Shown: positions 1 through 64,000 of the stretch, one piece after another | Numbering within the stretch: position 1 is the stretch's first letter | Layout of the letters: the number at the start of each line of letters is the position of its first letter | Origin: Zygnema cylindricum | Lineage: Eukaryota > Streptophyta > Zygnematophyceae > Zygnematales > Zygnemataceae | NCBI GenBank assembly: GCA_037447655.1 | Contig: JBBHKE010002310.1 | Coordinates: 149,146-213,145, forward strand | Length of the DNA: 64,000 bases | Direction: 5' to 3' | Notes under the pieces: generated by a model | Told to the model about the DNA's origin: nothing | Seen by the model: only the letters and a program-made list of their open reading frames with translations | Database searches by the model: none | Program-made: the position numbers and the translations under genes

Positions 1-142
1 GTTTCACAAGGGTGAAGCTTTAATTCGGTTCCGATTGCCAAAGGGTCAATCATTTTGGTTTATATAAACTTGGAGGTTGCACTATCTAGATTAGCTTCTT
101 TTGATATGCGAATTCTGTGTGGCAATGGAGGCCATAACATTT
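1..142. other. Unassigned left edge
   Basis: I recognise nothing here. The copia homology that follows begins abruptly at about 143, in the protease region. These bases do not match the corresponding gag or protease part of the related element at 15927-22379. Either A1 is truncated at its 5' side or another insertion or deletion lies at this junction. Confidence 0.4.
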
Positions 143-2223
143 CACACCTGTTCACTAATATAAGAAAGATACACCCACCGTAGAGATAGACGGGGATGGG
201 AGGATAGTCACTACTACTCTTGTAGGATCGGTAGATCTAAAAGTGTTAGTAGAAGGAAAGACATCTATAGTTACATTCTTCGATGTATTGTTTTTTCCGA
301 AGTTGAAGTAAAATCTCATCTCTACATTTGTATTAGGTGATAAGAGTTTTGATATTAGCACTAGGAAAGGAGTCTTTACTGCTAGTTTTGAGGAGAAAGT
401 TTATTGCACTGCTGAAAAAAGGTAGCCAAGGGATGTTTAGGCTGATTTTAAGTAATAAAAAGAGGAAAGTTTACTATGCTGGTGTTCATGATATAATGTT
501 GTGGCATAAGAGGCTTGGGCATGTGAATCTAGATAAGTTCAGAGAGATGAAAAAGATGGGAGTAGTGGATGGGATTCAGTTCGGTGAGAGTGAGAATCTC
601 AGTGATTGTAGTACATGTGCTCAAGGTAATGCACATAGGTTACCCTTCCCAAAAACTGCCACCTCTACGGGAGAAAAGATTCTAGATTTAGTACACATTG
701 ATAATAGGGGACCGGTCAAAGTGCCTTCACCCAGAGGGAAGAGATTTAGGATGACTATCACCGATGATTAGTCTCTGTATTCCAGTGTGTATTTTTTGAG
801 AAATAAGTCAGAGGCTCAAGAATGATTTAGACAATATAAGGCATTGAGTGAAAAACTCCATGAAACCCCAATCAAGAGAGTAAAGATTGACAATGGTGGA
901 GAGTATACCTCTAACCAGTTTGAGGATTTTTTGAGGGAAGATGGAGTCCAACACCAAAAGAAAGTTTTAGAATACGTGAAACAGAATGTAGTAGCACAAA
1001 GTTTAAATAGGACACCAAGTGATAATGCTAGAAGTATGTTGTCGAATAAGAAGATAGGAAAAATATTTTGGCCGAAGCAATGAACTCTGTTAATTACCTC
1101 ATAAATAGAGTTTTTACTTCAACGGTAAAAGGGCACATACTTTATGAAAGATGGACAGGCCGAAACCAGACATATCTCACTTATGGGTTTTAGATTGGTC
1201 TAATTGGAAGATAGATCCTTTAGAAAAACCAAGGTATTTGTTAAGATATGAGGAGGATGTAAAAGGATAGAAACTTTATGATCTAGAAGGTGAAGATATA
1301 ATCTTAGTAAAACACCTAGTAGTTATGGATAAAGGAAATTCTGTGGATCCCTTTCAAGTATGCAAAGTCGGTAAAAATCAGATTTGAGTCATAAAATTCT
1401 GATGACTTTGAGCTTCCTAACTATCCAGGTTTCAGAGAAGAAGACGTTCTTGTAGGTACAAATCAGACCAAGAAGGACTCTGCCGTTGAAACTCCATTGA
1501 CAACTCTACCCCAAGCGAAAGACGTAGTGGAAATTGACTCAGAATCAAGGGACAGGGGAGAAGCTGAGATTGTTCGAAAGAACCCACGCGAACCGTCTAT
1601 TCCAGCAACAGATTTTGAGGGAGGAAGGAGAAGTAGCAAAATGTTGCAAGAAAAAAAAGCTAATAACAAGGGAACAAAACTATCTCATCTGGATGAACCT
1701 CGGACTTATGGAGAGGCGATGAAGTGTCTAGAAAAGAACCGGTGGAAGACAGCCATCAATGAGGAGATGGCCTCAATTATGGCAGCCGATACTTGGGAGT
1801 TGGTGGATTGTCCACCTAACTGAAAACCGATCGGTTGTAAGTGGGTGTTCAAATTAAAACTAACCCAAATAACACCATTGAGGGCTACAAGGTCTGGTTA
1901 GTGGCAAAAGGATTTACACAGAAAGAGGGAATCGACTACGAGGAAACCTTTGCCCCGGTCGTCAAATTTCCCTCCGTTCGAATATTTCTGAGTCTGGAAG
2001 CACCGGAAGACATGATTGTGAACCAGATGGACATCAAGACAACCTTTTTGCATGGGGAATTAGTAGTGGAGATCTTCATGCGACAACTTGAAGGATTTGT
2101 CGGTTGAGGAGAGGAGAGTAAGGAATGTCGGCTGATTACATCCCTTTATGGTTTGAAATAGGCGCATCGACTGTGGAATAAGAAACTTGATGAGTTTTTC
2201 ACCAATCTGGGATAAATTCGGAT
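143..2223 (+). pseudogene. A1 pol remnant: protease, integrase, reverse transcriptase N-terminal half
   Basis: Conceptual translation, broken by several stops and frameshifts, follows the copia pol order. The protease C-terminal part (about 150-400) comes first. The GAG-pre-integrase zinc finger (about 490-660) contains LWHKRLGHVNL and a Cys-x2-Cys pair. The integrase core follows, with DLVHIDNRGP near 690 and IDNGGEYTS near 885. The reverse transcriptase finger and palm (about 1700-2220) include DTWELVDCP and QMDIKTTFLHGEL. The expected integrase Val-Ala-Glu-Arg reads Val-Ala-Gln-Ser, so the third catalytic acidic residue is lost. Coding similarity resumes beyond the solo LTR at 3280. Confidence 0.85.
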
Positions 2224-3279
2224 TGTAGAAATTAATGGTTATTAGTTAAGTATTTTCTAGGTCTAAAATAAAAGGCAGAAAAGAAGCCTAGGCAGTTTGC
2301 TTCTAACTCCTCTCTTCATCTCCCACACTTGTCGCAATCACTGAAAGTTGAAGAGGAAGCTAGAGTCATGGTTGTCTATGCTGCTTATAGAGATAGAGAG
2401 ACAGGTGGTAGATTTTGGTAGATTTACCAAAATATACCTGACGGACCCAGGATTTGATCCTGGTACTTACCGTTTGTCAATTCTGAGTAGCCGGTAGCTT
2501 TATCCTATAATCTAGGATCGATGCTAACACATATAGGGTTTGACAAATATATATACTGTTACGCGTGAACAAATTCATTTAAGTGTAACTATAGATGTCG
2601 CATATGGATACAGTTTTGTAAAAGTAAGGAGTAGAGTACGGATACGTAATGGATATCGTGCATTTTGTTTCGACAGCGAAACAAATACTCGCGCAACAAT
2701 TTATGACAGTTGCGATTAAAAACCAATTTGATCAGACGGTCAAAATGGACGTCGAGATCGCGGAATATGATTTTGGCGGTTTTCGGTCAACGCCACATCC
2801 ATCGACACGTGGCACAACAACATTGGATTACGGCATCTCCAAAGATTTCAAGAACGAATCCAGATATGACATGTGTCAGCTAGTTTGCCATGTCGTACAA
2901 TGACCGTACAGAAAGTACACCGACACCTGTACCTATTTTTACGATACAATATTTTGATTGGTGTCGTACTTCAGTAGATAATGTTTTAGAGAGAGATAGG
3001 ACTTCGAAAAATTTAGACGATAGGACCCTCTCTCCAAGAGAGCCTTTGTACAAAAGGTCAACATTGACCCTCCATAACTTATTTCTCAGAGGAGCAAATA
3101 TAGAGATTTTTTTTGCTATCGACTCAGGGGAGTCTTCCCTTCACTGGGGTGAATGTGGTCAAAGTTTTTGTCTGCCAGGGTGGTAGTTATTCTTGTAGAA
3201 ACACAAAAGGGTTAGGGTTATCTTAGAGGCTTCTTGCAGGCTGTCCTTTCTGAGGACCTATGGTGATCTCAGAGTTACA
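2224..3279 (+). mobile_element. Solo LTR of copia family A with perfect 5-bp TSD
   Basis: This LTR begins TGTAGAAATTAATG and ends CTCAGAGTTACA, matching the termini of the A-family LTRs (TGTAGAAACT ... AGTTTCA). It is about 1056 bp, close to the 1050-bp LTRs of A2. It sits inside the A1 reverse transcriptase and is flanked on both sides by CGGAT (2219-2223 and 3280-3284). The undisturbed A2 copy has that sequence only once at the same codon. No internal coding DNA remains, so this is a full insertion later reduced to one LTR by recombination. It contains a short T-arm-like palindrome (GGATTTGATCC) near 2452. Confidence 0.9.
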
Positions 3280-3928
3280 CGGATCAGCTCAGATCACTCA
3301 ATCTATGTTTTTGAAGATGAAAAATGTGTTATTTTTATTGCAATTTATGTTGATGATTTGTTTATCTTAAGTACATCAATTGACAAAGTTAATAAACTGA
3401 AAACGGATCTTTAGGGGAGATTTGAGATGATGGATATGGGGGAGGCAAGATTTATTTTGAGAGTTTAAGAAGAAAGAGACCAAGAAAGAAAAATTATAAG
3501 ACTAACTCAAAAAGAAGCAATAACGAACATGTTGGAAAATTTCCAGATGGATAAGATTAATAGTTATACAACTCTAATAGAGTTGAAGAAAGGAAGTGAG
3601 GGGAGTGTGAAAGAACGAGTCATAACCTTAGACGAGGAATTAGGTCCTGAAGAATAGAATTTCATGCAGACTATTCTTTAGAGGCAAAAAGTGGGAAGCC
3701 TAATCTATTTTATGAATTGTACCCGGCCGGATTTAGTTGTAGCTTTAGGAGTGCTGAGTAGAAGTTTAAATGCTCTCACTAAGAGAGATTGGGAGGCAGC
3801 TAAAAGAGTCCTTAGATATTTGATAGGAACTAGGATGGTTGCATTTGGGTGGGGGGAATATTCACATCACTACTTGGAGTGATGCCAGTTATGGTGATGC
3901 TCCGATGAAGAGATGTAGTTCTGGATAT
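3280..3928 (+). pseudogene. A1 reverse transcriptase end and start of RNase H
   Basis: This continues A1 after the solo LTR. The reverse transcriptase catalytic Tyr-Val-Asp-Asp is readable near 3345-3362 (IYVDDLF). The connection domain includes GSLIYFMNCTRPDL (3700-3745). RNase H starts with a frameshifted TWSDASYGDAP-like stretch near 3870-3910. The reading breaks off at 3928, in the codons for Ser-Gly-Tyr, where the large nested block begins. It resumes at 22544. Confidence 0.85.
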
Positions 3929-4507
3929 TGTCAAGCTCGTGTGCGTTGCCAGAACACTTATATATAACCAAGGACTTCCGAACCCTTTTGAACCAATAAG
4001 GTCCTCAAAGAACGGAGGAGTGAGTGCACCACGCCAGACAAAATCCTTTAATTTGCCAAACTGAGCCGAACGCACTTTATTTCGTGCCTAACGGAGGTCG
4101 AACGACGGAGTTATCTTACTTTAAAGATTTCCATTCTGTTACACGCAACCAGTTTCCACCTTTCCCTTTGGGAAGTACTTTGTGGACACCACGTAACTTT
4201 TGGGATAGATCTGTAGATTTTGCTGTTGGGTGTCAGTAGGATGTTAGTTCAGGTCCACTAGACTGGCAAAACATTTACTACTTTGGGTCAAAGTTAGACC
4301 TTTCACGTCAATTCACGACTTTGTGGCTCAAAAGCGCATAATAGGAGGACATTTGGCTTCAAATCCAGCCGGAGCTAGTCGCCTCACTTTTTGCCCTAAT
4401 TGTAGCAAAACCTGTTTTGTCTTATGTCTGTACGATAACAATTTTTGGTCGTTGATTGGCTTTTGGTATTGCTTTGACTTTGGCACTTCTAGTAGGAAAA
4501 ACTTTGC
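3929..4507. other. Left arm of nested block, unclassified
   Basis: This arm starts with TGTCAAGCTCG at the A1 breakpoint. Short open stretches occur (for example 4024-4239), but none resembles a known protein. The last roughly 30 bases before 4508 resemble the DNA just before the right gypsy repeat (around 15200). It may be LTR or leader sequence of the gypsy element, or a fragment of another element. Confidence 0.35.
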
Positions 4508-5113
4508 TGGTAAAAGGCACTTGGGGCCAAATGAGACAAGTTGCTTTTTCAGTATTGTCTCTTGAGAAAACCCCCAGAGAATACAATGAATCTTTTTGTT
4601 GGAGAACTATTGCATTCTGTCGTTGACTCTATTGCCATCTTTGTTTTGGATTGTCTTTTGTGGAAATCGTAGCTCGGGTGGGTGGTTGGCACTATCCTCT
4701 CTTTGGGCAGTTTGGACTTTCGCTATTTGAAACTTAGAAGAGTCTGGTCGGATCCGTGCAGCGGAACTGAGGGTTGAGAGAGAATCATATCAATCTTCAG
4801 GGCAATTTGGAGAGGTTTCTTCTACTCAGTTTTGTCTTCGTTGCACTCCAGGGAAAGTGAACTTACTTCACCATTTATATTGATTTCTATCTTTATATCT
4901 ATTTTCTGGGGCAAGGTGATATTGTATAAATTGAAAGAGCCGATATTTATTGTTTTTATAATTTCTGCGTGGGAGTTATTTGCGCTCTTTTGTGGTCGTC
5001 TTTGGTTTTTATCCGGAGTTCTTATGGACTGGATTGGACGACCAACATTCCCTTTCCATCCTTTAGATAGCATTCAAGGGTTTAGCATTTAGTGGGCTTT
5101 CGGCAAATCAACA
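4508..5113 (+). repeat. Left terminal repeat of gypsy element
   Basis: This 606-bp segment matches 15227-15829 along its whole length with small differences. Both contain AAAGGCACTTGGGGCC or AAGGCACTTGGGGCC near the start and end in ATCAACA or ATCAGCA. It lies before gag and its partner after integrase, as expected for LTRs. Boundaries are uncertain. Weak similarity extends a little upstream of both copies, no purine tract precedes the right copy, and no clear primer site follows the left one. Confidence 0.65.
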
Positions 5114-5201
5114 CAGTACTGAAAAAGCCACCTGTCTCTTTAGGTTAAAGAGGATAGGTGCTTAAGGCGGAGTACTTCCATAAAGGCATTTAGCTCTTCT
5201 G

Positions 5202-5505
5202 TTGCGGTCAGCTATGGGAGGAGGAGAAGTTCAGGATAGGGATCTTTTTGGTGTTAGGCCGGAAGAGCAAGAGAGGCAAGAAGCAGTAGCACAAGAGGAA
5301 GAGTCCCAAGTGCCCGAGGCATCGGTTCCTTTTGCCTCAACTTTAAACATAGAGCAGTTTATTCAAGGAATGATGCATGAGGCTGTTAGATTTGGGACTC
5401 CTCCAAAAAAGCGAGTGAGGCAACCCTCTATTCCACCTCCACCTGTCTTTTCTCTCGAGAATTTCCCAACTTTATCCGAGGCTGCTGAAACTCTAATACC
5501 TCCAT
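5202..5505 (+). pseudogene. Gypsy gag N-terminal fragment
   Basis: An open stretch starts about 90 bp after the left repeat (ATG at 5214, Met-Gly-Gly-Gly-Glu-Val; the stretch is open from 5202). It encodes a Glu/Gln-rich segment (RPEEQERQEA), then NIEQFIQGMMHEAVRFGTPP and a Pro-rich run, ending at the solo LTR inserted at 5506. The position and composition fit the start of a gypsy Gag. I see no domain that proves it. The frame would have continued at 6488. Confidence 0.5.
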
Positions 5506-6487
5506 TGGTACTCAGAGTAAGCTGCTTACTAGAAGCCCCTAGGATAGCCTCAATCCCTTAGTTTTGTATGAGTATTACTGACACACTGACAGAATACAGA
5601 CTGATCAGACTTCACCCCTTAGTAAAGTAGACTCTCTTGAGTTTGTTACAAAAAGAATCCTTGAATTTGCTCCCCCGAGCAGTAAATTATCAATGGTCAA
5701 ATATGACCTTTTAAATAGAAGCTCTTTGGGAGAGAGGCGGCTACTTCTAATTCTCCTAAGTCCTAAACCCCTCTCTAATCCCTCTACTGCTGATGTACAC
5801 GACCAATCAAATCATTGTATAGTATAGAAAGGTACTTGGCCTGGAGTACTTTCTTTACGGCCATTGTACGACATGGCCCAGAAGATGACGCCTGTCATAT
5901 CTGAGGTCGCCTTTGTATGTCCCGGAGATGCCGCTATCCAATGTCATGTTGCCACGTGTTACCTGGTGTGGCAGCGACGGCAAACCGCCAAATCGTCCAT
6001 TCCGCGATGCTGGTTTCTCCCTCTGTCGTGCGATTGATATCGACCTTAATTCAGGGTCGTTTAAAATACTAGTATTTTCCAATGTAACTCTATTTGTCTA
6101 TCTCTATGTGATTGTGGTCTGTTTGTCAGTTAAATGAACTTCTATATTTCTACATCTTTAAGTAGCTATCGTACCCTATATACTCCAGCACAGGTCCTAG
6201 TGTATAAGCCAAAGCTACTGGCTACAGACAAATTGACAAATGATTGGTACAAAGATCAAATCCTGGGTCCCTCAACCTTTTTGGTAAGTTTACCAAAAGG
6301 ATTGCCTTCTGACTCTAGGGGAAGCATAGGCAGCCTTAGCTCTAGCTTCCTCTCCAGCCTTGAGTGACTACGGCAAGTATGGGGGCTAGAGAGAGAAGTT
6401 AGAAGCACGCTGCCTCTGCTTTTTCCTCCTCATTTGAGATCAATTAAGAAACCTAGAACATACATAAGAAATCTTTTTATTTCAACA
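5506..6487 (-). mobile_element. Solo LTR of copia family A inserted in gypsy gag
   Basis: This is a diverged A-family LTR in the same orientation as A2 (reverse). It contains the same string of landmarks: CTCAGAGTAAGCTGCTT, CTAGGATAGCC, GAATTTGCTCC and the T-arm-like AAAGATCAAATCCTGG near 6247. It ends TTTATTTCAACA where A2 has TTAGTTTCTACA. It is about 982 bp against 1050 in A2. The flanks do not show a clean target duplication, so the ends are approximate. It separates two parts of the gypsy gag region. Confidence 0.75.
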
Positions 6488-8220
6488 GTTGCTAGATCTA
6501 GGGTAACGGAGAAGGTGGAGAGACCGACATTATCCCCTAAATCACGTAGGAAGGGCTTGGCACATAAGGAATCGGGCCCCGGTCACCCTCCCGAAGTATG
6601 ACGATTTACGAGATCTAAAGTTTCGATAATGGAGAGGTGCATGGATCCCGAAATTTCGGCAGATCCTAACTAGCCAAGTCATAAAGAAATCTAAGCCCTT
6701 CACAATCTCCATGAGTTGAAAGTTAAGGAGTTGGTCCAGCGGGTAGCAAGGTCAAGACGAGCCAAGATCGCACGCCCAGTGGGAAGTGAAGTGGAAATAT
6801 TGAGCTATTCATCACAAAGAGGATCTTCACCCTCAGTCATGGAGCAACAGGGGAGGCCATCGACTTCATACAAGCAACCCATCTGATCTCAAGACACTGC
6901 AATTAGCAAACCATCGAGGGGTAGGGCGACCTCTCGGGCCCTGTTCAGGGAAGGAACGAGCAAGTGGGGGTTACCACAGCCCAAGAGAGTGCACCGGTTT
7001 GACCACCGTGACAGTAAAGGCAGGTTCCTATCGATGCTTAAAGAAGAAACGTTACCTCCTACTGGGCCAACCGCACCATAAAAACCTCCTCCAGTTGCCT
7101 TAATCGTTCGACCTTCGGAGGATTGTGGAGGATTATGGATACAGATCCAGAAGTTTAAGGCATGGGGATTGCAAATCTGACTAAGGTGGTTAGCAGGACT
7201 CACGAGGTTATGGAAATAGTGAAGGCACAAGGTCAGGCGACGGCGGGGGGTGGACCAGTTACGGTGGATTGGGAGGCTTGAGAAAGGGAAAGACGAGCTT
7301 TATAGGAACAAGAGTTGAACCTTATATGGGAAGCGAGGCGTATGTCCAACGGACTTCTCAATAAGCAGATACTCACTTCTTCTAGGACAAGACCATACCT
7401 CGGAGCACCAGTTCATGAACCTGCATCTATCTTGGAAACGCTATTAGGGATGCCTCTTTCGGAGACTGACTATGATACCCCTCTTCACCGAAAAGGGGGT
7501 GGAACCACAGGACCTAATGGGAAGGGTTTGGGTGCAAATATACTTCTTCACATTGTAGCTTATCCTCAAGGAGTGTCAACTGTTATTGCGGTGGAAGACG
7601 CCTTCGCAGTAGAAGCCCTTGTGGAATTACGACCGGACAAAAGGGTTCACATTCCCTTTAGAGCATCCCCTCCTCCCGCTTCTCGAACTAGACAATCTCC
7701 ACAATCCCCTGCTCTTACCTCTTCTCCTTGACCACCCTTTTCTCCTGCTGCGGTAGTCTGTGGGTCACCAGATCAGCCTATTTTGCCCTACAAATACAAC
7801 GTCCCTGCCTATTATCGTCCTCACCGGCATTCTCCTTCTACCAGCTCAGCAACTCCACCTCCCGAGACAACCAAGAGGCGAAACAGGAGACAGACTCCTT
7901 ATCTTACCGAGCCCAAACAGTCTACGTCTCCGTCTCCGCCCCCGTCTATTCCACGAAGGCCTTTGAACAGACTTCGTCTCCACATACCATCAGTGGAGAC
8001 ATTTCTAAGAGGGGAACAATACATTCATAGATCTAGAGGAGCTTCCACACCTCCTTTGAGAGCAAAACGATCCTCGGTGGGGGGGGGGTTCCCAGCTGTT
8101 ACACCCAGAGGAGAAAGAGGTTCGGATATAGAAGGGGTAGATCCCGGAACAATTTCATTGGCATAGTTTATCAGCCCCACCAGGCGAGCCTCTCCATAGT
8201 TCACCCACCTTGCCGAGGAG
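6488..8220 (+). pseudogene. Gypsy gag, Pro/Arg/Ser-rich linker region
   Basis: Several overlapping open stretches lie here (7315-7731, 7783-8166). They encode low-complexity Pro-, Ser- and Arg-rich sequence, such as PPPSIPRRPLNRLRL and an RGASTPPLRAKR-like tail. Frames change repeatedly, so this is a decayed linker between the Gag N-terminus and capsid rather than a functional gene. An RGEQYIHRSRG-like basic patch is visible. No catalytic domain is recognisable. I assign it to gag purely from its position between 5202 and the capsid and zinc-knuckle block. Confidence 0.45.
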
Positions 8221-9645
8221 GAAAACAAAATGAGGATATAAGGATCTTTACGGGAGATAGCTCAGGGATCGCTTTTTCTGATTTTGAACTGCTGTGGAAA
8301 TCCTTCACGCAGTCTGAAATTAACAAATACAGTGATGGGGCTATCCCAGAAGATTTTGAGACCACTATTTTTCCTATGATGGTAAACTTTCTAGCCGGAG
8401 GAGCTTTGGCCGACTATAAGGAGCGTCAACCCTCTCCGATGGCTCCTAACATCAAAATCTCAAATCCGACACTTGACGCCTAAGTCTTTGACGTAGTTGC
8501 CAACCCGACACTTGACGCCTAAGTCTTTGACGTAGTTGCCGATCTGGCTCCCGCCGCAGTAGTCTTTGTTAATGCCACTTTCACTATGGACATGAAACTG
8601 CGGGCCCAAGGAAGAGCCTATGTTAACCATCTGCAGGCAGTACAAGCCGTTGAGGGAGCTAGCCGAATGATGGCCAGCCCAACCCCTTGCACCACTTTGC
8701 TGAACGCTTGGAGACTCCTTTGTACGGAAAGGAACGAAACTGCAATCAAAAAATTCACGGAATTCGAATGTTTGAAAAATGAAACCACGTAGACGCTGTT
8801 CAACCGCCTCTCGAGCCTTTGTCAGAAGACCAAGCTATCTACCATTAACACCCCAGCCATGGCCACGAAATATTATGTCAATGTTCGGAATTCGTTCGGA
8901 CCAACAAGAGAGGCAGCTCTCGACAATTAGAGTGCTAGTCAGGCAATCCACGACAAAAACCCCACGGCGCAAGAAATTCCATTGGCTGCAATGAAGTTAT
9001 ATGATCATTATGTAAACTGGGAGGCCAAAGTAAAGGCTGTTACCGAGAAAGCGCGAGCCAACTTCGCAGGCTTCACGGGGGAATCCTCTCTTAACACAGA
9101 AGAACAAATCGAGCTGCAAGCTTTGCGGAAGCTTAAAGGGAAACAGGAAGCTGAACCAGATCCGAACTTGCAATGGGTGCGGATGAAAAAGTTTACCTGT
9201 ACAACTGCTTGAACTGCAACCAAACCGGTCACAGGTGGAAACGATACCCCAGGAAGCTCAACGCGGAACTCGCTATCAAGCAAAAAGAGTTTGAGAAAGA
9301 ACGTGCAGAAAGAACCCGGAAGCAGCAGGAACGCAGGCAGGAAGGAGGGGGAGGGGACCAAACACCGGTAACAAAAGAAACTTATAAACCTACTCCCAGG
9401 ACTAAAACCACTAAAATGTCTCAATCCTAGTTAATACAAATCAGACTTCCTAAACTTGATGATGCTCAGATCTCGAAAGAGTTAAGAGGGAAGTACACCA
9501 CAGAGGGGTCAAAATGTGAGGCTTGTGGGTTTATGGGCCATAAGGAAGGGCAATGTTTTCAAAAGAGTGGGGTCCCAAAGGAAGTGATGCAATATGCTTT
9601 GTTCATAGGTGAGGGGGAACCAGTTGTTAATCCTTTGCCATTGTA
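8221..9645 (+). pseudogene. Gypsy gag capsid and two CCHC zinc knuckles
   Basis: From about 8231 one frame reads EDIRIFTGDSSGIAFSDFEL, then continues through NATFTMDMKLRAQGRAYVN and a region rich in helix formers to about 9210. A few stops and an in-frame 13-codon duplication interrupt it. Length and composition fit a gypsy capsid domain. Two nucleocapsid-type knuckles follow. CLNCNQTGHRWKRY (about 9206-9250) lacks its last Cys (Tyr instead). CEACGFMGHKEGQC (about 9511-9552) is an intact CX2CX4HX4C. Such knuckles bind the element's RNA during packaging. The first knuckle is followed by a charged Glu/Arg/Lys run. Confidence 0.75.
8466..8543 (+). repeat. 39-bp tandem duplication in gypsy gag
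   Basis: Two adjacent 39-bp units (8466-8504 and 8505-8543) differ only at their last bases. The unit is a multiple of three, so the duplication is in frame. Each unit contains an in-frame TAA, so the stop was duplicated with it and arose before the duplication. Confidence 0.9.
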
Positions 9646-10679
9646 ACTTTTGTATTTATGAGGGGTCAATCTCCAAATGAACCGGGACCAAGTAACATGA
9701 TGCCATAACACATCATTCAGCAGCATAACAGTCAACTGGCCACCATGGCAGGAGAATTGGCCGCTCTCCGCTTGGGATTGAAGGCCCACACACCTCCACC
9801 TCTAATGCACGCTGAGAAAGTGCATAGACAGAAGCAAGAAATGTTACATAAGCTAGCGGAGATGGAACATCAAACCATGGTCGGTGGAGAGGATGATGAC
9901 CTCATGGGTTGGGATATGGAGCCTCCAAAGGCTCATCGTGCTCGGACATTTTTGTCCGGAGCCTAGAAAGTCAGAGTCGCGGGCAATCGCAAGCAACTTC
10001 GCTCTACCATGTCTTTATAGAGAAAGGACAAACAACCGATGGAACCAAAGGACCACAGCGGCAAGGCCACTAGTCCTTTATCCTTCACACTGCAAGCTAT
10101 CCTGCTGAGTAGTGACATTGGGCTGGGCCTAAAACCGACCCATCCGCCTCCTCTGGCTCTAAAGAAAATTCCTCTCGGTTTCGAGGGTTAGAAAAAAACA
10201 CAGCCAGAAAAGGGTGCTTCAACCACTGAAACAGATAAAGAATGGTTCGACTAATACATAGTTGGAAGACCAACAGCAGATCCACCAATAACACCTCCAA
10301 TAGGGAACAATGACGCAGAAGATGAAGAAGCAACGAAGTGGAACAAGAGAAATCAGAAGACGAGGAATCACCTATTTCATCGCCCAAAGCTCACCCTCCT
10401 TCTTCCAAACTGGCAATTATGTTAGTACGACATCTGATGCCCTACGCCTTGACCCACGTCAAAACGCTAGCTTCCTCCCACAATTTGCCCGAAGATATCC
10501 TCATTTAGGCACTAGAAGAAGAGATTCACACCAAGAGGGAAAGTGTCGGGTTGGCAAAACCACCCAAGACAGAATTTATGTCGCAAGAACCGAAAATGTC
10601 TATGGCGGATTGAGATTATAAGGCCTTGTCGGTGGCTCTTGTTCTTAACAAGACATGTAATTTTTAACTTAATGGATAC
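9646..10679 (+). other. Gypsy spacer between gag and protease
   Basis: Only short open stretches occur. 9745-9966 encodes an Ala/Leu-rich then acidic segment (MAGELAALRLGLKA, then EDDDLMGWDM), possibly a Gag-Pol linker. 10310-10621 is open but unremarkable. No domain is recognised. It most likely represents the decayed C-terminus of gag and the N-terminal extension of protease. Confidence 0.4.
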
Positions 10680-11029
10680 AGGTATTTAGATGTAGTGGTG
10701 GATACCGGAGCCCTCCCTAAACTTATAACCACTTTAGCATTACAAAAAATGCGAGATGAAATCAGGCCAGAAATCAGTCCCAGCGAAATATGCCTGAGTA
10801 CGGTCAGCAGTGAGAGCCAACCAGTATTTGGCATCATTAAGCAATGGAAATCGAATTCGCGGATGACGCACGTTAACACGTACAAATTCAGCTCCTCTTT
10901 ATCGTAGTGGAAGGTAAACAATTTGAAATTATTTTGGGTATGGCTACATGGACAAGGTTGAACATGAAGTTGAGCATCTAGAAGGAACAAGTTACACTTT
11001 CAGACCCGGAAGATCCCGAGGGCACCAAA
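10680..11029 (+). pseudogene. Gypsy aspartic protease
   Basis: The retropepsin active site Asp-Thr-Gly-Ala is in VVVDTGALPKLI (about 10690-10725). The second half of the fold is recognisable by VVEGKQFEIILGMATW (about 10905-10954), which has the Ile-Ile-Leu-Gly motif typical of retroviral-type proteases. A frameshift separates the two halves. The second half is in the same reading frame as the methyltransferase that follows, with one TAG in between near 10980. The enzyme would release the Pol products, including the methyltransferase. Confidence 0.75.
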
Positions 11030-12420
11030 GTGGTGGTTTCTTTGGATTTATGGAACCGAGGGAAAACAACCGTTCCTGTGGCTGGATGCTTTCCGGTGTA
11101 CTCTGCATCAACCCCCTTCAGAGTTATTCAAAGATTCCACCGATATCGCGAATTCCATCTAGCACTTCTCTATTTCCAAGCGGTGGGAAAGGGAGTATCA
11201 AAGCAGATTAATACTGATGGCCACCCTTCGGCGGGGAGTGGACAGGAGCTTTGCCGCCATATCATCCGGACAGCAAGGTTCATCCGGCCCAAACTCCCAA
11301 CGATTCTTTACCTACACAAGGATTTCAACCGACAAGTGGTGTCACTTAAGATCCCGCCCTCAGGATTCCGGATTCTCTCGTTTTTTTCCAGCATTAGTTC
11401 CGACCTAGAAACCGTCCTAATAGCTAAATACCAAGTAGAAAAGTACTCGGCATTCGAGATTGACCCGGACGCCCGGGCAATAAGTGAGTATCGACTACAA
11501 CAACTGCACCAAATTTACCCACAACAACTCCCGGTGTCCTCCATATCTAACTCTCACCGTACGCTTCCCTAGAATGTAGACAACATCACGGATTCACATT
11601 TGGAAAAGCTTGGAAGGGTAGACTTGGTGATCGCTGGATGGCCTTGCCAGCGGTATTCCTTAGCACGACAGGGCAGGGGACACCAAGATGTCCATAGCAC
11701 AACATTTTTTCAAATGACTCGACTGATAACAGGGTTACATGAACGCCAAGACAGACCAGTGGGGTACGTTTTGGAAAACGTTCACCCCACAGAAGATAAA
11801 AGGAAACAAGTTGTCAACAGCTGGAACCAAGTGATCAAGGTTTTGGGGACTCCAATAGTGTTTGATGCAGCTCAGGTCGGATCAAGAGCCCATCAAGTTT
11901 GGGCTTATTGGACCAACTTGGCTCCACTTCCCGTCCTCCAACAACTGTTGAAAACAAAGATTCTAGATCCCAATATCACAGTTCAACAGATTCTCAAACC
12001 CGGGCGAATGGCCACCCTTGTGACCAGAGCCGACCGAACACCGTTTTTCGGTTGGAATAAACCCAAGAATCCACGAAGGGCCCTACCGACCCTGGTATCT
12101 TTCCCTAACAACCATGCTTACTGGAAAGGCGCACAAAGAATGATCTTTGACAGTAAAATCGCTAATTAGACGGCACCAAATATTGAGGAACGGGAACAAG
12201 CAATGGGATTTTGACCGGCAACCATAGCAGCACCAGGGGTCTCGGCCACAAAGAGGTGCAGTTTAATCGGGCAAAGAATGGATTTGAATGCAATTTCATG
12301 AGTGCTACAACATTCTGTGGCATTCTCCAGCCTCTAGTCTTCGAAGTCACGGGCAACATACCTTCAATCTCCACAGTTGTTGGCCATGCAAACAACGCTA
12401 CAGCTTGAGGGGGGTAGAGA
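11030..12420 (+). pseudogene. Cytosine-5 DNA methyltransferase domain within gypsy pol
   Basis: One frame carries the ordered C5-DNMT motifs. A degenerate SAM-binding motif I is at about 11372 (RILSFFSSISSDLE). The acidic strand follows (EKYSAFEIDPDARAISEYR). Catalytic motif IV, with the Pro-Cys-Gln nucleophile, is at about 11620-11670 (DLVIAGWPCQRYSLARQ). Motif VI is YVLENV (about 11767). A motif VIII-like AAQVGSRAHQVWAYW lies at 11870-11913. A C-terminal EEREQAMGF ... RMDLNAI tail (12190-12300) follows. The domain is about 320 residues with almost no target-recognition insert, like compact DNMT3/Dcm-type enzymes. In-frame stops: TAG 11570, TAG 12167, TGA at about 12212 and 12299. Both motif I glycines appear replaced by Ser, so this copy is probably inactive. 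Homologous enzymes add methyl groups to cytosine C5 using SAM. Confidence 0.88.
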
Positions 12421-12744
12421 GGTAAAAGGGAAAAAATCAGCAAATTACATTCAAAGAGAACATTGAACCCAGGAGTTTCCTCAGTGGGGGGGAGCGGAGG
12501 CTCAGAATAGGGCAGCATAGGGGAATTTGTCAGCAGTAGCGTTTTAGCAGCTGAGCAATGGACAGATCCATAGGTAGAACTGGAATTCGACATCTCCATT
12601 TGAGGTCGGCCACCGAAAGCCTTGGCTGTAGTGGAACCCGCGAAGATGGACTGGACTTTAGGGGAACAGCTAGACCCACAGTAGAAGGCCCAGCTCTCCA
12701 AGCTATAAGAGGAGAACGGGGAGGTGTTCTCCTAGTCTGACACA
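12421..12744 (+). other. Linker between methyltransferase and reverse transcriptase
   Basis: The frames are short and broken on both strands. No domain is recognised. By position it links the methyltransferase C-terminus to the reverse transcriptase N-terminus in the gypsy Pol. Confidence 0.35.
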
Positions 12745-14050
12745 AATGAAGGGATCTATGAAGGGACCCCTTTTCGCATTGACCTGACTGACGAGACGGC
12801 GACTATTTGGCAGAAACAGCACCCTCTCAGCTTCAAAGAAGGAGTTCATCACCGCAAAGGTGCACACTTTAGTGGACGCGGGCTGGTGCAGTAAAGTACA
12901 GGGCTACATCAGTTTGCCTCTCCAATAGTGCTCGCGCGAAAGAAATACTCGACCAGGAAAACGGTAGATTTCCGTATGTGTGGGGAGTATCAGATGCTCA
13001 ACGCGGCAACTCTCTCCGACTGTAATCCTATGCCCACCCCGGAAGAGATTTTTGACTCTCTTGCTGGGGCCAACATTTACTCTATGTTGGATATGAAGAA
13101 TGGGTTCCACTAGATTGCAATGGAGCCGTAGCACCGCGAGAGGAACGTTTTTGGGTCGGATCTAGGTTGTATGAATGACTGTACATGCCATTTGGCCTCA
13201 AAAATGAACCTACCAAATTCCAACGGGCCATAGATGAGGCCCTCTGGGGAATCGATTAGGCATACTGTTACATCGACGATGTGGTTATTTTCTCCAAGAC
13301 ATTCGAGGAACACTTAGAGCATATACAGATCATCCTACGAGCTCTCCAAGCAACGGGCTTGAAGTCTCACCCTGAGAAGAGCATTTTTAGGGTGCACAAA
13401 ATAATTTATCTTGGTCATGAGGTGATTCCTAGGACAGTGGGTCTCCACATGGTTAAGGTGGCAGCCCTTGACGCCCTTCCACCCCCGCATGGCATTTTTT
13501 CTCTTCGCACTTTCCTGGGCCTAACCAACTATTACCGGAGGTTTATTCTCGAATTCACTAGCCACGCCCAGCCATTGAATTAATTATTGCGAAAAGACCA
13601 AGAGTGGCAGTGGGCGGAAGAACAACAGACTGCTTTCCAATTTCTGAAAGATTCCCTGAAGCAGCATCCGGTGCTCCGGATGCCCAATCACCAGCGGCCC
13701 TTCCCCCTTTATACTGATTGGAGCAGATTCATATTGGGAGCAGTTTTGGCTTAGTTGGACGATGTAAGGGCTGAGTACGTAGTGGCCTACGCAAGCCGAA
13801 GTAATAATAGTGCAGAGGGGAATTACAGCAGTAACCATAGGGAAATACTTACGGCGGAATGGGCCATTTAGCATTTCATGCCTTACCTCTATGGAGTACA
13901 CTTCACCCTTATTACGGATCCCCATCCCCTCAAATGGATAATGGAGAACAATAAGTTTACTGATCTTGTAAGAATATGACTTCAGCATTATCCACCGAGC
14001 CGGGGAAATCCATGGGAATGCAGACGGATTCAGCAAGAATCCAAACCCTT
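12745..14050 (+). pseudogene. Gypsy reverse transcriptase and RNase H
   Basis: The entry region reads FRIDLTDETATIWQKQHPL. After frameshifts it continues PIVLARKKYSTRKTVDFR, then SMLDMKNGFH*IAMEP (about 13084-13128; the Gln codon is now TAG) and the catalytic CYIDDVVIFSK (about 13265-13300). KIIYLGHEV and FLGLTNYYRRFI (about 13510-13550) form the thumb. The RNase H reads PLYTDWSRFILGAVLA (Asp of the TDxS motif), VVAYASRSNN and LITDPHPLKWI (to about 13940). These are hallmark gypsy motifs. Stops at expected Gln/Glu positions and frameshifts near 12840 and 12910 disable it. Confidence 0.9.
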
Positions 14051-15226
14051 TCACCAAAGACTCTACAGAGGCGCAGCACGATGAAGACCTCGAGCTCAGC
14101 TTGGGACTTATAAGAGCTTCCTCTGCCTTTATTAGGCTGCCTCGAGTTGAAGGGGAACTGTCAACTTCTGCTGTAGACTTGGAGGGGGAGGCTCCTATTA
14201 GAACCGGCTGCAAGGATATTTGAAATGACCCCGATTCCCTCGGGCCTATCCAAAAAGGTTCCCCTCTTCCCCACCTGGCACGAATTCACTTTTCTCGGTT
14301 TCATACCTGGATGGCGGCGTATGAATAGGACCGAGGCATTCTTTGGCACGATGGTAGGAGGAAAGTGGTTCCTCCTCTGTTAAACCCTCATTGTTCATCT
14401 TCAACAGCAATGTGGGCACTTCAGACAAAAACGGACCACCTCATTGGTCACTGGGTCGTATTGGTGGCATGGGTTGCGCGCCCAGGTCAACCGTGTGGTG
14501 CAGACGTGTCCTTCGTGTGACCAAGTGAAAGCTACTTTTGACAAAAAGGGTGAAACTGAACTTCACTCCATCCACGACCGGGGATGTTTTACAGATGGTC
14601 ATTAGATCTACTGGGACCACTTCCCACCAGCGAATGGGAAAACCGTTTTGTATTGCTAATGATTGAACACTTCTCCAAATGGATCGAACTGGTGGTTCTC
14701 CTTCGAAAAGAATCCATAGCAGTTGCGGATGCATTCTTGTAGAGGGTGCTGTCCCAATTTGGAGCCTCGCATGAAGTTCTGACTGATCTGGGGTCCGAGT
14801 TTGCCGGAGAATTTCATAACCTTCTGGAGAAGTGCCTCATTGACCACCGGTTGACCAGCTGAGACCACCCCTAAGCCGACGGTTTGGCCAAAAGGTGCGT
14901 ATAGACAGTGAAGTGGTCACTGCTGAAATATGCACTAGAAGAGGATTTAGGGGAATGGGACAATCGGGTGCCTTGGATTGCCATGGGATACACATTCAGT
15001 AGGCTGGCCTCCCTCCATTCTTATAGCCCTTACTTCATTCTTTTCGACCAACATCCCATCCTTCTTAGAGCTGTATCGGTTCAGGCGGTTGTACTTCCGG
15101 AGATGGACAACCTGGGGACTGTAGAGAAGCTGATTGCCGACTGGGCCAAGGTATTTCACCGGGAAATGCATTTGGCTATCGGTAATTTACAGGCTGCTTA
15201 GCACTTGCAGTAGGACAAACTTTGGT
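14051..15226 (+). pseudogene. Gypsy integrase
   Basis: Fragments in changing frames follow a gypsy integrase. A Cys-containing finger is readable near 14460-14530 (two closely spaced Cys). The core includes NGKTVLYC and SKWIELVVLLRKESIAVADAF. Around 14778-14810 it reads LTDLGSEFAGEF, with the second catalytic Asp. Then comes a Pro-x-Ala-Asp-Gly-Leu-Ala-Lys-Arg stretch, where the usual catalytic Glu reads Lys. The C-terminal part, 14908-15201, encodes WDNRVPWIAMGYTFSRLASL and YSPYFILFDQHPIL. No chromodomain is evident. Confidence 0.8.
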
Positions 15227-15829
15227 TGTATAAGGCACTTGGGGCCTAAGGAGAAAGGTTGCTTTTCCAGTACTGTCGCCTAAGAAAACCCCCAAAGAAC
15301 ACAATCAATCTTTTTCTTGGAGAGCTGTTGCATTCTGTCGTGGACTCTATTGCCATCATTGTTTTAGATTGTCTTTTGTGGAAATCGTAGCTCGGGTGGG
15401 TGGTTGGCACTATCCTCTCTTTGGGCGGTGTGGACTTTCGCTATTTAAAACTTAGAAGAGTCTAGTCGGATCCGTACAGCGCAACCGAGGGTTGAGGGAG
15501 AATCATATCAGTCTTCGGGGGAATTTGGAGAGGTTTGTTCTTCTCAATTTGTCTTCGTTGCACTCCTGGGTGTGTGAGCTTGCTTCACCATTTTCATTTA
15601 TTTCAATCTTTTTTTTTCTTTTCTGGGGTAAGGTGATATTGTTTAATCTGAAAGAGCCGATATTTATTGATTTTATATTTCTGCATGGGAGTTATTTGCG
15701 CACTGTTGTGGTTGTCCTTGTTTTCTGTCCGGAGTTCTAGTGGGACGGATTGGGCGACCAACATTCCTTTTCTATCCTTTGGATAGCATTGAAGGGTGTA
15801 GCATTTAATGGGCTTCCGGCGGATCAGCA
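15227..15829 (+). repeat. Right terminal repeat of gypsy element
   Basis: About 603 bp, matching 4508-5113. It follows the integrase remnant directly. A G-rich tract (TTTGGGGGGG, about 15832-15841), which would normally precede a 3' LTR, lies after this copy instead. That leaves open that this duplicated segment is untranslated DNA rather than the LTR proper. Confidence 0.65.
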
Positions 15830-15926
15830 CTATTTGGGGGGGTACGGGGTACCTTTATAGTTTTCACTCGCTACATTATTATAACTCATGCATATCCCCG
15901 GGAAAGAAGAGACAGAAAAGGGCATG
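15830..15926. other. Right arm of nested block, first part
   Basis: Ninety-seven bases lie between the gypsy repeat and copia A2, starting with a G-rich run. They continue at 22380 on the other side of A2. The last five bases, GCATG, pair with ACATG after A2 as its target duplication (one mismatch). No gene is seen. Confidence 0.5.
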
Positions 15927-16976
15927 TGAAACTCTGAGACCTCCATAAGTCCTCACAGTAGACAGCTTCCAAGAAGCCTCTAGGATAATCCTGACCCCTT
16001 TGTGTTCCAGCAAAAATAACTGCCACCCTGGCAGACAAAAACCCTGACCACTTCCACCCCTGTAAAGACAAGACTCCCCTGAGTCGGTTGCAAAAAGAAT
16101 CTCTGAATTTGCTCCCCTAAGCATTAAGTTATGGAGGGTCAAAGTTGACCTTTTGTACAGAAGCTCTCTGGGAGAGGGGGTCCTATCTTCTAATTTTTCT
16201 AAGTCCTATCTCTCTCACAGACTCTATCTACTGATGTACGGAACCAATCAGAATTGAGTTCCGTACGCAAAAGTACAGCTGCCGGTGTACTTTATGTACG
16301 GACATTGTACGACATGTCCAAAATGTCGACACATGTCAAATCTGGATTCGGTGCCATAATCTCCGGAGATTCCACAATCCAACGGAATTTCGCCACGCGT
16401 CATTTGATGTGGCGATGGCCACAAACCGCCGAAATCTTCCTCCGCGATCTCGGCGCTAATCCTGGCCGTCCGATTAAATTCGGATTTAATCGTGGCCGTA
16501 ATAAATACATGCGCGGTATTTGTTTCATTTATGAAACAAAATGCGCGGTACTGATTTATGTCTGTACCGTAAGTCGTACATTATGTATTACTGGATCTAT
16601 GTATCCCGTAATTCATTACAGTTAAATGGTTTATCGAACGTATACATGTTTAAATAAATATCAAACTATATACCGCGTAACACTACCTCTAGACTTAACG
16701 GCTAAGGCTACCGCCTATTTCCTGACTGCCGGCCGCTAGGTACAAGGATCAAATCCTGCCGCCGGCACATTCCTTTTTAAATAAGTAAATAAACCCTAAT
16801 ATAAAAATTCCCGTAAACCTCAATATAGCCAAGGTAGCCATGGCTCTAGCTTCCTCTCCGATTTCTCAGTGACTGCGACAAGTTTGAGAGTTGGAGAGAG
16901 AAGTTAGAGATAGACTGCCTCGACTTCTATATTTCTTCTCAGACCTAGAAAATACTAAAAAACATTAGTTTCTACA
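15927..16976 (-). repeat. A2 3' LTR
   Basis: 1050 bp. In element orientation it starts TGTAGAAACTAATG and ends GGTCTCAGAGTTTCA. A 123-codon open stretch lies on the opposite strand (16254-16625) and recurs in the 5' LTR. It matches nothing I know and is best taken as chance. It contains the palindromic AAGGATCAAATCCTG (about 16744) shared by all A-family LTRs here. Confidence 0.93.
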
Positions 16977-16993
16977 CTCCCCTTATTTTCTAG
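16977..16993 (-). promoter_or_regulatory. A2 polypurine tract
   Basis: In element orientation this reads CTAGAAAATAAGGGGAG immediately before the 3' LTR. It is the expected RNase H-resistant primer for plus-strand DNA synthesis. The RNase H stop codon overlaps its upstream side. Confidence 0.8.
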
Positions 16994-18011
16994 TCAATCT
17001 TTAATTTCAGACCACACTTCTCCCTGCAAAAAAATAGCTTAGGGGAAGGCACAGGTTTGGTCATCATATCAGCTACCATTTCACTATCTGGTCTGTACTC
17101 TAAACTGATTATTTTGTTTTCTACTTTCTCTCTAACAAAGCTGAGTCTGATGCCCATGTGTTTGGCTTTAAAATGGTGTTTAGGATTGGCAAAAATAGCG
17201 ATTGCTGTCTGATTATCACAAAATATTTTCTGCACACCACTCTTAAGGTGACCAAGCTCACCAAGCAAAGACTTGACCCACATCAATTCTTTTACAGCAG
17301 AGTAAGAGGCCATATACTCAGCCTCCATGGTGGACTGAGCAATAACCTTTTGCTGTTTGCTACTCCAACAGCAAGCCCCATCACCCACATATAATACATA
17401 TCCAGAAGTACATCTCCTCATCGGAGCATCACCATAACTGGCATCACTCCAAGTAGTGATGTCAGTATTCTCCCCACCCAAATGCAACCATATATCTCTA
17501 GTTCCTACCAAATATCTAAGGACTCTCTTAGCTGCCTCCCAATCCTTCTTAGTGGGAGCATTTAGACTTCTACTCAGCACTCCTACAGCTGCAGCTAAAT
17601 CCGGCCGGGTACAATTCATAAAATAGATTAGACTTCCCACTACTTGCCTGTAAGGAATAGTCTGCATGAACTTCTGTTCATCAGGAGATAATTCCTCGTC
17701 TAAGACTATGACTCCTTCTTCCTCACTCCCCTCACTTCCCTTCTTCAACTCCATTCGAGTAGTAAACTATTAGCTTTATCCATTTGAAATTTTTCAAGCA
17801 TGTTCCCTATTGCTTCCTTTTGAGTCAATCTTATAATTTTCCTTTTTCGGTCTCTCTCTACTTCAATTCCCAAAATATATCTTGCTTCTCTCATATCCAT
17901 CATTTCAAATCTCCCCTTAATATCGGTTTTCAGTTTTTGTTAATTTTTTCCATTGATTTACTTAATACAAGCAAATCATCAACATAAATTGCAATAAATA
18001 TCAAACCTTCC
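16990..18011 (-). pseudogene. A2 reverse transcriptase C-terminus and RNase H
   Basis: The open stretch 17754-16990 encodes about 254 residues. It begins after the reverse transcriptase palm, with the connection segment VGSLIYFMNCTRPDLAAAVG. The complete copia RNase H follows: TWSDASYGDAPMRRC (first catalytic Asp), QSTMEAEYMA (Glu), FCDNQTAIAI (Asp), then a PKHHFKAKHM and REKVE tail. The region 17755-18011 is frameshifted but still shows IAIYVDDLLVLS near 17990-17955, the catalytic Tyr-Val-Asp-Asp. One or two frame repairs would be needed to join it to the upstream pol. Confidence 0.9.
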
Positions 18012-20339
18012 TCATCTTCGAAAACATAGATTGAGTGATTTGAGCTGATCCGAATTTTGCAGACCGGTAAGAAACTCATCAAGCTTCTTATTCCATTGTC
18101 GAGGTGCCTGTTTTAAACCATAAAGAGATTTAATCAGCCGGCATACCTTACTCTCCTCTCCTTCCTCCACAAAACCTTCGGGTTGTCGCATGAAGATCTC
18201 CTCTTCCAATTCTCCATGCAAAAAGGCTGTCTTGATGTCCATCTGATGCACTTCCATGTCTTCCGCCGCTGCTAAACTGAGAAGTATGCGGACGGAGGGA
18301 AATCTGACCACCGGGGCAAAGGTTTCCTCGTAGTCAATTCCTTCCTTTTGTGTAAATCCCTTTGCCACTAATCTGGCCTTGTAGCGTTCGATTGTGTTAT
18401 CTGGGTTCAGTTTTAATTTGAAGACCCACTTACAACCAATTGGTTTTCGGTTAGGTGGGCAGTCCACCAGCTCCCAAGTATCGGCTGCCATGATTGAAGC
18501 CATCTCCTCATTGATGGCTGTCTTCCACCGGTTTCTTTCTGGACAAGTCATCGCCTCTCTATAAGATTGAGGTTCATCTTGATGAGATAGTTTAGTTACC
18601 TTGTTATTAACCTGTTTTTCTTGCAGTCTTTTGCTACTTCTCCTCCCCCCCTCAAAATCTAAGGCCAGAATAGATGGTTCTCGTGGATTCTTTCGAACAA
18701 ACTCGGCTTCTTCCCTATCCCTTGATTCCGAATCAATTTCCACCACGTCTTCCGCTTCGAGTAGAGTTGTCACTGGAGTTTCCACAGCCGAGTCCTTTTC
18801 GGTCTGATTTGTTCCTGCAAGAATGTCATCTTCTCTAAAACCTTGATAGTTAGGAAGCTCAAAGTCATCGGAATTTTCTGACTCAAATCTGATTTTTACT
18901 GACTTCGTATATATGAAGGGATCCACAGACTTTCCTTCATCCATAACTACTAGATGCTTTACTAAGATTATATCTTCCCTTTTTAGATCATAAACTCTAT
19001 ATCCTTTTACATCTTCATCATATCCTAATAAGTATCCCGGTTTTCCTTTAGGATCTAGCTTCCAATTGGACCGATCAGTATCTAGGCTGAACACTTGACT
19101 GCCGAAAACCTTTAAGTGAGATATGTCTGGTTTCCGGCCTGTCCATCTTTCATAAGGTGTTTGATTTCTTATAGCTGAAGTAAGAACTCTATTCTTGAGG
19201 TAATTAGCACAGTTCATTGCTTCTGCCCAAAACCTTTTCCCTATCTTTTTATCTGACAACATACTTCTAGCACTATCACTTAGTGTTCTATTTAACCTTT
19301 CAGCTACCCCATTCTGTTCCGGATTTTCTGGAACTGTCTTTTGGTGTTGAACCCCATCTTCCCTCAGAAAATCCTCAAACTGGTTAGAAGTATACTCTCC
19401 ACCATTGTCACTCCTTACTCTCTTGATTGGAGTTTCATGGAGTTTTTCGCTCCATGCTTTATATTGTCTAAAACAATCCTCAGCTTCGGACTTGTTTTTC
19501 AAAAAATATACCCGGGAATACCGAGACCAATCATCAGTTATAGTCATCATAAATCTCTTCCCCCCCGGTGAGGGCACTTTAGCCGGTCCCCAAATATCTG
19601 TGTGTACTAGATCTAGAATTTTTTCTCCCTTATAGGTGGCTGACTTAGGAAAGGGTAATCTGTGTGCTTTACCTTGAACACATCCACTACAATCACTTAT
19701 ATCATCACTCTCACTGAACTGAATCCCTTCCACCACTCCCATCTTTTTCATCTCTCTTAACTTATCTAGATTCACATGCCCAAGCCTCTTATGCCACATC
19801 ATAATATCATGAACACCAACATAATAATGTTTCTTCTTTTCATTACTTAAGATCAGCCTAAACATCCCATGGCTACCTTTCTCAGCAATGAAATAGACAT
19901 CATCCTCAAAACTAGCAGTAAAAACTCCTTCCCTAATGCTAGTAAAAAAACCCTTATCATCTAATACTGATGTAGAGATAAGATTTTTGTTCAGCTCCGG
20001 AATAAATAATACATCGGAGAATGTTAATATGGATGTCTTTCCTTCTACTAACACTTTTAGATCTACCGATCCTACAAGAGTAGTGGTGACTATCCTCCCA
20101 TCCCCGTACTCTATCTCTACGGTGGGAATCTTTCTTATCTTAGTGAACAGGGGCCTATCCTTACACATGTGCATTGAGGCACCTGAATCTATATTCCAGC
20201 CTGCTTCACCTTTCAATCCACCGTAAGCACATTTCTGCTTTCGTGGAATTTCAACCTCAGTGTTTCGCCTCCAACTCCTCATCCAAAAGGAGCTCATCGT
20301 CCTCGTCCTCGGATTCCGCCTCAAGTACCTTTGTGACAA
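18012..20339 (-). pseudogene. A2 Pol: protease, integrase, reverse transcriptase (775 codons open)
   Basis: This is the longest open frame in the window. Protease: GWNIDSGASMHMC near residue 47, with the Asp-Ser-Gly active site. GAG-pre-integrase: WHKRLGHVNL and CSGCVQGKAHRLPFP. Integrase: LVHTDIWGPAKVPS, RSDNGGEYTSNQFEDF and QNGVAERLNRT, giving an intact Asp-Asp-Glu triad. Reverse transcriptase N-terminal half: NRWKTAINEEM, CKWVFKLKLNPDNTIERYKA, QMDIKTAFLHGELEEEIF and SLYGLKQAPRQWNKKL. Then a frameshift truncates it just before Tyr-Val-Asp-Asp. The upstream gag lies in a different frame and overlaps this one by about 80 bp. That may be a mutation or an expression shift. Confidence 0.93.
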
Positions 20340-21349
20340 GGGCCTTTTTCTTTCCTCTCAGGGTACCACCGGTCTGCCCCTCCTTTAACCGAAGCTCGGT
20401 TAGCTTAGTGCACTCTGCCATATAGTGCCCCGGTTTCTTACAAAAATGACATAAACCTTTGGGAGCATTTGGTTCGAACTCGTCAACCTGTTTTTTCTGC
20501 TCCCTACCCCCATAGTTTCCGACTGGTTTCCGGGAATCCTTGTTCCTCCAATCAGTCGCTGTTGCCAAGGCTTGGCCACTCTTTCCTCCTCTTCGGATCT
20601 CAATCGTATTCTCTCGAACGAGAATAATCCCTATCACTGAGTTCCATATCCACCTTGAGTCAGGCAAGTCCTGCACACGGTAAACTATGTTTACGAACTC
20701 ATCAGGTAACTTCATCAGTAAACAGTTAACCTTTTTCTTTTTCACTGAAATCTTTTCCCGCACTCTGTAGCTCCATGAAGAGTGTAGCAAGCTCATTGCA
20801 AAAATCCAACATATTTCCCCCTTTGTATACATACTCCTTAACTTTCTGATCAGCCAACTGTTGTTGCTGAATCGTACCACTTCGGTACATCTCTATGAGA
20901 GCCATCCAAAGATCGGATGCTCTTTCTACCTGCAAATGAGGACATGCAAGTCCTTGAGTGAGATGGCGTAGGATGAAGTGCTTTGCCGCCATATTGTTGA
21001 AGTCCCAGGTTTCAGTATCATTCTCCTCGTTCCTCGGAAAAGGTGACATGAATGTCGAACCAGTTGCTATTGGTGTGGTCGTCTCCTTCTCCTTTCCTTT
21101 GTCCACCACCTCTCCTTCTTTTGTTTCCTCCGTTGAAGGTGGGTCCTCTTTCCTAATGAATCTGGTTCCTCCAAACCCTGGAGGAATTCCAAGACTTGAT
21201 GGACGCCCCAACCGTCCACTCACTATCCCTCAAAACCTTTTTTCGCATAGAGCTCCTATCATCATACTTTCCCAGTATATGAAGCCAGTTCCATAAAAGA
21301 TTGGTACCCTAGAGGGTGGGCCCATAACCTGAAACTCTGAGACCTCCAT
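20257..21349 (-). pseudogene. A2 Gag with start codon inside the LTR
   Basis: The first ATG in this frame is 21349-21347, inside the 5' LTR. It reads Met-Glu-Val-Ser-Glu-Phe-Gln across the LTR edge, then VMGPPSRVPIFYG through the primer site, then a TGA (Lys-Arg-Phe-stop) near 21234. The same frame continues to about 20726 (LGRPSSLGIPPGFGGTRF, ETWDFNNMAAKHFILRHL), a Gag capsid of the retrotransposon UBN2 type. After a frameshift, 20880-20257 encodes the rest with an intact knuckle CHFCKKPGHYMAEC (about 20460-20417) and an acidic C-terminus. Parallel VMGPSSRIPIF and VMGASSRIPIF starts in the B and C elements support the LTR start. Confidence 0.8.
21316..21329 (-). other. A2 primer-binding site, half-tRNA (initiator Met) type
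   Basis: In element orientation GGTTATGGGCCCAC follows the LTR with no spacer. It is complementary to the anticodon stem-loop of plant initiator tRNA-Met (GTGGGCCCATAACC), not to the tRNA 3' end used by typical plant copia elements (TGGTATCAGAGC). Drosophila copia and yeast Ty5 are the established precedents for priming from this internal part of the tRNA. The site is also read as Gag codons (Gln-)Val-Met-Gly-Pro. Confidence 0.85.
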
Positions 21350-22379
21350 AAGTCCTCAGAGTAGACAGCTTCTAAGAAGCCTCTAGGATAATCCTGACCC
21401 CTTTGTGTTCCAGCAAAAATAACTGCCACCTTGGCAGACAAGAACCCTGACCACCTCCACCCCTATAAAGACAAGACTCCCCTAAGTCGGTTGCAAAAAG
21501 AATCTCTGAATTTGCTCCCCTGAGCAGTAAGTTATGGAGGGTCAAAGTTGACCTTTTGTACAGAAGCTCTCTAGGAGAGGGGGTCCTATCTTCTAATTTT
21601 TCTAAGTCCTATCTCTCTCACAGACTCTATCTACTGATGTACGGAACCAATCAGAATTGAGTTCCGTACGCAAAAGTACAGCTGCCGGTGTACTTTATGT
21701 ACGGACATTGTACGACATGTCCAAAATGTCGACACATGTCAAATCCGGTTTCGGTGCCATAATCTCCGGAGATGCCACAATCCAACGGAATTTCGCCACG
21801 CGTCATCTGATGTGGCGATGGCCACAAACCGCCGAAATCTTCCTCCGCGATCTCGGCGCTAATCCTGGCCGTCCGATTAAATTCGGATTTAATCGTGGCC
21901 GTAATAAATACATGCGCGGTATTTGTTTCATTTATGAAACAAAATGCGCGGTACTGATTTATGTCCGTACCGTAAGTCGTACATTATGTATTACTGGATC
22001 TATGTATCCCGTAATTCATTACAGTTAAATGGTTTATCGAACGTATACATGTTTAAATAAATATCAAACTATATACTGCGTAACACTACCTCTAGACTTA
22101 ACGGCTAAGGCTACCGCCTATTTCCTGACTGCCGGCCGGCAGGTACAAGGATCAAATCCTGCCGCCGGCACATTCCTTTTTAAATAAGTAAATAAACCCT
22201 AATATAAAAATTCCCGTAAACCTCAGTATAGCCAAGGTAGCCATGGCTCTAGCTTCCTCTCCGATTTCTCAGTGACTGCGACAAGTTTGAGAGTTGGAGA
22301 GAGAAGTTAGAGATAGACTACCTCGACTTCTATATTTCTTCTCAGACCTAGAAAATACTAAAAAACATTAGTTTCTACA
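21330..22379 (-). repeat. A2 5' LTR
   Basis: 1050 bp and nearly identical to 15927-16976, with the same TG...CA ends. In element orientation its last 20 bases contain the gag ATG. The promoter position is not obvious. An AT-rich stretch near 22050-22070 (TTTAAATAAATATC) is a possible core. Confidence 0.93.
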
Positions 22380-22543
22380 ACATGGTCAAGCATGTGGAAC
22401 CGCATCAGCATTTGGGGTGGATTGTAGGTCTTTTATGCACACCTTCTCTGACATCTCCCCTAGACCTCCCGGTTTCCAAAACTCCAATGCACTCTATTAC
22501 TAGCGGTGGGCCTTTCTCCTATGTTTCCCAAGCACGCTCGACA
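22380..22543. other. Right arm of nested block, second part
   Basis: 164 bp from the A2 target duplication (ACATG) to the block end (AAGCACGCTCGACA). No coding signal is seen. It ends where A1 RNase H coding resumes with ATAT. Confidence 0.55.
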
Positions 22544-22954
22544 ATATAAATTATATCTGGGTGATGGGGCTTGCTGTTGAGTAGCAAACAACAAAGGTTT
22601 ATTGCCGAGTCCACTATGGAGGCTAAGTATATTGCCTCTTCCTCTGTTGTAAAAGAATTGATGTGGGTAAAGTCTTTGCTTGGTGAGCTTGGTCACCTTA
22701 AGAGTGGTGTGCAGAATTTTATTTGTGATAATGAGGCAGCTATCGCTATTGCTGCCAATCCTAAACATCGTTTTAAAGCCAAACACATGGACATAACACT
22801 AAGCTTTGTTAAAGAGAAGGTTGAAGAGAAAATAATCAGTTTAGAGTACAAACTAGATAGCGAGATGGTAGCAGATATGATGACCAAACCTGTGCCTTCC
22901 CCTGATCTATTTTTCTGCAAGGAGAATAGTGGTCTTAAATTGAAGAGTGACTAG
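22544..22954 (+). pseudogene. A1 RNase H C-terminal part
   Basis: This continues the A1 frame broken at 3928. It reads GDGACC, a TGA in place of Trp, then SSKQQRFIAESTMEAKYIA, LMWVKSLLGELGHLKSG, FICDNEAAIAIAANPKHR and a SEMVADMMTKPVPSPDLF tail. The second and third RNase H acidic residues (Glu of STMEAKY, Asp of CDN) are present. The stop at 22952 is followed by AAAATAAGAGCAG, a decayed purine tract, and then the 3' LTR. Confidence 0.9.
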
Positions 22955-22967
22955 AAAATAAGAGCAG

Positions 22968-24047
22968 TGTAGAAACTATAGGTTCTTTTTAGTATTTTAT
23001 AGGTTTAAACTTGTAAAGATAAAGTGAAAAAAAGAATTAGAGGCAGTCTGCCTCTAACTCCTCTCTTCAACTCCCACACTTATCGCAATCACTTAAAGTT
23101 GGAGAGGGAGCTAGAGACATGGCTGTCTATGCTATCCAGAGGAAGACACGCAGTAGTTTGGTAGGTTTACTAAAAAATAACTTGACGGACCCAGTATTTG
23201 ATCATGGTACCTGCCGTCCGTCAAAGTTGTCGGTAGCTGGTAGTTTTTTCCTATTAGTCTATGACCAATGCTAAATGCTACAGGGTTTGATAAATATATA
23301 AATGTTAAAACATAGACTAATTCATTTAACGGCATATTAGGACATAGATACAATTTATATTGTACGGGTTACAGAATATCTTGAAACGGAAATCACGCAT
23401 TTGTTTCAAATGTAAAACAAATATCGCGCAATTAACTATGACGGCTAAGATTGAAAACCGGTTGAAATCGGACGGTCGAGGTAAGCGCGAAGATCGCGCA
23501 ATACGCACTTTGGCGATTAATGGTCAAAGACACATCCGATGCCACGTGGCAGGATATCAATGTATGGCGACATCTCTGGATAATATAAAAACAAATCCGA
23601 ATGTGACACATGTCCACAAAATGGCTATGTCGTACAATAGTCGTATAGATAGTACACCGACACCTGTACCTTTCTGTACGTCATAGTATTGCGATCGGTC
23701 TTTCTGTACGTCATAGTATTGCGATTGGTGACGTACACCAGTAGATAGAGTTTTAGAGAGAGATAGGACTTAGAAAAATTCAGTAGGTAGCCGCCTCTTT
23801 CCGAGAGAGCTTTTGTACAAAAGGTGAACTTTGACCCACCATAACTTACTGCTCATGGAAGCAAATTCAGAGATTCTTTTTTATATCGACGCAAAGGAGT
23901 CTTCTCTTCACAGTGGTGAAGTTAGTTAATGTTTTTATTTGTCAGGGTGGCAGTTATTCTTGTGGAAAAACAAAGGGGTCAGGGTTTTCCTAGGCGCTTC
24001 AAGTGAGCTGCCTACTCTGAGGACCAATGGAGGTATATAGAGTTGCA
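22968..24047 (+). repeat. A1 3' LTR
   Basis: Starts TGTAGAAACTATAGG and ends near TATAGAGTTGCA. About 1080 bp and clearly diverged from the A2 LTRs. It contains the family palindrome in the form GTATTTGATCATGG near 23193, and the motif TTTTGTACAAAAGGTGAAC near 23810. A short near-duplicate (TTTCTGTACGTCATAGTATTGCGAT, twice at about 23673-23725) is local. The 5-bp target copy after it would be AAGCT; its partner lies outside the window. Confidence 0.85.
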
Positions 24048-24059
24048 AAAGCTACGGTC

Positions 24060-24272
24060 TAAAAAATGAGGTTAAAATTCGAAATAAAACTTCTACACGA
24101 ATCACGTTTGGAATGCAAAGAGAGAATGAAATGGGAAACAAACATGAAGATACTGGAGTTAGAATCGTTGGAGAAATGTGAGGAAATGAAGCTACGAGAA
24201 AATGCGATGCAATATGAAAGCGAGGCAAAAAAACATGCGGATCACTTGGAAGAATTACATATGCAAATCTAA
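24060..24272 (+). pseudogene. Coiled-coil end of Harbinger accessory ORF, copy 1
   Basis: An open stretch of about 68 codons is rich in Glu, Lys and Leu with heptad character (KLLHESRLECKERMKWE, then ILELESLEKCEEMKLREN). It matches 27800-28045 closely at the DNA level. In copy 2 the same segment ends an accessory ORF that faces a PIF/Harbinger transposase. Everything 5' of this point has been removed by the A1 insertion that ends at 24047. The role is inferred from the partner copy only. Confidence 0.55.
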
Positions 24273-24296
24273 CTACATAATTCCAGGATCTAGAGA

Positions 24297-24490
24297 ATGA
24301 CATTTTTGTCTCCCCCTCCCCTTCCCCCTCCCTCACCCCCTCCCCCCCTCTCTCTCTCTCCCTCTCTTTTTTTTTCTTCTCTCTCTCTTTATCTCTCTCC
24401 CTCTCTTTCTCCCCCTCCCACTCTCTCGTGCTCTCTCACTCTCCCTCTCTCTTTTTTTCTCCTTTTTTCTCTCTCTCCCTATCTCGTAGG
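24297..24490 (+). repeat. Pyrimidine-rich (CT)n tract, copy 1
   Basis: About 190 bases almost entirely C and T, following the coiled-coil stop. The same arrangement occurs at 28060-28265. Open frames across it are low-complexity artefacts. Confidence 0.9.
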
Positions 24491-25557
24491 AATGTAGCAA
24501 CAATTCCGCTAATGTAGTTTTATATTTTGTTTCTTTTAATTTTGTGGGTGTTTTTCTAGTTAAGATAGTGCGGGCATGTTAAGCAGTGGTTACCTATTTA
24601 TAAAAAAGGGTTGCAAGATATGAGACGGTTTGTTCGTTATTTGGTTCACTGTCAGAAGTTCGCAAGAGTACACATGCTATAGATCTATGTTTTATACACA
24701 TGCTATATATTTATGTTTTATACAAAAAAAAATGTTATGTGTAACATGAAACAATCGTGTAAGTAATGAAAAATGTCGAGTCCCTTTCCCTTAGAGGTCG
24801 TATGAATTTTTCAGTGACTTGCATTTAATTGGAAGTAGTAAATAATTGTTTTCGAAACCACATATATTTTTATAACAATAGTTGTTGTTCGTTTAGTATT
24901 ACATGTTTAAATGTGATTTGTTTTATTTTCTTCGTCTTTGCGCTATATTCTTATAGCAAACCTTGACCTTTATATATGCTTTTCATTTTCGTTCAATAAC
25001 ATGCACAAAAAATGTCCCCATTTGCTAAATATTGTCTTCTTAAATAAATGCACCAACCACACAAATTATTTTCGTGGGTGTAAGAATCTGTTTAGATATG
25101 TGAACAATTATCAAAGCTCAAAAAAAGTTAATCTACTGTTTCAAATCAATGTCAATGTTCATTTCATGAATTACACACAACACAAATGAAGTCACCGTGA
25201 ATTATATGGCAGATATTGTTTTCGTTGGCTTATGGTGGGAGCCAATACATTAAACAAAAATGGTGGATTTAAAAAACTTCATCAATAATCACCAATGTGG
25301 AAAAAAAAAAAGAAATCGAAATAATATTTGTCCCTACACACCAAAATTGTGAATGTTTGCATTACGCTAATAAGTATGCGTTTTGAAACGGATTCCAAAA
25401 CAAGTGCTAGAAAGTATAACAACAACTTACAAGTTTGCAAATCATCTCATGGACATGTGTCTCTATTACTAAATGCCCGTATCACTTTTTCGAGCCTAGG
25501 AAAAGGCAACCTGAAACTGATTGTGAGGTGTCATCACTACCACAACCAAAACAATAT
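24491..25557. other. AT-rich segment present only in copy 1
   Basis: About 1.07 kb between the CT tract and the transposase remnant. It is missing from copy 2, where the flanks are joined around 28290-28310. No credible gene is seen; open stretches such as 24938-25189 are AT-rich and unlike any protein I know. It is either an insertion in copy 1 or a deletion in copy 2. Confidence 0.5.
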
Positions 25558-26181
25558 GTGCATCTATCTATATAATTTCTGTTTCATGTTGAGTACCTCT
25601 CCGCCGCGATTGACACTTTTAAACTTTCTAATACCTGTAGATTTTCAACATACATTCACCACTTATATCAGTTTGACATAGCAATTAATTGAAAAGGTAA
25701 CATGTTAAAACAATAAACATCCATTAGTCCAAAATTTCGAAAAGTCACGGTAGTGTTCAATATCACACATTTTGGAGCAAATGTTTATTGGAAGCTCATT
25801 TGGGGCTAAGTAAACACGAAAAACCAAAAGAATCCTTACCGTATATGTTACACCCTCTCATGCCAATCTTCAAACAAAGCATCTTGATGAGGGTTGTGTA
25901 GTATTCAGTTTAGTCCAAGAGGGGGTTGCGATGGAATGAGTTCTCCATCACGAATCCATGGCAGTGGTGTTTGCAATTCTTCGCCATCCAACATACGAAA
26001 GCTATTGATGAAGCATCAAGTTGTTACAACACAACAGCGGACACTTGTTTTAATTCAATTGGACATGATTGAAGGATGGGAAAACAAATCTTCAAAATGC
26101 CATAAACAATTTCAATTAAAATTCTTCCTCTTCGAAGATCTTTGTCAAAATCATTTTCCTCATCCGTTCCAGATGCTTCAT
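25558..26181 (-). pseudogene. PIF/Harbinger transposase C-terminal fragment, copy 1
   Basis: The reverse strand of 26181-25831 is identical to 28929-28579, which encodes the DDE transposase C-terminus (RGRILIEIVYGILKICFP; Glu of the DDE triad). The part 25558-25830 matches 28306-28578 with about one difference per 15 bases. The fragment ends at an N gap. The + strand open frame over it is antisense and not a gene. Confidence 0.65.
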
Positions 26182-26191
26182 NNNNNNNNNN
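26182..26191. other. Assembly gap (10 N)
   Basis: Ten N. The 351 bases before the gap are an exact copy of 28579-28929, so the gap size and the duplication itself may be assembly artefacts. Confidence 0.99.
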
Positions 26192-26384
26192 CTTGTTCTC
26201 ACAACCAAAACATGTAGTTTTTGTTTGTGATTTATATTAATATAAAAATTCTTATCTTGGATATAAAAGTTTTCTTTCTCAAAGAGTTAAACTGACTTTT
26301 CTTCTCCTAATTTTGAGTGAGTCAAACGGAATTCGTCATTTTGATTCTTTTTGACTTGAATGGGTTTTTTTTTGTTTCATTAGA

Positions 26385-26590
26385 TAAGTTGCAGTTTATT
26401 GTATTTTATTGTACTGCATTGTAGTATCATTTTTTGTATTGTAATGCATTATATTGTATCGAATGTATTTCGCTCTAATGTATTGTATTGTATGTTATGT
26501 ATTTTTCTGTAATGTATTGTATTTTATTTTATTTATTTTGCTGTAATTTATTGTATTGTATTGTATGAAGTTTGCTGTAATTCTTTCATA
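26385..26590. repeat. TATTG/TGTAA-type AT-rich minisatellite
   Basis: About 200 bases of imperfect short repeats built from TGTATTGTA, TGTAATGCATT and similar words. No coding potential. It lies between the gap and the accessory ORF. Confidence 0.75.
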
Positions 26591-26747
26591 TATTTAGTGT
26601 TTGTTTTTGATGTACAAAACCAACACTCTTGTTCACTTAATGCTTTCGAAAAATTAAAAAGGTTTAAACATCTTTACTTTTAGATCCATTACAATTTGGG
26701 TTATATTTTAACTACTGACTACTGGTCGGCTCCTTCAAATTGGTTGT

Positions 26748-28045
26748 GTGCAAGACTGTGCAAATATGGCGGAATTTATCGCAATTCTCGATATTGATTT
26801 TAATGAAGACACCAGCAATACAGAAAAAAAACCATTATCTTGGAACCCAATCGAACACCTAAGGAAGTATGACATCCACTCAACTATTAGCACAAAACCA
26901 AATGATGCTAAGTTATTAAAAAGACCTTGGAGGGTGGAATCCACGGACATCCTTGTAAATGCATGAGTGCAAACCCAACAAATGGAGACAAGAAATTTAA
27001 CCAACCACTAAAAGCAAAACCTCATAGTCAACAAAATAAACGAGTCACATCAACATTTGGGGCAAAAGAGCATTGAATCTCCAAAAAGGAAATTAGACAC
27101 CTTAAAAAAAAAACAAAGATCTGTAATGAAAAAAAATCGATTAGAACAGGCCAAATAAAATGGAGACACTTTGATATCCTACATTCGGTCCTACAGCATA
27201 GCAAAAAAAATAATAGGGTGGATTTAAATTTTGATGGAGGCATCTTTCACAATACAACAAAAAGTAACACGGACAACATGGGAGGAGATGATGTTCACAA
27301 AAATGACGAGAAAGCCATATCAAGCAACACGTTTGGAAAGGATGAGGATAAAAAAGAAGATGATGTGGTGAAAATATCACACTTCATTCCAAAACAACAA
27401 GTGCCAAAAGCTAATACCAATGATCGTAACAATATTCCCATCCAAACTGGAGGCTTCTATCCACCAACAACGAATACCCTACAATCAGACATCCTACTAT
27501 CCCCTACCAAACACCCCAAGAAAACCAAAAATAGAAAAATTGTAAGAGAGGCAAATACCCCGCAAAAAAACCATCCCGTCTCCCTTAACAAAGTAGGGAA
27601 ACAAACGAAAAGGCGTAGTGTTGAAGAAGAGGTAAACGCACATGCGCACGTGATCTGTGTTTCAAAACGGAAAAAATAAATGACGTCAATGAAGAACAAC
27701 TTATGTCAGAGGAGATGTCTAACATAAAAAATATGATCGAAAGCAAAGTGACAAAGTCTGGACAAGCTTTACAGGTTATCGCTCAATCAAGCGCAGAAAA
27801 TGTTACGGTCGAAAAAAATGTTTTTAGATCTTGAAATGAAACTTCTGCACGAGTCACGTTTGGAACCCAAAAAGATAATAGAATGGGAAACGAACATAAA
27901 GATATTAGAGTTAGTGTCGTTAGAGAAACGTGAAGAAATGAAGCTACGAGAAAATGGGATGCAATGTGAAAGCGAGGCAAAAAAACGTGCGAGTCACTTG
28001 GTAGAATTACGTCTGCAAATCCAACTACAAAATTCCAAAATTTAG
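26748..28045 (+). pseudogene. Harbinger accessory ORF, copy 2 (unknown protein with coiled-coil end)
   Basis: Open stretches in different frames follow one another. 26748-26966 reads MAEFIAILDIDFNEDTSN and KRPWRVESTDILVNA. 27218-27679 is Asn/Lys/Asp-rich, with a basic KHPKKTKNRKIVREA patch that looks nuclear. 27680-27790 reads VNEEQLMSEEMSNIKNM. 27800-28045 is a Glu/Lys/Leu coiled coil. At least two frameshifts separate them. PIF/Harbinger transposons usually carry a second ORF, a Myb/SANT-like DNA-binding protein that helps the transposase. Position, convergent orientation and a coiled-coil C-terminus fit that, but I do not see a clear SANT/trihelix signature. It could instead be a host gene remnant. 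Confidence 0.5.
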
Positions 28046-28059
28046 AGAATGACATTTTT

Positions 28060-28265
28060 GTCTCCCCCCCCCCCTCCCTCCCCCCCCCCCCCTCCCTCTC
28101 CCTCTTTGCCTGCCTCCTTCCCTCTCCCCTTCTCTCTCTCTATTTCAACTTCTTTTTCTCCTTGTTTCTCTCTCTCTCTCCCTCTCTCTCTCGGCACTTT
28201 TCTCTGTCGCTCTGTAACTCTACCTTTTTCTCTCCTTTTCTCCTTCTTTCTCTCTCTCTATCTCG
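28060..28265 (+). repeat. Pyrimidine-rich (CT)n tract, copy 2
   Basis: About 200 bases of C/T, starting with long C runs. It sits between the convergent 3' ends of the accessory ORF and the transposase. Confidence 0.9.
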
Positions 28266-28579
28266 TAGAGACGTAGCAAAAATTCCGTCTATGTATTTTC
28301 AATCTGTGCATCTATTTACATTGTTTCTATTTCATGTCGAGTACCTCTCCGCCGCGATTGACACTTTTGAACTTTCTAATGCCTGTACATTTTCAACATA
28401 CATTCACCATTTGTGTTAATTTGACATAGCAATTAATTGAAAAAACAACGTGTTCAAATAATAAGCATCCATTAGTCCCAAATTTCAAAAAGTCACGATA
28501 GTGATTAATATCACACATTTTGGAGCAAATGTTTATTGGAAGCTCATTTGGGGCTAAATAAACACAAAAAGCCAAAGGA

Positions 28580-29107
28580 ATCCTTACCGTATATGTTACA
28601 CCCTCTCATGCCAATCTTCAAACAAAGCATCTTGATGAGGGTTGTGTAGTATTCAGTTTAGTCCAAGAGGGGGTTGCGATGGAATGAGTTCTCCATCACG
28701 AATCCATGGCAGTGGTGTTTGCAATTCTTCGCCATCCAACATACGAAAGCTATTGATGAAGCATCAAGTTGTTACAACACAACAGCGGACACTTGTTTTA
28801 ATTCAATTGGACATGATTGAAGGATGGGAAAACAAATCTTCAAAATGCCATAAACAATTTCAATTAAAATTCTTCCTCTTCGAAGATCTTTGTCAAAATC
28901 ATTTTCCTCATCCGTTCCAGATGCTTCATAATGGAATGCTTTCAAAATGTAAGGAGGCGAAAGATAAGCAGAAAATCTACCAAAATGACTGGCCGCACTT
29001 TTTAAACATTACTAATGCTAATCTCACCCAAAGTGCGCCCTTCTTCTAGTTTAGTGAACAAAGACGAGTCTTGGAAATGACTCGAATCATGGACTCCTCC
29101 AAGAGCA
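28580..29107 (-). pseudogene. PIF/Harbinger transposase, C-terminal half
   Basis: Reading leftwards from 29107, and joined in frame to 39913 once B1 is removed, it encodes GGVHDSSHFQDSSLF (second catalytic Asp, about 29087). Then comes VRPVILVDFLLIF, a frameshift, and DLRRGRILIEIVYGILKICF (Glu of the DDE triad, about 28860), then CPIELKQVSAVVL and a stop. These match the C-terminal half of DDE transposases of the HARBI1/PIF family. Several stops make it inactive. It runs convergently to the accessory ORF. The element's terminal inverted repeats were not found. Confidence 0.8.
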
Positions 29108-29871
29108 TGTTTTATTTCAAAGCTGTCCTCAGTATATAGAGCTCTGAGAGGGGATTTAGAATATTTTTGGTGAAGTTGGGTGTAATACTTACCTCAAATA
29201 GTGTAACAATGAAATATATACTCTAAGAGTATTTTGTACGGTCACATAGACACGGGTCGATATTTCGGACAATGTAGAAAGTGCGGAATGGTCCAGGACA
29301 CATGGCACTTATCAAACAACTCAATTCAGCAAATTGGACGAACAAAAAAGAACAGGACATCCGGGAACACAATTGTGAAAGGAAAATACCTAACGTTGAT
29401 TTCTATCAGATCAACGGATGGAACTCAAGTGGGGACCACATGTGACGAGAAGCCTCGTAAGCATTCCATATTGTCTTACAGGATTACCACACTAGGTTGG
29501 ACTTGTTTGACGACTGACTAAGCAAACAAAATTACGAGTACAACATCAAATTGTAAATACCTGAAAGAACAGTTTTCTGTTGCGTATTGTTTTAGTAAAT
29601 ACTGTTTCACTATTTAGTTTTAAGTTAGTTACAATTAGGTTTTTTGGAAGTACGTTAGAGTACATTTTTGTACTACACTACAGTACTACAATTCCAGGTA
29701 GTGGCACCTGATTGGTTAATGGGCAATAGATGCTCACTCAGTGTATAAAGTTTAGGACTTAGAAATATTTCTATATCTAGTTTTGGGAATATGGATAATT
29801 AAAAAGCAGTTTTTGGGAAACTTGCTTTCACCATATCTTACGGTTTACTAGACCAATTGTGTTGCAATTTT
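29108..29871 (+). repeat. B1 5' LTR, 3'-truncated
   Basis: Matches 38950-39714 and beyond until GTGTTGCAATTTT, then jumps to protease coding DNA. About 200 bp of LTR end, including the gag start, are deleted. A GTGTATAAAG core promoter motif is at about 29741. Confidence 0.85.
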
Positions 29872-30534
29872 ACAAGGCAATTTTCTCCAATCTAAAAGCA
29901 ACACCTGCAAAGAATATCTACTATGCTTGTGGCATGAGTATCCAAACTTCTGCTCAGGGTGATGTTTCATTGCTGGTAGTTATAGGAGGGAAGTCAATGG
30001 AAAAAACCATTCATAATGTCTTATATGTTCCAGACTTCAAAAAGAATTTGTTTTCCACTTTTTTAGTTGAGAGCAAAGGCTTTGAGGTCATCTTTAAAAA
30101 GGGTAGGCAGGTTGTGAGGAAGCTAAGCAACATAGCAGTCACAAGAACTAGAGATGAAAGCAAAATGTATCGCATAGATATGGCTGATTCTAAAGAAAAT
30201 GATGTTCTCTACTCTGGTGTAATACCTGCAAATGAATTATGGCATAAGAGGCTAGGCCAAGTTAACTATGAGAGTTTGATAAAAATGGTTAAATTTGGCA
30301 AAATAGAGGGAGTTTCTCTCACAGATCAGCCGGTTAAAACTTGTGATGGCTGCTCTTTAGGAAAGATCCATAAGCTGCCGTTTCCAAAGGAATCAGATCA
30401 TAGATGTACAAAGGTCTTGGAGCTAATCCATTTAGATGTTTTTGGATTGACTCAAGTGCCCTCTGCCGTGGGAGTTCGTTTTATCGTTGCATTTACAGAT
30501 TACTTCTCAAGATTCACAAAGCTGTACTTCATGA
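29872..30534 (+). pseudogene. B1 protease C-terminus and integrase N-terminus
   Basis: Open from 29859. It reads TPAKNIYYACGMSIQTSAQG, VLYVPDFKKNLFST, NELWHKRLGQVNYESL and CDGCSLGKIHKLPFP (GAG-pre-integrase). The integrase core follows, with LIHLDVFGLTQVPSAVG (first catalytic Asp) and FTDYFSRFTKLYF. It ends at 30534, where the C1 LTR begins. The retropepsin DTG is lost in the 5' deletion. Confidence 0.88.
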
Positions 30535-31377
30535 TGTTGATTTTGGAAAACTTTAAGTCTCAGTAAATTAGTGTAACAGCAGAAAGGTAGTAATTTGTAG
30601 CGTAACATGCGTCATCACTTCAGTGCAGTAGAGGACAACGCAACTGTGACGCGGAAGGAACAACGCAGCTGCTATGCAGACAGAACACGGCAACAACGAC
30701 ACAGAAAGGACAACGTTGTTGCAGCTATTTTGGATATGATCCGTACAGACAACGCAGCTGCGGTTTTATTGGATATGATTCTGTAAGGGACAACGCAGCC
30801 GCGGGTGATATGAATGTGATTCGGTACGGAACAACGCAGTTGCAATTGATATGAATCAAGTCAACAGATGAGACTCATAAGAATATCATAAGTGACTTAG
30901 CCGACAAGCATCTTTACAATCACTTAGTTTATATTATGGGTAATATTGATTGTACGATGGTAGATTGGGTTGGTAGGATTAAAAACACGTAGATCTCAGT
31001 AGGTGGGTTGATTTTGGACATACCTCTCAGGTACACTTGTATCGGCGGTACAACGCCGAGAGTATAAGACTTAGGACTTAGAGCATTTTATTTATCCAGA
31101 TTTATTAGTAGAAAACTGCAGATTATTTTTGGGCAAGTTTTGAGTATTCGATCTTGAGCATTGTTGGGTCAATTATACAAAAACTTTGAGAGTTGTCTGT
31201 GTTTATGTTGCTCTATATTGTGATAAGGTTTTGTGAATTTTTGATGCTTTTATAAGATTTGGCGAGCACTTGAAAACATCTGTTTGGAAGGATTCTTGAT
31301 AGCTTATGAAAGTGTATCATGACAACTTCTACTACTCCTGCTGCTCCTCCACCTGCACCGGTGGTTGTAGAACAAGA
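30535..31377 (+). repeat. C1 5' LTR
   Basis: 843 bp, ending GTTGTAGAACAAGA (family end AACAACA). The U3 part contains several copies of an ACAACGCAGCTGCGG-like word (30636-30840). A TATAAG motif at 31073-31078 is a likely core promoter. The gag ATG (31319) is inside the LTR. Confidence 0.9.
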
Positions 31378-32335
31378 GGTTATGGGCGCGTCATCAAGAA
31401 TTCCTATCTTCTCGTGGGAGAAATATGTTTATTGGGCCGATATGGTGGAGACTCAATTTGAAAATGTTAATCTATTGAATATATTGGATGGTTCCTTGGA
31501 TGAATCAGATACGTCTTGATCTAAAAAGAATACGCAGGCTCGTTCTATTTTTAAAAATTGTATATCAGAGGACTTAGCTATCTCTTGCATAGAAATGAAA
31601 AAGGCAATTGACATCTAGAAATCGCTTAAAAATGATTATGAAAATGCTAATGTCCATGAAGAACTTTTATTGGCTGGAAAAATTTGGGACTATTAGTACA
31701 CTGGCAGAACGATGGCTGAGTATGCTAACAAATTTCGCATCCTTCTAGATGCCCATGCTTGTACAGGGGGCACATTTCCTTAGTTTCAACAAGCAGCACT
31801 GCTAATGAGAGGTTTCCCTAGTAGTATGAAGAGAGCGTTTGATGCGCTCAAACAAAAAGATAAAACTAGCTGGACTTTACAGTTAACGATTAAAATTTTA
31901 CTAGAGGAGGAAGCGACAGCTAAAATTCTCAGTTCTGAGCAAGTAGAGGCTTTCAATACAGATTTTGAGAGAAAGGGAAATTTTAATCATCAAAGAAATC
32001 AGGTTAATTCACAGAATCAGTTTAAACAGTTTAATCAGAATGAAAATAGACAGTCCAACAATGCTTGTTTCTATTGCAGTGAGAGAGGTCATGGATATAA
32101 GTTTTGTCCTAAGTTTAAAAAAGCTAACAAAACAGGTTTATACAGGCCGGGGTGGCAACAGAGCCAGTTTTACAAAAGCTTCACGGGGCGTACACCTCGT
32201 GGAAATGCACTATTTTCGGCATCTTCGTCGCACAACCACAACACTCTTAACCTTTTTGAGGAAGACGAACTAGATCTATTTGCCATGGCGGCAACAATGG
32301 AGGACCCAAAGGACCCTAGATGAATAATGGATACA
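31319..32335 (+). pseudogene. C1 Gag, start codon in LTR
   Basis: ATG 31319. Nineteen codons lie in the LTR (MTTSTTPAAPPPAP...). They are followed by VMGASSRIPIFSWEKYVYW across the primer site. In-frame stops at about 31517 (TGA, expected Trp), 31616 (TAG, expected Trp), 31696 (TAG) and 31783 (TAG, expected Gln) interrupt a UBN2-type Gag (AEYANKFRILLDAHACTGG, LLMRGFPSSMKRAFD). A Gln/Asn/Phe-rich stretch precedes an intact CX2CX4HX4C knuckle, CFYCSERGHGYKFC (about 32068-32109). Confidence 0.85.
31378..31390 (+). other. C1 primer-binding site, half-tRNA type, mutated
   Basis: GGTTATGGGCGCG follows the LTR without spacer and differs from the tRNA-complementary GGTTATGGGCCC by one base within the core. 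It encodes Val-Met-Gly-Ala of Gag. Confidence 0.75.
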
Positions 32336-33985
32336 AGAGCGTCAACACACGTGTTGGAACAAGAGTATCTTCAAAAATCTGGAATCAATATTGGAAAAGA
32401 ATATTTACTATGCATGTGGCATGAGTGTCCAAACTCGTGCTATGGGTGATGTATCTTTGCTGGTTAATGTAGAGGGAAAAGAAATTGAAATGAATCTTCA
32501 CAATGTACTCTTTGTCCCTGAATTTAAGAAAAATTTGTTTTCTACGTCTTTGGTAGAGAGTAAAGGCTTTGAGATCAATTTGAAAAATGGTCGGCAGGTT
32601 GTTAGGAAAAATGGCAGGGTTGCAGTTACAAATACTAGAGATAATAGCAAAATGTACCATATGGATATGGCTAATACCAAGGAGAATGATGTTATGTATT
32701 CTGGTGTTGTGCACTCAGATGAATTGTGGCATAGAAGATTAGGCCATGAAAATTATCATAGCTTGAGAAAAATGGTCTTTGTTGGCAAAATAGATGGTGT
32801 CTTTGTAACTGATCGGCCAATTAAATCGTGCGATAGTTTTGTTTTAGGCAAAATACACAGACTACCATTCCCTACGGAGTTAGAACATCGGTCAACTACA
32901 CTTTTACAACAAATTCATTCTGATGTTTTTGGTCCTGCAATGGTACCATCTGCCGGAGGGATGAAATACATGGTCACCTTCACAAACAATTTTTCAAGGT
33001 TTACAAAGGTTTATTTCATGAAAGAAAAAAGCGAAGTGTTTAGTCACTTCAAACACTATAAAGCCTGGGTGGAGAAACTATATAATTTGCCAATTTTGGC
33101 ACTTAGATCGGACACTGGTGGAGAAAATACATCGAAGGAATTTGAGACATTTTTACTCGAGGAAGGTATAAGACATCTGTTGACCGTTCCATATTAACCG
33201 GAACAAAATGGTGTTTCAGAAACATTAAATAGAATCCTCACGGAGAGTTCTAGGTCAATGCTTGCAGATAAAACTGTGGATCCGAAATTCTGGGCTGAGT
33301 CTCTAAATTGTGCAGTTTATACTAAGAATATAATAAGGTCTAGATCGGTAAAGACTACGTCTTCTGAAGTCTGGACTGGTAGGAAACCTGATGTTAGTCA
33401 TTTTAAAGTTTTTGGTAGTAAATGCTTCATTTTAGATACATCACAAAATAGATGGAAAATAGAACCCAAAAGGTTACCGGGTATTTTGCTAGGATATGAT
33501 GACCACTCCAAAGGTTATAGGGTATTTGTCTTTGAGAAACAAAAGATAATTCTTGCTCAAAATATTATTGTGAAGGATGAGCTTGATTCGGTAGATTTAT
33601 TCACCTTGATTGATGTACAAAAGCAACAAAAAGTGCAAAAATATATCATTCGGGATTGCAATCAGCCTATTGTCAAACAGGTACAGGATACTCCAGTTTG
33701 TGAACAGACATCTGAAATTCATCCGGACTCTCGGCAAGTTTAGTTCCAGTCAGGACAACAACGGTCAATGCCTGCGGAGCCACACCAGCAATAGAAACGG
33801 AATGCGAAAGATCCAACGATCCTAGCCTTAGAATTTCCGGGGGGAAAGACATCCAACAGCCGCCTGTAAGCAAGCTCTCACTTTGCCTAATCAGCAGCAT
33901 CAAAGGAGCCTCTGACCATCCGGGAGGCCTTCTCATCGGCGGAGTGAAATCGGTAGATCGAGGCTGCAAACGATGAAATGAAGTC
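32323..33985 (+). pseudogene. C1 protease and integrase
   Basis: After a TGA at 32323 (expected Trp) the protease reads Ile-Met-Asp-Thr-Arg-Ala-Ser: the Asp-Thr-Gly active site has Gly to Arg. After a frameshift, 32391-33197 encodes NIYYACGMSVQTRAMG and ELWHRRLGHENYHSL. The integrase core follows: QIHSDVFGPAMVPSAGGMKY, RSDTGGENTSKEFE. After a TAA at 33197, QNGVSETLNRI retains the catalytic Glu. 33258-33743 gives the integrase C-terminus (FWAESLNCAVYTKN, KPDVSHFKVFGSKCF). 33744-33985 is a decayed linker. Confidence 0.88.
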
Positions 33986-35476
33986 GATCATGAAAGCTGA
34001 GACATGGGAGCTTGTGGATCTTCCTCCAGACCGAAAACCAATCGGCAACAAAAGGGTATTCAAAGTGAAGTTTAATTGCGATAACACCATTGAACGATAT
34101 AAGGCTAGGCTTGTGGCAAAAGGGTATAATCAAAAAGAAAGAATTTATTTTGAAGAAACATTTTATTCGGTTGTAAGATTTCTGACAGTTAGGATCTTGC
34201 TGTCCCTAGCTACTATGGAAGATATGGAAATACATCATATGGATGTAAAAACGGCCTTCTTCCATGGAGAGCTAGAAGAGATAATTTACATGCAGCAGCC
34301 TGAAATGTATGCAGAGCCGGGAAAATAACACTTAGTATGCAAATTGTTAAAATCTCTATACGGTCTAAAACACGCCTCCAAGCAATGGAATCTAAAGCTT
34401 GACAAATTCTTAACTAGTCTAGGATTTCAAAGGATAAACTCTGACCATTATGCTTACGTTCTAAAGAGTGAGGAAGGGATAGTATATATAGCGGTGTATG
34501 TAGATGATCTACTATTAATTAGCTAATCAATGGCTAGAATTAACAAAATCAAAGTCGCTTTAAATTCACGGTTTGAGATCAAAGACCTCGGTGAGACAAA
34601 AATACATTTTGGGTATTCAGGTAGAAAGGGATAGAAATAAGAGATTAATAAAGTTGACTCAAAAAGAGGTTATTGGAAACATGTTAGATGATTATGGAAT
34701 GCGGGGGGCAAGAGGGTGTGTAACTCCAATGGAGTTTCGGCAGAAGTGAGAGGGAGAAGAGACAAAACCGGGTGTTACTGTTAGTGAGTATTTAGAGTCA
34801 AGGGAGGATGATCCTATGACACTAATACCTTACAGACAAATAGTGGGAAATTTAATATATTTCATGAACTTTATCCGTCCTGATATTGCTGCGGCACTTG
34901 GGGTACTGAGCAGAAGTCTAAAAAATCCTATAAAATCTGCCGTGATGCAGCAAGGAGAGTCTTAAGATATTTGGCAGGAACTAAAGACATCAAACTCACA
35001 CTAGGCGGAGGAGAAGTGAAGCTGCAAACATGGAGTGATGCAAGCTATGGCGACATGCCAAGCAGGAAATCCACAATGAGATTGGTTCTACAAATTAGGA
35101 AGGGGACTTGCTGCTGGAGCAGCAAACTTCAAAAGGTCACAGCACAGTCGACAATAGAGTCTGAATATATGGCAGCGAGCTCGATTCTCAAAGAACTCTT
35201 ATGGGTGAAATGCATCTTGCAAGAATTGGGATACATGCAGGTTAGTCCACAGGTGATCTGGTGTGATAACCAGGCTGCCATTGCTATTGCCTCTAAACCG
35301 AGGCACCACTCCAAGAGTACGCACATGGATGTAAGATTGCACTTTGTAAGAGAAAAAGTGTTTTCCCGAGTGATTAAATAATGATATTTGCAACATGCAA
35401 AAATGATTGCTAATATGCTCACTAAAGCTCTTTCGCTCCTAAGTTGAAGTATTGTATGGATGCAGTGGGACTAGGT
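33978..35476 (+). pseudogene. C1 reverse transcriptase and RNase H
   Basis: 33978-34328 encodes [29 protein letters not shown] and MDVKTAFFHGELEE. 34344-34526 encodes LKSLYGLKHASKQWNLKL and VYIAVYVDDLLLIS (catalytic Tyr-Val-Asp-Asp), ending at a TAA. RNase H at 34971-35381 reads WSDASYGDMPSRKST, STIESEYMAAS and WCDNQAAIAIA. The tail is frameshifted to about 35476. Stops and indels occur about every 200 bp. Confidence 0.9.
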
Positions 35477-35664
35477 GACTAGCTGAGATGCTGCACTGCA
35501 ATACTGCTATGCTGCGCTAGTCTAACATCGGGATACAGTGGGACTAGCTGACTAGCTGATTTGTTGCATTGCTATGTTGTCAAGCTGCTCTATTTCAACA
35601 TTGCAGCTATGCTCCTTTGGCATCGCAGCTACTCTGATACACTGAGTCTAAAGCTTGAGAGGAG
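35477..35664 (+). other. C1 3' untranslated spacer and purine tract
   Basis: About 190 bp of imperfect short repeats of GCTATGTTG-like and TGACTAGCTGA words between the RNase H end and the 3' LTR. It ends with AAGCTTGAGAGGAG, the likely polypurine tract. A similar spacer follows RNase H in the C2 element at the window end. Confidence 0.7.
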
Positions 35665-36494
35665 TGTTGATTTTGGAAATCTTTAAGTCTCAGTAAATTA
35701 GTGTGACAGCAGAAAGGTAGTAATTTGTAGTGTAAATTTCATAAGGACATGCATCATCACTTGAGTGCAGTACAAGACAACGCAACTGCGACGTAGATGA
35801 AACAGCGCAACTCCTATGCAGACAAAACAGCGCAGCTGCGGTTTTTTTGGATATGATCAATACAGACAACGCAGCTACGGTTATCTTCGATATTATTCGA
35901 TACAGGACAACACAGCTACGGGTGATATGAATGTGATTCGGTTCGGGGCAACGCAACTGCGATTGGTATAAATCAATTCAACGGACGAGATTCATAACAG
36001 TATCACAAGTGACTTAACCGACAAGTATTTGTACAATCACTTAGTATAGATTCTGAGTAATATTGAGTGTACGATGGTAGATTGGGTTGGCAGGATTAGA
36101 AACACGTAGATCTCAATAGGTGAATTGATTTTGGGCGTACCTTTAGGTACACTTGTATCGGCAATACAACACCGAGAGTATAAGACTTAGGACTTATAGC
36201 ATTTTATGTATCCAGACTTCCAAGTAGTAAAACTGCAAACAATTTTTGGGAAACTTTTGAGTATTCTATCTTGAGCTTTGTTTGGTCAATTCTAATGAAA
36301 CTTTGAGAGTTGTCACTGTTTATGCATTTGTATATTGTGATAGAGTTTTGTGAAGTTTTGATGCTTGTATAAGATATGGTGAGCACTTGAAAACATTTGT
36401 TTGGAAGGATTTTTTATAGCTTCTGGGAGTGTATCATGTCAAATTCTACTACTGCTGCTGCTCCTCCACCTCCACTGGTGGTTATAGAACAACA
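35665..36494 (+). repeat. C1 3' LTR
   Basis: About 830 bp, more than a few percent diverged from the 5' LTR with small indels. It ends GTTATAGAACAACA and includes the LTR copy of the gag ATG at about 36436. The same CAGCTG-type repeats lie in U3 (35775-35965). Confidence 0.9.
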
Positions 36495-37460
36495 CACGAA
36501 ATAAAAGATTGAAGTGTTCGTACACTTCAGACACTACAAAGCTTGGGCCGAAAAATTGCATGGTGTTCCGATTCTGAAACTCAGATCGGACAATGGAGAA
36601 GAGTATATGTCGAAGGAGTTTGAAAAGCTTCTTCTGGATGAGGGTATAAGTTGCCAGTTCACGGTCCCTTATACGCCTTAACAAAATGGTGTTTCAGAAA
36701 GATTGAACATGACTTTTATAAAATGTGTTAGATATATGCTTGCAGATAAGAATGTTGATATGAAATTTTGGGTTGAGGCCCTTATTTGTGCAGTTTATAT
36801 CAAAAATACAATTAGTTCTAGGTCGTTTAGCTCCACACCTTTTGAACTCTCGACAGGTAGAAAACCTGAAGTAAGTCATTTCAGAGTGTTCGGAAGAAAT
36901 TGCTTTATTTTGAACACATCACCGAATACTTGTAAAATGGAGCATACCGGTTTACCACGTATTCCTATGGGGTATGATGATAATTCAAAAAGCTACAAAG
37001 TGTATGTTTTTGATAAGGAAAAATTAATTGTGTCTAGAAATATTATTATAAACGATGAGGAAGTTTCAGCACATCTATTTAGCATGACAGAAAAACCGGC
37101 TGAGGAAAAGTCACAAGAATATGTTAATTTTGATACACATATGATAGTTTATTTTCCAGCTGTTCAGCAACCTTTTACAGATCCAATTTTTTCAAAACCT
37201 TAGGTTCCTCTTCAGAATCAGATGGAGCATGCTGAACCACTCCAAGAGCAATCAAAAGAAGTTACAAGACAAACAAAGAACGTAAGACATCCATCGGTCT
37301 CAGCCTCAGAATTTCTGAGGGGAATGAGATCTTGCAGCCGTCAACAATCCGGATCACACTTTGCCAACTCTGCCAACCCGAAGGAACCTCAGACCATCCG
37401 GGAAGCCTTCTCTTCACCCGAAACAACCCACTGGATTAAGGCGGCAAACGACAAAATGTA
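36495..37460 (+). pseudogene. B1 integrase, C-terminal part
   Basis: Resumes the B1 frame after C1. It reads VFVHFRHYKAWAEKLHGVPI, RSDNGEEYMSKEFE (second Asp), then a TAA and QNGVSERLNM (catalytic Glu). 36703-37203 encodes KPEVSHFRVFGRNCFILN and MGYDDNSKSYKVYVF. 37222-37461 is the Ser/Arg-rich linker before reverse transcriptase (PSVSASEFLRG). Confidence 0.88.
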
Positions 37461-38933
37461 GTCTATAATAGAAGCTCAAACATGGGAGTTGGTTGATCTT
37501 CCTCCGGACAGGAAAGCCATTGGCAGCAAATGGGTATTCAAAGTAAAACTCAACCCCGATGGCAGCATTGAAAGATACAAGGCCATACTTGTGGCCAAAG
37601 GTTATAATCAGAAAGAAGGAATTGACTTTGAGAAGACCTTCTAGTGGTAAGTTTTCCAACTGTCAGAATCCTGCTAAGTCTAGTTGCAATTGAAAACATG
37701 GAAGTACATCAAATGAATGTTAAAACAGCTTTCCTACATTTAGAGCTTGAAAAAACTATCTATATGCATCAACCAACAATGTATGCAGAGAAAGGAAAGG
37801 AAAAATTAGTCTGTAAATTGATGAAATCTTTGTATGGCCTGAAACAGGCCCCTAGACAGTGTACATGAAGTTAGATGAATTCCTAACTCGACTAGTCTTT
37901 AAGAGAATCAGTTAAGATCACCCTGTGTATGTTCAGCAAGGGAAAGATGGTATACTCTATATTGTTGTGTATGTAGATGATTTGTTGCTTATCTATGGAT
38001 GAGATAAACTGTATTAAGAAAGCCTTAAAAGCCAGATTTGAGAAAAAAGACCTCGGTGAAGCTAAATACATCTTAGGGATACAAGTAGAGAGAGATAGAA
38101 ATAAGAATTTTATTATATAAACTCAAAAATAGGTTATGGCTTCCATGCTTGAAAAGTTTGATATGAAAGAGGGTAAAGGATGTGTTACTCCAATAGAAAA
38201 CACGCAAAAATTAGAGGGAATTGATTAAGATTAAGGTATTCTAGTTAGTGACACCTTAGAGTCAGAGGAGGAGGATTTCATGGCCTCAAAACCATACAGG
38301 CACGTAGTTGGTAGCCTTATTTACTTTATGAACTGCACGAGGCCTGACGTCGCAACTGTTGTTGGTGCCTTAAGTAGGCAGACTAGGAAGCTGCAAAAAG
38401 AATTCTGAGGTATTTGGCAAGAACTCGGAACCTGAAACTTGTCCTTGGAGGAGGAGAAGTCAAGCTGCAGACTTGGAGCGATGCGAGCTATGGCGACATG
38501 CCCAACAGAAAATCAACTACTGGATTCGTTTTGCAGATTGGAAATGGAACATGCTGTTGGAGCAGTAAACTTCAGAAAGTCATCGCCCGATCAACCATGA
38601 AGTCAGAATATATGGCAGAAAGCTCTGCCCTCAAGGAACTCCTATGGGTAAAAGCTCTTTTGCAGGAATTGGGACACATGCAAACTGGTCCTAAAGTCAT
38701 CTGGTGTGACAACCAGGCAGCCATTGCCATCGCCTCCAATCCCAGCCACCACTTTAAGAGTAAGCACATGGATGTCAGACTGCATTTTGTCAGGGAAAAA
38801 GTGCTTGCCAAAGTCATTAATTTGTGTTATTTACCTGATGAAAAAACGGTTGCATATATGCTAACATAAGCTCTACCCGCACCTAAATTACAGTTTTACA
38901 GAAAGGCTATTGGGTTGAGTGAATAACTGAGTC
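37441..38933 (+). pseudogene. B1 reverse transcriptase and RNase H
   Basis: Frames in order read [61 protein letters not shown] (near 37975), VVGSLIYFMNCTRPDVATV, then RNase H TWSDASYGDMPNRKSTT, STMKSEYMAESS and IWCDNQAAIAIASNPSHH. Several frameshifts and stops; a roughly 30-bp deletion after ALSRQ near 38380 shortens the connection. It ends with PKLQFYRKAIGLSE at 38925. Confidence 0.9.
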
Positions 38934-38949
38934 TAAAGCTTTAGGTGAC

Positions 38950-39912
38950 TGTTGTTTTTCAAAGCTTTGTCCTCAGTAGATAGAGCAGTGAGAGGGGATT
39001 TATAACTTAGAATATTTTTGGTGAAGTTGGGTGTAATACTTACCTCAAATAGTGTGACAGTGAAATGTTTATTCTAATAATGTTTTGTACGGTCACGTGA
39101 ACACGCGTCGATATTTCGGACAACGCAAAAAGTGCGGAATGGTCTGGAAACATGACACTTATCGAACGACTGAATTTGACAAATCAGACGGACGGAAAAT
39201 GAACCGGACATCCAAAACACAATTGTCGAAGGAAAATACTTGAAGTTGATTTTTATCAGACCAACGAATGGAACTCATGTGGGGACCATAGATGACGAGA
39301 TGCCTCGTAAGCATTCCAGATTGTCGAACAGGATTACCACTGCAGGTTGGACGTATTTGACGACTGCTGACTAAGCAAGCAACAATACGAGTATGGCGTC
39401 AAATTGTAAATACCTGAAAGAATAGTTTTTTGTTGCGTAGTGCTTTAGTTAATTGTGTTTCACTATTTAGTTTTAGGTTAGTTAAAATTAGGTTTTTTGG
39501 AAGTATGCTAGAGTACGTTGTCGTACTACAGTACTGTACTACTATTCTGAGTACTCACACATGATTGGTTAATAAGCAGTAGATGCTCACTCGGTGTATA
39601 AAGTTTAGGACTTTGAAATGTTTTTGTATCCAATTTTGGGAATATGGAAAATTAAATGGCAGTTTTTGGGAAAATTGCAGTCTCCATATCTTATGGTTTA
39701 CTAGACTAATTGTGTTGCAATTTTGGGAATTGACAGTGTGTATGGTGGTGTGTCTGTTTGCTAAATTTGTTATAAATTGGGCTTGTGAGTCTATTTTTAT
39801 AGTGTTGAGAAAATTGTTGTTTGTAGGATTTCAGTTAGCTTCTTCTAAGAAACATGTCTATTTCTACAACTAGTGCTACAGCTCCACGTGTGCCAGTGGT
39901 CATCGAACAACA
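38950..39912 (+). repeat. B1 3' LTR
   Basis: 963 bp, starting TGTTGTTTTTCAAAGC and ending GTCATCGAACAACA. The gag ATG copy is at 39854. A GTGTATAAAG motif near 39594 is the likely core promoter. It directs transcription towards the Harbinger remnant on the right. Confidence 0.9.
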
Positions 39913-40646
39913 GAGCCTTCACACAAATATCCCAAAATACCATTCGGTGGTCATAGACTCCTTGTAGCAAAATATTGTAATCATCATGGCGGGAGTAATA
40001 ATCATGCAAATTAAATTATAGTTTGTTTTGCAAATAGATATGGGTTCCATCTATCACACGCGCTATCATTTTTATATTCGTAAATGTTTCAAACCCGTGT
40101 TGGATGAGCTTTAGACGATCTCTGTAGGAAGTGAGATTAATCTAGTGTAGAATTGTCGTTCCGTCACGTCACAAATCAATGTAGTGTAAGAAACGACGGT
40201 GCTACGACCAACACAAAACATGTTTGAAATAGTATGTAAGGAGCATCGTTCCCAAATCGGTACAACACCATTGCCAAATCTTTCATTGGATGAACAGTAT
40301 CACGATAAATTATGTTTTCTCTTTCTATATATGGTCTTAGGAGGGTAAACAATTTATGGAAGTTTTCGTATCCTATCCTGTAAGCTTGTCGCCACTCTCT
40401 ATCTCGTTCTTTAGGTTCCAATTCTAGCCATATTTGTAAGGGCACAACCTCCCATAATACATTAGAACGGGGGAACATCCACCATCCTCGGCGATGTCGC
40501 ATACGGAAACGTATACATTTAGTCATTAAACACAAACAGAATAACATCGCAAAAAGGCGTATTAGTAAAGCTATGATAATAGCAAGAAGATCATCATCGT
40601 CCGTGGTGATTTGGTTGACTATGTGAATCAAATGTTCAATTGCCAA
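39913..40646 (-). pseudogene. PIF/Harbinger transposase, N-terminal half
   Basis: Reading leftwards from 40646. An N-terminal segment with hydrophobic stretches comes first, then a helical region resembling HARBI1 (RIGYENFHKLFTLLRPYIER, DLAMVLYRFGNDA). After a 1-base shift comes NMFCVGRSTVVSYTT. After another shift comes RLKLIQHGFETF, then ARVIDGTHIYL (first catalytic Asp, about 40060), a stop, and NILLQGVYDHRMVFWDICVKA. The reading is then cut at 39913 by B1 and continues at 29107. Family assignment rests on the GVGKSTV-like, IDGTH and VHDS motifs in order. Confidence 0.8.
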
Positions 40647-40782
40647 CTATAACTGCATTTAAAACATCAACACCAAACAGTTTAGTAAAAGCATATGTAT
40701 TGTTATGTTAATACACATAACATCATATGATAAAGAACGGCCCGTCTAAGCCATGCAACCAACCGAAACAGCATCATAGTCA

Positions 40783-40796
40783 CATACATACATATA

Positions 40797-40890
<94 letters not shown>

Positions 40891-41371
40891 TACACTATTT
40901 TTGCCTCACTATTTTATTTCTACCACACTATTTTTCTGTTGAACTATTTTTCTGTCACACTATTACTAGCTTGTTGTTTTTAGTTTATCAGTTTTGCAGT
41001 TTTATGTTTTCAGTTCTCAGTTTGCAATTTTTTTATCTAAAAATATAAATCATTGTATAGTATAAATTATTTTTGTCTAAGTAATTTGGTAATATGTTAC
41101 GATCTAATATAGTAATATGTTAGATAAAGTAATATATACTAATACATAATAGTATAGAAATATACATACATATAAAATATATACATATATATGTACACTA
41201 CACTATTTCTGCATTACTATTTTGTTTCTACCACACTATTTTGTTTCTACCACACTATTTTTCTGTCGCACTATTTTTATGTCACACTCTTATTAGTGTC
41301 GCACTATTTTTATGTCACACTCTTATTAGTTTGCAGTTGCCAGTTTTCAGTTTTGCAGTCTTATGTTTTCA
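40783..41371. repeat. Duplicated AT-rich unit with CACACTATTTT words
   Basis: A unit at about 40783-41013 (ACATACATATA, the AT tract, then CACTACACTATTT, CTACCACACTATTTT, TTTTGCAGTTTTATG) recurs at about 41163-41371 with a much shorter AT core. Within each copy, TGTCACACTMTTA-like words repeat several times. It has no coding potential. Confidence 0.7.
40796..40885. repeat. (AT)n microsatellite
   Basis: Roughly 85-90 bases of uninterrupted AT. Open frames of Ile-Tyr repeats on both strands are artefacts. Confidence 0.99.
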
Positions 41372-44060
41372 AATAAACAAATTAAAACACCTCAAATTCT
41401 AACACAAAACTTTTAAAAATCCCAAATACATAACACAGCTATTGGTTACACACGGAACTCCTCACATAACACATTTACAAACATAATTCATAAAAAAAAG
41501 TTATTTTATATCAACTCTTTTACATAACATTACAATAATGAAAGGAAAGGAAAAAAAATAACCTTGTATAAAGTACAAGGGGTAAACTTTTAAATAACTT
41601 TATTCTACTTAGGATTCTAATTTGGGTTAAGGTTTTTTTAAGATAACATGATTTGTAGTTAAACAACACATTATGGTCCATAAATTATATACCTTGTAGC
41701 CCGCAAAGTGTTTTTCCAAATGTCTTTAAAACATATTAATGAATATCAGGTCAAAAAAAATAAAAGAAGGTATGATGAATAACAAATGTTTTTAAAAAAG
41801 TTGCATAGTGATGGTAACCACATTGGAGTTAATTGTTCGCAAAGAAGGAAGAACAAAAAAACGAACTCGTCGATAGGAGGGACCAAATAAAATGGACAGG
41901 TGATGGGAAGGAAAAGATGAATTCTAGAGAAGAGGACCACCGGGGGGCGGAAGGGAAGAGGGGGGCGTATTAGTAAGTTTGAAAAACTGCTGGTTTGTTT
42001 TCGCGCCTATGTTTCATGACGTCGAAACATGTGAGGTGTCACAATACACCTTCAATCGGAGTTACGTGCCAAAATTTTGGTGTGAACAAGACCCGTTTTC
42101 CGATGAGTTCTGGGAAAATCATCGGAATGGGCAAAGAGTTACAAATGCTCTGGTGGGAATAAGCTATCACGGATGCTTGTCACGATCGGCTATACTCTAC
42201 AAACGTTCGCAGTCGGCATATATTCCACACTTCGCTAGCCGTGGTAACACGTGTGACGTTTGGTTTCCCGTGATTAAGTACAAACCGTCGAGAATTCCGT
42301 ACTTACGTCAGGCTAACCAGAATTATCGCGGTTCAAATGTCTAATCTTCGCAAGTTCGTCATTTTACCTTTTTTTATGTTGAGAGATAATGCGAACACCA
42401 ACAATATTTGCTGTGGACACCAATCTCCAAACTGACCGTCTTTTTTGAGATCGCATAATACCGTAAAATCAGCACCTCAGACTCAAATTGGGTTTTATAT
42501 TTAATTTGGACTCCCCAAAGATGAGTTTTCAGCATATTTTGAACTTTGGGCGTATATGGGATTTGAACTCGTGTCAACAATGTTCCTGAAAAATTGGACA
42601 GTGCAAACACCGGAAGGAAATAAACGATTTTGTATTTTAGACCTAACGGAATTTCGGACCACCTTCAAACGGAGAACTTCGTCCACTCAAACTTATGTAT
42701 GACGTAATAATAAGGGAATTGACCATTATAGTGACTATTTTGGTTGCGCACAGTCACTTATGTCACTTTGAGAAGAGATTTTATTTCCATGAACGCGATG
42801 GAAATGCCATCAAAGTACAAAACATGATTGTCACTAAAAAGTATTGATGACCAACAAAGGTTAAAGACCAAAATCCTAAAGGATTAAAAACACAACAAAA
42901 ATGCGTTAAAAGCCTAAAAGGAAAGAAGAAAAGCAAGTAGAACAAAACCAAACTCTTGAAACACTACAAACTAACCTAGACGTTAAAGCCTCAAACTTCG
43001 CCCAACTAAAGGTACTTTCGCATGTTCCAAAGTTACACTTATTTTCTGTCGTTTTCCTTCATAACTTAGAAAATAACGAGAAAATCCGTAACCGTACCAA
43101 AAAAATGAAATTACCACCGTACAAGTTACGCTTCCTTTAAACTTTATATGCACAGAAATTTGTCGTTTAGCGCGATGCAATTTGTTGTCTAGCGCATTTC
43201 GACCCATTTTCGCGTCCTTCCAACACATGTTCATACTTTACATCAAATCACCTAGCAGGGTGATTTGAAATATACTCCAATAAGATGAGCGAATAGGAAT
43301 AAACTATCACACGTGTCGGAAGTTTTTTTACAATGTTGTGCGTTGAGTACCAAAAAAAAAACACATTGCACGTTTCCTGCCTGTGCGTATTATTTTCCGT
43401 GCGCTAATTTCTGTACATGGGCTGTCTCTCTCAAACACACGTGTCTTCACACATACGGCGTAGGAAAAACATTGGGCACCTGTCGGCAAGTGGGAAAACG
43501 AAAAACGAAACCGCATTTATGTCGGTCACCAAAAGGTAATTTAGGGTTTCGACCATAGATGTTTGATTTGTACTATGCGCACGGAAATTTATTTTGAAAA
43601 AAAACGCATAGGCGCATTATTCAAAATTTCACATTTTTTAAAATGCGTTGACCGACTTTGACTTGTTATATAATAAAAACATGAAAAATATAAAAAAAAA
43701 ATCAGAATAAAATACATTGCGACATCTTAAACGATTAAAGTATATCCGTACATACCATGGAAATGAAGTACACCGCGAATCGTAATTAGAGTAGAGAAAA
43801 AATTAGAGTAAAAAAAGAAAAAAAAAATTGAGTTTTGAACTCTAATTAGGTAATTTGTGTGATCGAACTTTTGCAAAAAGGAATTTTACTCTAATTTGGG
43901 CGTAAATTTGGGCTCTGAATATATCCACTGTAAATTAAGTACAAGTGCACAATCTGAAAAAACGTACAGTTTCACCTCACTATACAGCGTGCGGAGAGAC
44001 GCCTCAAACTGAAGCCGAGTGGAAGTTTCGCCTCATTTTGTGTACCACTTCATCTCTCAC
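41372..44060. other. AT-rich intergenic DNA
   Basis: No recognisable gene. One open stretch, 41979-42344 (121 codons, Cys/Tyr/Arg-containing, no repeats), is not obviously low-complexity but matches nothing I know. Promoter and splice context were not evident, so I do not call it a gene. The word GTTGCGCACAGTCACTT at about 42744 recurs at about 46062. Confidence 0.5.
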
Positions 44061-44702
44061 ATTTGCGTTGTTCACACTTGAAAAAGGGAGAACGGTATGG
44101 TATGAAAACGGTACTTTATTTTGTCCGTCGTGAACTGGCACGTGACGCTAGCCTACGTCAACTAGCGTGTCGTGATACGAACCACTTGCCCGTACGAAAA
44201 AGGAAACGCTTTGCGGACATGATATGTACAAATCCTTCCAAACAAAAATGTACTGCCACGCAAGAACTGGTAAAGACCGAAAATAACCGCGAAGGAACTT
44301 TGGACATGCCCTTCATTTTTTTTTCCATCGGTTTTTTTTTCTTTTTTGACATTACGTTATCTCTTATGTGATTGGTCCCCTGTTTGTTCATAAGTTTGCG
44401 ACGGAATGAATTCTTGTACGGTTCACGTCCGTACGCTTCGTTTTCGAAATTCTTCAAAAACGAAAAAGTGCATTCCAAACATGATGTCTGATGGCGGACG
44501 GCAGTTGCCGTTTGCTTTACGCAGCTGTCGAGTTTTGACGCATAGAATTGCATCTTTTGTCCGCCGCTACGCTCCAAAACGGTCGAAACCAACCGCCCTA
44601 ACCGTCACCGCCGTATTTTTTGTCATTTTATGAAATTTGGCGTACAGATCCCAAAATTTATGACACCGTTTTCCCATTTTTCCAAGTGTGAACAACGCAA
44701 AT
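44061..44702. repeat. Inverted repeat pair enclosing about 570 bp (MITE-like)
   Basis: 44061-44095 and 44666-44702 are inverted copies of a roughly 36-bp arm (ATTTGCGTTGTTCACACTTG, then an A/G-rich stretch ending ACGG) with few mismatches and small indels. The interior has no convincing gene. The arrangement suggests a non-autonomous DNA transposon or its remnant; no target duplication was identified. Confidence 0.55.
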
Positions 44703-45038
44703 GTTTCGTACACGCCTACGAAAGTCACTTTTTTAGTTTTTTTAACAAACAAGTTATTTGCGTTTACATCCGAATGCTTTGAAAGTTGTATGGAAAATCT
44801 TCGCTAAAAAACAAAGAAACAAGAGTAAGTTTCGGTTACATGTGAATGTACCTTAAAGATTAGAATTATGGATATCGTCTATATGCGCCGGGTGAAAGAT
44901 TGTACGTTTTAAGTACATATTAATACAAGTAAAGTACCACTAATTTTGAACAGCTTTGACTTTCAAAATATTGTTACAACCGGTTAAAATTTTGCCACGC
45001 TTGCGAACGTAAATTAGCAATTCACAAGGCCATCAAAG
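44703..45038. other. Intergenic, no feature seen
   Basis: AT-rich DNA between the inverted repeat and the orphan LTR. Nothing recognised. Confidence 0.5.
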
Positions 45039-45807
45039 GTTTGTTGTCCATAACCTATTTCAGCCATGGATTACTCACCGAAACACCCAGAGACTACCTC
45101 AAAAATAGTTGTGTTTCAGACAACACAGATTACTCCACATTAAACAAAATCACCTCAAACTAGACCAATTTGCAGTGTACCATATACACTGTAAACTCCC
45201 AAAGTTACAGCCAAATCCACCAAGGCATATAGAAGATATAAGCTCCAGAGTTTCCCAAAAATAGGTGATAGCTTCACAAACTAACCACTTAGACTGTTCA
45301 CAAAATCTTACACAGATACTGGATTACAATGAAACTTCACACACATATATATTATATATCATATAATAACTCCACAAAGTTTCACATGAAAGCACCAAAC
45401 AGAGTGATCACACCAACAAGTCAAAGATGACGAAAACAGTTTGCCATTGCTTTCATAAACTTGACTGCGATACACAAAATAATCTAAGTCCTACAAGTTA
45501 TACTCAGAGAGTTCACTACTGAATGTACGGAGGCATACCAGCCGTACTGTATCTACTCTAATAAACTAATTAGCAAAAGGACAAACCTTTGTTGTACAGA
45601 ATATTTACACCAACATCTCCGCAATCTTCGTATGTCAAAAACCAAGCTATCGCTACCGTACAATCATCCTTACTCGGAATCTATCCTATTCATATTATCC
45701 GCAGCTGCGTCAGCTGCGCTGTCCGTACGGATCATATTGAAATAACCGCAGCTGCGTTGAGTTAACTGCGTCGCAGCTCCGCCGTACCGGCGGCGCCTAT
45801 TTCAACA
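45039..45807 (-). mobile_element. Orphan copia LTR with primer-site remnant
   Basis: On the - strand this starts TGTTGAAATAGGCGCC at 45807 and carries CGCAGCTGCGG words near its start, as in C-family U3 regions. Further in are a GACTTAGATTATTTTGTGTATCGC-type core region and TTTGGCTGTAACTTTGGGAG, shared with B LTRs. It ends at 45057 and is followed at once by GGTTATGG, the start of the half-tRNA primer site, after which similarity stops. It is therefore the 5' end of another, otherwise deleted copia element of a fourth family or subfamily. Confidence 0.6.
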
Positions 45808-46199
45808 TTTCGTTTATTCCACATCGGATCGCTTCGCGATCCGCCGTCCATTTGTCAGTGCTTGTTCACTCCACTTAATAAGTCTTTTACGTCACTTTAA
45901 ATATATCCGTACGTTCACTCCCCGAATCCGTGAATCAATTCGAACCTCCATATTAAATCCATTTAGCAATTACGTACGAACTGTCTCGTACGCACGAAAC
46001 TGACTTTTCAAAACAACAAGGTTTACGGTAACAAAACTACGGCAGCCACATGTATATAGAAGTGTTGCGCACAGTCACTTTCTCACTTTACATGAGCTCT
46101 TCTATGAGAGCATTCAACCAATCACAGCTTGAACAAATCTATCAGCATTGTCGCACTTGCAAATACAGTATGCACGAAAAGCATCCAACGGCATAGTTG
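45808..46199. other. Intergenic DNA upstream of B2
   Basis: Contains a perfect 8-bp stem, 3-base loop palindrome (CGGATCGC TTC GCGATCCG, 45825-45843). No gene seen. It ends with the B2 target site TTCAA (46200-46204). Confidence 0.5.
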
Positions 46200-46204
46200 T
46201 TCAA

Positions 46205-47201
46205 TGTTGTTTTTGAAGCTTTGTCTTTAGTATATAGAGCTGTGAGGGAAGCCTAAGTACTTAGAATATTTTTGTGTAATTTGAAATGTAATACTTACCT
46301 TAAATAGTGTGACAGTAGAATGTTTCTCAAAGAGTATTAGTACGGTCACATATACACGCGTCAGTTTTTTAGACAGTGCAGGAAATGCGGAATGGACATG
46401 GGGACATGTCATCTATCGGACGACTGAATTCGTCGGATCGGGCGGACGGAAATTAAACCGGACATCGGGGAACACTAATACCAGAAGACAAATATCAGAC
46501 GTTGATTCGTATCAGATTAACGACGAGAATTCTGAGGGGGACCACAGATGACGAGGAGCTTCGTAAGCATCCCAGATAGTCGTACAAGTTTACCACAGCA
46601 AGTTGGAAGTATTTGAGGTTGCTGACTAAGCAAGCAACATTATGTGTACGACATCAGATTGTAAATACTTGAAGAGATTGTTTTTTGTAGCGTAGCACTT
46701 TAGGAAATAGTGTTTCACTATTCACTTTTAGGCTAGTTGGATTTAGGTTTTTGGAAGTACACTAGAGTACCTTGTCGTACTATCGTACAGTACTACTATT
46801 CAGGATACTGACATCTGATTGGCTAGTGGGGAGTAGATGCTCTCTCAGAGTATAAAGGTTAGGACTTAGAAATATTTTTGTATCCAGTTTTGAGATAAGG
46901 AAACCAAAAGGCAGTTTTTGGGAAACTTGCAGGTTTTGTATCTTATGGTCTACTGGGTCAATTTGGCTGTAACTTTGGGAGTTAAAAGTATGTATATTGA
47001 GGTTCTTATGTGCTGAGTTTTGTGTTTATTAGATCTGTGAGTCAGGGTCTATAGTGTGGTAAAGTTCGGTAAAATTGTTAAGTGTTAGACTGGAGATTTA
47101 CAGTGTTTTGTGAGGACTTCTTGAAAAGCTTCTGCTTAAGCTATGTCTACTTCTACCACTACTGCTGCAGCTCCTCCTGCACCAGTTGTCATAGAACAAC
47201 A
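46205..47201 (+). repeat. B2 5' LTR
   Basis: 997 bp. The final 59 bases are coding, giving the first 19 codons plus two bases of Gag. Confidence 0.95.
46817..46857 (+). promoter_or_regulatory. Predicted B2 LTR core promoter
   Basis: ATTGG (reverse CCAAT, 46817-46821) is followed 29 bp later by TATAAAG (46851-46857). The pair is preserved in the 3' LTR (51974-51978 and 52007-52013) and, with changes, in B1. Transcription would start roughly 25-30 bp downstream, leaving a leader of about 260 bp before the gag ATG. Confidence 0.55.
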
Positions 47202-48170
47202 GGTTATGGGCCCGTCTTCAAGAATTCCTATTTTTAACGGTTAGAAGTATGCTTACTGGGCGGATATGGTTGAGTCACATTTTGAAAATGCAGGTCTGCT
47301 GGACATTCTGGATGGATCACTTGATGAAGCTGATCCAACATGGGTGAGGAAGAATTCACAGGCTCGAAATACTCTCAAACTCTGCCTTTCGGAAATCATG
47401 GTCATGTCGAGGATCAAAATGAAAAAGGCGATCGACATATGGAAGTCTCTCAAGACTTCTTATGAGAAAGCGAATGTTCAGAAAGAACTCCTGTTGGCTG
47501 GAAAAATATGGGACTACAAATAATCGGGGGGAACAATGGCCGAATATACCGACAATTTCAGAGCTCTCATTGATGCTCATGCTTGTGCCGGAGGATCTTT
47601 TCCTGAATTCCAGCAAGCTGCACTGATAATTAGGGGTCTTCCTTGTAGCATGAAGGATGCATCTGCTGAATTGAAAAAGAATGACAAGTCTAGCTGGACT
47701 CTTCAGTTAGCTAATAATATTATACTTGAAGAAGAGTCTACGTCAAAAATGCTTAGTGGTGAAAAGGGCGTAGAAGCATTCAACACTGACTTTGACAGGA
47801 AGAGACAGTTTAACCAGGGAAGAAATCAATTTAATCAACAAATGAATCAGTTTAATCAAAATCAGGGTCAGTTTAAACAGTTTAATCAAGGTCAGAATAG
47901 ACAGTCTTTCACTGCTTGTTTTTACTGTTCAGAAATAGGTAATGGTTATAGGTACTGTCCTAAACTCAAGAAAGCAAATGAGACAGGATTATATAGGCCA
48001 GGATGGCAGCAGAGAAATTTTAACCAAAGCTTTTCTGGTCAGCAGTTACAAAACAACTCCTTATTTTCATCATCTGTCACTGAAGAGGATGAGTCATTGA
48101 GCTTCATTGAGCAGGAAGATTCGGAGCTGTTTGCAATGGGGGCGGCAATGGAAGGCTCCAAGGACACTGG
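47143..48170 (+). pseudogene. B2 Gag, start codon in LTR
   Basis: ATG 47143. It reads MSTSTTTAAAPPAPVVIEQQ, then VMGPSSRIPIF through the primer site. Stops at 47242 (TAG) and 47521 (TAA, Tyr in C2) are the only breaks. Capsid: YWADMVE ... LLDILDGSLDEADPTW ... RIKMKKAIDIWKSL ... YTDNFRALIDAHACAGG (UBN2/DUF4219-type copia Gag). A long Gln/Asn/Phe-rich linker (about 47830-47910) precedes the knuckle CFYCSEIGNGYRYC (about 47917-47958), in which the His of CCHC is Asn. Confidence 0.9.
47202..47213 (+). other. B2 primer-binding site, half-tRNA (initiator Met) type
   Basis: GGTTATGGGCCC directly abuts the LTR. All 12 bases pair with the anticodon arm of eukaryotic initiator tRNA-Met (GGGCCCATAACC). 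It is read as Gag codons for Val-Met-Gly-Pro. Confidence 0.85.
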
Positions 48171-49800
48171 GTGGATAATGGACACTGGAGCATCAGCACA
48201 TATGTGCTGGAACAAGTCACTTTTCACCAATATGAAGTCAACACCTGCAAGAAATATTTACTATGCTTGTGGAATGAGTGTGCAGACATCTACACAGGGT
48301 GATGTCTCATTGCTGGTAGATGTAGGAGGGAAACCAGTAGAAAGAACACTTCATAATGTTTTATTTGTTCCAGATTTCAAAAAGAACCTTTTTTCTACAT
48401 CTTTGGTTGAGAGTAAAGGTTTTGAGGTCTCCCTTAAAGGAGGTAGGCAGGTTGTGAGCAAGCTAGGCAAAATAGCAGTCACATGAACTAGAGATGCAAG
48501 CAAAATGTACCGTATGGATATGGCTGATTCTAAAGAAAATGATGTTCTCTATTCTGGTGTACAATCTGAGAATGAATTATGGCATAAAAGACTAGGCCAT
48601 GTCAACTATAATAGCTTAACAAAAATGGTCAAAGCTGGTAAAATAGAAGGTGTTTCACTAACAAATGAGCCAGTAAAAACATGTGATGGTTGCTCTTTAG
48701 GAAAGATTCATAAGTTGCCTTTTCCCCAGCAATCAGATCACAGATCAACAGAAGTTTTACAACTTATTCATTCGGATGTTTTGGGACCAGCACAGGTGCC
48801 ATCTGCTGGGGGGGTTCGTTTCATGGTTGCTTTTACAGACGATTTTTCTCGGTTCACAAAAGTCTACTTCATGAAAGAAAAGAGTGAAGTGTTCGGCCAC
48901 TTCAAACATTACAAGGCTTGGGTGGAGAAACTGCATGGAGTTCCGATTATGGAACTCAGATCGGATAATCGAGGAGAATATATGTCACAAGAATTTGGAA
49001 ACTTTCTGTTAAATGAAGGGATTAGTCGTCAGCTAACAGTTCCTTATACTCCACAACAAAATGGTGTTTCTGAGAGATTAAACAGGACGATTATAGAATG
49101 TGCTAGATCTATGCTAGCTGACAAAAATATAGATTTGAAATTCTGGGCTGAGGCCGCAAATTGTGCAGTCTATATCAAAAATAGGATTGCATCTCGTTCA
49201 GTCACTACTACACCTTTTGAACTATGGACAGGTAGGAAACCAGACGTAAGTCATTTCAGGGTATTTGGCAGTAAATGCTTTATTCTAAACACATCTCCAA
49301 ATACATGGAAAATGGAACCAAAAGGTCTACCAGGTATTCTTATGGGGTATGATGATCATTCAAAGGGTTATAGAGTTTATGTTTTAGAAAAGCAGAAGAT
49401 AGTAGTGTCTAGGAACATTATTGTAAAAGATGAGTCAGAATCAGCAGATATTTTTTCTATGACAGAAGCTCAAGTTGCAGAAAAATCTTAGGACTATGTT
49501 ATTTTTAACACACAAAAAACAGTGTTCTACCAACCTGTTCAGCAACCTCTTGCAGATCCGGTGATTTCGGGAACTCAAGTTCCCCTTCAACAACAAATGG
49601 AGAAAGGAGTACAGTTACAGGATTAGTCACAGCCAGCTGGAAGACAGCAAAGAAACGGAAGACTTCCATCGGTCTCCGCCTCAGAATTTCCGGGGGGAAA
49701 GAGAACTAGCAGCCGCCTCCAATCAAGTTCCCACTTTGCCTATTCTGCTAACCCAGGAGAACCTCAGACCATCCGGGAGGCTTTCTCTTCACCAGAAAGA
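48171..49800 (+). pseudogene. B2 protease and integrase
   Basis: Protease: GWIMDTGASAHMCW at about 48170-48210 (Asp-Thr-Gly-Ala). A TGA at 48484 replaces an expected Arg. GAG-pre-integrase: ELWHKRLGHVNYNSL, CDGCSLGKIHKLPFP. Integrase core: QLIHSDVLGPAQVPSAGGVR (Asp), ELRSDNRGEYMSQEFG (Asp), QNGVSERLNRT (Glu), so the catalytic triad is intact. Then FWAEAANCAVYIKN and KPDVSHFRVFGSKCFILN. TAG at 49489 and 49624 replace Gln codons in the linker. The linker ends with the Ser/Arg-rich PSVSASEFPGGKRTSS (about 49668-49715), which precedes reverse transcriptase in all copies. Confidence 0.93.
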
Positions 49801-51336
49801 ACTCACTGGATTGAAGCAGCAAACGATGAAATGAAGTCTATAGTGGAAGCCCAAACGTGGGAGTTGGTTGATCTGCCTCCGGACCGGAAAGCCATCGGAA
49901 GTAAATGGGTTTTTAAAGTAAAATTAAATCCAGATGGCACGATTGAACGGTACAAGGCCAGACTTGTGGCTAAAGGTTATAATCAGAAAGAGGGAATCGA
50001 CTTTGAGGAAACTTTCTCTCCAGTGGTAAGGTTTCCAACTGTCAGAATCTTACTCAGTTTAGCTGCTATTGAAAACATGGAAGTCCATCAGATGGACGTT
50101 AAGACAGCTTTCCTTCATGGAGAGCTGGAAGAAACTATTTATATGCAGCAACCAGAAATGTATGTAGAAAAAGGAAAAGAAAATCTAGTATGTAAACTGA
50201 TGAAATCCTTGTATGGGCTTAAACTGGCCCCCAGACAGTGGAACCTAAGGTTAGATGAGTTCCTCACCAAACTAGGTTTCAAAAGAATCAGTTCAGACAA
50301 TTCTGTTTATGTTTTACAAGGGGAGGATGGAATACTGTATATTGCTGTTTATGTAGATGATTTGTTTCTTATCAGCAAATCCATGGATGAAATAAATAGG
50401 ATCAAGAGAGCACTGAAATCAAGGTTTGAGATGAAAGACCTCGGTGAGGCCAAATACATTTTAGGAATACAAGTAGAGAGAGATAGAAGTAAGAGGCAAA
50501 TCATGTTAACTCAAAAGGAGGCTATAAGTTCCATGCTTGAAAAGTTTGATATGAAAGAAGTTAAAGGATGTGTCACTCCTATGGAATAAAGACAAAAATT
50601 AGAGGGAGTTGACTCTGAGTCAGGCATTCTAGTTGATGAGATGCAAGAGTCAGGGGAGGAGGAGTTCATGGCCTCAAAACCATATAGGCAGGTAGTTGGA
50701 TCTCTTATCTATTTTATTAACTGTACTAGGCCGGATGTGGCAGTAGCGGTTGGAGCGTTGAGTAGGAGTCTTCAAAACCCAAAAAGGGCAGATTGGGAAG
50801 CTGCAAAAAGAGTCCTGAGGTACTTGGCAGGAACTCGGAATCTTAAACTTGTCCTCGGGGGAGGAGAAGTCAAGCTGAAAACTTGGAGTGATGCGAGTTA
50901 TGGAGACATGCCCAATTGGAAATCCACCACTGGATTTGTTCAACAAATTAGAAATGGTACCTGCTGCTGGAGCAGCAAACTTCAGAAGGTCACTGCCCAG
51001 TCAACTATGGAATCTGAATATATGGCAGCAAGTTCTGCCCACAAGGAACTCCTGTGGGTAAAAGCACTTTTGCAGGAATTGGGACATATGCAAACTGGTC
51101 CTCAAGTCATCTGGTGCGATAACCAGGCAGCAATTGCCATAGCCTCTAACCCCAACCATCACTTTAAGAGCAAACATTTGGATATGAGACTGCATTTTGT
51201 TCGTGAAAATGTGCTGGCAAAGGTCATTAAAATGTGCTATTTGCCGGATGAAAACATGGTTGCAGATATGCTAACTAAAGCTCTTCCTACACCTAAATTA
51301 CAATTTTGCAGAAAGGCTATAGGTCTAATTGAGTAA
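49801..51336 (+). pseudogene. B2 reverse transcriptase and RNase H
   Basis: Open for 252 codons, a TAA at 50587, then 231 codons in the same frame. Reverse transcriptase: [73 protein letters not shown] and IAVYVDDLFLIS (Tyr-Val-Asp-Asp, about 50344-50379). RNase H: TWSDASYGDMPNWKSTT (Asp), QSTMESEYMAAS (Glu), VIWCDNQAAIAIASNP (Asp), KSKHLDMRLHFVRE. It ends with PKLQFCRKAIGLIE and a stop at 51334. Apart from the single stop, all catalytic residues are present. Confidence 0.95.
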
Positions 51337-51344
51337 CTGGGACT

Positions 51345-51359
51345 AAAGCTTTAGGGGAG
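51345..51359 (+). promoter_or_regulatory. B2 polypurine tract
   Basis: AAAGCTTTAGGGGAG lies immediately before the 3' LTR. GGGGAG at the LTR border is shared with A2, so the plus-strand primer is conserved between families. Confidence 0.8.
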
Positions 51360-52357
51360 TGTTGTTTTTGAAAGCTTTGTCTTCAGTATATAGAGCTGTG
51401 AGGGAAGCCTAAGTACTTAGAATATTTTTGTGTGATTTGAAATGTAATACTTACCTTAAATAGTGTGACAGTAGAATGTTTCTCAAAGAGTATTAGTACG
51501 GTCACATATACACGCGTCAGTTTTTTAGACAGTGCAAGAAATGCGGAATGGACATGGGGACATGTCATCTATCGGACGACTGAATTTGTCGGATCGGGCG
51601 GACGGAAATTAAACCGGACATCAGGGAACACTGATAACAGAAGACAAATATCAGACGTTGATTCGTATCAGATTAACGGCGAGAATTCTGAGGGGGACCA
51701 CAGATGACGAGGAGCTTCGTAAGCATCCCAGATAGTCGTACAAGTTTACCACAGCAAGTTGGAAGTATTTGAGGTTGCTGACTAAGCAAGCAACATTATG
51801 TGTATGACATCAGATTGTAAATACCTGAAGAGATTGTTTTTTGTAGCGTAGCACTTTAGGAAATAGTGTTTCACTATTCACTTTTAGGCTAGTTGGATTT
51901 AGGTTTTTGGAAGTACACTAGAGTACCTTGTCGTACTATCGTACAGTACTACTATTCAGGATACTGACATCTGATTGGCTAGTGGGGAGTAGATGCTCTC
52001 TCAGAGTATAAAGATTATGACTTAGAAATATTTTTGTATCCAGTTTTGAGATAAGGAAACCAAAAGGCAGTTTTTGGGAAACTTGCAGGTCTTGTATCTT
52101 ATGGTCTACTGGGTCAATTTGGCTTTAACTTTAGGAGTTAAAATTATGTATGTTGAGGTTCTTATGTGTTGAGTTTTGTGTTTATTAGATCTGTGAGTCA
52201 GGATCTATAGTGTGGAAAAGTTTGGTAAAATTGTTAAGTGTTAGACTGGTGATTTACAGTGTTTTGTGAGGACTTCTTGAAAAGCTTCTGCTTAAGCTAT
52301 GTCTACTTCTACCACTACTGCTGCAGCTCCACCTGCACCAGTTGTCATAGAACAACA
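51360..52357 (+). repeat. B2 3' LTR
   Basis: 998 bp. It ends with the LTR copy of the gag start (ATG 52299) and GTTGTCATAGAACAACA. Its promoter (TATAAAG at 52007-52013) points towards the kinase gene 1.6 kb downstream. Confidence 0.95.
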
Positions 52358-52362
52358 TTCAA

Positions 52363-52618
52363 AACGTATTTTACGCACCTTTCGAACGCGCGTACAATAC
52401 GTAGAAACTGGAGAGGTCGATTTGAAAAAAACGTTAATGAATTTTTTTCCGTACAAATCCGTACATTTTTAAAATATTTAATCGAACATGTACCGCAGGC
52501 TTTCCGTTAAATGAGGGGTGAATAACAATATGTAATTAAATTATTATCCCACCCCATGTTTGCAATGAAACATCTACATCAACTAAGTAAGGACGAATTA
52601 ATCGATGTGTTATAGACG
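52363..52618. other. Intergenic DNA
   Basis: No gene. The word CGTACAATACGTAGAAACT (52391-52409) recurs at 53190-53208, each time followed by A-rich DNA, suggesting a dispersed short repeat. Confidence 0.5.
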
Positions 52619-52874
52619 ACGTATGTAGGCGCGGGTTCAAATCCTGGGAAATGCATTTTTATTATTATTCTTCGTCAACGGCGTCGATAATGGCGTCTTT
52701 TGTGATTTTTCGCGTTCAGCTGTTCAAGTAACGTATGTAGGCGCAGGTTCAAATCTTGCGAAATACATTTTTATTATTATACTTCGTCAACGGCTTCAAC
52801 GACAGTTTACTAACTACTGCCGTGGCGTCGGTAATGGCGTCTTCTGTGATTTTTCGCGTTCACCTGTTCAAGTA
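52619..52874 (+). repeat. Two-unit tandem repeat with tRNA T-arm-like motif
   Basis: Unit 1 is 52619-52730 (112 bp). Unit 2 is 52731-52874 (144 bp, with a 32-bp insertion). Each begins ACGTATGTAGGCGC(G/A)GGTTCAAATC. GGTTCAAATCC in unit 1 matches the RNA polymerase III B box, and GCAGG-TTCAAAT-CTTGC in unit 2 can form a T-arm. No A box or complete cloverleaf is evident, so this is at most a tRNA-derived SINE-like fragment. Confidence 0.6.
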
Positions 52875-53633
52875 ATAATGGCGGCTTCTTTTCGAAATTT
52901 GAAGAAGACGCACGTACAAAATTTGAACTCACTGCGCTCAAATAGTGTGACGCCGCAGCGTCTCTTTTTGGACATATTTGTAGACGTCACATTATTTTCC
53001 CGTACAATCCATGTACATTCTGTTCGGTTTACTGAATAGAAAGTACGGATACGTGCATCGATTTTTTTTTGTAAACTACCGTGCAGTTTCCGTAATAAAT
53101 CTAACAGTTACAGTATTTTGTTTATTAGTTCCGTAATATTCCAGTTTCAGTTTACAGTAGACGTTTTTTTGCGTATTTTTCAAAAGTCACGTACAATACG
53201 TAGAAACTAGAAAAAATGGAAAAAATCCACGTATTGAACAACTAGGTCCAACGATGTCTGAGGCTAAAATTTGAGTATTCAAGGGTCCTAACTCCTAAAA
53301 CTGTTGACTTGTAAAAGTTAACGTCTACTGGAAAAAGACGGAAATCTTTAAATGCGAGTTTGTGGTCGTATGCGTCTGTTCGGTGTTCGAAGCAAATCTT
53401 TGGTGTTCGCCGTCAGGTTTTCTTCGTTTTTCTCGCGAAGTTCCACGTCTCTTACTTTCTCCCCCTCCATAAAGCTGTTTTTGTTGCACGGTCGACGTGG
53501 CAGATGGTTAAGACTTCCACTATACTGTAAAACCTGATGAGAATTTCATCACAGCAATGCAGACATGAAATTTGCTGAGACCTTTTTGACGGCTGTTCTG
53601 CTTCTTCGTCCATTCTTTGGTTTGTGATATCTT
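52875..53633. other. Upstream region of the kinase gene
   Basis: About 760 bp without a recognisable gene. It is pyrimidine-rich in places. An open stretch at 53352-53537 is Arg/Ser/Phe-rich and probably not a gene. The likely promoter and 5' leader of the kinase lie here, but no clear TATA box was identified. Confidence 0.4.
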
Positions 53634-54794
53634 ATGGGCAATTTCTGCTCGTCCTGTTTTTCTCCGCCTAAAACCTTGCCAAAAGCAAATTCTATCTCAG
53701 ATAACTCTTATTCGGAAAAGTCCGAAGATGATCATGCCACAGAGAATAAGGTCGTGGATCCTCCTACTAACATAAGTGTTAGTGGTAGTGGAAGAAGTAT
53801 TTCTAGCAATTCCCTTTCTATGAATGAAAAGTCGTTGCCAGTTGTTTTTGAATACAAGACCTTGCTGGCAGCTACTTCAAAATTTAGTCCAAAGCTTGTA
53901 CTAGGGGAAGGTTCATTCGGAAAAGTTTACAAAGGATGGATTTCGTCTCCTTCGACCAAAACAATCCCGATTCCTGTGGCTATTAAGAAACTTAGTTCAG
54001 ATAGTTCTCAAGGAGAGAGCGAATGGCTACAAGAGATCCTTATGCTGAGTCGTTTTCGACATTCGAATCTTGTCCGTCTTCTTGGCTATTGTTCTGAACA
54101 CCAGCAAGGATTACTTGTATATGAGTTCATGGCTGAAGGTAGTCTCGATTACCATCTCTTTTTAGATAATAATTTCAGTCAAACACCTTTATCATGGACC
54201 AGACGATTAAAGATTGCACTTGGAGCTGCAACCGGTGTAGCGTTTCTTCACGAGAATGATGTTATTTTTCGAGACCTGAAACCTGGTAATGTCCTTCTTG
54301 ATTCGGAATTCAATCCAAAGCTTTCAGATTTCGGGTTTGCTAAAGCAGCTGACGCTTATAGAAGTCAGTGCGAGTCAAGAGTGGTGGGGGAAAGTGCTTA
54401 TTTATGTCCTCAGTACTTAGAAACAGGTGTTTTGCGGAAAAAGTGTGATGTCTTTTCCTTCGGTGTTATTCTTCTTGAGCTTTTGACTGGTGAGAGAGCA
54501 GTTGATACAAGTAATCCACGATTGCATTTAAGGTACAAAGTTTTGCCTTTTCTTAGTGATAAAAGGCTAATCAAGGCCAAGCTCGTTGACCCAGCCATAA
54601 GGGATCAGTTTTCTAATTATGATGAAAAAACTGCTATTGCTATTGCTAGTTTGGCACGTGTCTGTCTTCAGCATGAAGCAAAGGCTAGGCCCTCGATGAC
54701 CGATGTTGTTACGACATTAGAAGATATTGTGGCTCTTGTAGAGAGAAACAACGGATCGGTTTCTCACGGAAAGAAACAACCACCTGTTGTTTAG
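53634..54794 (+). CDS. Receptor-like cytoplasmic kinase, RLCK-VII/PBL-like
   Basis: 386 codons, uninterrupted and intronless. The N-terminus MGNFCSSC carries Gly2 (myristoylation) and Cys5/Cys8 (palmitoylation), implying plasma-membrane anchoring as in plant RLCK-VII kinases that relay receptor-kinase signals. A Ser-rich linker (21-66) precedes the kinase domain (about 72-370). Motifs: FEYKTLLAATSKFS, Gly-rich loop GEGSFG 91-96, VAIK Lys118, alpha-C Glu134, catalytic loop FRDLKPGN with Asp214 and Asn219, DFG Asp232. Oddity: the activation segment ends GESAYLCPQYL, so the APE motif is Cys-Pro-Gln (258-260) and the usual GTxGYxAPEY is altered. RLCK-VII genes usually have introns, so a retrocopy is possible. 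The intact frame among ruined elements suggests selection. Confidence 0.93.
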   Translation: MGNFCSSCFSPPKTLPKANSISDNSYSEKSEDDHATENKVVDPPTNISVSGSGRSISSNSLSMNEKSLPVVFEYKTLLAATSKFSPKLVLGEGSFGKVYKGWISSPSTKTIPIPVAIKKLSSDSSQGESEWLQEILMLSRFRHSNLVRLLGYCSEHQQGLLVYEFMAEGSLDYHLFLDNNFSQTPLSWTRRLKIALGAATGVAFLHENDVIFRDLKPGNVLLDSEFNPKLSDFGFAKAADAYRSQCESRVVGESAYLCPQYLETGVLRKKCDVFSFGVILLELLTGERAVDTSNPRLHLRYKVLPFLSDKRLIKAKLVDPAIRDQFSNYDEKTAIAIASLARVCLQHEAKARPSMTDVVTTLEDIVALVERNNGSVSHGKKQPPVV

Positions 54795-56948
54795 AAATTT
54801 TGGATTAGTTTCCATTTGTACTTCGGTGCACACCGAAGGTACTTCTGCAATCTTCTAATTATCATTATTTATTTTTTCAAATGTATTTTCCGTCAGTTTC
54901 TTAGCAATTTCCTTGCAGGTGACAGCATTTCTTTTATGTTTTTTTATGTTACAGAAATGCTTTAGATATTTTCTTATCTATGATCCAACAATCGCAAGAT
55001 CCTGCATATATAGTCTGTTATATACTCTGTACAAATTAGTTGAAAGCGATGTAGATGGTTGAAAAGAGAAATTATGATTGAGAGATAGCATCAATGACAA
55101 GATCCTAGGTCAAATAATGTGTCCATGGTGGTTTTCCCTCCTGTCGCCTGGGTCAGGGTTGCGACAAAATAGTGTTAAAAGAGAGCAGTTAGCACGGGAA
55201 ATAACAGTCATAGCAGTGCGTCTTTCCTGAAATTTATTTGTATAAACCCTTGTCATCGTTTCTGTCCCAGTAATATTGTGGTCTCTGGTGGTAGCTGGAG
55301 GTCCAAGCTCAAACCTGTGTGGGCTGAGCAAGATTTTGATGAACAACGACCTCATTGTCCCAATAATATGCACGAATGCATGATTGCAGGGCTAGTTTTC
55401 ATGTAATTGAGTTCATTATTTGCTGTTTTTGTTAATCAAAGGCAGACTGCCATTGGCATCTTAACCTAGAATCTCATCATGTTTGAATTTAAGAATCTGT
55501 TATCACTGGGGATATGTATTGGGGCAAGTGTTTCTTTCACAATGTCAACGTGTCCCTGTCTTTGATGTCAACTGATGCAGCTGGATTCTTTTTTCAATTT
55601 TCTAGCCGCCTGTGCTTTATGATGTTTCAAATTTATTCAAGTCTCTCGACCATGTGTTGCTGCTTGTTATGACATCCATGGCTAGGTTCTACTAACTACT
55701 AAAGATGGTGAACTTGGCGTGAAACTTTGTTTTTCCTGTATTACGGACAATGTTCATCAATGATGAGGAAAATGATATTGATGGTGACAATGGTCGTTAT
55801 TAACGACATGAGATTGATAACCGGAAAGGATAAAGATAACCAGCATACGATGGCCAAATATTTGTAACAAGTTGGCCACTGAACAAATGATAATCTTAAC
55901 AATACTTATCAGTCCATTTTGTAAGTATGGGGTGGCTGTCGGCAGTAATTAAGAATTGTTCTGCAAAAAAGTTGACGCACTGATCCTGTCCAAAGGTATC
56001 TGTTTAGAACTGGAGATGAGTAAAGAATGATGAGAAAAGCTAACGGAGACGAGTTTGATAGAATTACATTCGTGTTTGCTTCACAAGACTTAATTGTCTA
56101 AAAGCAGTGTAGTCGTAGACAGATTTGGATTTTCAAAGTGCTTGTGAAAAAATGCTCCGAACAGCATTAATGGTAATTACTTTTGTCAGTCCAGAACATA
56201 AGTTACTAAATTAGAGGGGCCATAACAATTGCGAACTTAAGAAATGGACTCAAATGCCATTTCTGCAGACCTAATCAAGCATGGAGCGTGTTTTCGTAGT
56301 GAATAACTTCCATGCTAATTAGTGTTCTATACATAGTGAATCAACGCTCAGATTGGATTAAGTCTAAGAGTATCTCTCCAACTCCAGGTAGTGCTGTTTT
56401 GACTCAGAATCATAAATTAGTCTCAATAACATAAAATGAGCCACGTTGCTAAGCATAAAACTAGTTTACTTAATTTTAATGAACTGTCAGTCCTAAATAA
56501 TTCACTAAAAAACAATATGTAAAATGGAAAAAAAGAAGCCATAAAAGCATATTGGATGTGTATGCTATTGCATGTCTATTCCGTTGGAGACCTATGTATC
56601 TTGAAGCAAAGCAGTTTCGAATGTGAAAAGCTACGTCTGAAACAAAAAAACGTTTAATAGCTTACCAAAATTGTGCACTACAATGTTATATTTCTGCTAC
56701 CCCAAAAATACATACATTTTTTTTTTCATAGGTACGAATTACGATGAATTGCTGAAATTACTACTATGGACTAGCCTTGAATTGGGGATTGTCAAACCAT
56801 ATTTTCATACCCATGTGGCTAAAAGGAAGTACTGTACTTCCGTGTGACGCAGGCCGAAACTATCAACAACACGCGGGAGACTCGATAATACTCAAACTGC
56901 CAAGTCTGGCAATCTATTACTGACTTTGATGAAGTAAACAATATGGCT
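54795..56948. other. Kinase 3' region and intergenic DNA
   Basis: About 2.1 kb without recognisable genes on either strand; open stretches are short (for example 55110-55373, - strand). The first few hundred bases, T-rich with TTTTATGTT words, probably hold the kinase 3' UTR. No canonical AATAAA was noted close to the stop. Confidence 0.5.
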
Positions 56949-57078
56949 TTATCTCCCTCCTCCTTCCCCTCCCTGTCCCCATCCCTCGTTCCCCCCCTAC
57001 CTCCCCCCCTCCCCCCTCCCATCTTCCATCTCCCCTCTCCTCCTCCCTCTCCCCCCTTCTCCCTCCTCCCCCTCGACA
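56949..57078. repeat. Pyrimidine-rich (CCT)n-like tract
   Basis: About 130 bases of C and T, similar in type to the tracts at 24297 and 28060. The Pro/Ser-rich frames across it are artefacts. Confidence 0.9.
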
Positions 57079-57091
57079 GCAGGGTATTTAG

Positions 57092-57561
57092 TAGTGTTGT
57101 GTACCGGCAAGGTTTTGCCGATAATCGATATGTTCCTTTTTTAGGCTTGCCGAAAATCGATATATTGGCACGATATATCGAAACTGGTGTTATCGTCGAT
57201 AAAAAACCGATATCATCGGTTTTTTATCGCGATAAGACCGGTACCGATAACTATCCGCGATAATTGTACGGTTTGCACTGTACAATTGTACGGTTTATTC
57301 CGTCGTACTGAACCATCGTTATTCCGTTGCACAGAGTACGGAATAGATTACTTCACGTGGCATGCCACGCTATATACAGTGAAAATATTATATAGAATAT
57401 TATAAAGTACTATTATATAGCGTACGATATGTTTTCTACTTATTGCCGATAAGGGATTTGTTGGTCTCGAAGCGATCTATCGGGATCACTGACCGTTCAA
57501 TAACCGATAACTATCGGTATCGGAGTTATCGCGATAAATTTCTTGACGATACCCAACACTA
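57092..57561. mobile_element. MITE copy M1 (TAGTGTTG-type ends)
   Basis: 470 bp, with termini TAGTGTTGTGTACCGG and, inverted, TAGTGTTGGGTATCG. Very rich in CGATA/TATCG words. Its left arm (about 130 bp) is the inverted match of the right arm of M2, and its right arm matches inverted the left arm of M2. Hence M1 and M2 are two copies in opposite orientation. The ends resemble hAT-type non-autonomous elements, but no clean 8-bp target duplication flanks each copy. Confidence 0.65.
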
Positions 57562-57613
57562 CACCGCTAATTGTTATTAGTGTGAAAAAAAAATTAACGT
57601 AAACGCTAATTTG

Positions 57614-58395
57614 TAGTGTTGTGTATCGGTAAAAAAATTATCGCGATAACACCGATACCGATAGTTATTGGTTATCGAACGGTCTCGGCCCGAGGCCAAC
57701 AAATTCCATATCGGCGATAACTTAAAAAATATAGTATGCATACAATAGTACTTTATAATATACTGTATTATATTATTGACTTTATATAGCTTGGTATGCC
57801 ACGTGTAAGAATTTGTTCCGTACGCTGTTTAACTGAAATTTATCACGGATAGCGCGGCACATAAATGTTGACAAATTTAAAATAATAGTTTTAAGTTCTA
57901 AAAATATAGTACCGAAACGAAAAAAATAAATTACATCGTAAATTTATAAATCAGACATTTTTGAAAACCATACGAACAAACAAACAAAGCAGACGAACAA
58001 ATTTGTTAGACTGCCGCCATTAGCTGCCATTTATAAAAAAATAACAGTCAAAAGGACATTATGGAAGAGGTACCCAAGTAAAACCCCCTTAAATTAGAAA
58101 TAATGAAGGAAATATCGCGATTTTTTACCGAAATCGGGGGGAAGGGGGTCCGCGGCGCGTCCGAGGAATAACATGTACAGATGAGTGTTCTGGCCGTACA
58201 TTTATTTTTATGGTCCGTACAGATATTGCCGTTAGTTATCGATATTGGTGTTATTGCTGATAATAACTGATAAATATCGGGTATTTATCGACGATAACAC
58301 CTATAGCAATATATCGTACCAATATATCGATTATCCGTTACCCGAAAAAAGACCCATTTTGGTTATGGGCAAAACCTTACCGATACATAATACTA
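57614..58395. mobile_element. MITE copy M2, inverted relative to M1
   Basis: 782 bp, starting TAGTGTTGTGTATCGG and ending, inverted, TAGTATTATGTATCGG. It lies 52 bp from M1. Outer flanks of the pair are GTATTTAG (57084-57091) and GTATTTGT (58396-58403), six of eight identical, as if M1-spacer-M2 had moved as one unit. The interior has about 300 bp not present in M1. Confidence 0.65.
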
Positions 58396-58403
58396 GTATT
58401 TGT

Positions 58404-58807
58404 ACAGCATAAGAATTAATATAGTACAGTATTCAAATAATACAAAACAAAACTATGCGTAGTAGTGATATCATTATAGTACTTAATATCCCTTGAAATA
58501 ATATATCTATTTTTGGCTTGACTTATCGATTATCAAAAGCCAAAAAGAATATGCATATAGGTTATTAGCAAATCTTAAGAAATGTACGGCCCCAATTTTT
58601 TTGCCTTCCATATATTTTCCTTGGCTCTATCTTTGCACCCAAATGGTTTACCCATATCAAGTATTCGACAAAGCATTCATTTAATTAATTAATATTATTT
58701 ATATAGCTTTTCTTTGGTCCACCCTACACGCTAAACTATTATCATTTAGTAATGAAAAGTTATAACTGTTAAGGGTAATTTCCCGTACTCTTTTTCTCTC
58801 CTGATTA
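58404..58807. other. AT-rich intergenic DNA
   Basis: Nothing recognised. It ends at the C2 LTR. The bases just before it (GATTA, 58803-58807) are the expected target copy; the partner is beyond the window. Confidence 0.5.
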
Positions 58808-59723
58808 TGTTGATTTTGGAAAGCTTTAAGTACGATGGGAAATTAGTACGATGGGAGAAAGGTAGTGATTTGTAGCGTAAGTTTCACAAGGACATGCGTC
58901 ATCACTTGAGTGTAGTACAACACAACGCAACTGCGACGCCGACGGAACAGCGCAGCTGCTATGCAAACAGAGTAGCGCAGCAGCGCAGTTGCTATTCAGA
59001 CAGAGCAGCGAAGCAGTGACGTTGCGATGCACAAGAAAAGTGCAGCTGCGGTTAAGTTGAATTTGATCCGTACAGACAACGCAGCTACTGTTATCTTGGA
59101 TAAGATTCGGTACAGAAGATAACATTCGGTACGGAACACCGCAACCGCGGGTGATATAAATATGATTCGGTACAGGACAACGCAGCTGCGATCTATATAA
59201 ATCAAGTCAATGGACGAGATTCATAGGAATATCACAAGTGACTTAGCCGACAAGTATTTGTACAATCACTTAATATAGATTCTGAGTCATATTGACTGTA
59301 CGATGATAGATTTGGTTGGGAGGATGAAGAACACGTAGATCTCAGTAGATGGGTTGATTTTGGACGTACCTCTTAGGTACACTTGTATCTGCTATACAAC
59401 GCCAAGAGTATAAGACTTCGGACTAAGAACATTTTATGTATCCAGACTTCCAAGTAGTAAACTACAAAGAGTTTTTGGGAAACTTTTGAGTATTATATCT
59501 TGAGTGTTGCTGAGTCAATTGTGCTGAAACTTTGGGAGTTGTCAGTGTTTATGCTACTCTATGTTTTGATTGAGTTTTGTGAGGTTTGGATCCTTTTATA
59601 AGATTTGGTGAGCACTTGAATACAACTGATTGATAGGATTCTTGATAGCTATTGAGAGTGTATCATGTCTACTTCAACTACTACTGCTGCTCCTCCACCT
59701 GCACCGGTGGTCGTAGAGTAACA
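58808..59723 (+). repeat. C2 5' LTR
   Basis: 916 bp, starting TGTTGATTTTGGAAAGC and ending GTAGAGTAACA. U3 (58920-59190) carries at least six ACAACGCAGCTGCG-like words, more than in C1. TATAAG core at about 59410. The gag ATG (59665) is inside. Confidence 0.9.
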
Positions 59724-60650
59724 CGTTATGGGCTTGTCATCAAGAATTCCTACCTTTTCCTGTGAAAAGTATGTTTACTGGGCGGATATGGTGGAGACAC
59801 ATTTTGGGAATGTCAATCTTTTGGACATATTGGATGGTTCTCTGGATGAATCTGATCCATCATGGTCAAAGAAAAATACGCTAGCTCGTTCTATTCTAAA
59901 ATTCTGTAAATCTGAGAACTTTGCTATGTCCCGGATAAAAATGAAATAAACAATTGATATCTAGAAATCTCTTAAAAATGATTATGAAAAGGCTAATGTC
60001 CAGGAAGAACTTCTATTGGCTGGTAAAATTTGGTACTATAAGTACACTGGCGGTACAATGGCTGAATATTCTAACAAGTTTCCCATCCTTGTAGATGCAC
60101 ATGCTTGTGCAGGTGGGGAGTTTCCTCAGTTTCAACAGGTAGCGTTGCTCATGAGGGGTCTCCCTCGTAGTATGAAAAGAGCATCTGATATGCTCAAACA
60201 AAAAGATAAAGCTAGCTGGACTGTACAGTTAGCGATCGATATTTTGCTTGAAGAGGAAGCTAAATCTAATATTATCAATGTTGAGAAGGTAGAGGCTTTT
60301 AATTCAAACTTTGAGAGGAAAGGACAGTTTAATCAGCAAAGAAATCAGTCTAATCAGTTTAGACAGTTTAATCAAGGGGGGAATAAACAATCCAACAATA
60401 CATGTTTTTATTGTAGTGAGAGAGGTCATGAATAAATTTTTTGTCCTAAGCTTAAAAAAGCTAACGATACAGGTTTATACAGGCCGGGATGGCAACAAAG
60501 TCAGTTTTACAGAAATTTCACTGGGCCTACACCTCGTGGAAATGCACTGTTCTGAACGTCTTCATCACTCCAGGATGGGACTCTGACATTTTATGAGGAG
60601 GATGACACGGATATATTCGCTATGGCGGCAGCGATGGAGGGCACAAAAGA
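59665..60650 (+). pseudogene. C2 Gag, start codon in LTR
   Basis: ATG 59665. A TAA at 59719 (Gln codon in relatives) lies three bases before the LTR end, followed by His-Val-Met-Gly-Leu through a diverged primer site (CGTTATGGGCTTG). 59728-59949 encodes EKYVYWADMVETHFGNVNLL and LDGSLDESDPSW. After stops, 60016-60435 encodes AEYSNKFPILVDAHACAGG and a Gln/Asn/Phe-rich linker, ending in CFYCSERGHE and a TAA that destroys the zinc knuckle. The remainder is frameshifted to about 60650. Confidence 0.88.
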
Positions 60651-62320
60651 CCCTAGATGGATAATGGACACAGGAGCATCAACCCACATGTGCTGGAACA
60701 AAGCCATCTTCAAAAATCTGAAAACCACGCCGGAGAAATTTTTTTATTATGCTTGTGGAATGAGTGTTCAGACTCGTGCTGTGGGTGATGTGTCATTGCT
60801 AGTGGATGTGGAGTGCAAAGCGACTGAAAGGACTCTTCACAATGTCTTATATATGCCTGACTTTAAGAAAAATATGTTTTCAACGTCCTTGGTAGAGAGT
60901 AAGGGCTTTGAGGTTAATTTGACAAATGGTATGCAGGTTGTTAGCAAAATGGCAAAGTCGCGGTTACCGGTACTAGAGATAATAGAAAGATGTTCGGAAT
61001 GGATATGGCTTATACCAAGGAGAATGATTTTCTGTACTCCGGTGTTTTGCATTCAGATGAGTTGTGGCATAAAAGATTAGGCCATGTAAACTATGATAGT
61101 TTGAGAAAAATGGTCATTGCTGGAAAAATAGAGGGTGTATCAATCACAGATCAGCCGGTCAAAACATGTGATGGCTGCGCTTTCGGAAAAATCCACAGAC
61201 TACCATTTCCTAAAGAGTCTGAGCATCGGTCTACAAAACTTTTACAACAAATTCATTCAGATGTTTTTGGTCTTGCGAAGGTTCCATCTGCCGGGGGGAT
61301 GAAATATATGGTCACCTTCACATATGATTTCTCAAGGTTTACAACAGTTTACTTCATAAAGGAGAAGAGTGAAGTGTTTGGTCACTTCAAACACTATAAA
61401 GCATATGCTCAAAAACTTCATAATATCCCTATTTTGCAGCTCAAATCAGACAATGGTGGTGAATATACATCGAAAGAATTTGAAATCTTTTTACTCGAGG
61501 AAGGTATAAGTCATCTACTGACTGTTCCATATTCCACGGAACAAAATGGGGTGTCGGAAAGATTAAATATAACTCTCACGGAGAACTCCAGGTCGATGCT
61601 CGCAGATAAAAATGTGGATCCGAAATTCTGGGCTAAGGCTCTAAATTGTAGTTTATAATAAAAATAGGATAGGATCAAAATCAGTAGACTATACTCCTTA
61701 CGAGATCTGGACAGGTAGCAAACCAGATGTTAGCCATTTCATAGTCTTTGGTAGTCAATGTTTTATCTTAGATACGTCTACGGACAGATGGAAAATGGAA
61801 CTGAAGGGATTACCGAGTATTTTGTTAGGATATGATGATCACTCAAAAGGTTACAAAGTCTTTGTGTTTGAGAGGCATAAAATAGTTGTAGCAAGGAATA
61901 TCATTTTAAAAGATGAACTAGACTCAATAGATTTATTTCAAATGACAGAGCAGCAACAACAGCAAAAAGTACAGGAGTATATCATTTTAGATTGCATGCA
62001 AGAAATTGTCCCGCAGGTGCATATTTCTACAGTGGTCACTCCAGAATCAGACTCTCTCCAAATTCATTACCATGTTTAGTTCCCACCGGACCAACAACAG
62101 TCAATACACACAAATCGCACCCAACGCAATCAGCTACACACGGATCTCAACCAGCGCAATAAGCGCAATGCGCTGCATCCGACGATCTCAGCCTCAGAAT
62201 ATCTCGGGGGAAGAAGATCCAACAGCCGCCTGCAAGCAAGCTCTCACTTTGCCAACTGGGCAGCCTCAAGGGAGCCATTGACCATCCAAGAGGCCTTCTC
62301 ATCACCTGAGCGGAATCACT
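60622..62320 (+). pseudogene. C2 protease and integrase
   Basis: 60622-61080 encodes RWIMDTGASTHMCWNKAIF (intact DTGA) and FYYACGMSVQTRAVG. After a frameshift, 60990-61658 encodes ELWHKRLGHVNYDSL, CDGCAFGKIHRLPFP, QIHSDVFGLAKVPSAGGMKY, LKSDNGGEYTSKEFE and QNGVSERLNI, so the integrase Asp-Asp-Glu is present. 61795-62079 encodes LGYDDHSKGYKVFVF and a Gln run. To 62320 there is a decayed Ser/Arg-rich linker. Confidence 0.9.
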
Positions 62321-63854
62321 AGATCAAGGCAGCAAAAGATGAAATGAAGTCAATCATGAAGGCCCAAACATGGGAGCTTGTTTAGAGGGAGAAGAGACAG
62401 AACCTGGTGTCATTGTTAGCAAATGGGTATTCAAGGTGAAGTTAAATCCTGATAACACCATTGAACATTATAAGGCCAGACTTGTGGCAAAGGGTTAAAA
62501 TCAAAAGGAAAGAATCGATTTTAAAGAAACATTCTCTCCGGTTGTAAGATTTCCGACAGTTAGGATTTTGTTGTCCCAAGCTACTATAGAGGATATGGAA
62601 ATACATCAGATGGATGTAAAGATAGCATTTCTGCATGGAGAATTAGAGGAGACCATTTACATGTAGCAGCCTGAAAAGTATACAAAACGAGGAAAATAGC
62701 ACTTAGTATGCAAGTTGCTAAAATCTGTGTATGGCATAAAATAGGCCCCTAGGCAATGGAACTTGAAGCTTGATGAATTCTTCACTAGTCCAGGATTTCA
62801 AAGAATAAGTTCTGATCACCCTGTCTACGTTCTAAAGGGTGAAAATGGGATAGTGTATATAGCGGCGTATGTAGATGATTTACTATTAATTAGCAAATCA
62901 ATGGCTGAAATTAATTAAATCAAAACTTCTCAAAACTCACGGTTCGAGATGAAAGATCTCGGTTAAGCAAAATATATTTTGGGTATTCAGGTAGAGAGGG
63001 ACAGAAATAAGAAAGTAATAAAATTGACTCAAAAAGAGGCTATTTGAAACATGTTAGATGAGTATGGAATGCGGGGGGCTAAAAGATGTCTAACTCCAAT
63101 GGAATATCGGCCGAAATTAGAGGGAGAAGAGACAGAGCCAGGTGTCATTAATAGCGAGTATTTAGAGTCAGGGGAGAATGATTTTATGACACAAATACCT
63201 TACAGACATAAAGTAGGAAACTTAATATATTTCATGAACTGTACCTGTCCTTACATTGCTGCAGCAGTCGGGGAACTAATCAGGAGTCTAGAGAATCTGA
63301 GAAAATCTGATTTTGATACAACAAGGAGAGTCTTAAGATATTTGGTAGGAACAAAAGACCTCAATCTCACACTAGGCGGAGGAGAAGTGAAGCTGCAAAC
63401 GTGCAGTGATGCAAGCTATGGCGACATGCCAAGCCGAAAATCCACCACAGGATTCGTTTTGCAGATTGGGAACGAAACTTGCTGCTCGAGCAGCAAACTT
63501 CAAAAGGTTACAGCACAGTCGAGAATGGAGTCAGAATATATGGCAGCAAGCTTGGCCCTCAAAGAACTCTTATGGGTAAAATCCATGTTGCAAGAACTAG
63601 GTTACATGCAGGTTGGGCCACAGGTGATCTGGTGTGATAACCAGGCTGCCATTCTCATTGCCTCTAACCCAAGTCACCACTTCAAGAGTAAGCACATGGA
63701 TGTACGATTGCACTTTGTAAGAGAGAAAGTGTTCTCTAGGTTGATCAAATTATGCTATCTGCCAGATGCAAGAATGGTTGCTGATATGCTTACTAAAGCT
63801 CTTTCTGCTCCCAAGCTGAACTATTGTAGGAATGCAGTAGGATTGGGTGAATAG
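62321..63854 (+). pseudogene. C2 reverse transcriptase and RNase H
   Basis: Reverse transcriptase is read through many stops. It starts AQTWELV, then a foreign 39-base patch (62382-62420) replaces the codons for the Asp-Leu-Pro-Pro-Asp-Arg-Lys stretch. It then continues [30 protein letters not shown] and AAYVDDLLLIS (Tyr-Val-Asp-Asp, about 62867). 63051-63854 is open: YRHKVGNLIYFMNCTCP, then RNase H CSDASYGDMPSRKSTT, SRMESEYMAASL, IWCDNQAAILIASNP and KSKHMDVRLHFVRE, ending NYCRNAVGLGE at a TAG. Confidence 0.92.
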
Positions 63855-64000
63855 GTGATTAGCTCCACTGTGATACTGCCATGCTGCGATAGCCCAAAAT
63901 TAGGATATAGTGGACCCAGGTGATTAGTTGGTTTGTTGCACTGCTATGTTGCCATGTTGCGTTGCTATAGCTGCGCTGCTATGTTACCATGTTGCGCTGC
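63855..64000 (+). other. C2 3' spacer
   Basis: Short imperfect repeats of GCTATGTTGCC and TTGCGCTGC words, like 35477-35664 in C1. The purine tract and 3' LTR should follow outside the window. Confidence 0.7.

Follow-up and report, generated by a model that had tools for sequence, protein, structure and literature searches.

A high-copy Ty3/gypsy retrotransposon family with a DNMT3-type DNA methyltransferase and a PHD finger in Zygnema cylindricum

Gypsy retrotransposons that carry a cytosine-5 DNA methyltransferase (DNMT) are already known. KnitGypsy-Dnmt3 of Klebsormidium nitens, described in 2018, encodes a Dnmt3 within the Pol of a Gypsy element and has DIRS-like repeats; in the accessible part of that report, the key DNMT residues are called conserved, Ka/Ks is below 0.2, the terms PHD and protease are absent and target duplications of the element are not taken up, and Fig. 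4c may still show a PHD finger or the order protease (PR)-DNMT-reverse transcriptase (RT) (de Mendoza et al. 2018, PMC5890265). A sequence-only reading of the locus studied here had related it to such DNMT capture in charophyte gypsy elements, which is right in kind, and had pointed to de novo CG methylation, which has been shown for the Symbiodinium DIRS enzymes but not for the charophyte gypsy enzyme, which produced no methylation in yeast, a result that the authors call inconclusive (PMC5890265, accessible part). A 2025 survey places some DNMT3 members in streptophyte and dinoflagellate retrotransposons, given as LTR Copia and DIRS (PMC12344493), and the accessible part of PMC9861306 holds nothing further on DNMT-carrying elements. 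For Dnmt3, Klebsormidium and Gypsy together, only PMC5890265 was found in the open-access literature since 2018, and no other gypsy-DNMT report appears among the titles of the matches listed. In the titles and abstract openings of that literature, neither a gypsy integrase with a PHD finger nor a gypsy element combining an integrase with split direct repeats was evident.

The locus lies in a 64,000-nucleotide stretch (the window; G000:C1744:149146-213145) of an assembly of 352.8 Mb in 2689 contigs. Ordered C5-DNMT motifs had been read there between a retropepsin and a gypsy RT, and all of the named motifs are present on the + strand: EKYSAFEIDPDARAI at 11438-11482, GWPCQ at 11636-11650, YVLENV at 11765-11782, QVGSRAH at 11873-11893 and EREQAMGF at 12188-12211. 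The YIDD motif of the RT is equally real (CYIDD, 13266-13280, + strand) but lies outside the span 10680-12420 in which it had been reported. The longest open piece (11573-12166) matches Pfam PF00145 DNA_methylase at 1.1e-9, in agreement with the proposed domain, and 13260-13580 matches RVT_1 at 7.5e-10. The parts of the copy are collected in Table 1.

Table 1. Parts of the DNMT-carrying element in the window and of its insertion site
Feature	Position	Strand	Basis
Target-site duplication ATAT, left copy	3925..3928	.	sequence at both element ends
A1, left terminal repeat, begins TGTC	3929..5114	+	4456-5114 matched by 15172-15830 at 86%
gag region, broken	7474..9577	+	tblastn with L009 family-A gag frame
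Zinc knuckle CLNCNQTGHRWKRYP in gag region	9206-9250	+	tblastn with L009 family-A gag frame
Retropepsin domain, broken; VVVDTGA 10692-10712	10614..11026	+	tblastn with L009 protease
TAG matching the family-A UAG between PR and DNMT; then CAC TTC	11160..11162	+	sequence comparison with other copies
DNMT3-type C5 DNA methyltransferase domain, motif IV GWPCQ, 5 in-frame stops	11324..12346	+	
Reverse transcriptase / RNase H, broken	12895..13961	+	Pfam, tblastn
Integrase, broken	14359..15225	+	tblastn
A2 remnant	15198..15830	+	repeat comparison
B2, first part	15831..15926	+	
Younger Copia nested in B2, not part of the DNMT element	15927..22379	-	
B2, second part, ends GACA	22380..22543	+	
Target-site duplication ATAT, right copy	22544..22547	.	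sequence at element end

The window copy is dead. Its DNMT region aligns to an intact relative at 80% identity with 0 frameshifts and five stop codons, and the PHD-coding end has been lost, as have B1 and the start of A2; the C-terminal PHD finger of other copies was not found at its integrase end. The earlier description of one repeat-bounded element holds as to the single element and fails as to its bounds, the true ends being 3929 (left) and 22543 (right). Ordinary LTRs at ~4481-5113 and 15199-15829 were considered and dropped after the outer ends and target duplications had been found. The element spans more than the repeat pair 4480-5114 / 15198-15830 suggests because a Copia element is nested inside it, with LTRs (15927-16976 and 21330-22379) of 1050 bp that are 98.1% identical; the first few bases of the second part of B2 are its apparent target duplication (4 of 5 bases alike). 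This nested Copia has long open frames at 18012-20357 and 16990-17766. The flanks outside both ATAT copies continue as a single Copia sequence across the insertion site, so that the DNMT element sits in an older Copia and is itself split by a younger one.

Much of the window consists of retroelements. The older, diverged Copia that received the DNMT element occupies ~2220-3928 and 22548-24047, and further Copia-type fragments (Pol_BBD, gag_pre-integrs, rve, RVT_2 and SH3 domains) lie at 29799-37200, 47524-50586 and 59965-62076. Scanning of 20 window frames gave a single domain unrelated to retroelements, a protein kinase (53628-54791, +, one 388-aa open frame, PF07714 2.3e-44). Elsewhere in the genome, 88 chlorophyll-binding matches were seen, with dense arrays on contigs C519 and C2590, many within 35 kb; they mark the host as green. 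An Lhcb-like protein has a multi-domain LHCI-2 (9vfj) as its best PDB match, and moss and seed-plant chains come next, before those of Chlamydomonas; taken with the chlorophyll-binding genes and a chromomethylase-like exon (L007, see below), this suggests a streptophyte host.

Here we show that the element belongs to a high-copy Ty3/gypsy family reading Gag-PR-DNMT3-type DNMT-RT-RNase H-integrase-PHD. A Pfam search of the genome gave at least 123 scored DNA_methylase matches, the best of 782 first-look candidates; they include at least one probable host exon (L007, see below), and in a few cases two matches may belong to a single copy. TAG, TAA and TGA all occur as stops inside these matches. 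Stretches of 10 kb were fetched around 20 of the 123 places, picked mostly for long frames, so that the sample leans towards intact copies. By tblastn positions, the order PR-DNMT-RT is present in 18 of the 20 stretches; the RT was not found by tblastn in the fetched stretches L026 and L027, which have PR and DNMT. A PHD finger follows the integrase in 15 of the 20 (tblastn), and L020, L021 and L024 show a second RT match elsewhere within the stretch. The occurrence of the DNMT within the element is far beyond chance.

Two copies show the domain order in single frames under Pfam. A 1520-aa frame of L009 comprises DNMT, RT, RNase H, H2C2, rve and PHD, with the protease in the preceding frame (Asp_protease_2, 2e-4, just below the cut-off), and a 2395-aa frame of L011 comprises zinc knuckle, DNMT, RT, RNase H, H2C2, rve and PHD. 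The family-A PHD, as seen in L009, scores below the Pfam cut-off; the L011 zinc knuckle is also below it, and a protease-like DTGA stretch without a Pfam score lies between this knuckle and the DNMT. The Ty3/gypsy order PR-RT-RNase H-integrase is present with Ty3-like RT and integrase, and the RT-integrase portion matches the Ty3 polyprotein at 9.9e-98. No recombinase match was obtained in five proteins scanned, where the rve integrase was found, and Pfam scans of the element proteins gave no ADD or PWWP match.

The elements fall into two families. Family A comprises 7 of the 20 stretches (L009, L010, L013, L014, L026, L027 and L028) and the window copy, and family B the other 13. Identity between A and B is 58% in RT, 51% in integrase, 42% in DNMT and 38% in PHD, and the proteases are not alignable. 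The well-supported groups agree between the DNMT (21 rows), RT (19) and integrase (17) trees, in which many forks are unresolved. On the simplest reading, the DNMT and the PHD finger would have been inherited with Pol since before the A/B split. Two old families with agreeing supported DNMT, RT and integrase groups are new as far as the literature searched goes. Within family A, L027 and L028 (C633 and C1042) have DNMTs identical over 291 codons on two contigs, and their protease tails just upstream differ.

In searches of PDB sequences, the DNMTs of both families have DNMT3A as the best match. A DNMT profile of 8 rows matches DNMT3A at 3.6e-18, HhaI at 1.2e-7 and DRM2 at 1.6e-5, and none of its 55 matches is a chain named DNMT1; DNMT3A/3B are the nearest solved relatives of the domain. 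Motif IV of DNMT3A/3B reads P-C, which family A keeps (G-W-P-C-Q in 13 of 13 rows from 9 places), whereas family B has E-C-Q (15 of 15 rows, 14 places); EN (motif VI) and HRVR (motif VIII) are kept in both families, invariant in the 8 aligned rows. The residue before E-C-Q is a stop in L004 and Ser, replacing Trp, in L005/L021 (one place). Genome-wide, the pattern G-W-E-C-Q-G-M has 148 exact sites (counted by pattern; reversed control 0), and G-W-P-C-Q-G-M has none. The change from Pro to Glu requires at least two base changes, and the Glu is spelt GAA in L011, L012, L017 and L020 and GAG in the other 9 of 13 copies, which indicates that Glu itself is kept. Glu in place of the motif-IV Pro, to judge from the literature searched, is a new feature, and it suggests altered or absent methyl transfer in family B.

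The DNMT domain is under purifying selection, family B with its Glu included. Median DNMT Ka/Ks is 0.185 in family A (0.11-0.40, 14 of 21 pairs scorable) and 0.325 in family B (0.06-0.54, 16 of 78 pairs scorable). Most comparisons between B groups have saturated synonymous sites, with Ka 0.12-0.24; the five scorable B pairs with Ks > 0.3 have Ka/Ks 0.06-0.09, two of these pairs being close to saturation (Ks 2.4 and 2.9), and values are higher in close B pairs, which include decaying copies. For RT of the same copies, the medians are 0.22 (A, 10 pairs) and 0.13 (B, 13 of 78).

One of the Pfam matches, L007, has no match to the element DNMTs at 1e-5. At positions 1498-1800, its 83 residues lie in a 100-aa frame and have a PPCQ motif IV, and the nearest among chains named DNMT1 are 9mvy, 7ubu and 4fsx, the last of which we take to be maize chromomethylase; L007 is most likely a chromomethylase-like exon of a host gene. 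In viral contigs, no relatives of the element DNMT were found with a single-protein query, and a profile query gave two loci, whose matches cover 56 and 45 residues around motif IV and are taken as general DNMT likeness.

Each of the eight family-A copies available carries a TAG at one and the same position of the PR/DNMT joint. It is in frame with the DNMT start in L009, L014, L010, L028, L027 and L026 and with the following residues QLPIS in L013; in the window copy it is not in register with the DNMT. CAA TT follows it in 6 of the 8, the exceptions being L010 (TAA TTC) and the window copy (Table 1); UAG CAA UUN resembles the readthrough context of tobacco mosaic virus. L027 and L028 are not independent cases, given their identical DNMT codons; the DNMT of L026 is only 58% identical to that of L009, which makes the conservation of the UAG meaningful. 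Family B has no conserved stop there: in the 110 codons before the DNMT, scattered stops occur in 3 of 13 copies, and L011 and L012 are open through this stretch. A putative readthrough UAG between PR and DNMT has no precedent in the literature searched. A second TAG is shared by L014 (4331) and the window copy (10979) at the same Trp codon of the protease tail, in copies that are ~20% different in DNMT.

Chromoviruses are Ty3/gypsy elements with a C-terminal chromodomain. The present elements likewise have a domain of chromatin-reader type at the integrase C-terminus, but it is predicted to be a PHD finger: in the five proteins scanned, a chromodomain had no match at E 0.01, and PHD was found instead (1.5e-9 in L011). 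Of 11 family-B rows, 10 retain the zinc ligands (L025 has lost two), as do 4 of 4 family-A rows, which have a longer first spacing. Median PHD Ka/Ks in family B is 0.095 (0.06-1.68, 12 of 55 pairs). The best PDB relatives of the L011 PHD are PHF12, BAZ2B, WSTF, LID and PHF21A, several of which read histone H3 unmodified at lysine 4. The ADD domain of DNMT3A/3B reads H3K4me0 (PMC11021467, accessible part), and PHD domains of CR1-like non-LTR elements are cited in the accessible part of PMC5408684. For gypsy elements of this kind, the predicted C-terminal PHD finger of the 15 stretches appears to be new within the literature searched.

Flanks were fetched for nine copies. The arrangement A1-coding-B1-A2-B2 was found in six of them (C1344, C1915, C449, C2602 and C829 of family B, C1042 of family A), and in C1407, B1-A2-B2 is present but no A1 could be recognised; C783 and C2577 showed no split repeats within the span fetched. 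In family B, A is 931 to ~1475 bp long and B is 186-243 bp. The inner joint GACA-GC-TGTC and a G-run just before B1 are present in the 7 copies where visible, and the outer ends read TGTC...GACA, with the exception of TATC at the left of C1042. Exact 4-bp target duplications flank five of the seven copies with both ends in view: C1344 (TTGG), C1915 (CCCT), C2602 (CCCC), C829 (AAGG) and the window element (ATAT). In C449, three of the four bases match, and in C1042 there is no match. A1 and A2 are identical in C1344 (931 of 931 bases) and differ at 6/1474 positions in C1915, 5/1388 in C829, 38/1213 in C2602, 141/1106 in C449, 131/802 in C1042 and 91/657 in the window copy, a range indicating copies from young to old. 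A2 of C1042 ends ~330-380 bp short of the point at which A1 and A2 diverge in the window copy.

The element ends inside an LTR unit (A1 ... B1-A2-B2), not at the outer ends of two whole LTRs, an arrangement equal to (BA)-internal-(BA) LTR cDNA rotated by B. The G-run would mark the start of B as U3, A1 would end where the internal region starts, and A2|B2 would be the end-to-end joint of two LTRs; from this repeat arrangement we infer an LTR-LTR circle opened at an inner site, and the site used by the DDE integrase seems to lie within the LTR. Inspection by eye of the sequence that follows A1 showed no evident tRNA primer site. Also new, within the range of the literature searched, are split repeats of DIRS-like form that correspond to an LTR cDNA in circular permutation and have TGTC...GACA ends and 4-bp duplications.

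No clear mutational trace of CG methylation is seen, as CpG transitions are not clearly raised. Between A1 and A2, with six copies pooled, they affect 62 of 828 CpG sites, compared with 171 of 2123 C/G sites outside CpG, and in the three old A1/A2 pairs they are 1.3 to 1.8 times as frequent as at other C/G sites. CpG observed/expected is 0.89 in L011, 0.69 in L009, 0.64 in window 8001-15200 and 0.75 in window 26001-64000.

Elements of the DIRS order have a tyrosine recombinase and are not known to make target duplications. The split direct repeats are common to DIRS and the present elements, which differ by their rve integrase and the exact 4-bp duplications. SymbioDIRS-Dnmt3 of dinoflagellates, as far as its description was accessible, is alike in the Dnmt3-type DNMT in Pol and the A-coding-B-A-B repeats but has a tyrosine recombinase, where the present elements have a DDE integrase and target duplications. 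KnitGypsy-Dnmt3, compared by its published description, and the present elements are both Gypsy elements with a Dnmt3-type DNMT in Pol, repeats arranged as in DIRS elements, purifying selection and intronless copies, and where key residues are called conserved in KnitGypsy-Dnmt3, family A keeps P-C-Q and family B has E-C-Q. The PHD finger, the split repeats, the UAG and the second family with its altered catalytic motif were absent from the sequence-only reading of the window.

The explanation that we consider somewhat probable is that a Pol-fused DNMT is packaged, that an LTR-LTR circle is opened internally and that integration is steered by the PHD finger. In family A, the DNMT, as the first domain after the UAG, would be made only within the readthrough Pol product, and packaging of this product would bring it together with RT and integrase. 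The cDNA would be made by the ordinary LTR route and joined into an LTR-LTR circle, which the DDE integrase would open at GACA-GC-TGTC inside the LTR rather than at cDNA ends. The family-A DNMT may bind and methylate the double-stranded cDNA or circle, or the chromatin of the landing site; the PHD finger may steer integration to chosen chromatin, and the new copy would thereby carry a mark of self or of silence from the outset. For family B, retention of the fold may serve DNA binding or another role.

Other explanations of the DNMT differ in what they make of the same observations. That a host DNMT gene or retrocopy was caught between unrelated element fragments might be supposed from the window copy, which is broken and nested with other elements; this has virtually no probability and is ruled out by the many collinear copies, with the same order in 18 of the 20 stretches, agreement of the supported tree groups and single open frames of 1520 and 2395 aa running from DNMT through PHD, and the DNMT is, as the sequence-only reading held, part of the element, here in many copies. 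It is also improbable that the DNMT is kept, as a neutral passenger or structural Pol spacer, only because its loss breaks the frame. The lack of the usual motif-IV Pro in family B would fit a passenger, as would the inactivity of the published gypsy DNMT in yeast (PMC5890265, accessible part), but low Ka at mostly saturated synonymous sites between B groups, the low Ka/Ks of the five more distant B pairs and the retention of motif VI and VIII residues in aligned A and B rows are not what would be expected of a mere spacer.

Action of the DNMT on the host genome, in host silencing or landing-site marking, rather than on element cDNA, is rather unlikely. In its favour, the PHD finger of the integrase suggests that host chromatin is contacted, and the host has its own chromomethylase-like exon, so that methylation marks are probably read there; on the other side, fusion of the family-A DNMT to Pol beyond a UAG would likely yield small amounts, within particles. 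We keep to the packaged, Pol-fused enzyme as the preferred reading.

Transposons are silenced by DNA methylation, and it is therefore puzzling that some elements keep a methyltransferase of their own over long periods. Tentatively, and with less confidence than we place in the packaging scheme, the elements may form a lineage with its own writer-reader pair (the DNMT3-type enzyme of Pol and the PHD finger of the integrase), with a large branch whose conserved Glu-Cys enzyme could be a DNA-binding pseudoenzyme or one of altered chemistry, and with a DDE integrase that would open an LTR-LTR circle internally, DIRS-style. As one genome holds families with normal and altered motif IV, along with copies that have identical repeats, the use of the DNMT to the element is directly testable. 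The permuted repeats, with their clean 4-bp duplications, are also relevant to the use of DIRS-like repeats by elements that lack a tyrosine recombinase.
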